Made by a program: the position numbers and the translations under genes
Notes under the pieces: generated by a model
The model's input: the letters and a program-made list of their open reading frames with translations, nothing else
The model's database searches: none
Told to the model about the DNA's origin: nothing
Part shown: one piece after another, positions 1 to 64,000 of the stretch
Layout of the letters: every line of letters starts with the position of its first letter
Numbering within the stretch: the first letter of the stretch is position 1
Assembly (NCBI GenBank): GCA_028753945.1
Contig: JAPNXP010000001.1
Span: 1,974,501-2,038,500, forward strand
DNA: 64,000 nt
Reading direction: 5' to 3'
Source: Hexactinellida sp. DTS-2022
Lineage: Eukaryota > Porifera > Hexactinellida

Positions 1-2145
1 CGGGAATACAGATTCTATGCGAATTCGTCTAAATTTTTTGTTAGATCAGCTCAAATACTTAATATTCTCGTTAGCATTCTTACTCAGGTTTTTTGTTTAA
101 AACTTCAAGGAATTTCACCAGCCTCATATCGTCTTATTCAGTCCTCTAATTGTTTAATTCTTCCACATGAGCGTAACTTATTAAGAATTAGAAACAGCAT
201 CGGCTTACAGAGTGAGTATACAAAAATCATCAAATAAATTGCAACTACTTTTAAACACCTAGAGCGACATGTCATCCTTCAAATGGATGAAGTACATATT
301 CGTAGCGATGCAGCATATAAGGGAGGAAGAGTAATCGGGTCAATTGATAACCCTGAAGATCCACCCACGACAGTTTTTTCAATAATGATTTCAAGTTTAG
401 CCGCTAGGTTTTCCACAATTGTACGGTTAATCCCTTTGGGCTCTTCTTCAGCAGAAAAATTATATCCAATTATCAAGTCAACTATTTATGATATCGAAGC
501 TTGCGATCTGTTTGTTGAAGCTCTCTGTACAGATAATTACCCACTAAACGTTCGTTTATACAAATTGTTCTCCGCTGATAATACACTTGTGCCAAAAGTA
601 ACGCACCCATGCAACCCAGAAAGAAGTCTAATTTTGTTTTTTGATATCGTTCATATCATTAAATGCATCCGTAATAACTGGTTAAATCTCAAGGATTATG
701 AAAGGACATTTATTTTTCCGAAATTCGATGAGTGTCTATTGGAAGGAGAAAAGTGTATCAATTCTATTAAAGCTAATAAAACTCTTTTTATCTCAGTCTC
801 CACAGCCAACATTTCAACTAAGCATTTCACTTCCAAGACACTTTATCCAGAACTGTGTTACGCACCTTTCCAAGATATTCGAAATTTATTCACATCTGAT
901 AAGTGTAATATCTTGAAAAGAGCGCCAAGATTAACAGCTAAAGCGTGCTGGCCATCCACATTAGAAAGACAAAATGTTAGCTTTGCGTTAAAAATCTTTC
1001 ATGAAACAACATCCGCTGGGCTTTTATCTTGGAAAATGGAGAATAACATCGTAAACATTAATCAAACGGTCGAATTTCTTAATCTAATAAATCAGGTTTG
1101 GAAAACATTCAATGTCAATTGGGTAGGAAAAGATATTCGGTTCAATGATGATTATTTAGCTCCTATTTATCCAGGTGATTTCCGTTTGCAATTTTTAAGA
1201 AATGTTGTCTCTTGGTTGGATAGCTGGATACATCTGCCATTTGCATATGGGAAGTTAACACCACAAACTTTTACAAGCTTTCGACATACCTGTGAAGCAT
1301 TACCAATGCTTGTTAACCGACTTACTCAGCACTGTGGATACCAGTATCTTCTAACTTCAAGAATCCAAAATGATGCGTTAGAACACCACTTTGGTCTGTA
1401 TAGGCAAATGTCTGGGTCTCATTATCAGATATCATTTACTCAAATTTTAGAAAGTGAACGTAGACTTCAGCTTTCTAACATTTTAAAGGTGTTTGCTATT
1501 AAATGCCAAGTTACTTCAGACGAAAAGCCAGTCTCTCTAAAAGAATATATTAGCCAATTTAGTGACAACAATGATGTTGAAGAACAACTTGATTTTGAAA
1601 TAGAACTCTATATAGATAAATTGAATGAAATTTCTCGTCCAGGAATTGATGTTGGCCAAATTGATTGTCTCGTATATATTGCAGGCTATGCAGTATTCTC
1701 TTATCTTAAAAAATCTAATGGTTGTCCATATTGTCAAGATTTCTTAACGACAGACAAATCACTTGAAGTAAACAATGATGTAGGTTCTCAATATACGTTG
1801 ATAGATTTAGTGGATAGAGGCTCTCTCAAATATCCGTCTCGTTGTGTAGTAGATTGTGTCTGTATCCTGTATGAAATTTTTATCAAGATTGATAACTGTA
1901 GTACTTTGAACAAAGAGTTTTATTTGGGACAATGTCGAACCAAGTTGGTACAACTTTCTATTAAAATGATTACAGATAAATATAGTGATATGTGGAATGA
2001 TTGGTGTCGGTGTAATGTTTGGAACTGCGATATCCTAAAGAAGTTATGCGTAACATGGTCTAACTGCATCCTATCAAAGCGAGTCCAGAATTATAATACT
2101 GTGGTTCTGAAGAGAGATAATACCAAACTGAAAAAATACAATTAA
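1..2145 (+). pseudogene. P-type (THAP9-like) transposase, copy 1, 5' end outside window
   Basis: This is a P-element-family transposase, which cuts and pastes DNA through an RNase H-like DDE fold interrupted by a GTP-binding insertion. The ORF from 283 to 2145 (620 codons) is uninterrupted. Its likely catalytic residues are Asp2 (QMDEVHI context), Asp84 (LCTDNYPLNV) and Glu367 (NDALEHHFG). FFDIVHIIKCIRNNW near residues 119-133 is the conserved block after the second Asp. Upstream, homology to copy 2 continues to base 1, but a deletion near 50-60 shifts the frame and an in-frame TAA lies at 235-237. The Met at 283 is therefore only the first Met after that stop, not the native start, and the THAP domain would lie before the window. 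It is about as divergent from copy 2 as two old family members. Family assignment is firm; activity is unlikely because of the N-terminal breaks. Confidence 0.9.
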
Positions 2146-2585
2146 CTTTTAAACCATTCCTTTATATAATTCAACCTCGAAAGTTCAGTCCAAGAGTTTA
2201 GATAATGGCGAGATACTTAGTATACAATTCCCGGAGTCTCTAATATTATAGTTGTTTCTTCAGTCCAGTAGTTTGTTTACAAGTCCAATCCAGGAGTATT
2301 CATACTTACTTGTATTTCTTTGTTATGTATTCACGTATACCTAATTATGAATGTACTAGTTGCTGCTAATGCTCATTAAAATATCAATTCTCTACTAATA
2401 TATATCTAGAACATAGCTCAGATTTGCTTAAGGTGTAGCACATCTTTAGTTGAACTAGAATAGAAAGTATTTATAACTGAGTGTATGCGTTAGAAATTTA
2501 GTATTTTTGAAAATTAGCTATACATCGCTGTCCATGGTCCATATTTTCAATGGACTATCATTGCCTTAGTATATAGATTGCTATG
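2146..2585 (+). mobile_element. 3' flank and right terminal inverted repeat of P-type element copy 1
   Basis: This is noncoding sequence between the transposase stop and the element end. The last bases (about 2560-2585, ending GATTGCTATG) match the right end of the complete copy at 30751-35870, including CCTTAGTATAT, so the element ends at 2585. The left end lies outside the window and its target duplication cannot be checked. Confidence 0.8.
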
Positions 2586-2593
2586 GTACAAGT

Positions 2594-2696
2594 TTTTAGT
2601 AATTGTAATCGTAATCGCTTAAAATTTTTAGATCGTAATCGTAATCATAATCATAATCGTTTAAAAAATATAGATCGTAATCGTAATCATCTGAAA
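2594..2696. repeat. Simple repeat of GTAATC/GATCGTAATC type
   Basis: Low-complexity hexamer-like repeat (GTAATC, ATAATC, GATCGTAATC). The short ORFs it creates on both strands, rich in Asn/Arg or Tyr/Asp, are artefacts of the repeat. Confidence 0.9.
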
Positions 2697-2859
2697 GTAA
2701 TCGGCCCAACCCTGACCCCAAATGGAACTGGGCGAACTGTAGCTTGCAGACAGGGACTGGATCAATTGTTCGAATGATAGTGTTGTGGAGGGAGTGCGTC
2801 GACAAAAGATTTGATCTCAGCTGGTAGGTCTAAAAAAAATAACAATAAAGGTTAACTTT

Positions 2860-3480
2860 AGAAATGCGAAATCGTGTTCAGCATACTTGTTTACCTATAA
2901 TACCCGTTGAAAGCTAACTACTGGTTTGATTTTGAATTTTCATTAATTTGTTTACTTATTTGTGTAAACAACAACAACAAATATTAATAATATAAATTTT
3001 TTAACGCGAAATTCGTGTTCGGCATACTTGTTTACCTATAATACCCGTTGAAAGCTAACTTCTAGGTTGATTTTGAATTTTCATTAATTTATTTACTTAT
3101 TTGTGTAAACAACAACAACTAATATTAATAATATAAATTTTTTAACGCGAAATTCGTGTTCGGCATACTTGTTTACCTATAATACCCGTTGAAAGCTAAC
3201 TTCTGGTTTGATTTTGAATTTTCATTATTTGTTTACTTATTTGTGTAAACAACAACAACAAATATTAATATTATAAATTTATAAACGCAAAATTCGTGTT
3301 CGGCATACTTGTTTACCTATAATACCCGTTGAAAGCTAACTTGTAGGGTGATTTTGAATTTCATTAATTTGTTTACTTATTTGTGTAAACAACAACAACA
3401 AATATTAATATTATAAATTTATAAATGCGAATTTCGAAATCAGCATACTTGTTTACCTATTATACCATTTGTTTACCAAA
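2860..3480. repeat. Tandem repeat, ~143-bp unit, about 4 copies
   Basis: Units contain CGAAATTCGTGTTC, then TTTACCTATAATACCCGTTG, then AACAACAACAA. Unit starts recur near 2863, 3005, 3147, 3289 and 3427, with a few mismatches each. The same unit occurs at 8880-9250 and 23850-24240, always next to the GCGGTTTCTAT / ATACAATCCGG block. Confidence 0.9.
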
Positions 3481-3561
3481 TATAACATTTGACAGTTAGT
3501 TTATATCTCATATATTAATGCGGTTTCTATTCGCCCATCACTTTAATACAATCCGGACAAA

Positions 3562-3606
<45 letters not shown>

Positions 3607-3725
3607 CAATCGAGATTTAATAATACTAGCCCTTCGGTCTCGGTCGCTTTGCGACGGTTCGGCGCTTCACGCCTCAATTGACGACCGCTGCGCGGCCTTA
3701 CTACTCCTTGAAACTAATCATTTAT
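3481..3725. repeat. CA microsatellite plus GC-rich hairpin block
   Basis: (CA)n runs at about 3563-3605. It is followed by the block CCCTTCGGTCTCGGTCGC and short palindromes such as CGGTTCGGCGCTTCACGCC and GACCGCTGCGCGGCC. This block recurs at 4180, 4735, 8752, 9638 and 23683. It is part of a composite repeat and contains no gene. Confidence 0.85.
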
Positions 3726-3764
3726 AATTATACATCTCGTGGTGTATTAAATATATTCCTCATA

Positions 3765-5216
3765 ACTCAATAAATTTCAGTTGCACGATAAGGATAGCTC
3801 GATTCCAAATAATACTAAAAGAAAAACAGGCAATAGAATAGACAAATGATTGATTGGTTAGATGAATTTATTTTCAATCAGATTGCAGCCTCATAAAATA
3901 TTTCTATTAGGCACAGGCTATTTATACTAATTGAATAAGTTAGCTAATCCATACTAACAAACCCTCGAATTTAATTGGCTAACATATTTTGTCACCTTCA
4001 AAAGTAAATATTTCTCTTCAAAAACCAATAGATCGTTGTCGCAGTACAAAATTACCCCTGTATACAAATTTTCAGCTTTCTAGAACTCGTAGTCTTTCCA
4101 ATTAATTCTGGACAAACACACAAACACACAAACACACAAACAAACAAACAACAATTGAGCTATTAATATATACGAGCCCTTCGGTCTCGGTCGCTTCGCG
4201 ACGGATCACTCTCTCACAAAAGTCGCTTCGCGACTTTTGTTCGTTTGTGTTAGGCACTACGCAATACAATTAACGGCCGCTTCGCGGCCTTTCCCTCCCC
4301 AAAGCAATCACATTAATAATGAGTTTTAAAAGCTCAATAAATTTCAGTTACACGATAAGAAAGCTCGAATCAAAATAATACTAAAAGAAAAACAGGCAAT
4401 AGAATAGACAAATGATTGATTAGTTAAATTAATTTATTTTCAATCAATCAAATTGGAGCCTCAGAAAATATTTCTATTAGGCACAATCTATTTATACTAA
4501 TTGATGAAATCTGCTAATCCATACTAATAAACCCTCGAATTTAATTGGCTAACATATTTTGTCACCTTCAAAAGTAAATATTTCTCTTCAAAAACCAATA
4601 GATCGTTGTCGCAGTACAAAATTACCCCTGTATAAAAATTTTCAGCTTTCTGGGACTCGTAGTCTTTTCAATCAATTCTGGACAAACAAACAAACACACA
4701 CACAAACAAACAACAATTCCTCTTTTTATATACGAGCCCTTCGGTCTCGGTCGCTTCGCGACTTTTGTTCGTTCGTGTTAGGCACTACGCAATACAATTA
4801 ACGGCCGCTTCGCGGCCTTTCCCTCCCCAAAAGCAATCACATTAATAATGAGCTTTAATAGCTCAATAAATTTCAGTTGCACGATAAGAAAGCTCGAATC
4901 AAAATAATACTAAAAGAAAAACATGCAATAGAATAGACTAATGATTGATTGGTTAAATGAATTTATTTTCAATCAATCAAATTGCAGCCTCAGAAATATT
5001 TCTATTATGCACAATCTATTTATACTAATTGATGAAATCTGCTAATCCATACTAACAAACCCTCGAATTTAATTGGCTAACATATTTTGTCACCTTCAAA
5101 TGTGAATATTTCTCTTCAAAAACCAATAGATCGTTGTCGCAGTACAAAATTACCCCTGTATACAAATTTTCAGCTTTCTGGGACTCGTAGTCTTTCCAAT
5201 CAATTCTGGACAAACC
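3765..5216. repeat. Tandem repeat, 520-575 bp unit, about 2.6 copies
   Basis: CAATAAATTTCAG recurs near 3768, 4342 and 4863, giving periods of about 574 and 521 bp. Each unit runs through TTAATTGGCTAACATATTTT, a block ending AATTCTGGACAAAC, CA-rich sequence, and the GC-rich hairpins GTCGCTTCGCGAC and GGCCGCTTCGCGGCC. The last copy stops at about 5216. A related block lies at 23030-23165, and an inverted one at 58978-59090. Confidence 0.9.
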
Positions 5217-5314
5217 ATAGACTCCTTAAGTAAAGGACTGGAACGTCGCGATCTCGGGGGTTTTAACTTTGAGTCTGAGAGGCTCCAATTATACAAATTG
5301 ATAAAGCATTAAGT

Positions 5315-5740
5315 TTCCGGTCTCCAAATGTGATTTTTGGCATATAGGGGTAACTTTTGGCACCCGTCAACAATTTGAGGTTTTACTCAAAATTTATCAC
5401 ACCTCGACAAGTTATGACTTCATTGCCACATTTCGAGAACGCTGAAAAGTCACTTAATCGCACATAATTCGCGTACTCAAAGAGATAAAAATCTTAAAAT
5501 TTAATAGAACATGCACATTAATGATGCGAACACTTTGGTCACACCAGATTGCCAATATGCTTACTCATTATCGCATGATGACGTAATCACTAAAATTTCA
5601 CATTGTTAAATTTGACTATTTAGGCCTATTTACGCTTTATAATCAATGTTAGAAGTGTATAAACCATACACCAACCGCGAAGCGGTTGGTGTGTGGTTTT
5701 GTTCTGCCGAAAAGCGACCTAGCAAGCGAGGCGCCCTAGT
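5315..5740 (+). mobile_element. Helitron-like nonautonomous element, 3' end at CTAG
   Basis: About 425 bp shared with 60345-60772. Near the right end is the perfect hairpin CACCAACCGCGAAGCGGTTG (continuing GTG). It is followed by GCAAGCGAGGCGCCCTAG, and homology between the copies stops at CTAG followed by T. A 3' hairpin, a CTRR terminus and insertion next to T are Helitron hallmarks. No Rep/helicase ORF is present. The 5' boundary is approximate. Confidence 0.65.
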
Positions 5741-5777
5741 CTATATAGATATACTGTAGCATCAATTTATATAGATA

Positions 5778-5832
5778 CTAGCGCGCTTGTCGGCAGAACC
5801 CAATACACTTCTAACATTGATTATAAAGCGTA
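5778..5832 (-). mobile_element. Second Helitron-like 3' end, inverted
   Basis: On the minus strand, 5832 to 5778 repeats the terminal ~55 bases of the preceding element but lacks its hairpin, and again ends in GCGCGCTAG. The two 3' ends face each other with 38 bp between them (5740-5777). Confidence 0.65.
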
Positions 5833-5849
5833 AATTCCTCTTTTAATAT

Positions 5850-5885
5850 ATAGATAGATAGATATAGATAGATAGATAGATAGAT

Positions 5886-5926
<41 letters not shown>
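5850..5926. repeat. (GATA)n microsatellite
   Basis: GATA tetranucleotide repeat with a few interruptions. Confidence 0.97.
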
Positions 5927-5929
5927 TAT

Positions 5930-6406
5930 CAGTACCTCGTTCGTTTGTGATGAGTATCTTGAGTTGGGGTGATAGGCCCAGGATTGATCTCGATGCCGCC
6001 TATGACGAATAGAATGGCTACTATACATGCAATAAAAGCCGAGATGATCGAAACAGATGAATCAGTTTGGTCTGTTGATGATGATGATGGGTATTATTGC
6101 ATCTGCGGCTGCAATGCAATCCGAGCACACCACAATTCAATAGAAATCATTGAGAGAACTAATGAATGAAGAAAGAATTGTAGAAGAGAACTAAAGTTCA
6201 AGAAATAATTGTAGAAGAATCAAGGAAAAGTTTGAAAGAATGATGAAGATTTAAAAAGCAATGAATGTCAAGTTCGAAATCTCCTCCTAGCCTTGAGTAG
6301 AGGCTTAAATATTATAAGAATAGCCTAAATCGCAACAATTAAATTTGTAAGTGGAACTAACGATTGTGTGACGCAAATTAGACTTGTGAGAAAATACCAT
6401 TTAGGG
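5930..6406. other. No recognisable gene
   Basis: A 66-codon ORF (5969-6169, +) is present but resembles nothing I know and has no supporting context. The rest is AT-rich sequence without recognised features. Confidence 0.4.
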
Positions 6407-6834
6407 CTGTTGTATGACGGTTTACTTACCATGACGGTTTACTTACCTCTATTACTATAACCATTATTAACCATGGATACTTTCTATCCATGACGGTTTA
6501 CTTACCGTCTTTGCAATGGCTTCACAGTTTATACTTTCTATTACACATGTACACTTATACGGATTCACATCTCAAATTCTAATTTAATTTTCATAATTTG
6601 ACATTGCATCAACATAGCCTTTAGTAATTTCCATATTAGCATTAGATATTTTAGGCAATAATGACATTTCCCAATTAGAATTTGAGATGTGAATCCTTAT
6701 AAGTGCTGAATGTATAATAGAAAGTATAAAGTGTGAAGCCATAGCAAAGACGGTAAGTAAACCGTCATGGATAGAAAGTATCCATGGTTAATTATTTTTA
6801 TAGTAATAGAGGTGAGTAAACCGTCATACAACAG
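6407..6834. mobile_element. Foldback MITE, ~200-bp inverted arms
   Basis: The ends are CTGTTGTATGACGGTTTAC and its inverse. Arms include TCCATGGATAGAAAGTATCC and AATTAGAATTTGAGATGTGA. A single arm of the same family lies at 54650-54733. Confidence 0.85.
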
Positions 6835-7560
6835 GGCTATAGGTGCATAGTACTTGTTGTATATTGAGCTAACTAAAGTATGAATATTGAAAATTTAATT
6901 AATTAGCTATTGCTGTCCAAGAAATTTAAAAAATTCTGAAAGAAATTACTAGCGTCCCCTGTTTTTTTTTTCGGTTGAATGAATTATAATATATCAGAGA
7001 AAGTACCTGTAAAGTTTGAATCGATTCTAATTATATTTGATCTCGGAAAATTGAGTTCAAAGTTTGAAAAGAGAACACAATGAAACAGAGATTTACGCCA
7101 TTTTCTAAATACTGATTTGTCTGTTATTTAGGTAATATTCGAGAATCTAATAACATTGAGGTAAACCTCCGTGTCTCCTCTAACGGATGATACCAAAATA
7201 AATTATATTCAGTTTGATATTGGATAGGATTTGACACTTTGACCTAATCCTACTAAGTTGAACTTTCAAATTTCGACTTCCACTAATTTTCCCAACTTCA
7301 ACCAACTGAAAGTTAAAAAATTTGAAAATAAATATTTTCACGGAAAACCTCCGTATCTCCTCTTTCGAATGACACTAAATTTATTCAAATCTGATAACTA
7401 GAAGTGAGTCAATTATCTGACTGAAGTGAACTAAGCCAAATTCACAGTCATACCGCCCGCTTCCTCAGAGTCTTCTTGTGGAGCTAAAACAATATTACCA
7501 TATAATACTGACTTAATAAATAAACGTGTTCATCATTATTTATAATTTAATACAATAGAG
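6835..7560. other. Intergenic, no gene seen
   Basis: AT-rich. It contains two related blocks about 180 bp apart (AAACCTCCGTGTCTCCTCT near 7162 and AAACCTCCGTATCTCCTCT near 7345), suggesting an internal duplication. Nothing else was recognised. Confidence 0.5.
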
Positions 7561-7975
7561 CATTAGCGATCGTAATGACCTACCTACCTCCAAGTCCCGC
7601 CTCAGTCGGATGTATTGGAATTTGGGAATCATTCAGCATCATCATCATGTTACCCATACTGGAGCCCGAACAACGATCGAGGCAATCCACACTAAATACA
7701 ATTGGATTAGATTATATAAAGATGTTGAAGACTATGTAATTATTAAAAATATAGAAATATTAAACAATTGTAGTATAATCTATAAATATTAATTATAATC
7801 ATGTAGGTTAAAAACTGCCATGAATGTCAGATGAATGCTCCATTGCCACTTTAACCACAGCGAGAACTGCAGCCCATTGCTCCTCCTGAAGAACCTGTAA
7901 ATATTGTGGAATTGACTTGATCTGTGCCATGCCGGCTAATTCATTAGGATTTCACCACATCTTAGTTGTTGTATG

Positions 7976-8494
7976 CAGTGTTGTAAATCAAATCAAATAT
8001 TTCAAATATTTGATTTGATTTGATTTGATTTAAGAGAATTTGAATTCTCAAATGATTTGATTTGATTTGATTTGAAATTATTTGAATCCTCAAATGATTT
8101 GATTTGATTTGATTTGAAAATATTTGAATTCTCAAATGATTTGATTTGATTTGATTTGAAATTATTTCAAATCATTTTCAAATCATTTTCGAATCATTTT
8201 TCAAATCATTTTCAAATCATTTTCAAATCGTTTCCAAATCGCTTTAGTATAATTTCACGTAATTTTCAATTCAATTTCAAATATATAAGATCATTTTCAA
8301 AATTTCTATACGTTTTGACAGTGATTCAGAAATGATTTGAAAGTTTCAAATATTTCAAATATTTGATTTGATTTGATTTGAAATGATTTGAAATCTCAAA
8401 TGATTTGAAATGATTTGATTTTAAATAATTTTAAATCTAAAATGATTTGATTTGATTTGATTTGAGAAAAAAAAATGATTTATTTACAACCCTG
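7976..8494. mobile_element. hAT-like MITE rich in ATTTG repeats
   Basis: Ends are CAGTGTTGTAAATC and, inverted, CAGGGTTGTAAATAAATC. The interior is TTTGA/TCAAA pentamer repeats. An imperfect flanking duplication (GTTGTATG / CTTGTATG) fits an 8-bp target. It splits the integrase core; removing it rejoins the core reading VVVCYLTKFVVARALK. A related fragment lies at 21680-21730. Confidence 0.75.
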
Positions 8495-8744
8495 AACTTG
8501 TATGCTATCTTACCAAATTTGTAGTTGCCCGTGCACTCAAAACTAAGAAGATCAGAGAAGTACTAAAACAACCTGCAAGATATTTATCTAACATTTGGTG
8601 TACCACAAATAATTCAGCATGATCAAGGCCCAGAATTCACAAGCAAGGTTTCTCATCTAATCGGGCTACTTACTTATGATTATACGTATAGTAAATACCA
8701 CGATAGCTGATCTCACACTGACATAATTTAAATTATGACTTTCT

Positions 8745-9700
8745 ATATACGAGCCATTCGGTCTCGGTCGCTTTGCGACAGATCGGTGCTACACACCTCA
8801 AGAGGTACTCAAAGAGGTACAAGAGGTACAAGAGGGTACGCACCTACCCTCTGTCTACCCATATATTTTTGAATTTTCAATAATTTGTCTACCTGTTTTG
8901 TGTCAACAACAACAACAAATATTCATATATAAATGCAAAATTCGTGTTCAGCATACTTGTTAACCTATAATACCCGTTGAAAGCAAACTTCTAGGTTGAT
9001 TTTGAATTTCATTAATTTGTTTACCTATTTTGTGTCAACAACAACAACAGATATTCATATAAATTTATAAATGCGAAATTCGTGTTCAGCATACTTTCTA
9101 ACCTATAATATCCGTTGAAAGCAAACTTTTAGGTTGATTTTGAATTTCATTAATTTGTTTACCTATTTTGTGTCAACAACAACAACAAATATTAATATTA
9201 TAAATTTGTAAATTCGAAATTCGTGTTCAGCATACATGTACTTGTTTACCTATTATAACATTTGGAACTTAGTCTCTATCTCAATTATAAATGCGGTTTC
9301 TATCAGGCCTTCATCTGGCCCTAAGAGATCCGCGTACCCTAGGTGATGTTGATTTTACAATCGCGCACCCAAGTTTACCAAAAAAAGTCTATTTACCAAA
9401 AAAAGACCAAAATTAGTATTAAAAATACTCTGGGTGCGCAGTGCGCGTCCAAATTAATTCCAATTTCACGCACCCTTCCATAATTTTCCATAAAATCACG
9501 CACCCCCGGGTCGCGCCGCGCACCCAGATGAAGGCCTGGTTTATATCCCCCATCACTCGAATACAATCCGGAATACGCGATGTCTCTAATGTCTCTATAC
9601 CTGTTTAGTATTGAAACTCTCACTAATAATAGTTACGAGCCCTTCGGTCTCGGTCCGTTCGCGACGGATACTCAACCGCTACGCGGTCTCGAACTTTTCA
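8745..9700. repeat. Composite repeat: GC hairpin block, three ~145-bp units, second hairpin block
   Basis: The CGGTCTCGGTCGC hairpin blocks at 8757 and 9643 flank three copies of the ~145-bp unit (about 8880-9250), with the GCGGTTTCTAT and ATACAATCCGG blocks between. The order is the same as at 23680-24360. It is inserted in the Gypsy remnant. Confidence 0.8.
9304..9538. mobile_element. hAT-like MITE, GC-rich
   Basis: Terminal inverted repeats CAGGCCTTCATCTGG, with flanking duplication GTTTCTAT / GTTTATAT (8 bp, one mismatch), which is typical of hAT. It is nested inside the composite repeat. Confidence 0.85.
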
Positions 9701-9929
9701 ATAGAAAAACCTCTTTTTGTAATAACAGCAACAGTAACAAATATTAACATAAGAAATTTGCAGACTTCAAATTCGAAATCAGCATATAAGTCTTTGTAGG
9801 ATTTCAAGAACTATCATCTTAAGTTGAATGTTGATAACAGAAAGACAACTGCTTACCATCCTGAGAGTAATGGTCTAGTCGAAGCACACAACAAAATACT
9901 CAAAACTTAAGTTAATTAAGTGTTGATGA

Positions 9930-10419
9930 TACAGTGGATCCCGGTTATAAGCACATCGTCGGGAACTGCACTTAATGCGCTTATAACCGACATAAAATAT
10001 ATAGGGTATATGGCAACCGTTTTCCAACATAGTGTGCTTATATCCGATTTGTTCCATACCTGCCAACCTATTTGAGACCTATCCCTGTACGAGGCTCCTA
10101 TTTCCCCCTGTACATTGGAAAAAATCTCTGTACACTCCCAAAAAATCTTTCTGGTAAAGGTGAAAACACCAGTTTATATAGACTGTAAGCCAGTGTATGG
10201 GAATCCCTGTATGCTCGAATAGGACAGATTATATACACAAAACAAATATATTTAGATGGAGTAGACATGTTTAGGTATTAATAGACTCACAATCAATAAT
10301 TTTTCCCTAGCTAAAAATCCCTGACAAATATAAAAACCCCTGTACAGTCCAGCCAAAATGGTCAAAATCCCTGTACTGTACAGGGAATCCCTGTACGCTT
10401 AGATCCGACATCTACAGTA
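9930..10419. mobile_element. Tigger-like MITE with an inner insertion
   Basis: The left end TACAGTGGATCCCGGTTATA and a degenerate right end (near 10400-10419) flank internal ATAAGCGC motifs, as in Tigger elements. From about 10048 to 10397 it is interrupted by unrelated sequence repeating ATCCCTGTAC. Inner boundaries are approximate. Confidence 0.55.
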
Positions 10420-11052
10420 CCATGTTATATTATATATCTAACATTAATTTATCTAGCAAAATCAATAAAATGAAATTCGCAAGATACAGAGTGGCCAAAT
10501 GTACTTCAGCCAGCAGTATTTGCATTTGCAGCTAATATTCAATTAAACGAGCCACATGTTATATCCCATTCCAACTCCTGTTTGGTCGAAGTCCTGATCC
10601 CTTTGGCCTCCTACAATTGATAACAGGTGCTACAGATGATTCCCTAGACACCAAAGAAGGTTCATCCAATACTGAAACACGGGTGAATACTCAATTTCTC
10701 AAGCCTTTATATTAATTTTAAGCTACTAAAATAATTAATTCTGTTAATAAGGTTGATGAAGAAGTACAAATTGAAACAGAACGATATCCTTTTGAATTGC
10801 CTAACGTCGATGATGAATGAATAATACAAGTTGGCGAGAATCGATCTTTGCAACGAGTTTCTGCGACAAATAACATTAAAAAAGAACAAAATATTCAAAC
10901 AATAACTTTCGATCGCAAAGTGAAACGTAATTAGTGAGTTATGTTACGTTCTCTGATACACTATCTTCTCACATTAACATGTCACCCAAATAAATTTACA
11001 CACTTGAACTAATAGTATGAGCAACTAGAATTATTTTGTTTGATCTTGATTG

Positions 11053-12250
11053 GAATGTCGATTACATGAAGGTAAGTCTATTTCTATTATATAAATACAC
11101 CTAGGATTTTTTTCCGTCGATAAATTCGAGATAGATTAATTGGTATTTTAGTCTTTTTCGTCGACGCATCTTTTTGTGTGATTAGATGGCTGTTTGTCAC
11201 CTCAGAAATTGGGAAAGGCCCCAAATATTTCCCTTGTTTTCGGTACTGGTTATTTTTTTAGATTTCTTGATATCCTGTACTACAGTCAACTCCGCTTAAT
11301 AGAGTCACCTCGGGACCAGGTTGCTTTGACCCGATTAAGCAGTGAAATCTATTAACCGGTGGCTCTATTAAGCGGAGTTGACTGTATTATTAAATCGCCT
11401 TCTTCGAACTCTGATCTAATAATACAAGATTGCGTAATTTACAGGAAATGGTAGATAGTCATGATTTCGTATAAAGTCGACTCCTCTTAATTGGGTCACA
11501 TCGGGACCAGGTCATTTGTCCCAATTAAGCGGAGTTCCCAATTAGCCGAAAATAGTTTAAACCAGACTTTAATTCCGTCCCATAAAGCCTGTGAAATTTT
11601 GACCTAATTAAGCGGAGATCCCGATTAACCGGTGTCCCAATTAAGCGGAGTCGACTGTATTTTATTAATATTCTTACTTCATATATTACCTCAACAGGCT
11701 CATCCAAAGCAAACAAAAGTTTCCCAGCTGAAATTTATCCAAATGCTTCTATCTCACTTATGTTAATACATTTATTCACAAATGTTTACATAATTAATCC
11801 TGATATTTAACTTTTCAATATATTTCTTTCATTCCTTTAGAGTCTAGACCAAGATACACTGTTCAATGAGCTTAGTTTAGGTGCAACCGAGGAAACGTTT
11901 GGAAACCAACAGGAGCAACTAACTATGACTCAGGAACAGCTATCACACCAACTGGATATCCTCCAACATAAAGTTGTTTCGTCACTTAATTCCTACTTAT
12001 CTCAACTCCATGAAAAACTCGCAACCAAGTCAGCATCTTTGAAACACCTGGATCTACTTTACGAATACCATCATCACCCCGAATTAAGCTCAGAAATTAA
12101 ACAACAAATAGCCAACGCTGTCTGCCAGTGGTATAGTGATTATCGCGCAACCCAACCACTACTACCACTCGTCGAGAGGCCTAGAGTTAGGAGCTACGCC
12201 ATTGTTGTACTACTTCCGGTTGTTACCATGCTAATATTTCCAGATGTAGT
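11053..12250 (+). CDS. Unrecognised, possibly two-exon gene
   Basis: An ORF open from 11841 to beyond 12250 follows a strong 3' splice site (TTTCATTCCTTTAG at 11827-11840). Upstream, ATGAAG at 11065-11070 sits directly before a consensus donor, GTAAGTC. Joining the two would start the protein at Met-Lys with the frame kept. The product (about 138 residues to 12250) has a Gln/Leu-rich, probably helical N-terminal part and a hydrophobic stretch near the end (VRSYAIVVLLPVVTMLIF), perhaps a membrane segment. The reading frame then runs into a repeat (12251-12465), so the authentic 3' end is unknown. It could be a host gene or a retroelement accessory ORF downstream of the Gypsy remnant. I do not recognise the family. 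Confidence 0.4.
11281..11386. mobile_element. Tigger-like MITE
   Basis: 106 bp with perfect termini TACAGTCAACTCCGCTTAAT and inverse, TA-flanked. It lies within the proposed intron 11071-11840. Confidence 0.9.
11472..11659. mobile_element. Tigger-like MITE, second copy
   Basis: Termini TAAAGTCGACTCCTCTTAAT and AAGCGGAGTCGACTGTA, with internal CCCAATTAAGCGGAG blocks. Same superfamily as the neighbour at 11281, TA-flanked. Confidence 0.88.
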
Positions 12251-12468
12251 TAGCTCAAGCTTTCATCCAGACAAAAATTTCTGCGCGCCTAGATTTAGTT
12301 TGAACTCGTTCATTTTTCATTTTGTACGCCTAGTTTGCACATTTTTTATTAAGTCTATGGGAGCATCTCTCGATATTGTACGCCTTGACACGATTTTTGT
12401 ACGCCTAGATTAAAATCCATCCAAATTACGCTCCTTTAGGAGCGCTCAATACGCCTGGATAACACCCT
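12251..12468. repeat. Dispersed repeat fragment
   Basis: Contains GTCTATGGGAGCATCTCTCG and repeated GTACGCCTAGA/T. The same block lies at about 22530-22690. It interrupts the ORF that starts at 11841. Confidence 0.7.
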
Positions 12469-12535
12469 GAGTTAGCTTGGAGCTATAATCATCATCTGAA
12501 CCAGAACAACTAGCTTATAAAGAAATTTCAATCAA

Positions 12536-13030
12536 TGATCATACAACACAACACCTGCTCACTTGACAATATTCTAGCCACATTATCTCTAATCAAGAAG
12601 AACATCATTGATTCATACATTATCACGGGAATCCGACTATCCGAAACTAAATATCACTCAATTATGTGCCTCATTAATACATTCGATTTCGATAAGCTCC
12701 GAAATTTATAGCGAAAGAGATGGGAATGGCTACCAAAAGCATAGACATGATGGAGCGATAAAACTTCTATGGATCAGAGGGTAATATTATCAAATATTTA
12801 CAAAGCATTGACCTGTGTAACGACAAATACCAAACAAGATTTTACTGCCATCTATGTCACAACTCCTTTACTTCCACCTCCAAAATCAGAAATTATAAAA
12901 ATAATACGTAATACGACTGGGGATATGGATTCAAATTTCAAATTAAGTGTAGAATTATTTAATAAAAAGAAGAGTATTAGACTTCAGTTTGTAATGTTTT
13001 TTGTTAATTCATAAGTTTAAATAAAGTTGT
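12536..13030 (+). other. ORF-bearing unique stretch with AATAAA signal
   Basis: Two short ORFs (58 codons at 12536-12712; 81 codons at 12769-13014) are followed by AATAAA at 13020. They could be the decayed 3' part of the gene at 11053-12250 or unrelated. No family is recognised. Confidence 0.25.
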
Positions 13031-13527
13031 GTTACTAGTATTAATTAGTTGTATTACGTAATTGATAAATCAATAAGGGAAAATACTAGACTAGATCCCG
13101 CCTTGTTGAAGGCAAGTGAATTAAAATTAAATCTTTCAATTATAAAAATCCAAAATTGCAGCTGTGCCAACAGCATGATCCCATGGAGCCACTGTATTTG
13201 GTGCTACTGGCTGATTAATTGATAGTGCCTCCAAAGAAAATGTTGTCTGCACAGCTGCAATTTGGGAATTTTTCGCCATGTCATCATCAAATGAAGGTGT
13301 TAATCAATTCCAGAATGGTGTTTCGGAAGGTAACGACCCTTAGAGTGGTGGTAGTTTCCTTTTAGCCCACTTCATTTCAGATGATTCAAGTTACAGTAGA
13401 ATATAATAGATGATTAGTCAGCATTTTTTAATGCGTGTTGGGTGTTCACCCAACTCATTCGAAATATATAATTTACAAAATTGTAAAACACATTTCTGAC
13501 GATGTCTTCGCCACCTCAAGGTGTTAA

Positions 13528-14679
13528 TGTTGCAGTGTATATGCACTTTTGGTGTACATGCATGTACACCAGTGCAAATGCATGTACACTGATAAGTTGG
13601 TGTACAATGTACATGCATGTACGCCGGTGTATATGCACTTTATGGACTATATTGGCTACAAGTGTATATACACCAGTGTATATGCACTTTTATCCATTTT
13701 TTATGTCAATGGGTGTTTATGAATTTAAACTAGTATATTGTGAATTCCTGTGTATCTAAGTTATGATACAACATTGATTCTGAAATTGTACATATATTCC
13801 CTCGATGTAATATAGCTAGTATTATACATACGTATGTTATGATTATGACATACGGCGCGCGTAAATTACTTTGATAAAATTGCAATCGATTAATTAGATT
13901 TTCACACATGCAATTGTAGGATGCATTGCTGGGAATATAATTATAATTAACTTCAAAGAATTTGTGTTTATTGAAATGCATTGCATGATTATAATTGTAT
14001 CTTATCAATTAGAATCAAATGTTATACAATCGAAACCGGTTTATTCTAAACAATTCATTTCATGGAAATAAAGTAAGAAAAATCCTATAATTAGAATAAA
14101 CCGATTGAAGATAAAACAAAATTGGAATTTCTTACACATTTAGAATATAAAATAGAAAACGATTAGTTACGAAAAACTGGGATCAGAAACCCTGTTTCGA
14201 CTGAATCGTAACTAGATAGATACACAGGAATTCACAATACTTACCGTATTTCCCCGAATAAGCGCCCGGCGCTTATTGTTTTCGTGAGCCAAAATTAGCC
14301 TGAAATTTTTGTGAAAAATCCAGAATATAATATTTAGGTCGGTTCTAATGGTTTCCATCAACAGTATACCTACCGAAGTTGCCAAAATAATTGGAATTAC
14401 ATTACAGTGATCAACTATTGTGTTTAAATTGTATAATACCAATGTCATTTTTTATGACCCGGCGCTTATTCAAGCCATGGCGCTATTCGGGGAAATACGG
14501 TAATTAAAATTAATAAGCACCCATTGACATAAAAAATAAGCAAAAGTGCGCATACACTGGTGTATATACACTTTGTAGCCAATATAGTTCATAAAGTGCA
14601 TATATACTAGTGTACATGCATGTACACCAACTTATCAGTGTACATGCATGTACACCAAAAGTGCATAAACACTGCAACA
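13528..14679. mobile_element. TTAA-flanked element with ~170-bp terminal inverted repeats
   Basis: The ends are TGTTGCAGTGTATATGCAC and its inverse, flanked by TTAA at 13524-13527 and 14680-14683. Comparison with other HR copies shows an empty site with a single TTAA. The arms are built from TGTACATGCATGTACA palindromes. TTAA targeting is typical of piggyBac-type elements, but the termini are not the usual CCC. No transposase ORF is seen. Confidence 0.8.
14242..14502. mobile_element. Mariner-like MITE
   Basis: TA-flanked, with termini CCGTATTTCCCCGAATAAGC and inverse. It is nested in the TTAA-flanked element. A second copy is at 59746-60008. Confidence 0.9.
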
Positions 14680-15495
14680 TTAATACCCATTTATCGAGGT
14701 GTTAGGTGGCATAAGGATCAATTGATAAATTGGAAGTTTGTTTCTATCTTGTATCATCTCTAAGATTAATGCTATTTTATAAATGACTATTAAAATTATT
14801 GATAATTTAACACCAATTTCAATTTCAACTTTAAATATATTAAGTTATAAATAGTAAATATTTGGCTACCATATTTCAATTCAGCACACTCGATAACCCC
14901 TAATAAACAAATTGGAAGCATCTATTTAAGTCAAATACAGACTGATTAATTATAATTAATTACGTGGTATATTAATGGTACAAGAGTATCTTGCAGAAGG
15001 AAATATAATCAGATTATCTGTCGTTGTTATGGAATGTTCAATTGGAAAATAGAAACCTACTCGATCGCACAAGTTGATTGAATATAATTATCGCAAGTTG
15101 GAACAATAGAATTAGATTTAACACATTCAATTGAACTGTTAGTATACAAAAGAAATTTGCCACTCAATTGTGGTATAAAGTTATAAACGAAGCCCAATTA
15201 TAAAATTCGTGCACTGTGAAAGGGTGTATAATTAAATTCTCTATCGAATGCATCTAAATTGAACATTCGGGAACTATTTATTGTTCCTGTTGTGACATAA
15301 CCCATGATACACCTATCCTGAAAATTTGGGCTCTTAGATAACAAAACTGTTCTGTGGAGAGGATACGGACTAATAACTAACCAAAGCAGTCATTTTAGAA
15401 CTGGGCCACTATACTATAGTATAGTCGGCACAGATAACTAACCAAGTCAGTCATTTCAATACTGGGCCATTATAGTATAGTAGTCGGAACAGTAT

Positions 15496-16320
15496 TAATT
15501 TAAAAAAAGTAAAACATTGTAACCATCAAAATCCTTGCCTCACAAAGAAATAAAGAATTGTAAGAGTATTCAAATTTAGCTATCGTGTTTAGGAAAAAGT
15601 TACCTCGATTCTTGTAATCGGAACATGTGATGAGATAACTAACGTATTGCATAATAATCCTGAATTTGAGGTTATAATATATGCTGTTAGTTCGGATTAC
15701 ATTCAGAAAATTGAAAGACAAGCAAATGATGGAGGAATTTTCATCGCCAGAACTATGTCTTCGTTAGTGAAAAGTATTGGATTCACACTAATACATACTG
15801 CTTCTTATGAATAAACACTATCATGTGTTAATTCACAAATATGACTTGTGATAATTTACAGTACAGGGCCGTAGGAGCAGGTGCAGCCATGGCAGCACCA
15901 ATAATTTTGGTGACCACAGAAATTTTCGGGGAGACATTTAAGTCACCGACAACTATAGGAGCGGCATAATGGTATTGGTAAACAAAACTGCTACAGGTGT
16001 GACATAGGTGCTGCTGCAACCGCCAAACTGTTCGGTACCATTATAATATATCGTATTTGTAACCATTAGATTATTTAGCAAGTAGCAACTCTTTTTAAAC
16101 TTCAAAAAAGAATGTATAAAATTTTAATAGTATGCATGTATTTTTTGTATTTCCCTTAGTTGAGTAACTTAAAACATAGAGCGAAAGCGCGTATAAAGTA
16201 GAAAGGATTAATGTCTGTTTATATTAAATATAGTGACGTCACTATGCCGCACCAATAAATGTTGGCGTTCTACGGGCCTGCAGTATAAATTGCTTTTTGT
16301 ACCGTTTTCATTTATTCAAC
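15496..16320. other. Intergenic, no gene seen
   Basis: AT-rich. A GC-richer patch at 15866-16020 (CAGGGCCGTAGGAGCAGG to GGTGCTGCTGC) may be a small hAT-like element, but I could not match its ends. Nothing else was recognised. Confidence 0.4.
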
Positions 16321-16323
16321 AAA

Positions 16324-17705
16324 ATGGCAACCAATCTAATTGCAGAAACTATCAGAAGCACGAAAGGTAAAGATTAATTTACCATGAAAGGATTTATTTA
16401 TCAATGAATAAATCAACTAGTGAATTGCAACACTGGGTATGTGAGAAGCGTGGTCATTGTAAAGCACGAATGACAACCAATGCTAATTTAGTTATTATGA
16501 AACTAATCCCAGAAGGAATTCAGAACAGCCACACGCACGGCCCTGAAACTCCTCGGATTGAAATGCTCAAAGGTTATAACCAAATGAAGGAACGTGCTGA
16601 TGGATATTCGGAGGAAAGTATGAGGTTAATTTTCGCTTACGGAGTTGCAACTATGGGTGATTCAAGCCTTGCCAAATTACCGAACATAGAATCAATTAAA
16701 AGAACGATACGTAAGCACAAGAATGGTCTTGAAGTTTTAAGCAATCCAGCACATGCATCAGAAATCCAGATTCAAGACAAGTACAAAGTAACTTCAAAAG
16801 GAGAACCATTTTTACTATATGATTCAGGAATAGGAGACAGTAACAGATTAATTATGTTTGCCACACCAAAAATGCTTTCAATTTTAACGTCATCGCAATC
16901 TTGGTACGCAGATGGAACTTTTAAAGTTGACCCCAACAATTTTACCAACTATATACAATTCATGCGGAAAAAGATAGATATATCTTCCCTTGCGTCTATA
17001 TATTGTTGACAGACAAAACCGAACTGACTTACAAGAGGATGTTAAGAAAGTTGTTAGAAATACAACCGGCATTAAACCCTTCGTATTTAATGTTAGATTT
17101 TGAAAGGGCAGCTATTAATGCGTTTGAAGAAGAATTCCTGGCGGTTTTATCTGGATAGTCTTTCAATTTTCCCAGAATATTTATAGGAAGATCTAATCGC
17201 TGGGATTAACTAATCAATACATGGAGGATCCTGGTTTCGCTCTCTACATGAGAATACTTCCAAGTCTTGCATTTGTCCCCGAAAATAAAGTGTGTGATTG
17301 CTTTTTTATACTAATGGGCGAGTTTCCGAAAGAAGCAGTAGAAGTTGCAGAATATTTTGAAACAACATACCTGGGAAGAAGGTTACCAGACCAAACCAGG
17401 AGGACACCGCCATTTCCAATGAGGTTTTGGAATATGTATGCTCGTGTACTAAATCATACCTCTAGGACCAATAACTGTGTAGAGGGATGGCATAATGCCT
17501 TCCAGAGTGGGATAACTATCTCTCACCCCAGTTTCCCCAAGTTGGTCAATCATCTTCAACGGGAACAAGCTGGACAAGAATAGACATCCGCAATCAAAAT
17601 CAAGCAAGGAGCGTAATGAAAGATTGTACAATTTAGTGCTATATAGACTACGAGAAACGAGATACAATAACATTCTTAAAGGGAATAGCACAAAATTTTA
17701 CATTC
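16324..17705 (+). pseudogene. Mutator-like (MULE) transposase with FLYWCH-type N-terminus
   Basis: MULE transposases move DNA with an RNase H-like DDE domain; animal members often carry an N-terminal FLYWCH zinc finger. Here a degraded FLYWCH segment (CEKRGHCKARMTT, 16448-16485) leads into an ORF to 17009. That ORF contains SWYADGTFKV (first catalytic Asp, near 16900-16926). A frameshift near 16945 moves the reading to LLTDKTELTY and LMLDFERAAINAFEEEF (second Asp, near 17090-17140). After stops the sequence resumes at 17221, with ILPSLAFVPENKV and NCVEGWHNAFQ (near 17475-17510). A last shift leads to RLYNLVLYRLRETRYNN, ending about 17702. The order is complete, but several frameshifts and stops make it inactive. 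Confidence 0.9.
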
Positions 17706-18509
17706 TAGTTATTATTTTCAACTTTCATTAATATTTACTCTTAATTTTAATTCTTAATCTTCAATATTATGTTAATTAACTTAAATTTTCAATATTATCT
17801 ACTCTTAAAACTTTCAATATTATATTCACTTAAAAATTCCGGCGACGAAAGTTCCGTTTGCCCAAGCAAATTCTTAGATGGAGGGTTCCGATTCCGAATA
17901 GTGCAGTGGATTGGAAACTAAAATAATTTTTATATTTTATTATTTAGATGTTTGTTGTGTCAATTAATTAATAGTATTAATTAAATAAAATTGAGTTCAT
18001 ACTATTAATTAATTAATTGTAGCAACCAATAATTCATTAAAATAACGGAGAATATTGATACATTAAACCCGGCATTCTGTTTTAAGCAAGTGGAATACAG
18101 TTAAATTTTTAAATTATGACAATTCAACGGATAATTTATTGTAGTAGACATTTAGATAAACAATTCATTTTATATTAAATTAATCTGGAATGTGGAAAAT
18201 TGTTTTCACTATCAGCGCCTCAAAATACCACAGTCTAATTTGCATTTTAACACATGCATGGTGTATTTAGGTTGAAACCAGATTAAGTAAAGAAACTATA
18301 TAGAATCCTTAAAATGATAAAAATACGTAGCATATTTGGAGATCCGTGGTATGCAGTACTTTTAATAGGAAAGTGATCAAAATCCGTTGAAACAGTACTC
18401 CAACGCTAATAAAACATTGAAAACACATATAACGTGTCCATTAATAATTTATCATTTCGATAATCGGTCATTTTTCGTGATAATAGAGTAAATTCTGAGC
18501 TAGGCGGTA
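17706..18509. other. AT-rich intergenic sequence
   Basis: Contains TTAATTAATAGTATTAATTAA-type imperfect palindromes near 17960-18020 but no ORF of note. Confidence 0.5.
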
Positions 18510-18517
18510 GCTCAGAC

Positions 18518-18878
18518 CATGGCCTACTATATAATACGTCTAGTTAAGTCAAGTATTTGCTCATTTCATTTCCAGGCCAGTGTTTACTTTCTAATTGCTC
18601 GTAAAATGAATTACCTATCGTCATGGAATAAACTAAACTTAGGTTTTCAAATACGCCAGAAACATCTAAAATACTTTTGAGAATGATTTCTCATCGGATT
18701 TACCACAATGACGTTCTCAAAAGTATTTTAGATGTTTCTGGCGTATTAGAAAACCTAAGTTTAGTTTATCCCATGACGATAGGTAATTCATTTTGCGAGC
18801 AATTAGAAAGTAAACACTGGCTGGAAATGAAATGAGCAAATACTTGACTTATCTAGCCGTATTATATAGTAGGCCATG
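18518..18878. mobile_element. Foldback element with 8-bp target duplication
   Basis: Inverted arms of about 160 bp (18518-18676 and 18715-18878) with near-perfect match and a ~40-bp loop. Ends CATGGCCTACTATATAATAC. GCTCAGAC flanks both sides (18510-18517 and 18878-18885, sharing one base with the right end). A half copy is at 56040-56195. The termini resemble those of the giant palindrome at 61024-62102. Confidence 0.85.
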
Positions 18879-19031
18879 CTCAGACTATAGGTAGTTATCC
18901 TAATCAATATCATTTTAAAATCCAGTTTTTGTAATTTTTGTGGTTTGGTTAATAACAATCAATAAGGATCGAGATCAGCGATCATTTTATAAGGTAAGAT
19001 CGGGATTCAGTTACTGGCAGCCTCACAACCA

Positions 19032-19037
19032 TTTATT
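19032..19037 (-). terminator. Putative poly(A) signal of SEC63
   Basis: AATAAA on the minus strand, about 150 bases downstream of the SEC63 stop codon and the first such hexamer I noticed there. Confidence 0.5.
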
Positions 19038-19187
19038 ACTATATAGAGATAATTTTGAAATTTGGAAGAATTACAAGCTAAGAAATAATATTTAGACAAA
19101 ATATAAGCCATCTGGAAACAGGACTCCAGTTTCATATAAGTATTCCAAAAATTATTGTGTATTCTTCATTTGACAAAAATTATTATA

Positions 19188-20352
19188 TTAGTTTTCTACT
19201 CCAGAATCGTAAGAATCACTTCCTTCGGTTGAAGTTGTTTCCTCCTGTTCAATAATATCATTATCATTATCTCTGTCAAGTTCGTCAAGTCCATAATCAA
19301 ATTCCTCTTGCTTTGAATGTGGGGAAAATACAGTAAAGGAACATGATTCTGTACTATTCAAGCCAATATACGAATCAGATATAAGAGATACTTCATATTG
19401 ATAATTTCCAGTTTGGAGGGGTGCTTGGAACTTAAGTTCAGTCTCGAAGGTATTCAAAAGAGAAGAAATAAATTTTGGTGCAGCAGTTAGCATATTTGTT
19501 TTATGGTCTGACATATAAAGCCACCAACCTTCTTGTCGCTTCAGAGATAAATGTGGACAATGGACAGGGAGAGAACAAGAATCATTCCTCGATGAGGGCT
19601 TAAGTTTATCTTTCTTCAGGATAGTTTTTTGGAGTATCTCGAATTCTTTATCCTCATCAACGCAATCAAGATCAATTATTGTTTTATCGTCTTGGTTAGC
19701 CAAATGTTTAAATGGAGCATTTGCTCGGTTTATAGAATGACTTGACTTTTCGTACGTAAAGGTTTGAAGTATTCTTTTCTCCTTTTTTAAATGAGATTTT
19801 TTTTTACCCTTCCTAATTGAATTGTTAGTAACCTTGATCTCACATCGATTCATGGAACAATTGAATTCCGTATCTTGTGTAATGTCTACTTCTCCAATTA
19901 ATAAATCTGAACATTCTTTACTACCACCTGAATCTATATTTGATAACAAATTACGACGTTGCAGATAAATATTCACAGTTACTAATGCACCAGGTGTAAC
20001 TCTTTTATTATCTTTTATATCAATAATTTCTAATTCAGCCTGCATATCAACCTTAGGCATCCCAGAAATAACAGCAATAACGTCATTATATTCATTTTCA
20101 GTAAGTCGTCTAAATAGTTTCCGACGCTCTTCGATAGTCAAAGCAGCAAGATCATCAAGGGAGACAACCCGTCTCTTTTTGGTTGTGAAATGTTTAAAAT
20201 CTTCCTCGTTCACATGTGGTAATTGTAACAGTTGGGAAGAATTTGAACCAGATAATCTTTGGGTGATTAGAGGTCCAAGTTTTAGAATTTTTTCGAAAGT
20301 TTGAAGATTGGGACCTTTGTTGCTCTTGTTCTGTATTTGCTTTTTCATTCTT
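19188..20352 (-). CDS. SEC63: SEC63, last exon (C-terminal Brl domain and acidic tail)
   Basis: SEC63 is an ER membrane J-protein that works with the Sec61 translocon and BiP in protein import. This exon encodes about 387 residues. It starts at the end of the helical part of the Sec63/Brl domain (LQTFEKILKL, then LLQLPHVNEEDF) and continues through SLDDLAALTIEERRKLFRRL. The beta-rich fibronectin-like part follows (VTPGALVTVNIYL), with a lysine-rich insert, then EGWWLYMSDHKTN and GNYQYEVSLISDSYIGL. It ends in an acidic tail (EQEETTSTEGSDSYDSG). The stop is TAA at 19188-19190. The acceptor TTTTATTTTTAG precedes base 20352. One leading base completes the Arg codon split with the exon at 53571-53983, so the phases match. 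Codons are intact throughout and this is probably functional. The 1165-nt single exon suggests intron loss relative to vertebrates. Confidence 0.95.
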
Positions 20353-20908
20353 CTAAAAATAAAATAAAATGTCTTAGTATATATTTACTTTATTCCCAGA
20401 GGTATACAATCATACTACCGTGTTTCGCGTACAGGTAAATTCGGGTTGGAAACTTTTGTTCTCATTCCCAAATATTCAAAATTCAAATAAAATTAAGTTT
20501 GTCGCTTATAATTCTGACCGTCTACAATCTGAAAATTCAATACATTATATTAGGGATGCTGAAAATTTTGGTCATGTCATATTATGATTACAAACTTCTA
20601 GTCCGCGTTACCCGCGCGAGTTCTTACAACTTCCACTCTGGCCTGCGGCACCTAATGTTTTTTAAGCATATTCCCTTTGAAATGATATGCCATCTTTATT
20701 TAAATACTGTGTAACCTTCTAGTAACGGCCAGGAGTTCATCCAGGCAAATAAATTTGAAAGAAAACTATTATAGTCCGCGAATATACGTAGAGAGATACT
20801 CCATAGACGTGTTGCAAATTGAGTAATTTAGGCAGACGACTCAAACTAAATCTAGTAAATCTAAACTAGATCTAAGCGCGCAGGAAAAAATGTTATACAC
20901 AGGTGTGC

Positions 20909-21380
20909 AGAGTTGCACGTGGGTCGGCCTGGCCCGGAAGCCCGCGTCCAGCCCACGGGTGGCAAGCGGGCTGCGGACTCATTTTCAAATCGGCCGGCGG
21001 CCCGAAAAACTATTTTGCGGGCGCGAGGGCCGGCCGGAAACTACTCCAATTATGATCTGCATTACTGTTTGAATTGCTACGAGTTACCAATTGGGGTAAG
21101 AAGACTATTTTTCCCTTATTCATCAGTTTTCACATACTCGGTTTCACACAAGGATTCCCTAATTATCCTCTTGACCTGAAATTAATAACAAACATATTGT
21201 AATTTATATACAAGCTGCAAGCTGCAACAAACAATCTGCGGGCCTCTTGCGGGCCAAAAATATCCATGCGGGATTTTTTCGGGCCGAATAATTTAGTCGC
21301 GGGCTGCGGGCCGGGTTTACTTAATATTGCGTCCGAGGGGCGGGCTTCGGTTATAAATTTCGGCCCGCGTTAAACTATGC
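20909..21380. mobile_element. GC-rich hAT-like element
   Basis: Rich in GGCCCGC/GCGGGC, with termini AGAGTTGCACGTGGGTCGG and, inverted, GCATAGTTTAACGCGGGCC. Flanks AGGTGTGC / AGGCGTGC form an 8-bp duplication with one mismatch. ORFs across it are compositional. Confidence 0.7.
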
Positions 21381-21420
21381 AGGCGTGCTCTAAATGGGCT
21401 GATTAAGGATAAAATAAATA

Positions 21421-21578
21421 ACAGTAGAACCTCGTTAGTAACTTAGTACGAACACAGTTAATACGAATTTCCGGATAAGTGAGTCCCTACAACAATGGCT
21501 ATTCAATGTTTAATACACCAGATAAAGCGAAGAAATGTTTACCGTCAGTTGGTGTTCGTATTAACGAGGTTCTACTAT
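21421..21578. mobile_element. Tigger-like MITE
   Basis: Termini AGTAGAACCTCGTTA and inverse, with internal AATACGAACAC motifs. About 158 bp, next to TA. Confidence 0.85.
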
Positions 21579-21870
21579 AATTGGAATACTAATCCAGTAA
21601 CGACAGGATTGTTGATTATTAATGCTATTTAGAACAGCTTATTAATTAATATACTCAATTAATATCCTCAATTCATTTTCCAAATCATTTTCAAATCAAA
21701 TTTGGAATCATTTCCAAATAATTTTTTCAATTATCAAACAAACAGGAATAAAAAGGCTTCTATAAAGTGATGCTGCATGGGCCAATTGTTGGACACAATT
21801 AGGAAAACCATTGATGAAATTTTGAATATATTTTTATTATTGATTACTTGTTAATAAATATAAAATACAA

Positions 21871-22377
21871 TACAGCGGAAACCTCCACAAACGGGGTGTC
21901 AGGGACGCAAGTTTTTTTCCAGGCACGCCGTTTCTGAACAATACCCCGTTTCTGACACTTGTTGACCACAAAAACAATCAGTCTTCATGAGAGTTAGACT
22001 TGATAGTTCCTTGATATAATTCGATATGTACTGTTAGAAGCTTATTGTCATTGATAATTCGAGTTTGTAGAGCATGTTATAGTGATTTTTAGTTACATGG
22101 TATTACAAAAGGGATGAGTATGTGTTTCATGGGATTCAGAGTGGAAACCTTTCTTGAAAAATCGCACCGAAGAATACAAAAATTCCCCGTTTGTAGAGGT
22201 TCATTTGTGTGGGAATCAAATTTCGGCGAAAAAAGGGTCACCCCGTTTCCCCGTTTCTACCTAATTCCCCGTTTGTGGAGGTTCATTTGTGTGGGACTAG
22301 GAATTTGTTGGAATTTTTTACCCCAGTTCCAGAGGTTCCCCGTTTCCACAGGCCCCGTTTCTGGAGGTTCCACTGTA
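21871..22377. mobile_element. Tigger-like element, 507 bp
   Basis: Termini TACAGCGGAAACCTCCACAA and inverse (GGAGGTTCCACTGTA), with internal CCCCGTTTCTGGAGG-type repeats. TA-flanked. The ORFs at 22114-22464 are by-products of these repeats. Confidence 0.85.
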
Positions 22378-22529
22378 TTCGAAAAGAGTCGATCTTGTCC
22401 TATTTCAAACACATTTTCAACGAAAACAGTAGTATTGATTGGTAATTATTGGATAACAAATTGACACAATGTAAACGTATGGCTGGGCATACGGAAAATA
22501 AACAAATGAGTAGATGCTTGAAAACAGGT

Positions 22530-22690
22530 TTTCATCCAAGCAAAATTATAGATTAAGTTTGAGCTCACTCACACGCACCTAAAATACTCAATTTGTATTA
22601 CGTCTATGGGAGCATCTCTCGAATTTTTCGGGCCTAAACAAGTTTTCATTAAAATTACGCGACTAGATGAAATCCTGCTTGAATGTAATC
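22530..22690. repeat. Dispersed repeat fragment
   Basis: Shares GTCTATGGGAGCATCTCTCG and neighbouring sequence with 12251-12468. Confidence 0.65.
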
Positions 22691-22791
22691 TTGATCAATT
22701 AAATTAGTCTCAGATAAACATTTTAGAATGCACACTTAACATGACAACCGATAGAGACACTAATATAAATTTAAAAATATTAAATGTTAAT

Positions 22792-23007
22792 CATAGGCGT
22801 CATAACCACCCGGACACCCGGACATGTCCTAGCGGCCCAGAGGAGCTACCCAGAGTTACCCAACTTTACCCGGAGTCCGGATAACTCTGGGTAATATTAA
22901 ACTTGTATAGAGGTGGGCCGAAAAACGGCACTCAAACAATGGAACGGCCCTAGATTAATTGACCGTGAGGCCCGAAGGAACAACCCTCGTATTTACGACG
23001 CCTATGG
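22792..23007. mobile_element. Short inverted-repeat element
   Basis: Ends CATAGGCGTCATAA and, inverted, CCATAGGCGTCGTAAA. The interior has a palindrome around CCCAGAGTTACCC / GGATAACTCTGGG. Superfamily not assigned. Confidence 0.7.
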
Positions 23008-23014
23008 TGCTAAT

Positions 23015-23175
23015 CCAATTTGGGACAATCCTCGAATTTAATTGGCTAAAGCTTTAGTCACCTTTCGGGATGGAAGATGTGAATATTTTCTGAGATACCT
23101 CAACTTGTTTCTAGATACAGTTACCTGCAGCCCATACTTCTTCCTCAATCAATTCCGAACAAACAAACAAATATA
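23015..23175. repeat. Diverged copy of the 520-575 bp repeat unit
   Basis: CCTCGAATTTAATTGGCTAA and TCACCTTTC...AATTCCGAACAAAC follow the order seen at 3765-5216. Confidence 0.65.
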
Positions 23176-23679
23176 AATCAATGTGATTTAGTAAAGTATA
23201 GGATGGTCACTCATTATTGAAAAATCAAGTTGGAAAATATTTATGCAATAATTAAAGTTAGAAGTATAAAACCAACATATGACCAGGAAAACGAAGCGCG
23301 CAACTGTTTGCTACTAACAATAGGCTTAGTACAGTTAGTAGAAATGAACTTTCTTATTAATCTTTTTATTTATATTTTAATTTTGTCTTTAAGCAAATAA
23401 TATCTACCATTCAATATTCAAAATTCAAAATTCCTCTGTCTATAACTGACAAAAAGTTGTTCAGGTTATTGAAACGTATGACCAACAATGTTACTATATA
23501 GTAGAAGGTAAATAATGGTGTTTTTTTCGAAATCATTCTCCAAGGCTCCAACGAATATTTTGTTAGGCCATTTTTCCACTGAATTCAAATTTGACGTGGT
23601 CTTGAAAATTTTTGATGGGATCCCACAATTTGTTAGAATGACCGTTAAAATTTTTCGACTACTTAGAAATTTTTATATA

Positions 23680-24375
23680 ACGAGCCCTTCGGTCTCGGTC
23701 GCTTTGCGACAGATCGGTGCTACGCACCTCATGTTAACAGCCGCTGTGCGGCCTTACTGCGGCCTTACTTACTACGGCCTTACTTACTCCTCAGTCCTCA
23801 CACTTTCTACCATGGAAATGGTAGAAAGGGACGTTAAGATTTTGAATTTTCTTAATTTGTTTACCTAATTGTGTAAACAACAACAACAACAAATACTCAT
23901 ATTAGAATTTTACAAATGCGAAATTCGTGTTCAGCACACTTGTTTACTTATAATACCCGTTGAAAGCTAACTTCTAGGTTGATTTTGAATTTTCATTAAT
24001 TTGTTTATATATTTGTGTAGAACAACAACAACAAATATTCATATTAGAAATTTTAAACGCGAAAATCGTGTTCAGAATACTTGTTGACCTATAATACCCG
24101 TTGAGAGCTAACTTCTAGGTTGATTTTGAATTTTCATTAATTTGTTTACCTATTTGTGTAAACAACAACAAATATTAATATGAGAAATTTATAAACGCGA
24201 AATTCGTGTTCAGCATACTTGTTTACCTATTATAACATTTGAAAGTTAGTTTATATCCCAATATTAATTGCGGTTTTTAATAACTTTCTATTCCCCCAAT
24301 CACTTTAATACAATCCGGACAAACACACACACACACAAACACACAAACAAACAACAATCGAGAATTAATAATATA
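23680..24375. repeat. Composite repeat: hairpin block, ~145-bp units (about 3), CA microsatellite
   Basis: Opens with GAGCCCTTCGGTCTCGGTCG. It is followed by three tandem units (starts near 23918, 24060 and 24197), the GCGGTTTTTAATA and ATACAATCCGG blocks, and a CA-rich run at about 24322-24350. Same order as at 2860-3725 and 8745-9700. Confidence 0.85.
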
Positions 24376-24379
24376 GATA

Positions 24380-24985
24380 TATCCCCCATTTGATATATCT
24401 AATGTTTATTCTTTTATAATTGAATCAAATAATGGAATTTCCATTCCATAAACTAATTCATAGTCTATAACTAACATATATTTCGAAGACACATTTTTGT
24501 CAATTTTTAGCCAATATATCAATATATTCACCATTGGATCCAAGACACTAGCTATTTATCATTGATTTAAGCAAATAATATTTCTATAACTACGCAACAA
24601 ATATTCCCAATTCAAGGCACTAATTGCTAGCTTCAATTGTTATATTATATGTTATAACTTGCTATTAACCATTTCAAGAACAAACAGATTTAACCAAATA
24701 ATGAATTTCCTCACTAAAGACATTTTCTGGTTTGAATACTTTTCATATTCCAGCATGGAGTTTATCCACGGTGAACCTTTCGTATTTAGACATTCCACAA
24801 TCAATTATAGTTCGTCTTCGTTGCCTAATTTCAGGAGCAAAAGTATGCTAAAGATATACTATTTCTGCAAAATATTGTTTCTCATTTAACCCGTTCAATA
24901 AGTCAATAGACGAAACAGTTATGGGTACTTTGTGACATTTTAACTCATCTACAAGTATCAGTATTCAGGAATTCTTCTTCTTAAT
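24380..24985. other. Intronic AT-rich sequence, no gene seen
   Basis: A 76-codon ORF (24659-24889, +) has no recognisable similarity. Confidence 0.4.
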
Positions 24986-24989
24986 TCCT

Positions 24990-26750
24990 CTTTCTTCACT
25001 ATAGACAAACGTTGCATTGTTTTCATTGTTTCTATGAAGTTCGCTTCAAGCTTCTTGGATTCAAGCATATATTTTGAGATCCGCGGCACTTCCATCTTGC
25101 TCTCTTCTGAGTCTTCTCCAACTCGCTCAGTTCGATAGATTCACTATCTACAAGCAATGCGTTTGTTGCAACGACATTCCATTTTGACAGATTAGTTATG
25201 GAAGTTGAGCCACCACAAACACTCAATCTATTGCTCAATTTTGCGAATTTGGATTCACATACTAAATTGGTAGAGGCGCGAAATCTAGCTCATCATCAAT
25301 GTGTTCTGTCTCTCTGAAAATTTCATCTCGGACAGTTGATATTTTAACTGTATCTATCATTTAATTAGAACATTTCCATATAAACGAGCCTTTCCACGAT
25401 TGGATTTGGTCTTCGATTCGATCACCTCCTTAATTTGTATAATTTTGACTTCAAAAAAGACCTAACACCTTGGCAAGATCGAGTTTGGCCCTTGAGAAAT
25501 TTCCTTTAATCAATTCCAAGAATATCCATAAATGTGAAAATAACTAAATCAGCCAAATCCGAATAGATTGAGGAACAGAGTTTAAAATAATCGTTTTCAA
25601 TACCCGGTATACGTACTAACTGCTTGTTAACATTCACAGCTATAACTGATTCAAAATACTTTGTGTATTCACGTTTTGCCGAAAACTGCTTAACAATTTC
25701 GGCTCGTCCAAAACGATTTGTAACGATTCCATGAAATCCGGCATTTTCGCTTATATTCCTTACATAAGTAAACGGAATGCCCTGCGTGAAAAGGTGATAA
25801 AAGTTTTAAAATAGTAATTTGGCAGAGGATATGGACCTTGTACTGCACGAATTGAAAACTCTTTCACCCGCCGTCACTGACGTGTTTATGTATTCCGATT
25901 ATTTGTTCTGTATCCCTTAGCACCTTATCACAGGCGTTATCTACTCCCAAGATAATATTCGCGGAACATGATCAATTTTTCTCACTTATCCTCAGATCCC
26001 GAGATAAGTTTGTACAATCACTGGCTCGATCCGACATGAAGAAATCAATAGATTCTTTGATTTCATTAATTGTTACTCGTGATAGCGTAGCCAAAGCTTT
26101 TAGTTGAAATTCATAAGCTAACACCCCGTCCGCTCCACTAAGACGGAAATTCTCAACGTATCCAGTTGTCAAACTTATCCGTTCCTGTCCAGTGTTGTTA
26201 ATTCTTATGTGGTCAGCTTATACATCGTAAAGACGATGACCAACGGCTTTAGTTGTGTCGTCTAAGCAAATAGTAACTACAAAGTAAGTTGCATTTATGA
26301 AATAATTATCAACCAAACTTTAAATCAAGTAGGAAGCATCACTGAGATACATGTCTATACACCGGGGCCGCGGTGACTTGGAAATACGTTAGGAGGTCCT
26401 TGTTGCTCCGTCGTCGTTTTTTTCAGTCTCAACTGCAGGAGAGTGTTTATCACTATCGTCTTCGATTGTGTCCTCTAACAATCGTGGACGACACTTGCCA
26501 TTTCTGTTTTTTACTATCAAACATATAAGATCAGCCCGGTTGATTATATAATCAGCCAGGCATTGGATTGTGCACCGGATCATACGTTTATTAATGTATT
26601 TACGGGAAGTGAGTATTTTCATGTCCGGGAAAACTTCTCGCCACTTGAGGATGCAGTTGCTGTAGCTCTTTGTTGCTGCATTGTGATTCTGGACACTAAA
26701 CGGGAGAATCAGGGACTGTAGATTGAAAATCATGGTAATTTGAAGTTTGT
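24990..26750 (-). pseudogene. Decayed transposon-type gene, family unassigned
   Basis: On the minus strand several coding blocks survive in order: 26389-26733 (SYSNCILKWREVFPD, then an Asp/Glu-rich tail), 25972-26172 (SLSRVTINEIKES-like then DFFMSDRASDCTNLSRDL) and 25500-25800 (QGIPFTYVRNISENAGFHG, then VRIPGIENDYFKLCSSIY). The last two recall a multicopy gene family common in aquatic invertebrate genomes, thought to be transposon-derived, for which I have no name. Many stops and shifts. It lies inside the SEC63 intron on the same strand but has no relation to SEC63. Confidence 0.5.
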
Positions 26751-27467
26751 GAATTTTAATCTGTTACGTTGATGCACATTTTATGTTCCAGTTTCTCGCA
26801 GCCCTTTCATACACGTTTTGTTCTTTAGCTAATTTTATCTCTTCCTTGCTTCAGCCTCATTTCTGATCTCTCGTTTCTTTTGTTTTGACAATTTTGCAGA
26901 AAGTTATCAAACAGCTATTAAAGTAATAGCTTCATCCTTTGTCATTTTGACTCCGTTTTCGGCCTCCATCTTCTTTTGACAATCGCTTGACGTACAGCGA
27001 ATATTGTAAGCATTTTTCGTTATTGAATCATTAAAAATAATTTTGTCTGGTATTCACGTCTGGTATTCATGGTCTCTTTCCTGAGATTATTCAAAGTCTG
27101 ATAATTATTCCGATAACATCTTCCTCGCCACGCATCTTTCATGCACGGGCTAGACATTCTTCATAATCTAATCACTTCTCAGTTCTTCTGCCACAATTTT
27201 GCTAGCTTTATCTTGTAATACTTATTTTTCCCATAGCTGAATTTTGCAAAGAAACAACTTTCTAGAATGTGCGATCCGGTTTGGTTATCTCGAATTGTTT
27301 CCTCCTCTTTGTAGACTTCATCAAATAATTACTCGGGGACCCGAGCTGAGAAAGACCAATTAAATAATGGAGTGTTTTACTCAAGCATTTAAATGTCAGT
27401 TTAAATATACGGGATTCGCTTCCATCCTCAATACGATTGAATCACAGTAAAAGTGTAAAGTTTAACC

Positions 27468-27577
27468 CAGCGTTTCTCAACATTTTTCAGTCGGTTGCCC
27501 CCCTTAGCAATTGCGTCAGTTCCAATCGCCCCTAGGGGGCGATATCGCCCACGACGGCCCCACGTTGAGAAACACTG
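27468..27577. mobile_element. hAT MITE, 110 bp, perfect 8-bp target duplication
   Basis: Termini CAGCGTTTCTCAAC and exact inverse GTTGAGAAACACTG (one mismatch), flanked by GTTTAACC at 27460-27467 and 27578-27585. Confidence 0.95.
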
Positions 27578-27826
27578 GTTTAACCTTCAAGTAATAGGTA
27601 AGAAGAATATTGCTCAAATATGGCATGATATGCAGGAAACGACGTATCAGATGTTTTTTCAAAGTTTCCCGTGGAAGTATGTTCCCGAATTCTCCTCTAA
27701 GCTCGAGTAAAGGATGAGCAAACAAGTGATTTATGGGTCAGTGGATACATGATAATTAGACTCGGAACCCATTCTGTCCCTCGACAATTGAATAAAGTAG
27801 CGGAGTTGGCGCAAAATATATATATA

Positions 27827-27900
27827 CTAGCGCGCTACGCTTGCTCGGTCGCTTCTCGACGTGTGGCACCCTTCACACACAACCGTTTTCGGTTGTTGTG
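27827..27900 (-). mobile_element. Helitron-like 3' end fragment
   Basis: On the minus strand it reads GAGCAAGCGTAGCGCGCTAG and stops at T-rich flank, like the ends at 5740 and 60772. An AACCGTTTTCGGTT hairpin lies near 27882-27895. Only the end is recognisable. Confidence 0.5.
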
Positions 27901-28199
27901 GACTGGAGCATGTCCTTGATTTATAAATCAGAAGAGTGATCCTCTTAAATGTCCACTAAATATACAAGCACGTGGCGAAAAATCAGAAGCATACAGCTCC
28001 TGCCTGAATATTGTTAATAACTTCAGAGCCTTAGAAAATTTACTCGTGACTCTTAACTTTGGAGAATACATAACTGTGGCAGATCTGGTTCAAAATCGGG
28101 GTCTGGCACAGATCTTGCTATACTAAATTCAGTAAAGATAAATGGATAGGGCTATCAAAAACGAGACAGGGATGAACCCATAGAAATCAGCACCTCTCA

Positions 28200-29310
28200 A
28201 GAGAAACAGCCTAGAAGCCAGTCGAGGGACATAATGGTCTGTCTGTTTTGTCAACTAAAGGATGGATTATTGCATGAATGTAGAACACTTGAGCTTGATG
28301 TAACTACTAGATAAATGGCTTTAGTCGTGCAGGAAACAGAGTTAATGGCTAGAATAGAAGGCAGTGATCTCACTCGAGGGTAAATATCATATGCAATGCT
28401 TGAGAACACTAAAGGATCGCTACCGATCATTTTACGGGAACATGAGCATGATCTTGGAACATTTTCTGAGGATAATAAGATTAAGGCAAGAGCACTTGTG
28501 GAGTTCTTTATTCATGTAGAGAACTGTGTAGAAGATTATATAAGTTATCACTAGCTGTACTAAATGTCTAGTGCGCACAGTTGATATGGATATAGTGGTG
28601 ATCCTTGTTGGAAAGTTATACCACTTGGTTACGATATGCAAATATGTGAATTTTTGGGTTAGCTTTGGATAAGGAAAGAACTGTACATACTATCATATCA
28701 ATGCAATCTACGAAGAACTAGGAAGGGCGAAATGTCTGGCCCTTCCTGTTTCCATTGTTTAACGGGATGTGATACTACATCTGCATTCTTTAGAGAAACA
28801 GTCAGCATGGGAGGAAAGGAACTGTTATCATGATGTGACAGTTGCCTTTACCAACATGGCACTCAACCTTTATACAAAGTAGAGTTCAATGCTCAGCATT
28901 TCCAGCGGCTGGAGCGTTCACTGTTATTATTTATGATAAAGTAAGTAATTTGCAGTAAGTGGATGAAGCAAGAAAAGATTTTTTTTGACAGGAGAAAACA
29001 ATGGGGAAAATACCGCCCACCCGGATGACTACTACAACAATCAAAACGAGTTGCATATCAGTCTGGAATATGGTGCACCAGTGAGCAAATTGAACAACGG
29101 GTTACCTACTTCAGAAGGTTGCGGATGGACTCTTGATGAAAAAACAAAATCATGGGTTCCTATATGGAACAGTTTACCTGTGGCTTCAAAGGCATGCAGT
29201 GAATAAATAAATATAGCTTACATTGTAGTGACTGTGGCGATAGATGTGCGTACATAAAAGCGCGTTGGAAATGCACAAAACTTTGTTGTTGTAACTGTGA
29301 AAAGTAATAT
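28200..29310 (+). pseudogene. Pseudogene of the 'HCLTGCDTTSAF' multicopy gene family
   Basis: It belongs to a widespread, probably mobile, invertebrate gene family. Blocks in order: VCLFCQLKDGLL near 28230 and ELMARIEGSDL near 28335; FHCLTGCDTTSAFF near 28755-28800; an ORF at 28985-29206 containing GCGWTLDEKTKSWVP and SLPVASKACSE; then a cysteine-rich tail (CSDCGDRC, WKCTKLCCCNCEK) to about 29308. Stops and frameshifts between blocks show it is dead. The molecular function of the family is not known to me; the Cys-rich tail suggests metal binding. Confidence 0.7.
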
Positions 29311-29329
29311 TTTTAGTGACTATGGTACG

Positions 29330-29983
29330 AACCATAATTTTAGTATACCATTACAGTATTCATTATATTCTTTTAGCAGATAATCATTAGCCACTAAATG
29401 TAATATAACTTTGGAAGTAATATTTAATCCAATCTAGAAATAATATATTCCTAATTAGCATGGAATTTCCGTTAATTAGAGGGGTCTCATGACCATATTA
29501 GACATAAAAGGTTTCCTTGACAACGGTGGGATGTTTAACATTCCATTCTCAAAAATGATAGCATCCCTACCGAGGAACCCATCTTTTGAGAGCGCACACT
29601 GTTCTGATAACAACTATGCATACAATAACCTTCTACGAAGTTATTTGACATGATTTCGCGAATACGGACTTCTGTCCGAATAATATTAAAGTGGTCATTT
29701 TGAAAATGCATGATGGAAGTGATAATGTAACCGGCGGAAGTGGATCCTATCAAAATCGAGTGCCCAAGCAAATGTCTATAAGTAGAAAAAATTTGGTGCT
29801 TTGGTACGGGATATCCATATCATTCAGCTAATCTGCCCTACTATGGGAGATAACAAGAATTCAATCGTACATAGTCATGCAACAAATAAATAATGGCGCG
29901 CTTAGCTTGAATTTCAATGATTAAGTCATTATTCAATAATGAGGAAGCACATTTTCTCATAGAAAATACGCCCCTGGTAAGAG
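29330..29983. other. Intronic sequence, no gene seen
   Basis: AT-rich. A 78-codon minus-strand ORF (29535-29771) has no supporting similarity. Confidence 0.4.
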
Positions 29984-30243
29984 CAGTGTTTGCCAGAAAA
30001 GACCACCTCGGATAAAAACCGTTTTTTTCCACCCCGGAAAAGGGCAGTAAATTTGGAAAAAACACTTAAGATCATATATGGCAACACTGCATAACCATTT
30101 ATGGTCAGCTTTCATATGCAAGAGACAGTTTTTCTAAAGAGATTCTATACTTTTAGTGCACCAATTGTTAAATTTAGGACTTTTTAGATTGGGTCCCTAA
30201 TGTTAAACTAAGGTTAGTGGATTAACCACTGATTACACTGATA

Positions 30244-30732
30244 GATTGCCAGTAAACTTGTACCTATTACAACTTGTACTACATACTAACTTGTCCCAAA
30301 TACCAACTCGTCCCAAATACTAACTCGTCCTAAGTCAACTCGTCCCAAATACCAAATAGTTTCTAATTTACAGGGTAATTTTTTGAAAGTGTAACTATGT
30401 ACAATAGAACAGGAAGTTTGGAAGGACATAACACCTTCAAAATCAACAAATTTGTGTCATTTATTAATTCCATTCATAGCTCAAAAACCATTGACAAGTT
30501 GGTATTTGGTACAAGATAAAATAGTACGAGCCGACTAAAAAAATTGGTACAAGTTGGTTTTTGGGACGAGTTGACTGGTCCCTGACGTAAAAAGGACAAG
30601 TTGGTATTTAGTACGAGATAAAATAGGTACGAGTTGACCAAAAAAATAGGTACGAGTCGACCAAAAAAATAGGTACGAGTCGACCAACAAACTTGGTACA
30701 AGTTGGTTTTTGGGACGAGTTGACTGGCCCCC
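30244..30732. mobile_element. 489-bp inverted-repeat element, 8-bp target duplication
   Basis: Flanked by CACTGATA at 30236-30243 and 30733-30740. Termini GCCAGTAAACTTGTACC and, inverted, GCCAGTCAACTCGTCCC. The interior repeats GGTACGAGTTGACC and TCCCAAATACCAACT. ORFs in all three minus frames come from these repeats. Confidence 0.8.
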
Positions 30733-31155
30733 CACTGATATAGGTATATGCATAGCATTCTAATATACTAAGGCAATGGCACTCATCGTTTTTTGGGACC
30801 ATGGATTGGCTAAACGAGTCATTTTCATACGCATTTAAATTAAAAAAATTTAGGCTCCGAAAGATCCCCTCTATATTGTATATTGTTTAGCATCATTATT
30901 TCAAACCATAATCATGTCATCGAATGAAATTTTTGAACCTGAATTCAGTGGAATGGGAATTTATTAAACAACCACAAGTTATATTTATGTTCAATTTGTT
31001 TATTGTACACTCATTATGTTTGTATTTGGTCACGATACGAATAGTATAATAGTTTTTAGACATTACTAAATTGTTATTTTACTACTTCCTCGACTTTACT
31101 TCAATTTATCTATACGCATTTTCTAAATTTTTGTTGATATCTTACTGAAACGAAG

Positions 31156-34100
31156 ATGTCCTGCGTAGTTCCTGGGTGTAAATCCAATTACAAGAGCCAA
31201 GGTCAACGTACAGCTTCTTTTTCATTTCCGAAAGATAAAGAACTTCGTGAGAAGTGGTTTAGGGCTATCCCAAGACCAAGAGAGTACTACGAGGAAAACA
31301 AATACATACAGGTGTGTAGTTTATATGCATTCTGAATTAATTATATTGTTTTGACAAAAACTGTCCGCCCGGACATTTTTTGTCAAAACAATACATTTCA
31401 ACCAACTTCGATCTTAGGTATGTATCCACCACTTCAAAGATGAAGATACTGTAAGGACACTTGAGTATTTTGATGGAGAAAAGATTATCGAGATGCCCCG
31501 AGACAAGATGACTCTGAAAAAGACAGCGATACCAAGTATTTTCCCCAACTGCCCAAGCTATTTAACAGACAGAACAGAAAAGTGTAAAAGGGTGTCAAGA
31601 GATGACAAGGATGAGACCATGCTTCGAGAAGCATTCAGGATGAGCCGGATTGATGACAATATGACAGGTGTTAAGTTCCAAGTTAATTCATTTGCTGATT
31701 TGTTAACTAAGTTAGATTTAATCGATCTAAAAAATCCAAAATTGCAGCCTGTGCCGACGCATGTTCCTTTGGTGGCACTATATCTTGATGTGGTTTATTG
31801 AGTGCCTCCAAAGGAACATGCTGTCGGCACAGGCTGCAATTTTGGATTTTTTTGGCAAAGTCATCATCACTATGAAGGTGTTAAATTATTTCAGAAAGGT
31901 GTTTCAGAAGGCAACGACCCTTAGAGTGGTGGAAGTTTCCATTTTGCTCACTTCGTTTCAAAGATATTCAAGTTTCAGTAGAATATAATAAGTGATGAGT
32001 CAGCATTTTTTATGTGCGTGATGGGTGATGACCCAAAACCAACGACCCATTTGAATTATATAATTCACAAAATTGTGAAAACACATTTATTTTACGATGT
32101 CATAAACACCTCAAGGTGTCAATACCCATTTGTAGAGGTGGTACGTGGCATAAGGATCAATTGATAAATTGGAAGTTTGTCTCTATCTTGTATAATCTCT
32201 GAGATTAATCAAATTTGGCTAATTAGTCTAAATATTTAATAATAATTTAACACCATTATTATGTACAGCAAAATAAATTAAGTTCCATTATTTGCAATAA
32301 TTATTAATTTAAATTTAATTTTACTATCATATTTGAATTCTGTACACTCGATAACCCCAATAATCTAATTGGAACCGTCTCTATAAGTTAAACACAGAGC
32401 GAATTAATTAGAATTAAATATGTCATGTATCCATTGTGCAAGAATATTCTAATCCGAAATAAATATAATCACATAATCTTTCGTTGTTATGGAATGTAAA
32501 ATCTTAGTTTTCAATTGGAAAATAGAAGCCTACTCGATCTCACAAGTTGAATCAATATAATAATAACGAGTTGAAACAATAGAATTTGATTTAACACTTT
32601 CAATTGAACTGAAGTGTTAGTAAACAAAGGGAATTTGCAACTCAATTGTGGCACAAACGAAACACCCAATTTAAAAATTTGTGCACTGTGAAAAGGTGTA
32701 GAATTTAATTCTCTATCGAATGCATATAAATTGAATTTTCGCGCACTATTTATTGTTCTTTTTCTAATATTAAACAGGTGCAAATATGTGGCCCAAAAAA
32801 TGTAATAAAAAATCGTGACCCCAGGTGCACATCTGTAACCCATGAGACACCTATCCTGAAAATTTGGGCTCTTAGTTAATTAAACTCTGTTCTGGGGAGA
32901 GGCTACGGACTAATAATAACCAAGGCAGTAAGATTAGAACTGGGCCACTATACTATAGTATAGTCGGCACAGTAAATGATTGGGTTACCTACAATCCAGG
33001 AACAGATTCTTTATATTTCCTGAAGATTGTAACTTTGGATAACGCACCTTCCATTGAACGGACACTCATGATTGACCATGACTCAAATTCTCAAGCATTT
33101 TATAGGGGAAAACATCTAATTCCTTTGCCGACAAGGGTGATAAATGATATTCGTCAAATTGAATCACATATGAGTGATATTAATTGTTATTCTCTAGAAT
33201 CTTTACCCAAAAATTCTAATATCAAGAGTATTACAGTAAATACTAATATAGAACATGCAATTAGTGATATCAGCTGTGCAATTAATCAATTAGAACTTAG
33301 TGAAAATATCGAAAGCGATTTTGGAATGGAAGACTCCAATTCAATGAAAATTCGACTCCATTTCCTTATAGACCAACTGAGAAATTCAATAACTGAAAAA
33401 AATGGTCGCCGCTATAATATTATTTCTCAAGTTTTTGCATTAAAACTTCATGGGATATCGCCTGCTGGTTATCGGCTTATTCTCTCTTCGGATTGTTTAA
33501 TTTTGCCACACGAGAGGAATATTTTGAGAATGAAAAATTCCATTGGCTTAGAAAATGAGTACCTAAACGTTCTCAAAGAAACAGCCACAACTTTTAGCCA
33601 GCTAGATCGCCATGTAATTATTCAAATGGATGAAGTGAACATCCGTAGTGCTGCTAGCTACAAAGGGGGTAGAATTATTGGATCCATTGAGAATCCTGAA
33701 GACCCCCCAACCACAGTTTTTTCTATAATGGTATCCAGTTTAGCGAAAAAGTATTCAACCATTGTCCGTTTGATACCTCTCGGATCTTCGTCAGCAGAGG
33801 TCCTTTTCCCAATTGTAAGAAATACTATATCTGATATTGAAAGTTGCAACTTGTTTGTTGAAGCGATGTGTACTGGTAACTATCCCCTGAATGTTAGTTT
33901 GTTTAAATTATTCTCAAATGACTCAAAAACTTTGCATCCTAAAGTTAAACATCCATGTGATCCCTCCAGAAATCTAATATTACTTTTTGATATAGTCCAT
34001 ATAACAAAATCAATTCGTAATAATTGGCTAAATTTGCACGATCATGACAAGACATTTGTTTTTCCCATGTTTGAAGATTGCTTTGAAGGCTATTCAAACA

Positions 34101-35503
34101 ATGTGACTCCATCTAATAGCCTATGTGTGTCCATTCAAATCAAAAATATTACCGTTAATCATAGTAAACACCCGTCGCTCTATCCACAAGTATGTACTTC
34201 TTCTTTTGATGACATACGAACTTTATTCAAATCAGACGTGTACAATATTCTGAAGAGGGCACCTAAATTATCTTCCAAGGCATGTTGGCCATCCAATTTA
34301 GAAAGGCAAAATGTAAACTTGGCACTCAAGATATTTCACGATTCTACATACAATGGGCTGCTAACTTTCAAAATTGAGAAGAAAATTGTAGAAAATAATC
34401 AAACAGTTGCATTTTTGAAATTAATTAGTCATATTTGGGATGTATTTAATGTTAGTTGGGTTGGAAAAGATATCCGCTTTAAAAATGACTACTCAGCTCC
34501 ATTATGTCAAAACGATTCTCGATTGAGCTTTATTCGAAAAGTGGTTGCATGGTTGAATTGTTGGAAAGTTCTACCATGTAGATATGGTAAACTGACACGA
34601 CAAACGTTTAATAGTTTTAGGCAGTTGATCGACTTACTTGTGAATGCAATTTCAAATATGTACTATCAGCTAGAATTCAAAACGACCCCTTAGAACACCA
34701 CTTCGGATTATATAGACAAATGTCTGGAGCTCACTACCATATTACCTACTGTCAAATATTAGAAAGTGAAAGAAGACTCCAACTTTCTAATATTCTGAAA
34801 TTGTTTTCAACTTAATTAAAATCTGATGAATTTGTCAAGCCTTTAACATTGGAGAATTATATTTAAAAATTTGCGGAAAATGTTTGTGGGGAGAGTTCAG
34901 ATTCTTATTTTGATTTTCAATTATTTGTTGAAACACTTGAATTAATTCCCAAACCTCATATTAATTGATCCCAGGTTGAATGTCTTGCTTATGTTGCTGG
35001 GTATGCCGTATTTTCATACCTCAAAAAATCTAACTCGTGTGTTAATTGTCATAATTTCTTAACTACTGAAAAACAAATGGAAGTACTTAATGATATGGGA
35101 TCTCAATTTATTCTCATTGAATTATTAGACAGGGGTTCTCTTAAATATCCTTCTATTGCAGTTATCGATTGTGTTAATATTGTATACGAAACTTTTATGA
35201 AAATTGATAGCTGTGAATTACTCAGTAAAATTTTTTGTCGGTCCATGTCGTACTATTTTAATACAAATAAGCATGAAGTTTATTGAAGATGAGCTTATTA
35301 ATACTTGGAGAGAATGCTGTGATTGCAAAGTCTGGCGGTGGGATATATTAAAAAAGATTATATTAACTGCATCTAATTGTATTCTCTCAAAAAGAGTTAA
35401 TAATTATAATAACATGGTGGTGAAGTCCGACAATTCGAAGCTTAAAAATATAATAACTAATTTTTCTTTTATTCTAGGTATCCATTATCAGAAGTTTAAT
35501 TAA
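31156..35503 (+). pseudogene. THAP-domain P-type transposase, copy 2, disrupted
   Basis: Exon 1 (31156-31311) encodes the start of a THAP zinc-binding DNA-recognition domain (MSCVVPGCKSNYKSQGQ, KWFRAIP). A 106-nt intron (31312-31417, GTGTGTAG...TTAG) follows in phase 0. Exon 2 resumes with VCIHHFKDED, completing the C2-C-H zinc ligands. Coding sequence stops near 31730 at an HR insertion and resumes at 32973 in the same frame. The ORF from 33035 contains Asp in IIQMDEVNI, Asp-region CTGNYPLNV (Gly in place of the Asp seen in copy 1) and FDIVHITKSIRNNW. A deletion with frameshift near 34625, then stops at 34691, 34813 and 34864, and a shift near 35225 break the C-terminal part (DPLEHHFGLYRQ, LAYVAGYAVFSYL). 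Not functional. Confidence 0.92.
31731..32973 (+). mobile_element. HR modular repeat, single copy inserted in P transposase exon
   Basis: It begins with the ~120-bp palindrome (31733-31855) and ends with one 3' hairpin and CGGCACAGT (32938-32972). The host coding sequence continues directly on both sides, so these are true element ends. The full length is about 1.24 kb, with no ORF. Confidence 0.9.
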
Positions 35504-36159
35504 AGAAACGAATTATTCTGAAGAATACTTACGGGAGAGACTTCCTCTAGAAAGATAGAAAGTACAGATAGTTTTGCTTATTGTTTGTGATAGTTTTTAT
35601 GTCTTAATTTGTTATTATTATGAATTAATTATTCATGAGATATTGTTCAAACTTCACTATCTATAACGATTTTTATGGATTTTAATTAAATATGAAGAAG
35701 AAGGTACCAGATGAATGAAATAAATGCATCAACAATGTACTGTCTCACTGGCGGGGCCGTTTAGTATAGTATATCTTGAATAGAGTGAATTAGATACTTA
35801 ACTCGTTTAGCCAATCCATGGTCCAAAAAAAAAGGTGAGTACCATTGCCTTAGTATATTAGAATGCTATGGTATATGATATGTTTACTAATACGTTGTAC
35901 CAAAATTTCTAGGAAGACGCTGTTAAGTGTGTGTATGTAGGAATTTTTCGATACCAAAGTAATCTAACCGTGTGAAAGATATCAAATTGTGGAATAAGCA
36001 TTTATTTACTGTAGGCAGTAAATAGTATCCGCACTGTCACCAAAATATATTATTCAGCGTTGGCCAGTCAATAGAAAGAGGTAGAAAGGTCCAGAAAATG
36101 GCGTTTTTTTCCACCTGCCCCGGTCTTTTCTAGAAAAGGGCGTTTTTTTCCGAACACTG

Positions 36160-36280
36160 GGTAAAGATATAATCATTCATAAAATTTATTGAACAAGTAA
36201 AATTGTTTAACAATGTTCAAATTATATTAAGGCTATGAACATTGATAACTGAACATGAATCTGATTAACACAACGGAATT
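36160..36280. other. Short spacer
   Basis: Nothing recognised. Confidence 0.4.
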
Positions 36281-37345
36281 AATAAAATTGCAGCTGTGCC
36301 GACGCATGTTCCTTTGGAGGCACCATCTTTTGGTGGCTACTGATTGGTTAATTGTGCCTCCAAAGGAAAATGCTGTCTGCACAGTGCAATTTTGGATTTA
36401 TTTCGCGATGTCATGAACGCATCAAGGTGTTTGGACCCATTTATCAAGTTGTTACGGGACAAAGCCTCAAAGGAACGATTGATGAATTTGAAGTTTGTTT
36501 CTGTCTTGTACCATCTTGAGTTTAATGAATTATGTATAGATAACAAATTCTTGATAGTTAATTATTTTAGCAATGTTATCTACGGTGAGTTGAATTAAGT
36601 CAACAAATTCCTTGTATAATTTAATTAATTGAATCCATTGTATAGTAATACTACAATTAAATAGAAGCCAGCTGGAATTTATAAGTTAAATCAATATATT
36701 TATCGCAAGTTGAAACAATAGAGTAAGATTTAACAAGTTAAATCAATATACTAATTATTACAAGTTTAAACAATAGAATTAGATTCAATATAATTATTAC
36801 AAGTTGAAACAATGGAATTGAATTAATAGTTTTACTGAATCTGAAGTGTGAGGAAACACAGGAGATTGGTACCCCAATTATGGCACAAACCTAGGCCAAA
36901 TTCAACATTTACGATTTGCCAAAAGGTGTAGAATAGAATTTACTATCCAATTATCTAAATTTAATCAAGTTTACTAGTATTTATTATTTAATGTTATGAC
37001 CCATAATTAGATTAAATAAGGTGCTAAATTATTTGATCAAAATTCGTAACCCCAGCTGCAAATTAGACGGTCGCTCCGCACCTGCGTGCCAAAGTTTCAG
37101 CCCTTAATGTATACAGGTGTGGCCAGGGCAACTGCTAGGAGAAATATAAATAACCAAGGCAGTAAGATTAGAACTGGGCCACTATACTATAGTATAGTCG
37201 GCACAGTAATAAAAATAAAGGTAGTGATTTTAGAACTGGGCCACTATACTATAGTATAGTCGGCACAGTAAAAAAAATAAAAATAATAAAGGCAGTAAGA
37301 TTAGAACTGGGCCACTATACTATAGTATAGTTGGCATAGTAAAAA
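36281..37345 (+). mobile_element. HR modular repeat, short variant, three 3' hairpins
   Basis: Palindrome at 36285-36400, then the short-variant body (AACGCATCAAGGTGT, GCCAGCTGGAATTTATAAG, CCCCAGCTGCAAATTAGACG). It ends in three tandem 3' hairpins at about 37172, 37235 and 37305, each with CTATACTATAGTATAG. Confidence 0.88.
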
Positions 37346-37683
37346 TAATTAAGTCATAAAATCAAAGACTTCCATCCTGGATCCAACACCATTTTCGACA
37401 ATCAAGGAAAACATTATTTCATTTGTATCACCACAAGTTAGGCATTAATTTACTTCAAGTAACTCTGTAACTTACATTTGTTCATGGATTAATATTGAGG
37501 CATGTTTCCAATGCAATTTTGCAATGTTTTATGTGGCACAAATGCTAAAGTGGTAGGGAACTATAAATTCGCTACCCATTAAACAATCAACATGAAAATA
37601 TAATTTTAGGGTAAATTTGGTGCGTAGAAATAATAAAAAATGGTCAAAAGGAGCTTCCCGCGCTCCTAGATTTTTCCCCGGGA
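37346..37683. other. Intronic sequence, no gene seen
   Basis: No recognised repeat or coding block. Confidence 0.4.
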
Positions 37684-37890
37684 TTTGGTTGACGTAACCA
37701 AATATTATCAGTATTCGTATTCGGTTAAAGCAACCGAATATTATCAGTATTCGTATTCGGTTAAAGCAACCGAATATCATCAGTATTGTATTCGGTTAAA
37801 GCAACAGAATATTATCAGTATTTGTATTCGGTTGACGTAACCAAATATTATCAGTTTTCGTATTCGGTTACTCAACCGAATATCAGTATC
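37684..37890. repeat. ~42-bp tandem repeat made of small palindromes
   Basis: About five units of ATTATCAGTATTCGTATTCG plus a GGTTAAAGCAACC core; each unit can fold as ATTCGGTT...AACCGAAT. Confidence 0.9.
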
Positions 37891-37891
37891 A

Positions 37892-38640
37892 GCTTGTCGT
37901 ATTTTAGCTGGACGTATCCCCTTATATCAGTGGTTCCCAACCTTTTTTTAACTCGTGAACCCCCTGATACCCGAAAATTTGGTGGTGCCCCCAGGACATA
38001 CCTAAGTCTAAAGGATTCTATTGACAAGGGCATCGATTATAAAAACAGGATGGGGTGAACATCATATGGTCTCATTAGGATTAAAAGCGTCAGCATGTAA
38101 TAACACAAGATTAATCTAAGTATACATGGATTTATAGACGAGCGAGCAGCGAGCGAGAAAGATTTTCTGGGGTGAAGAGGATTTTCAAATAACATTGAGT
38201 ATTACTAACAATTTATGACAACAATATTTTGCTGATTTAGGGGGGATAAAATTATGAGGTGCACCAATATTGTGGGGGGGGAATGCCCAAAGGTAGGTTG
38301 TGGTAAATAGACTAGTACGGACCAAGCCCTCTTTGAAACTTACAGAAAACAATAGTAATAAATCAATATAGTCGAGTAATCACAATTTAACTTGGAGTTT
38401 ATAACTATATTAAAAAAACTTTATTTTAAAATGCTGAATATTCACTCCACTCCTTGTCCCGTGCAACCCCAAGAGGTTCATGCACCCCAGTTTGGGAACC
38501 ACTGCCTTATATCAAAACGTCCTTTAGAAGTCGCAGAAAGATTAGTCGATATATTTTGCCTATTTGGCCGCCCAAGATATTATAGTCTGACAATGGCAAA
38601 GAATTCGATGCTACTGTCGACCCGCGCAGACCTCTAATAT
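37892..38640 (+). pseudogene. Retroelement integrase fragment split by a hAT element
   Basis: After the hAT element ends, coding resumes with KRPLEVAERLVDIFCLFGRP; a frameshift then gives SDNGKEFDATV (second catalytic Asp context). This is a Gypsy-type integrase core with no neighbouring domains recognised. Confidence 0.65.
37928..38504. mobile_element. hAT element, 577 bp, perfect 8-bp target duplication
   Basis: Termini CAGTGGTTCCCAACC and GTTTGGGAACCACTG, flanked by CCTTATAT at 37920-37927 and 38505-38512. A similar but distinct element lies at 51457-52055. Confidence 0.95.
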
Positions 38641-38659
38641 ATTCATACTTTCAGTACGT

Positions 38660-39318
38660 ATGATATTTTTTTCTCTATCTAGCATATGCCTGAAAAGTTC
38701 TGCCTACCAACTTTTGAAGAAATACATTCCATTGCCTAGTCAATCTCTACTTCGATCGTTGAAGTCACCTTCCAGGGTTTCATTTTGGCAGGGGGGATCC
38801 TAAGTCCCCCCTTGGGATTTGAAAAATACACTGATCAAAGCTGAAGCCGCCCCTCAGATTCCCAAAACTCTACTTTGCCCCCACTCCCCCCCTTGCCTAA
38901 ATGTCTGGATTAAACACTGCCTTCAATCGATAATTGTAAAGCACTTTCAGCTCTCTGTGCAACGATTTAATCGGAAACGATATGGGTCCTACTCCTAGAT
39001 GAAATGTACCTACAACCTCAAGTGAATTTTGACCGTAAAACTTTAATTAGCTGTGATTAATATCTTGACCTATTCAAGAGTATCCTTTGGTTTATGGTTA
39101 TTTTGCTAACTAAGTCAATACCATTTATAGTGTCAGCCATACCTATCTTAAAAATCTCAGGGGATATAGTTCATTATAGCTCAGAGAAATGCATATCTCT
39201 ACTTACTAAAACACATTTTAACATTCGTGCGATAATCGCAGACAATCATCCTACAAACGTCAGTGCTTATAAACAACTCAGACACCTACATTGAATTCGT
39301 GAAAGTGATCATGTTATT
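38660..39318 (+). pseudogene. Fragment of a second P-type transposase family
   Basis: VLLLDEMYLQPQVNFD (first catalytic Asp) lies near 38988-39035. The ORF 39094-39294 has KCISLLTKTHFNIRAIIADN and HPTNVSAYKQL (second Asp in IADNHP). The sequence is clearly distinct from the other two P copies. It is truncated at about 39318 by the reversed HR array. Confidence 0.75.
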
Positions 39319-39324
39319 ACTGTG

Positions 39325-40815
39325 CTGATACTAGAGTATAGTGGCCCAGTATTGAAATCACTGCTTTTATTACTGTGCCGACTATACTATAGTATAGTGG
39401 CGAGTAATGAAATCATTGCCTTTATATAATACTATGCCGACTATACTATAGTAAAGTGGCCCAGTATTGGTCTTAGTACTTTGGTTAGTTTTCCTTCCGT
39501 ACCCTCTCCACAGAACAGAGTTTAATTAACTAAGAGCCCAAATTTTCAGGATATGTGTCTCATGGGTTACAGATGTGCACCTGGGTCACGATTTTTGATT
39601 AAATTCTATGGACACATTTTTGCACCTGATTAATAATAAAACAGGAACAATAAATTGTACCCGAATATTCAATTTATATGCATTCGATAGATAATTAAAT
39701 TCTACACCTTTTCACAGTGCACGAATTTTTAAATTGGCCTTAGTTTGTGCCACTATTGAGTTGCAAATTTCCTTTGTTTACTAACACTTCAGTTCAATTG
39801 AAAGTGTTAAATCTAATTCTATTGTTTCAACTTGTGATAATTATATTGATTCAATTTGTGAAATCGAGTAGGCTTCTATTTTCCAATTGAAAACTAAGAT
39901 TCTACATTCCATAACAACGACAGATTAAGTGAATATATTTCATTTTACAAGAAATACTCTTGTACTATTAATATACTGACATAATTAATTATAATTAATT
40001 CAGTCAGTATATGACTTGTATAGATGCTTCCAATTAGTTTATAGGGGGTTTTATTAGTGTGCGGAATTGAAATTTGATAGCCAATTAATTAATTAATTAT
40101 TTATGACAAAATAGTTCAACTTAACAATTGCAAGTTGACATTGAAATTGGTGTCATATTATAAATAATATTAATAATTATTATACTATAAATTAGCTAAA
40201 TTTAATTATCTCAGAAATGATGTAAGATAGAAACATACTTTCAATTTATCAATTGGTCCTTATGCCACGTAACACCTCTACAAATGGGTCATGGCACCTT
40301 GAGGTGATGATGACATCGTTAAAAAAATGTGTTTTACAATTTTGTGAAAATTATAATTCGAATGGGTTGGTTGATCACCCAACACACACATAAAATGCTG
40401 AGTCATCACCTATAATATTCTACTCAACCTAGAATACCTTATTATAGGAAATTAACACGCCATGAAATTAACACGAAAGAAATTAACGCTCCATGAAATT
40501 ATCGCGAAGGAAATTAACGCGATTTGGAGAAATTCGCGTTAATTTCATGGCGCGTTAATTTCCTATAATAAGGTATCTATAAAATGAAGTGAGCTAAATG
40601 GAAACTTCCACCACTCTTAGGGTCGATGCCTTCTGAAACACCTTTCTGAAATAATTTAACACCTTCATAGTGATGATGGCATGGCGAAAAAGATCCAAAA
40701 TTGCAGCCTGTGCCGACAGCATGTTCCTTTGGAGGCACTATCAATAAACAACCAACAAAATATAGTGCCACCAAAGGAACATGCGTCGGCACAGGCTGCA
40801 ATTTTGGATTTTTTC
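39325..40815 (-). mobile_element. HR modular repeat, long variant, reverse orientation, three 3' hairpins
   Basis: Minus-strand reading: palindrome 40690-40810, long-variant body, ending in three hairpins near 39465, 39400 and 39355. It carries the TA-flanked MITE 40435-40575. Confidence 0.88.
40435..40575. mobile_element. Mariner-like MITE, 141 bp
   Basis: TA-flanked; termini CCTTATTATAGGAAATTAAC and exact inverse. Nearly the whole element is palindromic (GCGTTAATTTC repeats). Confidence 0.9.
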
Positions 40816-40921
40816 AAGTTGTAATAAATATATTGAATCAACTTGTTGAGATCGAGTAGGCTTCTATTTTCTAATTGAAAATTAAGATTATATATTCCAT
40901 AACAACGACAGATTGAGTTGA

Positions 40922-42720
40922 CTGAATAAGACCCAAAAAATTAAGACGAAAATTTTATTTTTTCTGGACTGGAATAAGACCGAATGGAATAAGTCCGAAA
41001 TATATCCTTGACTGGTAAGAGACCGAAAATTTGAAACTGGAATAAGACCGAAAAAAGCCCCTCACAGACGGGATGGGAGTGTGCTCCTTCTGATTGCACT
41101 TCCCCAATGTTTAATTTAACTAGAATTTCAATATTCAAATTACATTTCATCTTAGTGAATATAATTTAATTAATGTTTGAATTGTGAAGACTTCAAATGT
41201 TAAAATTAATTAAAGATTAATTATTACAAATAGAATTAGGAATACGTGTAGTATTTACGTTACTATTTGAATAATAGAATTCATTATTGACATCATCATC
41301 AACTTGTAAATGTTCCATCTTCCAAGTGTTTTCATTGCACTTGTATGAAACGCATATTCACTTACAAACCAAATAATAACAGTCATTATCTAGCAGATAG
41401 TAGGCTTATGTAATATGTTCTATAGTATTCAAGTATACTAGTATAGTAATTAATTACTAATTACAATATGGAGAAGATGGCTGATTTACATAAAAAACCG
41501 TTAATAAAACGTAGAATTGATTAGCGACCTAATAATTTTAATTGATCTATAGAAAGAACATCCTTAGGAGAATACAACCTCTAAATTTTCAATAACTAAT
41601 TCGAATTATTAAAGAGTCACTGGACCAGAAGACAAATTTCGACATAACTGACGAACAAAAGCGAAATTGAGAAATCGGGCTTCGAGGTGATCATCTCCAG
41701 GGAATTCTATATCTTTTGTCCAAATTATAAATCTCTATCCCTTATGGTTTAGTCAGACCATCGCGTACGGCCGGCCGGCCGGAAGTCCGACAGAGGTAAA
41801 TTCAATAGTGTGCACTTATAGTATAAAACTATAGTAGGACCCTACTAGTATAAGAAGAAGCACACTAAAAATATCCAAAACTGCACCAAACTATGATATT
41901 TGAATAGGAAGCCACTGCTTTCAGTTTTTCATTCTAGAAAATAAAATACAATCATTGGAAATTGGAATCCAGTTCAATTATAATTGATCAATTAAAGATA
42001 ACTCTTAATCAGGTTTCACGTTGCTACCATACTTATAAAGTTTTTTTGGCACCACCTCCTAAATTTATTCGGCCCAATATTACACTGTCTCAATTATGGC
42101 AAATTTCGAAAATTTGGAAAGTCACCGGAAAAACTCGTTATTATATCGAAATGGGATTTATACTTATCTTAAGGATCAAGATTCAAATGGTGTCAGATAT
42201 TTAAGATGCATAAAATATAAGGATGGATGTCGTGCTCGTGCAAAAATTAATTTGGATATGAATACCTTATCACTTTTAAAAGATACACGACAACTACTGC
42301 GCAGAAAGGATTTCAAATTCTGGACTTAATAATTGTCCTATTTGTAGAGAGCTTATTGAAAGCTTTATAAAAATCTTTTTGTGATGCAGGTCGAAAAGTA
42401 TACTCTAAATATTCTCAATTATATACTCTTCATCGTTATACTAGTAATGTCAGTTTTATTTTTTCATTAATTATTATATTATTTTAATGTTTACTTCAGT
42501 TCACTCCTAAATTCCTAATTATTTACTTATTTATTCTAGTTATTTTAATTAGATTTAAACGTCTGACCAGCATATTTATATCCTCAAATGGTAGCTTGGG
42601 TGATTATTCGACAGCATCAATATATCATTAGAATAGGTGATTAATGATTCTAGTTTTGAATTTTCGGTCTTAATCCAGTCATGGATATTTTTCGGTCTTA
42701 TTCCATTCGGTCTTATTCAG
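40922..42720. mobile_element. 1.8-kb inverted-repeat element carrying a FLYWCH fragment
   Basis: The ends CTGAATAAGACC (left) and GGTCTTATTCAG (right) extend inward as imperfect repeats of GGAATAAGACCGAA. It is nested in an HR unit. No clear target duplication is visible. MULE-type transposons have long termini and FLYWCH-containing transposases, which would fit, but no DDE region is present. Confidence 0.7.
42096..42329 (+). pseudogene. FLYWCH zinc-finger fragment
   Basis: Seventy-seven residues: LLYRNGIYTYLKDQDSNGVR, then YLRCIKYKDGCRARAK, matching the first half of a FLYWCH finger including both cysteines. The histidine pair is only suggested in a shifted frame. Downstream is a short frame with NNCPICRELI. 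No transposase domain follows. Confidence 0.65.
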
Positions 42721-43545
42721 GTTTCCCAAATTATTAATAAATTAATTAAATATTTATACTAATTAGCAAAATCTCATTAATCTCAGGGATGATACAATAT
42801 AGAAACAAACTTCCAACAGATCAATTGATCCTTACGCCACGTAACACCACTATAAATGGATCTTGACACCTTGTGGTGATGATGACATAGTCAAAAAATG
42901 TGTATTGACAAATTTGTGAATTATATGCTCTGAATGGGTTAGTTGGTGTTAGGAGAATACCCAACACTCACATAAAAATGCTGACTAATCACATATTTTA
43001 TTCTACTAAAACTTGAATATCTCTGAAATGAAGTGAGCTAAAACTAAACTTCCAACTCATAAGGGGTCGTTCCCTTCCGAAACACCTTTCTGAAATGGTT
43101 TAACACCTTCATAGTGATGATGACGCGGCGAAAAATCAAAAATTGCAGCAACTGCTGACAGCATTTTCCTTTGGAGGCATTATCTATTAACCAGCCAGTA
43201 GCCACCAAAAGATAGTGCCTACAAAAGGAAATGCGTCGGCACAGCTGCAATTTGGATTTTTTATTTCACCAATGGATTTAGCATAAAAATATCATAATAA
43301 TGGGTTTAATTCATGCCATAAATGGGGGTTGAAATTTATTGGGTTTACTCGCACTTCAGTTTCAGTAAAACTGTTAAATCTAATTCCATTGTTTATACTA
43401 CTTGTAATAATTATATTGATTTAACCTGTTAAATCTAACTCGATAGTTTCAACTTGCGATAATTTATTGATTCAACTTGTGAATTCGACTCGGATTCTAT
43501 TTAATTATAGATTAATATAAAATGGATGAATAAATAAAAATAAAA

Positions 43546-46500
43546 AATATCCAAAATTGCAGCCTGTGCCGACGCATGTTCTTTTGGTGGCACTATATTT
43601 TGGTGGTCGTCTATTGATAGTGCCTCCAATGGAACATGCTGTCGGCACAGGCTGCAATTTTGGATTTTTTCCCCATGTCATCATCACAATGAAGGTGTTA
43701 AATTATTTCAGAAAGGTGTTTCAAAAGGCAACGACCCTTAGTGAGTTGGAAGTTTCGTTTTAGCTCACTTCATTTCAAAGATATTCAAGTTTCAGTAGAA
43801 TATAATTAGTGATGAGTCAGCATTTTTTATGTGCGTGTTGGCTGATCACCCAAGACCAACCAACCCATTCGAAGTATAGAATTCACAAAATTGTAAAAAC
43901 ACATTTTTTTGACGATGTCATCATCACCTCAAGGTGTCAGGACCCATTTGTAGAGGTGTTACGTCACATAATGATCAATTGACAAGTTGGAAGTTTGTTT
44001 CTATCTTGTATCATCTCTGAGATTTATGATATTTAATTAATTAGTATAAATAATTATTAATACTATTTATAATATAACACCAATTTCAATGTCAACTTAC
44101 AATTATTACGTTAAATTATTTTGCCATAAATAATTAATTAATTAATTTGGCTATCAAATTTCAATTCCGGACACTCGATAATCCCTAATAAACAAATTGG
44201 AAGCATCTTTATAAGTCATATAGTGACTGAATTAATTATAATTAATTACGTCATTATATTAACAGTGGAATAATATTCTCGCAGAATTAAATATAATCAC
44301 ATAATCTGTCGTTGTTATGAAATATATAATCTTAGTTTTCAATTAGAAAATAGAAGCCTACTCGATCTCACAAGTTGAATCAATATAATCATTACAAGTT
44401 GAAACAATGGAATTAGATTTCACAGTATTACAGTAATTGAAGTGTGAGTAAACAAAGAAATTTCAACCCCTATTTATGGCAGAAATTAAACCCTTTATTG
44501 AAAATTTTCTTCCCCCATCAGACGCAGAATTTTATGGTGAATCCAAATATGAAATAAAATTTTGGGGTTTATAAAAACATATTTTGAGTTATGGATCAGA
44601 CAAATTTTGAAAGGTGTTAAAGATGTGTCCAAAATTTGTTAATCAAAAATCGTAACCCCAGGTGCAAATTAGACGTCGACTCCGAACCTACATGCCAAGT
44701 TTCAGCCCATCAACTATAAAGCTCTGGCCAGGGCACCAACTACGGAGAAAAAAAAATAATAAAAAAAATAATAATAAAGGCAGTGATTCCAATACTGGGC
44801 CACTATAGTATAGTATAGTCGGCACAGTAATAATATTATTAAAGGCAGTAAGATTAGAACTGGGCCACTATACTATAGTATAGTCGGCACAGTAAAAATC
44901 CAAAATTGCAGCCTGTGCCGACGCATGTTCCTTTGGTGGCACTTTATTTGTTGGTTGTTTATTGATAGTGCCTCCAAAGGAACATGCTGTCGGCACAGGC
45001 TGCAATCTTTTTTCCGCCATGTCATCATCACTATGAAGGTGTTAAATTGTTTCAGAAAGGTGTTTCAAAAGGCAACGACCCTTAGTGAGTTGGAAGTCAC
45101 CATTTAGCTCACTTTATTTGAGAGATATTCAAGTTTCAGTAGAATATAATCTGTGATGCTCTCAGCATTTTTTACAGTGCGTGTTGGGTGTTCGCCCAAT
45201 TCCAACCAACCAATGCGAATTATTTAATTCACAAAATTGTAAAAATACATTTTTTTGACGATGTCATCATCACCTCAAGGTGTCAAGATCCACTTGTATA
45301 GGTGGTACGTGCCATAAGGACCAATTGATAAATTTAAAGTTTGTTTCTATCTTATATCATTTCTGAGATTAATAAATTTAGATATTTAGTATAAATATTT
45401 AATTAATCTATTTATAATTTAACACCAATATTATGTACATCAAAATAAATTAAGTTCAATTATTTGCAATAATTATTAATCTAAATTGAATTTCACTATC
45501 ATATTTGAATTCAGCGCACTCGATAACCCCAATAATCTATTTGGAACCATCTCTATACGTTAAACACAGAGCGAATTAATTAGAATTAAATATGTCATGT
45601 ATCTATTGTTCAAGAATATTCTAAGCAGAAATAAATATAATCAAATAATCTGTCTTTGTTATGGAATGTAGAATCTTAGTTTTCAATTGGAAAATAGAAG
45701 CCTACTCGATCTCACAAGTTGAATCAATATAATAATCACAAGTTGAAACAATAGAATTAGATTTAACACTTTCAATTGATCTGAAGTGTTAGTAAACAAA
45801 GAAATTTCAACCCCCATTTATGGCATGAATTACCAATTCTAAAAATTTGCATTTTTTCCCATCAGACGCAGAATTTTATCGTGAATCTAATTGTGAAAAA
45901 AATTGTGGCTTTAATATAACATTTTTTGAGTTAAGAACCAGACAAATTTTGAAAGGTGTTAAAATTTGTAAAAAATTTGTTAATAAAAAATCTTAACCCC
46001 AGGTGCACATCTGTAACCCATGAGACACCCATCCTAAAAATTTGGGCTCTTAATTAATAAAACTCTGTTGTGTTTGAGGATACGGACTAATAATAATGTT
46101 AAAATCCAAAATTGCAGCCTGTGCCGACGCATGTTCCTTTGGAGGCACTATATTTTGTTGGTTGTTTATTGATAGTGCCTCCAAAGGAACATGCTGTCGG
46201 CACAGGCTGCAATTTTGGATTTTTTTCGCGATGTCATCAACGCCTCAAGGTGTCATGATCCATTTGTTAATTGATCCGAGCCACAAGGAACGGTTGATAA
46301 ATTTGAAGTTTGTTTCTATCATAAACCATCTTGAGTTTACTGCCATTCAATCATTATGTATTGATAATAAATTATATTATTAGTTATTTATTTTAGCAAT
46401 GTTATCCACTGTGATTTGAGTAAAGTCAATAAATTCCTTATATTATTAGATTTTATATAATCCATTGTATAGTAATACTAGAATTAAATAGAAGCCAGCT

Positions 46501-48855
46501 GGAATTTATAAGTTGAATCAATATAATTATCGCGAGTTGAATCAATAGGGTAAGATTTAACAAGTTAAATCAATATAATTGCTACAAGTTGAAACAATAG
46601 AATTAGATTTAACAGTTTTACTGAAATTGAAGTGTGAGTAAACAAAAGAAATTTGAAACTGAATTGTGGCACAAACTAAGCCCAATTTGAAAATTCGTGC
46701 ACTGTGAAAAGGTGTAGAATTTAATTCTCTATCCAAATATGCAAATTTTATCAAGCTCACTATTTATTATTTAATGTTATGAGGTTTAATTAGATTAAAT
46801 AGGTGTTAAGAAATTTTGAACGGAAATCGTAACCCCAGGTGCAAATTAGACGGTCACTCCGCACCTACATGCCATGTTTTAGCCCTTAATGTATAAAGGT
46901 GAGGGCAGGGTACCGTCTACGGAGAAATAATAAAAAATCCAAAATTGCAGCCTGTGCCGACGCATGTTCCTTTGGTGGCACTATATTTTGTTGGTTGTTT
47001 ATTGATAGTGCCTCCAAAAGAACATGCTGTCGGCGCATGATGCAATTTTGGATTTTTTCGCTAAGTCATCAACGCCCAAGGTGTGAAGAACCATTTGTTA
47101 ATTGGTCGGAGTCACAAGGAACGGTAGATAAATTTGAAGTTAGTTTCTATCATAAACCATCTTGAGTTTAATGCCATTCATTCATTATGTATTGATAATA
47201 AATTATATTATTAGTTATTTATTTTAGCAATGTTATCCACGGCGATTTGAGTTGAGTCAACAAATTCCTTATATTATATTATTTTATTTAATCCATTGTA
47301 TAGTAATACTAGAATTAAATAGAAGCCAGCTGGAATTTATAAGTTAAATCAATATAATTATCGCAAGTTGAATCACTAGAGTAGGATTTAACAAGTTGAA
47401 TCACTAGAGTAGGATTTAACAAGTTGAATCACTAGAGTAGGATTTAACAAGTTAAATCAATATAATTATTACAAGTTGAAACAATAGAATTAGATTTAAC
47501 AGTTTTACTGAATCTCAAGTGTGAGGAAATAGTGGAGATTGGCACCCAAATTATGGCTGAAACTAAGGACAAATTTAAAATTCGTATCCTTCCAAAAGGT
47601 GTAAAATTAAATTCTCTTTCCAAACATTTAAATTTGATCAATCTCATCATTATTAATTTAATGTTATGAGCCTTAATAAGCTTAATTAGGTGTTAAAATT
47701 ATTTGATCAAAAATCGTAACCCCAGGTGCAAATTAGACGGTAACACCGATTCTTCATGCCAAATTTCAGCCTAACAACTATAAAGCTCTGGCCAGGGCAC
47801 CGTCTACGGAGAAAAAAAAAAATCCAAAATTGCAGCCTGTGCCGACGCATGTTCCTTTGGTGGCACTATATTTTTGTGTTGTTTATTGATAGTGCCTCCA
47901 AAGGAACATGCTGTCGGCGCAGGCTGCAATTTTGGATTTTTTTTTCCGCCAAGTCATCAACGTTCAAGGTGTGAAGAAGCATTTGTTAAGTGGTCGGAGT
48001 CACAAGGAACGATTGTTGAATTTGAAGTTTGTTTCTATCATAAACCATCTAGAATTTAATGCCATTCATTCATTTTGTTTTGATAATAAAATATATTATT
48101 AGTAATTTATTTTAGCAATGTTATCCACGGTTGGTTGAGTTGAGTCAACAAATTCCTTATATTATATTATTTTATTTAATCCATTGTATAGTAATACTAC
48201 AATTAAATAGAAGCCAGCTGGTATTTATAAGTTGAATCAATATATTTATCGCAAGTTGAAACAATAGAGTTAAGATTTAACAAGTGAAATCAATATAATT
48301 ATTACAAGTTGAAACAATGGAATTAGATTTAACAGATTACTGAAATTGAAGTGTGAGTAAACAAAGGAAATTTGAAACTCAATTGTGGCACAATCTAAGC
48401 CCAATTTGAAATTCGTGCACTGTGAAAAGGTGTAGAATTTAATTCTCTATCCAAATATGTAAATTTTATGAAGTTCACTATTAATTATTTAATGCTATGA
48501 GCCATAATTAGTTAAATAGGTGTTAAAATTATTTGATCAAAAATCGTAACCCCAGGTGCAAATTAGACGGTCACTTCGCAACTACATGCCAAATTTCAGC
48601 CCATAATGTATATAGATGTGGCCAGGGCACCTGCTACGGAGAAATAAAAATAAAAATAATAAAAATAAAAGCAGTGATTCCAATACTGGGCCACTATACT
48701 ATAGTATAGTCGGCACAGTAAAAATTAATAATAATAATAATAAAGGCAGTGATTCCAATACTGGGCTACTATACTAAAGTATAGTCGGCACAGTAATAAA
48801 GGCAGTAAGATCAATACTGGGCCACTATACTATAGTATAGTCGGCACAGTAAAAA
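43546..48855 (+). repeat. Tandem array of five HR units
   Basis: Palindromes start near 43548, 44896, 46104, 46936 and 47821, giving unit lengths of about 1348, 1208, 832, 885 and 1034 bp. The first two are long variants and the last three short. 3' hairpins occur only after unit 1 (two, near 44795 and 44860) and after unit 5 (three, near 48686, 48760 and 48818). The other junctions go from CTACGGAG- or CGGACTAATAATA-type sequence straight into the next palindrome. Short ORFs reading LQPVPTHVP are the palindrome arm translated. Confidence 0.92.
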
Positions 48856-49420
48856 TATCAGGGACAACCTTAAATGTTCCGTCAGCAAACCAGTTGCTAG
48901 ATTGTTTGAGAATTGAAAAGAATCTGAGATTTGAAAATATATAATTCAGTTGTGGTCACCATAGCCTGAATCATATATTAAGAATAGCTCATCTTTAAGA
49001 GTTACTTTGTATTGTTCTGGTATTTGAACTTCTGCAGCACATGTTGGATTGTCACAGTTCACGTCAGAAAAGCTTTGTAATTTCGGATGGTTCTCTTAAC
49101 AGAACTAAGTTAGGAAGCTTAGCTATAGTTGAGGAGCTCATTGTCGCAATCCCACTAGACAATATCACCCGGGCACTTTCTTCAGAGTTTAATGAGTGTT
49201 GTTTGAGAGCATTGTACCCTTTAAGTAAATCGATGCGTGCAGGATCTGAGCCATGGTTTTGACTAGAGTGAATCTGGTCGATAAATGACGGCTTAATTAC
49301 TTCTGGGGACGAAAATTCCAGGAACGAAGTTTCTGGGGGACGAATATTCCGGGGACAAAAATTCCAGGGACGAAATTTCCGCCATTCATCCTTGTTAGAA
49401 GTAGTTACATACATCATATG
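48856..49420 (-). pseudogene. MULE transposase fragment, second copy
   Basis: On the minus strand: DPARIDLLKGYNALKQ, VILSSGIATMSSSTIAKLPN (49064-49300), then EQYKVTLKDELFLIYDSGYG and, after shifts, NWFADGTFKVV near 48870. It aligns collinearly with the MULE at 16324-17705 but ends at about 48856, where the HR array begins, just after the first catalytic Asp. Confidence 0.85.
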
Positions 49421-50714
49421 ATAAGATATTTTTGAAATTTCCTAACCACAAAAATGGAACCATCAATTTTTTTACATTGATAGTAATATTTTATAGCCTA
49501 TTACCTTTCAATCGCAATTTTTTCGAGTGTTTCTATTAGATTCAAGAATGAAATGACAACTAATTTAGCTAAAATACCATACGTGATTCTTTCGCTACTT
49601 CAGGCTACGAAGCCACTGTGCACTCCGTGAAACGGATTCATACAAACTTCAGGAGATCACATTAGTAAAAGCATCTAGAAAAGCTACAAATTAGAGAAAA
49701 ATGGGCCTACAGTGTCTGGTTGTATGGTAGTAGCATCAGTAATCAATGTAACTGCAAAAAGAATGGCATAAATTGCTTTACAAAATGCCATCCAACAAGC
49801 AAGACGTGTCAGAACAAAACATAGTTGGCTTTATATTACAGATTAATAAATTCATGTCTACTTTCACCTTATTATTGAACTTAAAATTCCCCCCAGCTGA
49901 AACTCCAATTTGATTTCTCCAAGTGGAAGCTACAATTGGAATTTCGACTGGGGTAATTTAAAATTACCCCAGATTGTAAATTTCCCCGTAACATATACGT
50001 AAATGTAATAGACCTCTTCGCGGGGCGAGTTAATAAATACGGGTTTGAGGGGGTACGGTATGCTGGAAATGGTTCGAAAAACCAAAATAGGAAATTGTTC
50101 GAATTTTTTAGTGTTGCTGCACCATGGATAGGAGAAAATCCCGGCTTGAATCCATGGTCCAACAATGCAAAAATGAAAGTCGTATATTTCCTATTTTGAA
50201 AAAATCGAACCATTTCGGTATTACCGTTTGCGGGACCCACAGCCCCATAGGTTCTTTCGGGTCAAAGGATCTGAATATTTTTCGGGGTGGGGCGGGTGCA
50301 GGTCAGAGATTTTTCTTGCGGATTGATGCTGGTTTGCGTCAGTGTTCTCGCTAAGCCTCTTTTGGGGGGCCGCATTGTAACAATGTACCCCTCTAGAATG
50401 CCTAAACATACATGATGATCAATATTATCTGAAGATAGCAGAAGTGTTGCGATCGAAAGAATTGCTATTGGTCATTTTCTAGTAGAATTATTCCGAACCC
50501 CGTAAAATAACGTCGGAATTCGCTGTTCAAATATCCGCCCACAAACGGAGTGCCGTTTTCCTTATTCCTTAAAGCTGTAAATATTTTTGTGCCCGCATTG
50601 TCCGCCGAGTGTGTACCCCTATTATATAATCCTAACTAGAACCCTGGTTAGCTCGGGTTGGTTGCGGATTAATTTCTTTATAGCGCTTTATCTTGCGGGG
50701 CGAGGCGGGTCAAT
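49421..50714. other. Intronic sequence with GC-rich patches
   Basis: A small hairpin is seen at about 49880-49970 (AAATTCCCCCCAGCTGAAAC against its diverged inverse). GC-rich blocks at 50020-50060, 50270-50310 and 50640-50710 suggest one or two hAT-like elements whose ends I could not match. No gene. Confidence 0.4.
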
Positions 50715-51182
50715 CACCATAACAAGTTGAAACAATATAATTATAATTAACACTTTCAATTGGAACTGAAGTGTTAGTAAACAAAGGAAATTAGCAACTC
50801 AATTATGGCACAAACTAAGACCAATTTGAAAATTCGTGACTGTGAAATGTGTATAATTTAATTCTCTATCGAATGCATATAAATTTAATATTCGGGCTCT
50901 ATTTATTGTTCCTGTTGTGACAATAAATAGGTATGAAAATGTGTCAAAAAATGACCACAGGTGCACATCTGTAACCCATGAGACACCTATCCTGATAATT
51001 TCGGCTATTAGATAATTAAACTCTGTTCTGTGGAGTCAGTGGAGAGGCTACGGACAAATATACCAAAGCACTGAGACCAACACTGGGCCACTATACTATA
51101 ATATAGTCGGCACAGATAACTAACCAAGTCAGTAATTTCAATACTGGGCCACAATACTATAGAATAGTCGCCACAGCTAAAA
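50715..51182 (+). mobile_element. HR modular repeat, 3' part with two hairpins
   Basis: Long-variant 3' body (TGAAGTGTTAGTAAACAAAG, GAGACACCTATCCTG) and two 3' hairpins near 51083 and 51147. Confidence 0.82.
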
Positions 51183-51456
51183 GGATACGGAAGCATTCTA
51201 TTCAAACCAAGCTGAATTTACAGCAGCTATCAATGACAATAGTGAAATAGAGACCTCCTTCATTAATTATACAGCAGATAACACACTAAATGATTCCCTC
51301 ATTCAAAACCAACTCGAGGCTTCAGAAACAACAAACGCATCCGTATAACACTATTACACTATACCTTTAATCTCAAATAGAACAAAAAAGCAATATAATA
51401 TTCACGACTTTAACCATCAATAAAAGATTTACCATCAAAACATCTAGCATAAAAAG

Positions 51457-52055
51457 CAGTGGTTCTCAAACTTTTTGTGCGGGAGGCACCCTTTTACAAC
51501 GTATTCGTTTCAGCGACACCCCAAATCTGAGATTGAGGCAGACCGGTTAACGCTAGTATATATTATAATTAAAAGAACTGTAAGGGAAATTTTGGTCCCT
51601 ACGATAATTGTCCAGGGGAGTAAAGTTTTTCCTGGAAATTTGGTCCTTCTGTGGAAAATTGGTCCCTCTGAGGTTTGTGTTTATTTAGTTACCGTATTTA
51701 CTAGAATAGTAGCCTAGGCGATTTTTCACCATATTGGGACCAAAATCTTTTATGAATCAGCTTGTCACTTGAAAATTGGGCCCCGAAAAATTGATCCGGG
51801 ACCGATATTTCATGGAAATTGGACTAAGACCAGTTTCCAATGGAATATTGGTCCCCCGTACCAATTTTCCAGTGACAGAACTATAAATACTATAATAATA
51901 TAATACTAATTGAATGCATCCTACAGTTAATTAATTATTGGGAAACTTTAGATCATTTACTAAATATCAAAAGTCACAAGATCAGTAAACAAGTATAATG
52001 GTAAGTCTGCGGCACCCCTAAAGGAAGCGAACGGCACCCTGGTTGGGAACCACTG
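51457..52055. mobile_element. hAT element, 599 bp
   Basis: Termini CAGTGGTTCTCAAACTTTTT and TTGGGAACCACTG; flanks ATAAAAAG / ATATAAAG (8 bp, one mismatch). The interior contains a patch of TTGGTCCC-rich sequence, perhaps another insertion. Confidence 0.85.
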
Positions 52056-52771
52056 ATATAAAGTAACCATCAACATACATAGTATACACAACACTTAGCT
52101 CAATTACCTAAATCATCCTATACACTCACCTTCGAAAAGTATTTGGACAAATAAAATAATTTCCAAGTTCATTTTGTGGATTCACAAACATTTCAATTTA
52201 ATTACACTCTAAATTGGGGATCAATATGATGAAACTCTTAAATTGGTATATCAGCATGGGCGTAGGGAGGAGGGATCAGGGAGGGGGGCAGCCATTTTCA
52301 CCTCCAGACCTCCTTTAAGTCGCTCGTTACGCTCGCAAAATTAATAAAATTTTATGTTTTTTTAGGTGTTACCCAAATTAACCAGATAATGAGCTCCAAA
52401 AAAGTATACCGAATAAAGAAAGTTTGAATGCAGTTTTGAAATCTACGTGACAGAATTACTCTTGCTGACAATTTCTAAATAAATTAGTTGTTAACTTACC
52501 TTCACTTTAAAATTTCTGCCACCTGTGCCACAAGTGGCACCTGGCAGGAATATTTTGGAAATCTCGGTTGGAAAATGTCCACTTTAGAAATGTCGACTAA
52601 AAATGCCCCAAACATTTGGTATTAAGGCTTAGTAGTATACTATATTTCAGATTAGTTTGATGACACACATGAAGTTCGCAACATATTTCTGCCATCTGCC
52701 ATCTGTGGCACAAGTCATTGAATTGTACTACTTATTCTGGTAGGTAAGTGTATAATATAGTTACACTAGAA
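52056..52771. other. Intronic sequence, no gene seen
   Basis: Nothing recognised apart from CTGCCACCTGTGCCACAAGT / CTGCCATCTGTGGCACAAGT, a ~20-bp block seen twice (near 52519 and 52689). Confidence 0.45.
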
Positions 52772-52925
52772 CAGGTTTTTTTTTTAAGGTTGAGACCTTG
52801 GTGTAATTCAGCAGCGGCCGTGGTGTAACTCAACACTGCAGCAGCTGCGGCCGACCCGAATCGTGGTGCAACTTCCCAAAATCTTGGTGGCATTTTGCCA
52901 CCAAGAAGACCCTTAAAAAACCCTG
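52772..52925. mobile_element. hAT MITE, 154 bp, perfect 8-bp target duplication
   Basis: Termini CAGGTTTTTTTTTTAAGG and CCTTAAAAAACCCTG, flanked by CACTAGAA at 52764-52771 and 52926-52933. Confidence 0.93.
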
Positions 52926-53570
52926 CACTAGAATATGTATACGTATATTATAATTTATAAAAGTTTTGAAAAAAAGATCGCAATCACGGAACTAGTTTTA
53001 TAAGAATATATTTTGCCCCAGAGTGTTCAAATATATAGTATACCCATTGTATATATACTGGTGATATTATTGTTTAGGAAGACACGCCTACATTCCTCCT
53101 GTGTAATTTTCACATAGCAAAATTTAGAAATTAATGTAATGTACTTGGCAAGTTCTAAAAGCTTCATGCTCCAACCCAATCATACGATTAAGGAGCATTC
53201 AGGGATGCTAGTTAAACCCCTGCAAACTTGACATTTATTGAAGCAGTACGTATATTGGCTTAGGAAAAGTAAAATATAGTTGAACTGTAATGAACCAATT
53301 AATGTTTATTTAAGTGAAGTCGAATTATTACGATCATTGGGATTAAGTACAATGTACATATAATATAGTTATATCCTCAAAATTGAATATCTTCGGTTAA
53401 TTGGGTTAAGTTACCCTTGCACAAATCTAAACCAATTTTCCGGAAACTAAATTAGTCCCATGTGTAATAAAATGAATACAATAATTTATAGAAAAGTAGC
53501 CGGACTGAATATAAATTTCAAGCAAGGTAGAGGGGTTGATTAATGAGTATAGGGAGGTAAATATAATTAC

Positions 53571-53983
53571 CTATTGTTTGGAGTAAATTGAGTCCTCTGG
53601 TACTTGTAATAAGCCATCATTTCAATACAAATATTGGCTAGATGTTCCCAAAGAGCAGGACACCTACTTAAAATATATTCCAAATCTTTTGAAAATGGAG
53701 TAGTAAGACAAATTCCTTCCAAATATGATAGTAACAATATACGGGCCTTTACAGTGAAAGGAATGTTGAAAGGCTTGAGGTTAAGTTTGTGTTTAGAGTG
53801 GGGTAATTTTTCAGCTAAATGAAGGAGCAAGTCTTGATCTTCGGGTTGATCTGTAATGCGTTTGTTTGAATGAATAGGGCTAAATTCACAAGCACACATT
53901 AAAATCATTATTAGTCTCTGAATATTGCTTTCTGGATAATTGTGTAAACAATAACCAAACATTTGGCTAGTCTCACTGAGGAT
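53571..53983 (-). CDS. SEC63: SEC63, penultimate exon of the gene (start of Sec63/Brl domain)
   Basis: This exon encodes 137 codons plus two bases. It begins ILSETSQMFGYCLHNY, matching the region just after the third membrane segment of animal SEC63, then SNIQRLIMILMCACEFSP. The Brl-domain helices follow, including VKARILLLSYLEGI and LEYILSRCPALWEHLANICI. The acceptor is CTATTCCTTTAG before 53983 (phase 0); the donor is AATAG|GTAATTA after 53571 (phase 2). The phase fits the exon ending at 20352. The J domain and membrane segments should lie upstream (higher coordinates) but were not found to 64000. Codons are intact. Confidence 0.94.
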
Positions 53984-53997
53984 CTAAAGGAATAGCA

Positions 53998-54470
53998 AAT
54001 AAAAGAAAATGCTGTCGGCACAACTGTAATTTTAGAATTTTCGTCATGTAAACAATAATAATAAATGTATTAAACCATTTCAGAAAGGAGTTCAGGGGTA
54101 ATGACCCTTAGCGTGTTGGAAGTTTCCTTTAAGCTCACTTCATTTCATAGTTACTCGAGTTGGTAGGTGATGACTCGACATTTTTTCAATAGGTGTCGTA
54201 AACTTTCTATACACGGATAAAAACCTTGGAAATGCCGAATTCGCAAAATTGTAAACATGCCTTTTGATGATGTCATCACCGACTCAAGGTGTTAAGACCC
54301 AAATGTTGAGGTGTAACGTGGCATAAGGATCAACTGATAAATTGGAAATTTCTATCCTGCACCATCTCTGAAATAATGAGTCGAAACCGGTTTTTAAAAA
54401 CAATTATTGCATGGAAATAAAGTAAGAAAAATCGATGGATAGAATAAACCGATTGAAAATAAAATAAAAT
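53998..54470 (+). mobile_element. HR modular repeat fragment, palindrome right arm onward
   Basis: It starts inside the palindrome (AATGCTGTCGGCACA) 15 bases from the SEC63 acceptor AG and runs through GTAATGACCCTTAG and CATAAGGATCAACTG. It ends with a block (GAAACCGGTTTTTAAAAACA to AATAAACCGATTG) also present at 14032-14108. Confidence 0.8.
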
Positions 54471-54494
54471 TGGAAGTTCGTAAAATAAATCGAT

Positions 54495-54847
54495 TACAGT
54501 ACACCCTGGTTAATCCGAACACATTTGTTCCGATTCAAAAAATTTCTGTTCCGATTAGTGAAGTAAATACATTTTCTATAGACCTCTATAAAATGATACC
54601 CGATAAACCAAACCAAACTTCTCCAAACCTTTTAATCCAAACTAAAGTACTGTTGTATGACGGTTTACTTACCTCAATTAATATAACCATATTCAACCAT
54701 GGATACTTTCTATCCATGACTGTTTACTTGTCTGATACTAATTTTATCATAATTCGATTGTAATATACAAATACGTATTCAAATAAATTCCCGAATTTGT
54801 ACAAAATATTTTGCATCTCCTGTTCGGAATAACGAAGGTGTACTGTA
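54495..54847. mobile_element. Tigger-like element with an inserted foldback arm
   Basis: Termini TACAGTACACCCTGGTTAAT and, inverted, TACAGTACACCTTCGTTATT, TA-flanked. Between 54650 and 54733 lies one arm of the foldback family at 6407-6834. Confidence 0.85.
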
Positions 54848-54849
54848 GT

Positions 54850-56034
54850 TAGTAAAACTGGTGTGAACATTATGTAAAAAGCATATTATCAAATAATAAT
54901 TAATTAATAAATAATTTAATCTTAATATCCATAGTTAAATTCATTAAATAAAGAAATTCCTTTAATAGATTTAATTTACTTAATCCATTGTTTAGAAATA
55001 CTACAATTAAATAGAAATCTCATATAACTCACAAGTATAATTATCTCAAGTTGAAACAAAAGTAACATATTTAATTGCTTTACTCAAACTGAGTGTGAGT
55101 AAACAAAGAAAATTCACACCCCATTTAAGACAGAAACTAAACCAAATATGAAAAATTTGTATAAACCCATGAAACACATAATTTTATGGTGAATTAAATG
55201 GTAAATAAAAAATGGAGGTATAGTATAAATTTTTGAGTAATGGAACGGATGATTTTGAAGGTGTAAAATGTGTCCAAAATTTGTTAAATAAAAATTGTTA
55301 TTATAATTAGACAACCACTCTACACCTTTAAGCCAATTTTAGCCCACTAACTATAAAGCTGTATCCTGGGAAAAAGGCGCCCATAAACCCCTAAAGATAC
55401 GCACATTGTTGTAAGGAAATATTTACAAAAACTGTGTGCGAGAAGTACAGTGAGCTGCAAGTAAATATGAAATGTTAAAATACCCAGTTAAGTTTGTAAC
55501 TTTGTATCCGCATTTGCGTATAATGCGTCCAGTGTAGGCGCACTATAAAGGTGTTAAACAGTTTCAGAAAGGTGTTTCTGAAGGTAACGACCCTGATAGA
55601 GTTGGAAGTTTCATTCTATTTAGTTTGAGCTATAAAATACACTGATAAGTGAACAATTTTCCATTACATGTCGGGATATCTCCAACCAATCTCTTCGAAA
55701 TAACAATTCATAAAATTGTATAACACATTTTTTGACGATGTCATCATTACCTCAAGGTCTCAAGACCCATTCAAGTGCACATAAGGATCAATTGATAAAT
55801 TGGAAGTTTGTTTATATCTTGTATCATCTCTGAGAATATTCATATTTAGCTAAATATAATAAATACTTATCAGGGCCAGCGGAAGTAGTTATGAAGTGGT
55901 CAGGCCAAGAAATGACCGGATGACCGCTTACTCCGACGCTGCTTATTAATATTATCAATAATTTAGCACCAATTTCAATTTCAACTTACTTTTATTAAGT
56001 TAAGTAATTGGAATTTATAGTAATTTAAATGAAT
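54850..56034 (+). repeat. Diverged HR fragments
   Basis: Two pieces: about 54950-55380 (short-variant 3' body) and about 55545-55870 plus 55970-56030 (long-variant body). A small insert at 55874-55945 begins CAGGGCCAGCGG. No 3' hairpins remain. Confidence 0.6.
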
Positions 56035-56039
56035 TGAGA

Positions 56040-56195
56040 CATGGCTTACAATATTATACTGCTAGATAAGTCAAGTATTTGTTCATTTCATTTCCAGGTT
56101 AGTTTATACTTTATAATTGCTCGTAAATGAAGTACCTATTGTCATGGAATAAACAAAACTTAGGTTTTCAAATACGCTAGAAACATCTAAATAAA
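56040..56195. mobile_element. Half copy of the 18.5-kb foldback family
   Basis: Collinear with 18518-18676 (ATTTCATTTCCAGG, CTTAGGTTTTCAAATACGC) with about 10% mismatch; the second arm is missing. Confidence 0.8.
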
Positions 56196-56204
56196 GTATC
56201 CCAC

Positions 56205-56720
56205 TCAATTGTTGTTAGATTGAGTAATTATTGAGCTAGAGTTTTAAGAAAAGACAGAAACTCAAATTTGTCTTTCTAAAAGTTCTAACAAACAGAATGC
56301 ACTTAACACATATGGATGTAAAGCTGTATTAGGAAGAGTTAAACCGCCCTGATTCACATTGTTGAAGTAGTCAGATGAAACATGGTCATTCTGCAAGAAA
56401 CATAGACAGTCAGGACACTTCAATCATTCTGCTAATGACAAGGAAATATATCCGGAAATGTAAACAGCTACTTGTTGGGAATCTCCATTTAATTGTATGT
56501 GATCTGAATCATTTATGAGTAATTCATGTGCGTATTCCTTGATTGGTGAAATGGAATCATTGGGGAACAAATGAGCTGATGTCGATGTGTCTCTTTAGGA
56601 GAGATTTCTACTTTATTATTGACTCAGACCTGAGCACTTCTTGCAAATTCACTAAAAACCGTCCTCCACTCAGCTGCCGATACTGTGAAGCGAATTTTGC
56701 TATTATAACGTAATACTATA
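56205..56720 (-). pseudogene. P-type transposase C-terminal fragment, second family
   Basis: On the minus strand: FASQYRQLSGGRFLVNLQEV near 56640-56700, then QVAVYISGYISLSLAE, CPDCLCFL, and NNVNQGGLTLPNTALHPYVL to about 56290. These are the post-catalytic P-type blocks. Several stops. It could belong to the same family as the fragment at 38660-39318, which preserves the N-terminal catalytic part. Confidence 0.75.
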
Positions 56721-56958
56721 GGTATTTAGGCCACCTTCAGTTCCGAATTGATTGACTCCCGAATTCATAGACAGGTTAGCCCATATTAAACACCTTTTCA
56801 CACATTGTTGTTTCAGCCGTATCAAAACAACAAATCGTTGTTATGGAATATATAATCTCAGATTCTTAGTTATGTTAGAAAATATAAGCTTACAAAATTA
56901 AATATGTAGAATTAGCCATTCAAGTAGAATGACTTAAAGAATCGAAAGTACTAAAGAT

Positions 56959-57536
56959 CAGTGTTTGCCAGAAAAGACCACCCCGGATAAAACTCCATGG
57001 AAAAAACCCAATGGAAAAACCGATTTTTTCCACCTCGGAAAAGGGCAGTAAATTTGGAAAAAAACTCTTATGACCATATATGGCAACACTGCATTCCCAT
57101 TTATGGTCAGCTTCTATATGCAAGAGACAGTTTTTCTAAAGAGATTCTACACTTTTAGTGCACCGATTGTTAAATTTAGGACTTTTTAGATTGGGTTAAA
57201 CTAAGGTTAGTGGATTAACCACTGATTACACTAATATACGTATATGATATGTTTACTAATACATCTACGTAGTACAAAAATTTCTAGGTGAACGCTGTTA
57301 AGTGTGTGTATGTAGGAATTTTCGATACCAAAGTAATCTAACCGTGTGAAAGATATCAAATTGTGGAATAAGCATTTATTTACTGTAGACAGTAAAATAG
57401 TATCCGCACTGTCACCGAAATATATTATTCATGCGTAGGCCAGTCAATAGAAAAAGGTAGAAAAGTCCAGAAAAGGGCGTTTTTTTCCACCTGCCCGGGT
57501 CTTTTCTAGAAAAGGGCCTTTTTTTTCCGAACACTG
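56959..57536. mobile_element. hAT-like element, intact 578-bp copy
   Basis: Termini CAGTGTTTGCCAGAAAAGAC and TTTTTTCCGAACACTG; flanks CTAAAGAT / CTAAACAT (8 bp, one mismatch). This is the reference for the split copy at 29984-36159. Confidence 0.9.
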
Positions 57537-58190
57537 CTAAACATCTTAAAAGTGAAATCTCATTGAAACTGAATTCGTTACTTACTCAGCTACCTTAGTG
57601 TACTCGAAAGAGAGGTCACTCGATTGGGTAGGGATATAATTTTAGAATGGAATGTTGGCAAGTTCCAGGGAAAAAAATCTTCCCAAATATGACGAGTGTG
57701 AAGTTGGCGCAGTATTCAACTAAGCACAGATCAAATCGAACTTTGAGGCCCTTCCCACAATTGGATTTGGCCATAGATTACACACATAAATTACACATCT
57801 GGATAAAAATCTTAAAATTTTTATTTTTTGCATCTGAGCACTAAAAATTATTTTTCACAACAATTTTTCGAAATTGAATTTAAAACTTCGCATACACGTA
57901 TGTGACTAAGGGACATTTCTTATGTCAAATATTTCATAAAAAATTAATTTTCCTAAGAAATACAATTGAAATAATATTGACTTATTCGTTGATCACGTCA
58001 GTACCCTTTTAATACATTTTCAACTGAGCATACTTCAAGTTATAATTTTAGACACTTCCCATTGTTGGAACTGGACAAAGATAATGTCATTCAATAGAGG
58101 AGACGTTTATATATTAAAAAATATATATATATATATTGATTACAATTGTTTTTGCATTTAATGATCCATTAAAAATTCGAATAATTTAGA
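57537..58190. other. No recognisable gene
   Basis: A 65-codon ORF (57647-57844, +) has no recognised similarity. The remainder is AT-rich. Confidence 0.4.
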
Positions 58191-58865
58191 AAACATGATG
58201 GGCTTTATTTTTAGTGAACCTGAGAATGTTGATTTTCAAATTATTAATGCATTAGAAAAAGATACAACTCATCTTATAGTAGAAATTGTTTCGGCGAGTT
58301 TTACTTAGATAGAGAGGAGTTAAATAGCATAAGTTACATAGTAACATAGATGATGATGGTAAATATCGATTGAATATAAAATGGACTGGTCTAATAGATA
58401 AAAAAATTCCGAAATAAATTCAATTTGTGTTTTAAAGTTTAAACATTATTGGTTCAAAAAATGTGATACGGGTATAGTAGGAAATTTAAATCCCCGTTTT
58501 TCCAAGCTTGGGCAGTATGTAAATTCTCTAATTGTATTTCTGTAACTTTTTCAATTGAGAATGATTTTAATTCAATAGATTATAATGCTATAGCTATCGG
58601 CTATCATTCCAATGGTGATATTTCGTTAGAACATGCAAATAATAAAACTACTCATGCACGTCACATAATGCATGTGAAAGAAAAAAAATGGGGGAACAAT
58701 TAATTAATATTTCAGAAAGTAATATTTTTCATAGACAATTTATATTGGAAAATAACATTGAGGCATTCAAAAAGGGTAATTTCTCTAATCTAAAATCCCA
58801 ACAAACTTCATGAAGAATTAAATCAGACTTGAACTCTATAGATAGGTTCTCCAATGACGATATCT

Positions 58866-58897
58866 ATCTATGTATCTTTATATTAAAAGCGGAATTG

Positions 58898-58980
<83 letters not shown>

Positions 58981-59100
58981 TCCAGAATTAATAGGAAAGA
59001 CTACGAGTGCTAGAAAGCTGAAAATTTGCATTCAGGGGTTATTTTACACGTTGACAACAATCTATTGGTTTTCTAAGCGAAGTAACGGGATTATGACGTC
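58866..59100 (-). repeat. TG microsatellite plus inverted copy of the CA-repeat block
   Basis: (TG)n runs at 58898-58976. The sequence that follows (GTCCAGAATTAATAGGAAAG, ACTACGAGTGCTAGAAAGCTG) is the reverse complement of the block before the CA tracts at 4015-4140 and 5110-5216. Confidence 0.85.
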
Positions 59101-59184
59101 ATAACACACAAATTTGGGAATAACTCATTCAGTTTTATTCGATTAGCCCACAATTTTCGATAATAACACAACATACAATGAGAC

Positions 59185-59631
59185 CAGAGATGCAGCGGTC
59201 TGGACCGGACTGCGGTCCAGACCGGGACCGGGCCGGACTGACCGGTCTCAGGTCGGTCCGGTCCGCTTATTTTCAAGTGCGGTCTGGACCGGTCCAAATT
59301 AACGATATAACGGTCTGGACCGTTCATCGGACTGGACCGTTCATAGGTCTGGACTCATCCTAGATTGGACAAACGATTAGGCTCCAATCCGTTATTTCCT
59401 ATTTTAAGTAATAAGTATCTAATAAATACAAGTGGATATAATTAGCCACTCTACTATGTGGTCTGTAACTGTCCAAATAAGGGAAAAAACGGTCTGGACC
59501 ATTGATCGGTCTGGACCGGTCCAGACCGATCCAATATTTTTATCATACGGTCTGGACCGGTCCGGACCGTCCAGAAAAAAATCATGACGGTCCGGTCCGG
59601 TCCATGAAATTTCCGGGCCGCTGCATCTCTG
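59185..59631. mobile_element. hAT element rich in GGTCTGGACC, perfect 8-bp target duplication
   Basis: Termini CAGAGATGCAGCGG and exact inverse, flanked by AATGAGAC at 59177-59184 and 59632-59639. The interior is a dense series of GGTCTGGACCGGTCC palindromes; ORFs there are compositional. Confidence 0.95.
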
Positions 59632-59745
59632 AATGAGACACACGTGTACCAATTTATGGGAATGTGACGTCACGTAGGAACTAATCCAGTTTGGCTTCAA
59701 TCAGTTTATTTCTATTCATGATGTATTTAGCTTACGTCAATCACA

Positions 59746-60008
59746 TACCGTATTTCCCCGAATAAGCGCCCAGCGCTTATTGTTTTCGTGGGCCAAAATT
59801 GTCCTGAAATTTTCGTGAAAAATCCAGAATAAAATATTTAGGTCGGTTCTAATGGTTTCCACCAACAGTATACCTACCGAAGTTGTCAAAATCAATTGAA
59901 AAACATTACAGTGATCAACTAATGTGTATAAATTTTATCATACCAATGTCATATTTATTGACCCGGCGATTATTCAAGCCCCCGGCGCTTATTCGGGGAA
60001 ACACGGTA
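59746..60008. mobile_element. Mariner-like MITE, second copy
   Basis: Same element as 14242-14502, over 85% alike by eye, TA-flanked. Confidence 0.9.
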
Positions 60009-60116
60009 AGCATAATATTACACATCAAAGTAATTCAACTATTTACAAAAAATTTACTATGCAGTAAATCATGGTTAGTAAATAACATGAATGAATGAAT
60101 TCATTAATGGGAATCC

Positions 60117-60282
60117 TTATATAGAGCTGAGCTTTCTAGAGTTCAGATTTTTTCCCATACTAAAAGCCCAGGCTTACTTTCTAAAGGTCAATTTCAAACT
60201 CTGGAAAAAACTGACCTTTCTCAGTGCCTGAATATACATAGTGAAAAACTGAACTCTACTAGAGCTGAGCTCTATATAAGTA
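60117..60282. mobile_element. Small foldback element
   Basis: TATATAGAGCTGAGCT and CTAGAGTTCAG at the left are inverted at the right (CTGAACTCTA, AGAGCTGAGCTCTATATAA). Confidence 0.75.
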
Positions 60283-60344
60283 ATTTGTTCATTAATATAT
60301 TGACATACTGGGGTCCCAAATAGCAGCATACTAAATTGAAGAAA

Positions 60345-60772
60345 GTGGACGGTTTCCAAATCTGATTTTTGGCATAGAGGGCTAACTTTTGGCACCCGCC
60401 AACAAGTTGAGGTTTCCACTCAAAATTTCTCACACCTCGACAAGTTATGACGTCATTGTCACATTTCGAGAATCCTGAAAATTCACTTACTCGCACATAA
60501 TTCCCGCCCTCTAAGAGATAAAAATCTGAAAATTTAATAGAATATGCACATTAATGATGCGGACACGTTGGTCACACCAGATTGCCAATATGCTTTCTCA
60601 TTACCGCATGATGACGTAATCAGTAAATTTCACATTGTTAAATTTGACTATTTAGGCCTATTTACGCTTTATAATCAATGTTAGAAGTGTATAAACCACA
60701 CATCAACCGCGAAGCGGTTGGTGTGTGGTTGTGTTCTGCCGCAGAGCGATCTAGCAAGAGAAGCGCGCTAGT
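60345..60772 (+). mobile_element. Helitron-like nonautonomous element, second copy
   Basis: Matches 5315-5740 throughout, with hairpin CAACCGCGAAGCGGTTG and terminus GCGCGCTAG followed by T (60768-60772). It sits directly before the resumed transposase coding at 60774. Confidence 0.7.
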
Positions 60773-61023
60773 AAGAGATATTTTGGAAACTCAAAGACGT
60801 TTCCGTTTAGAGTTACCTGACGATCAAATACCTGGTTACGTTCAAATTTCAATATATGGTACAATACCCATTTATTATTCATTTATATACCTTCAAACAA
60901 ATAGAAGTTTTTAAATTCTTAAAAAATAAAAATATTGTATTGAATATAGACGCCACCGGTTCTATTATCAAAAAGCCTTCAATATGTGCAAAATCGATAT
61001 ACTATTATGCTCTTACTTTACAG

Positions 61024-62102
61024 CATGGCCTACTTAATATACGGCTATATATGTCGCCGAGAAGGCCATAAAACAAAGAGGCCAGTTTCTAATTTTCAAA
61101 ATGGAGAATTGATCTTTATTCGAATAATTAGCAATGATAGCTGAAAAGTGTATTATAACTATATAGGAATATGGTATCCAGGTATACATAGCACCCTCCA
61201 GAATTATGATATGTCATCATCTGATGACGTTATGGTTATTTTGGTTGCGAATTATCTTGTTTTTCTAGCATACTTTTAACATAGTTAAACGCGTTATAAA
61301 TGTTCAAAATTGGAACATGGTTATACCCAGAAGTAGTAGAATAAAATATATCGAAATTATAAATGGAATGTTGAAACATTCCTCGGTTGCCATGGAAAAT
61401 GTATATTTCCTAAAATGTGCCATAACTCAAAAACTATGAATGTTATGTAAACTAGACTGGTACTGATCTGTCCGGAATAGGTATCTTCCCATTCATCGAT
61501 AATACATTTTATAAGCCTAACTTCAATAATTTTTGAGATAGTGAGTCATTACCTAATAAAGAATTATTGTTAAATTATCCCATTATCTCAAAAATTATTG
61601 AAGTTAGGCATATTAAATGTATTATCGATGAATAGGAAGTTACCTATTCCGGATAGATCAGTACCAGCCTAGTTTACATAACATTCATAGTTTTTGAGTT
61701 ATGGCACATTTTAGGAAATATACATTTTCCATGGCAACCGAGGAATGTGTCAACATTCCAATTATAATTTCGATAAATTTTATTCTACTACTTGTGGGTA
61801 TAACCATGTTCCAATTTTGAACATTTATAACACGTTTAACTATGTTAAAAGTATGCTAGAAAAACAAGATAATTCGCAACCAAAATAACCATAACGTCAT
61901 CAGATGATGACATATCACAATTCTGGAGGGTGCTATGTATACCTGGATACCATATTCCTATATAGTTATAATACACTTTTCAGCTCTATCATTGCTAATT
62001 ATTCGAATAAAGATCAATTCTCCATTTTGAAAATTAGAAACTGGCCACTTTGTTTTATGGCCTTCTCGGCGACATATATAGCCGTATATTAAGTAGGCCA
62101 TG
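61024..62102. mobile_element. Giant 1.08-kb palindrome
   Basis: Two arms of about 520 bp with only scattered mismatches and a ~45-bp centre (about 61545-61590). Outer ends CATGGCCTACTTAATATACG. No ORF of note and no clear target duplication. The termini resemble the foldback at 18518-18878. Confidence 0.93.
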
Positions 62103-62480
62103 ATCTATCCATATTAATTAAATGTTATTGTAGAAAATTGGGAGAAGAGTGAAAATCTCGGGGAGCCAGGCCCCCAGGCCCCCGTTTCAAGGGTACACAT
62201 TGATACAAGACTAGATACATTAAACACCCTGGGGACCAGCAAAAATGTTCACTTTCGAGATGTGTTCACTTTTCATGATTTATCATAGTGTCCTGTCCAG
62301 ATTCTACCTCCAATAGTAACTTATCACACATTGTCTAACGAAGCCACATCATGAATTATCTGTGTATTCACAACAAAAGTGAAAACATAGCTGCCAGTCA
62401 CCCTCCAAAAAGTCCATCTCAAGCAGATCAAATAACCCAACGTGGCCAAAAATCCTACAAAATATCCTAAGTTCACTATA
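62103..62480. other. No clear gene; upstream flank of Gypsy remnant
   Basis: May include highly decayed reverse transcriptase sequence, but I cannot read conserved motifs. The minus-strand ORF 62324-62509 looks hydrophobic but has no supporting similarity. Confidence 0.35.
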
Positions 62481-63965
62481 GCAGGGGATTGAGGACTGCA
62501 GAAAAACATTATACCACTGTTGAATTAGAGCATATTTCGATTGTCGATCCGTGAAGCGATTTCGACATTATCTATTAGGAAGGCAGTTCGAAATACTCAC
62601 TGCTCATAGGCCATTAGAATGGCTGGCGAAGCAAAAGAGTGTCGGACAACTACGGCGTTGGGCTGTAATATTACAAAATCACAACCATTGTGCGCTCAAA
62701 GGAAATATCACGTATACCTACTATGGAAATGATTAGACAACAAGAGCTTGATGACCCTGTATTAGGCAATGTATTATATGAGCTCGAGGCTATGCAAACT
62801 CCGCTACGATTCTCTGGTGTAAAGTGGAACCAACCGATACTGAAGCGTTTTAAGCAGATTCAATCACAATTACAATTAATTAATGGAGTTTTAACTCGTA
62901 ACTACAAGATTGAACCATTTTCCGACTTACGAAGTGTCATTATTGTTCCTGACACACTGAAACAATATTTACTATGTCAAGCCCATGACGATGCCGGTCA
63001 CCAAGGCGTATAGAAAGGAGCAATAGGACGGTCCTTCAAATGCACCGATGTTAAGTTGAAAGAACTAAGATTAGGAGAAGTATTTACACTTAGTTTTGCT
63101 CTCATACCGGACTTCCAAACTTTATAGTACTGGTATTTCACCTTTCCAATTAATGTATGGGCGAGACCCAGCCCACCTATGATAACGCAGTTTCTAACTC
63201 CGGCAGAATGCAACCAAACTTCTTATGAACCATTCTTGCGAAGGGAACTGATCGAGATTCGCGAGTTTGTCGAAGGGAATTTGGTATAGGTACAGCATGT
63301 ACAAAAGGAATGTTATGATGCACACACGAGCTGGAGAAATTCAACTAAGAATTACAGTCGGAGACAGTTGTTGGCTGCCCTTCCACATTCTGGAGTTTAT
63401 AAGAAACTTGCAGACAGATGGGAGGGAGGATGATTGGTGACTCAAGTTAAAGGCCCAGTGGATGTTTTAAAAACACAGATGGTAGAGTTAAAGTGGTTAA
63501 TGTTAATCGATTACAACCACATGTTAGACGAGAGGGAAATGACATTCATAGTCTCAACCAATCGCTTATTCAAACAGAACGCAATAAAACTACAGAACAA
63601 ATAATTCACCTTATCATTATAGATCGTTAGACAATGTAACCGAAAAGATTCAAACATTACAAGAAGCAACTAATACAATTATTCGAATAGACGGTTCACT
63701 TCGAGATAGGTCGTTTGACGACATAGTTCCAATTGATTCTCAACTGCAGTTAACTAAGGATTCAGTTATAGCTTCATTAATTCGACTTTTACAAAAATGA
63801 CATCATCTACCCCTAAGCCTGAGAAACCAAGTGAACTCATAGAAAAAGTTGTACTCGACCTGAACGTGTACATCGCTTGCACAAATACTTAGAAGATTAT
63901 AAAATATTACCTCACGATATATATTATGAGATAATTGTGAAGAGGGGAGGAATATAGTAGTAATC
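62480..63965 (+). pseudogene. Gypsy-type pol remnant (RNase H to integrase C-terminus), second copy
   Basis: Blocks in order: SRGLRTAEKHYTTVELEH then RFRHYLLGRQFEI and HRPLEWLAKQKSV (RNase H, 62490-62690). Next is the H2C2 integrase segment in ORF 62690-63013 (QYLLCQAHDDAGHQGV). The integrase core is missing. The C-terminal part includes YSTGISPFQLMYGRDPAHL (near 63120-63175) and VKVVNVNRLQPHVRRE (near 63490-63535). A purine-rich tract GAAGAGGGGAGGAA (about 63938-63951) resembles the polypurine tract that precedes a 3' LTR. Several stops and shifts; dead. The core deletion shows it differs from the copy at 7560-10930. Confidence 0.85.
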
Positions 63966-64000
63966 ATAATTGCAAATTGTTGAGCAACCAAATCAGTAAT

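Follow-up and report, generated by a model that had tools for sequence, protein, structure and literature searches.

The modular repeat at positions 39308–48850 of the window (the whole 64,000-nucleotide stretch analysed, C1:1974501-2038500 of a 112.4-Mb assembly in 18 contigs) is very probably a non-autonomous Helentron family of the HINE type. The Helentron features found include a Rep-helicase-endonuclease partner, short copies that carry both ends of this partner and lack its coding region, asymmetric subterminal repeats, and a 3′ palindrome. The Helentron-type classification made in the original prediction is therefore supported by a Rep-helicase-endonuclease element with both ends of the repeat (L055), and the non-coding units appear to borrow the copying machinery of this coding relative in the same genome. 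Having this very abundant non-coding repeat and its coding relative within a single assembly makes Helentron transposition testable.

Organization and Abundance of the Repeat

As originally predicted, two reversed units, the second of which is truncated, are opposed to five forward units (Table 1). In a complete unit, the body lies between a ~120-bp palindrome and, on the opposite side, zero to several ~60-bp modules (H), which carry the hairpin CTATACTATAGTATAG and GTCGGCACAG. The first reversed unit also contains a small inverted-repeat insertion at 40434–40577. The window contains further copies of the family, as units at 31732–32973 and 36283–37340 and as diverged copies at 13138–15513 and 50718–51182. 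A scan against Rfam at gathering thresholds returned no matches to known RNA families, and a tRNA search also returned none.

Table 1. Copies of the repeat in the window. Strand is given in the sense of the element, with the H end as the 5′ end.
Feature	Position	Strand	Details
First reversed unit	39308–40812	+	Three 5′ H modules, 39308–39466; 3′ palindrome, 40691–40812
Second reversed unit, truncated	42726–43266	+	3′ palindrome, 43148–43262, and ~400 bp of body
Forward unit 1	43546–44893	−	Palindrome, 43546–43669; S-type body end; two H modules, ~44780–44893
Forward unit 2	44894–46100	−	L-type body; without own H module
Forward unit 3	46101–46933	−	Short S-type body; without H; palindrome, 46101–46226, with ~50-bp stem
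Forward unit 4	46934–47816	−	Short S-type body; without H module
Forward unit 5	47817–48850	−	S-type; three H modules; aligns to both ends of coding element L055
Cluster of three 5′-end modules	48671–48850	−	Each, in element sense: ACTGTGCCGAC, short hairpin, leader, T-rich tract
Single complete unit in THAP/TNP-like transposase repeat	31732–32973	−	Palindrome, 31732–31853; one H, ending at 32973
Single unit	36283–37340	−	Three 5′ H modules, 37158–37340; 3′ palindrome, 36285–36400
Diverged, interrupted copy	13138–15513	−	Pieces 13138–13527 and 14685–15513
Diverged 5′-end fragment	50718–51182	−	Two H modules

The repeat is abundant throughout the assembly. Allowing up to two mismatches, the palindrome arm (26 bp) occurs 3,809 times and H (30 bp) 6,736 times genome-wide, and the reversed control patterns for both gave no matches genome-wide. 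Taking ~1 kb per unit, the family is estimated at ~4 Mb, or 3–4% of the assembly. Unit structure was examined in a sample of 23 stretches (the window, L009–L028, L055, and L056), which together contain 74 complete units; since L009–L028 are the best palindrome matches to forward unit 3, this sample is non-random. The lengths of these 74 units, from palindrome to body end, are mainly ~825, 1180, and 1407 bp. Arrays of satellite type only, which the original prediction had named as evidence against a Helentron, are not what was seen, as dispersed single copies are present in the window (31732–32973 and 36283–37340) and in L013.

Ends and Polarity

The 10-mer CTGTGCCGAC is located one base from the 5′ terminus and its inverse, GTCGGCACAG, is located ~18 nt from the 3′ terminus, both where they had been predicted. 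The subterminal inverted repeats are consequently near the terminus at the 5′ end and more internal at the 3′ end. The repeat is identical over 10 bp, one below the 11-bp family criterion of PMC4067079. The 3′ palindrome ends in GCAATTTTGGATTTT, encloses the inverted 10-mer, and has a stem of ~50 bp. As a single strand in element sense, the palindrome (126 nt) has a folding energy of −63.9 kcal/mol (z = −18.8 relative to 200 shuffles), and the 5′ end (51 nt) has a value of −8.2 (z = −3.8, with 1 of 200 shuffles as good).

The direction of the gene in L055 is from the H end towards the palindrome end. Because this direction agrees with the positions of the subterminal repeats, H is the 5′ end and the palindrome is the 3′ end of the element, which reverses the original assignment of the palindrome as 5′ and the hairpins as 3′. 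The ends are asymmetric, with ACTGTG at the 5′ terminus and GGATTTT at the 3′ terminus, the palindrome terminus being T-rich. The 5′ ends are iterated, with up to 12 H modules in the runs read. In L055, T-rich tracts such as TTATTATTATTATTTTT precede each 5′ module and the body, and the (TTA)n tract has TT on one strand only.

The Coding Relative

A search with the Pfam profile Helitron_like_N, in which 150 of 292 candidates were scored, gave 151 matches that split into two score groups. The lower-scoring group includes, among the matches listed, at least 20 places with open frames of 1,652–1,709 amino acids, and it is these places that underlie the testability of transposition noted above. 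Two of the long-frame copies were read as 10-kb stretches, L055 (C1:5536500-5546490) and L056 (C13:1360300-1370290), which are 96.8% identical over 9.4 kb. In L055, open reading frames of 437, 292, and 1,700 amino acids are located between three H modules (~455–650) and a palindrome (9840–9983). This copy sits inside an array, and its borders are module borders rather than host flanks. Three H modules are also present in L056, where the palindrome side is not contiguous and the match stops at position 822 of 1,184; L055 is the only coding element in which the two ends were read together.

The 1,700-residue product of L055 (P0001) matches Helitron_like_N (8.3e-29), PIF1 (8.2e-25), and Exo_endo_phos_2 (8.1e-7), all above the curated cut-offs, and its relatives of solved structure include Helraiser (7lcc, 2.1e-19). 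The two endonuclease matches pass narrowly (Exo_endo_phos_2, 29.4 versus 27.4 bits; Exo_endo_phos, 27.8 versus 24.5 bits), and these matches bear on whether the family belongs to Helitron2 rather than to the Helentrons. Asymmetric inverted repeats with hairpins at both termini have been described for Helitron2, but the endonuclease domain is treated as a hallmark of Helentrons in the same source (PMC5148889), making a Helitron2 assignment very unlikely. Additional genes of the OTU and RPA types are present in some, not all, Helentrons. In the Pfam scan, P0001 matched no OTU family, and neither of the two small open reading frames (P0002 and P0003) gave an RPA match. Residues 1536–1631 of P0001 have a weak match (8e-5) to chain 6dx2, labelled as an RNA-dependent RNA polymerase, which we take to be a viral OTU domain.

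The relationship between the short units and the coding element is seen most directly in forward unit 5, which matches the two ends of L055 in separate pieces that almost adjoin each other (unit positions 368–3 at 88% identity and 1045–389 at 82%). Other short copies match the H side of L055 at up to 97% (query 1–669, C12:6003777), and the coding part of L055 (~1755–8955) is matched by none of the 74 units. These alignments give the short units the appearance of coding elements, such as L055, that have undergone internal deletion. The match to L055 covers on average 76% of the length of S-type units versus 37% for L-type units, and the L units therefore probably have another partner subfamily, to which the copy at C1:9199953 described below points.

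Linkage of each end to the coding element was examined with queries spanning shared DNA and DNA found only in the coding element, with 40 places scored per side. On the H side, 6 of the 40 scored places span the border, including L055 and L056, and H lies within the alignment in three of the six (L055, L056, and C7:2203097). On the palindrome side, the match is complete in 4 of the 40 scored places: L055 and places on C18 (100%), C11 (97%), and C2 (95%). The element at C18:1626378-1635723 is listed on both sides, with no H in its alignment. For a copy at C1:9199953, the stretch expected to contain the 3′ end finishes in the family palindrome, beyond which the DNA matches no unit. The final 240 bp of this stretch are 93% identical to forward unit 1; no H was seen in the 5′ stretch fetched for this copy (L058). 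In 20 loci of Helitron_like_N family A (~220 bits; L029–L048), neither end was found at up to four substitutions, in stretches of 3.5 kb that are too short to decide the point.

Insertion Sites

The unit at 31732–32973 splits a THAP/TNP-like coding repeat. The right flank of this unit has 19 matches, including that of the window itself, and five others were fetched (L050–L054). All five paralogues are empty at this point, with an uninterrupted ATCGATCTAAAAAATGATTGG (with one change in L051), and the filled site reads ATCGATCTAAAAAATCCAAAATTGC and GTCGGCACAGTAAATGATTGG. The target is an A6/T6 run; no duplication is needed to explain the filled site, and up to 4 bp could be hidden. Among 15 H-run ends without a further module, one is broken, and 13 of the 14 intact ends have AA as bases 2–3, equivalent to TT in element sense. 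At this one empty site, insertion is into TT or T-rich DNA without visible target modification, as in Helentrons. Clear target duplications with inverted termini, named in the original prediction as contrary evidence, are absent from the site. Searches with joined flanks for the unit at 36283–37340 and for the L021 array found no empty site.

A TAA target duplication was considered, as TAA often trails the H end, and was rejected because at the empty site the T after CACAG is the element's own. A canonical Helitron (Helitron1), with 5′-TC and CTRR-3′ ends and insertion between A and T, was also rejected on the basis of the ACTGTG/GGATTTT ends and the insertion in T6/A6. It is barely credible that the repeat is a cut-and-paste element with terminal inverted repeats (a MITE) in which the palindrome and H are separate insertions. 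The ~120-bp palindrome taken alone does resemble a foldback element; however, the ends are not symmetrical, the palindrome and H are each tied to the Rep-helicase element at several places, the Pfam matches of the coding relative include no DDE transposase family, and no duplication is required at the empty site.

Structure of the Arrays

The arrays have a strong head-to-tail bias: among palindromes less than 2 kb apart, 62 of 65 are in the same orientation and 3 are opposite. The original prediction attributed this arrangement simply to rolling-circle copying of one unit. Such multimers would form if the transposase ran past the terminator and produced successive head-to-tail copies of a single unit, and termination bypass has been cited for tandem Helitrons (PMC4067079). 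Besides the orientation bias, the enrichment of neighbours of the same S or L type is as multimers would predict (35 of 45 pairs versus 23.0 ± 3.3 in permutations, a value reached by none of 5,000), as is the smaller difference between neighbours among ~1407-bp units (0.068, n = 6) than between loci (0.112, n = 180). In contrast, when the 45 pairs of adjacent complete units were treated as 90 directed comparisons, only two had a neighbour closer than all units sampled from other stretches, approximately the chance expectation with some 70 units. Within size classes, the difference between neighbours (0.124) is not distinguished from permutations (0.137 ± 0.015, p = 0.198), and 10 of the 45 pairs differ in type. 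Furthermore, copies of a circle should have H in every unit, and H is absent between 39 of the 45 neighbouring pairs. An origin of the arrays as rolling-circle multimers is therefore unlikely, and the simple form originally proposed is unsupported by the nearest-neighbour result. On these comparisons, the arrays are more than simple multimers of a single unit, and most of the neighbours read are not fresh copies of each other. The nearest-copy test bears on how rolling-circle transposons build arrays and argues against simple local multimerization.

Because neighbours of the same type are enriched, local duplication or block copying likely accounts for some neighbours. For a query across a junction in the window (45400–46800; 40 of 4,757 candidates scored), the two halves match at 95–97% in separate places; C4:3405586, the best of the other places that span the junction (94%), may be a block copy of it. 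A block-copy check found the nearest copies to be adjacent in 1 of 45 cases, a result of little power given that the sample comprised only 23 stretches. The runs show no gradient of age towards the H cluster or the 5′ side (Mann-Whitney p = 0.78; 7 of 13 runs).

The number of H modules does not follow the number of units, as L022 has one unit and eight H modules and L028 has four units and two H modules; these runs rule out strict nesting, in which each unit would have one H. In L019, the run of 12 H modules has an alternating two-module pattern, and H leaders differ at slightly fewer positions between neighbours (5.9 of 23) than between loci (6.8). Both observations would be consistent with ordinary satellite evolution, in which unequal exchange makes the arrays and the H clusters. 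This explanation is nevertheless decidedly unlikely for the family, since the dispersed single copies, the empty site, the coding relative, and the non-sibling neighbours are left unaccounted for. Unequal exchange is accordingly refuted as a full account and is possible for the H clusters, which, judging from their sequences, probably expand locally. One unit, in L017, has no H at its end and borders on DNA that matches no unit, an arrangement that the account of the arrays proposed below leaves unexplained.

Proposed Mechanism

The Helentron assignment suggests a mechanism in which the Rep-helicase-endonuclease protein of full-length relatives would nick at a 5′ module. One strand would then be displaced, and copying would stop at the palindrome, which would act as the terminator. 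Finally, the copy would be inserted into a run of T. The arrays may have been built up step by step, with different family members inserting one after another at the T-rich module borders that the element itself provides. Such self-insertion is the best fit to the arrays and is the leading account of them, though it is unproven and weaker than the Helentron reading itself. Counting against it are the lack of the age gradient that it would predict, H numbers that are out of step with unit numbers, the local expansion of H in L019, and the enrichment of same-type neighbours.

A more tentative extension, which we hold to be possible rather than probable, is that the T-rich (TTA)n tracts function as polarised landing pads that draw new family members in the same orientation. 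The tracts before the body and between the 5′ modules would receive new members preferentially and, because TT is present on one strand only in (TTA)n, insertion would favour the same orientation; the strand-polarised T tracts thus suggest a cause of the head-to-tail order. A rule of this kind would yield head-to-tail arrays, inner units without H, and stacked 5′ ends, and would give elements several alternative origins, without rolling-circle multimers.

Comparison with Known Systems

Published work already covers Helentrons and HINEs, tandem Helitrons, and the occurrence of multiple 5′ termini (PMC4067079, PMC7492417, PMC5148889, PMC4778049). The family described here resembles the Helentrons and HINEs of Thomas et al. 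2014 (PMC4067079) in its Rep/helicase with a C-terminal endonuclease, asymmetric subterminal inverted repeats, 3′ palindrome, strings of T at the borders, T-rich target without visible duplication, and abundant internal-deletion forms. In contrast to the elements presented in the accessible text of that paper, this family has iterated 5′ ends and large head-to-tail arrays. The mite HINEs have a palindrome of 5–10 bp, whereas here a ~50-bp stem encloses the subterminal repeat; their repeat is 12–15 bp, located 2–4 and 38–60 nt from the termini, as opposed to 10 bp at one base and ~18 nt. Identity above 95% is reported for the Culex HINEs, compared with 82–88% between forward unit 5 and L055.

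The Helitron2-type elements FoHeli1/2 of Fusarium oxysporum carry a hairpin at either end together with asymmetric inverted repeats and an ATTTT end, and in some FoHelis a single 3′ terminus is combined with several 5′ termini, a feature explained there by self-insertion (PMC5148889). A tandem trio is also reported for Metarhizium in this source. The accessible text describes no arrays of the kind found here, and its authors found no endonuclease domain in the fungal elements, a domain that is present in this family. The original prediction stated that no described family has this combination of features. Several 5′ termini are already known from the Fusarium elements, and that part of the claim is not upheld; the other part stands, in that no Helentron with a ~50-bp-stem 3′ palindrome and 5′ ends iterated up to 12 times was found in the accessible text of the literature consulted (Repbase and subscription journals being outside its scope).

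Cg_HINE of the Pacific oyster is similar in that non-autonomous Helentrons are tied to satellite-like repeats (PMC7492417). In Cg_HINE, short tandem monomers lie within one element, whereas in the present family the repetition involves entire units and 5′ ends; no coding element could be tied to Cg_HINE by its authors, in contrast to L055 in this family. Helraiser/Helibat (PMC4778049) shares the helicase relationship (7lcc), a 3′ hairpin as terminator, and bypass of the 3′ end, and differs in its canonical 5′-TC/CTAG-3′ ends and 19-bp palindrome. The ~50-bp-stem 3′ end of the present family offers a natural extreme for probing the idea of the hairpin as a terminator.

Coding copies elsewhere in the assembly

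The coding relative L055 (C1:5536500-5546490), in which both ends of the Helentron family surround a Rep-helicase-endonuclease ORF, also possesses two smaller ORFs (see table). In the longer of these, a repeat of ~17 residues built around RLKDP occurs nine times; this ORF also includes the sequence GIEINPGP, which we take to resemble a 2A-type peptide motif. The stretch upstream of another coding copy (C1:9199953), L058, consists, as judged by eye, of long tandem repeats that have CATCAAAAGAAACAACTGGAAACGTCC in common. The Pfam Helitron_like_N search also yielded a second, higher-scoring group (loci L029-L048), with frames of up to 1,930 aa. The H modules and palindrome of the Helentron family were not found in these loci within about 1.5 kb of the Helitron_like_N match.

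Variation at the 5' ends of units

The reverse strand of L019, a further stretch of the assembly with units, contains a run of twelve 5'-end modules (5615-6336), the middle of which is a two-module alternation. On the reverse strand of L017, a unit stops directly after CTACGGAGAA (~5780) without an H module, the ~60-bp hairpin module of the 5' end, and the DNA around this end has no unit match. The H-less end may represent another type of 5' terminus, or its module may have been deleted.

Other features of the window

Within the first reversed unit (39308-40812) lies an insertion (40434-40577) in which ATACCTTATTATAGGAAATTAAC... recurs as an inverted repeat; the insertion looks like a small separate MITE. 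The window also contains two THAP/TNP-like transposase copies and two host-like exons; the right flank of the unit inserted in the second transposase copy has 19 matches in the assembly, including its own.

Coding features of the window and of L055
Feature	Location	Strand	Remarks
THAP/TNP-like (P-element type) transposase, copy 1	window 238-2145		
THAP/TNP-like (P-element type) transposase, copy 2	window 31418-34693		interrupted by unit 31732-32973
Host-like exon, Sec63 Brl domain	window 19191-20384	-	Pfam, 7e-9
Host-like exon, Brr2 helicase chains	window 53570-53983	-	weak match, 2e-4 to 5e-3
437-aa ORF	L055 1554-2864		
292-aa ORF	L055 2940-3815		DUF6570 match, 4e-15

Tandem repeats of ~140 bp occur at three places (2853-3466, 8867-9235, and 23838-24245), and by eye the repeated unit looks to be one and the same. 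A 36/71-bp tandem repeat (37683-37883), the unit of which (AACCGAATATTATCAGTATTCGTATTCGGTTAAAGC) is partly palindromic, adjoins the Helentron-family unit at 36283-37340.
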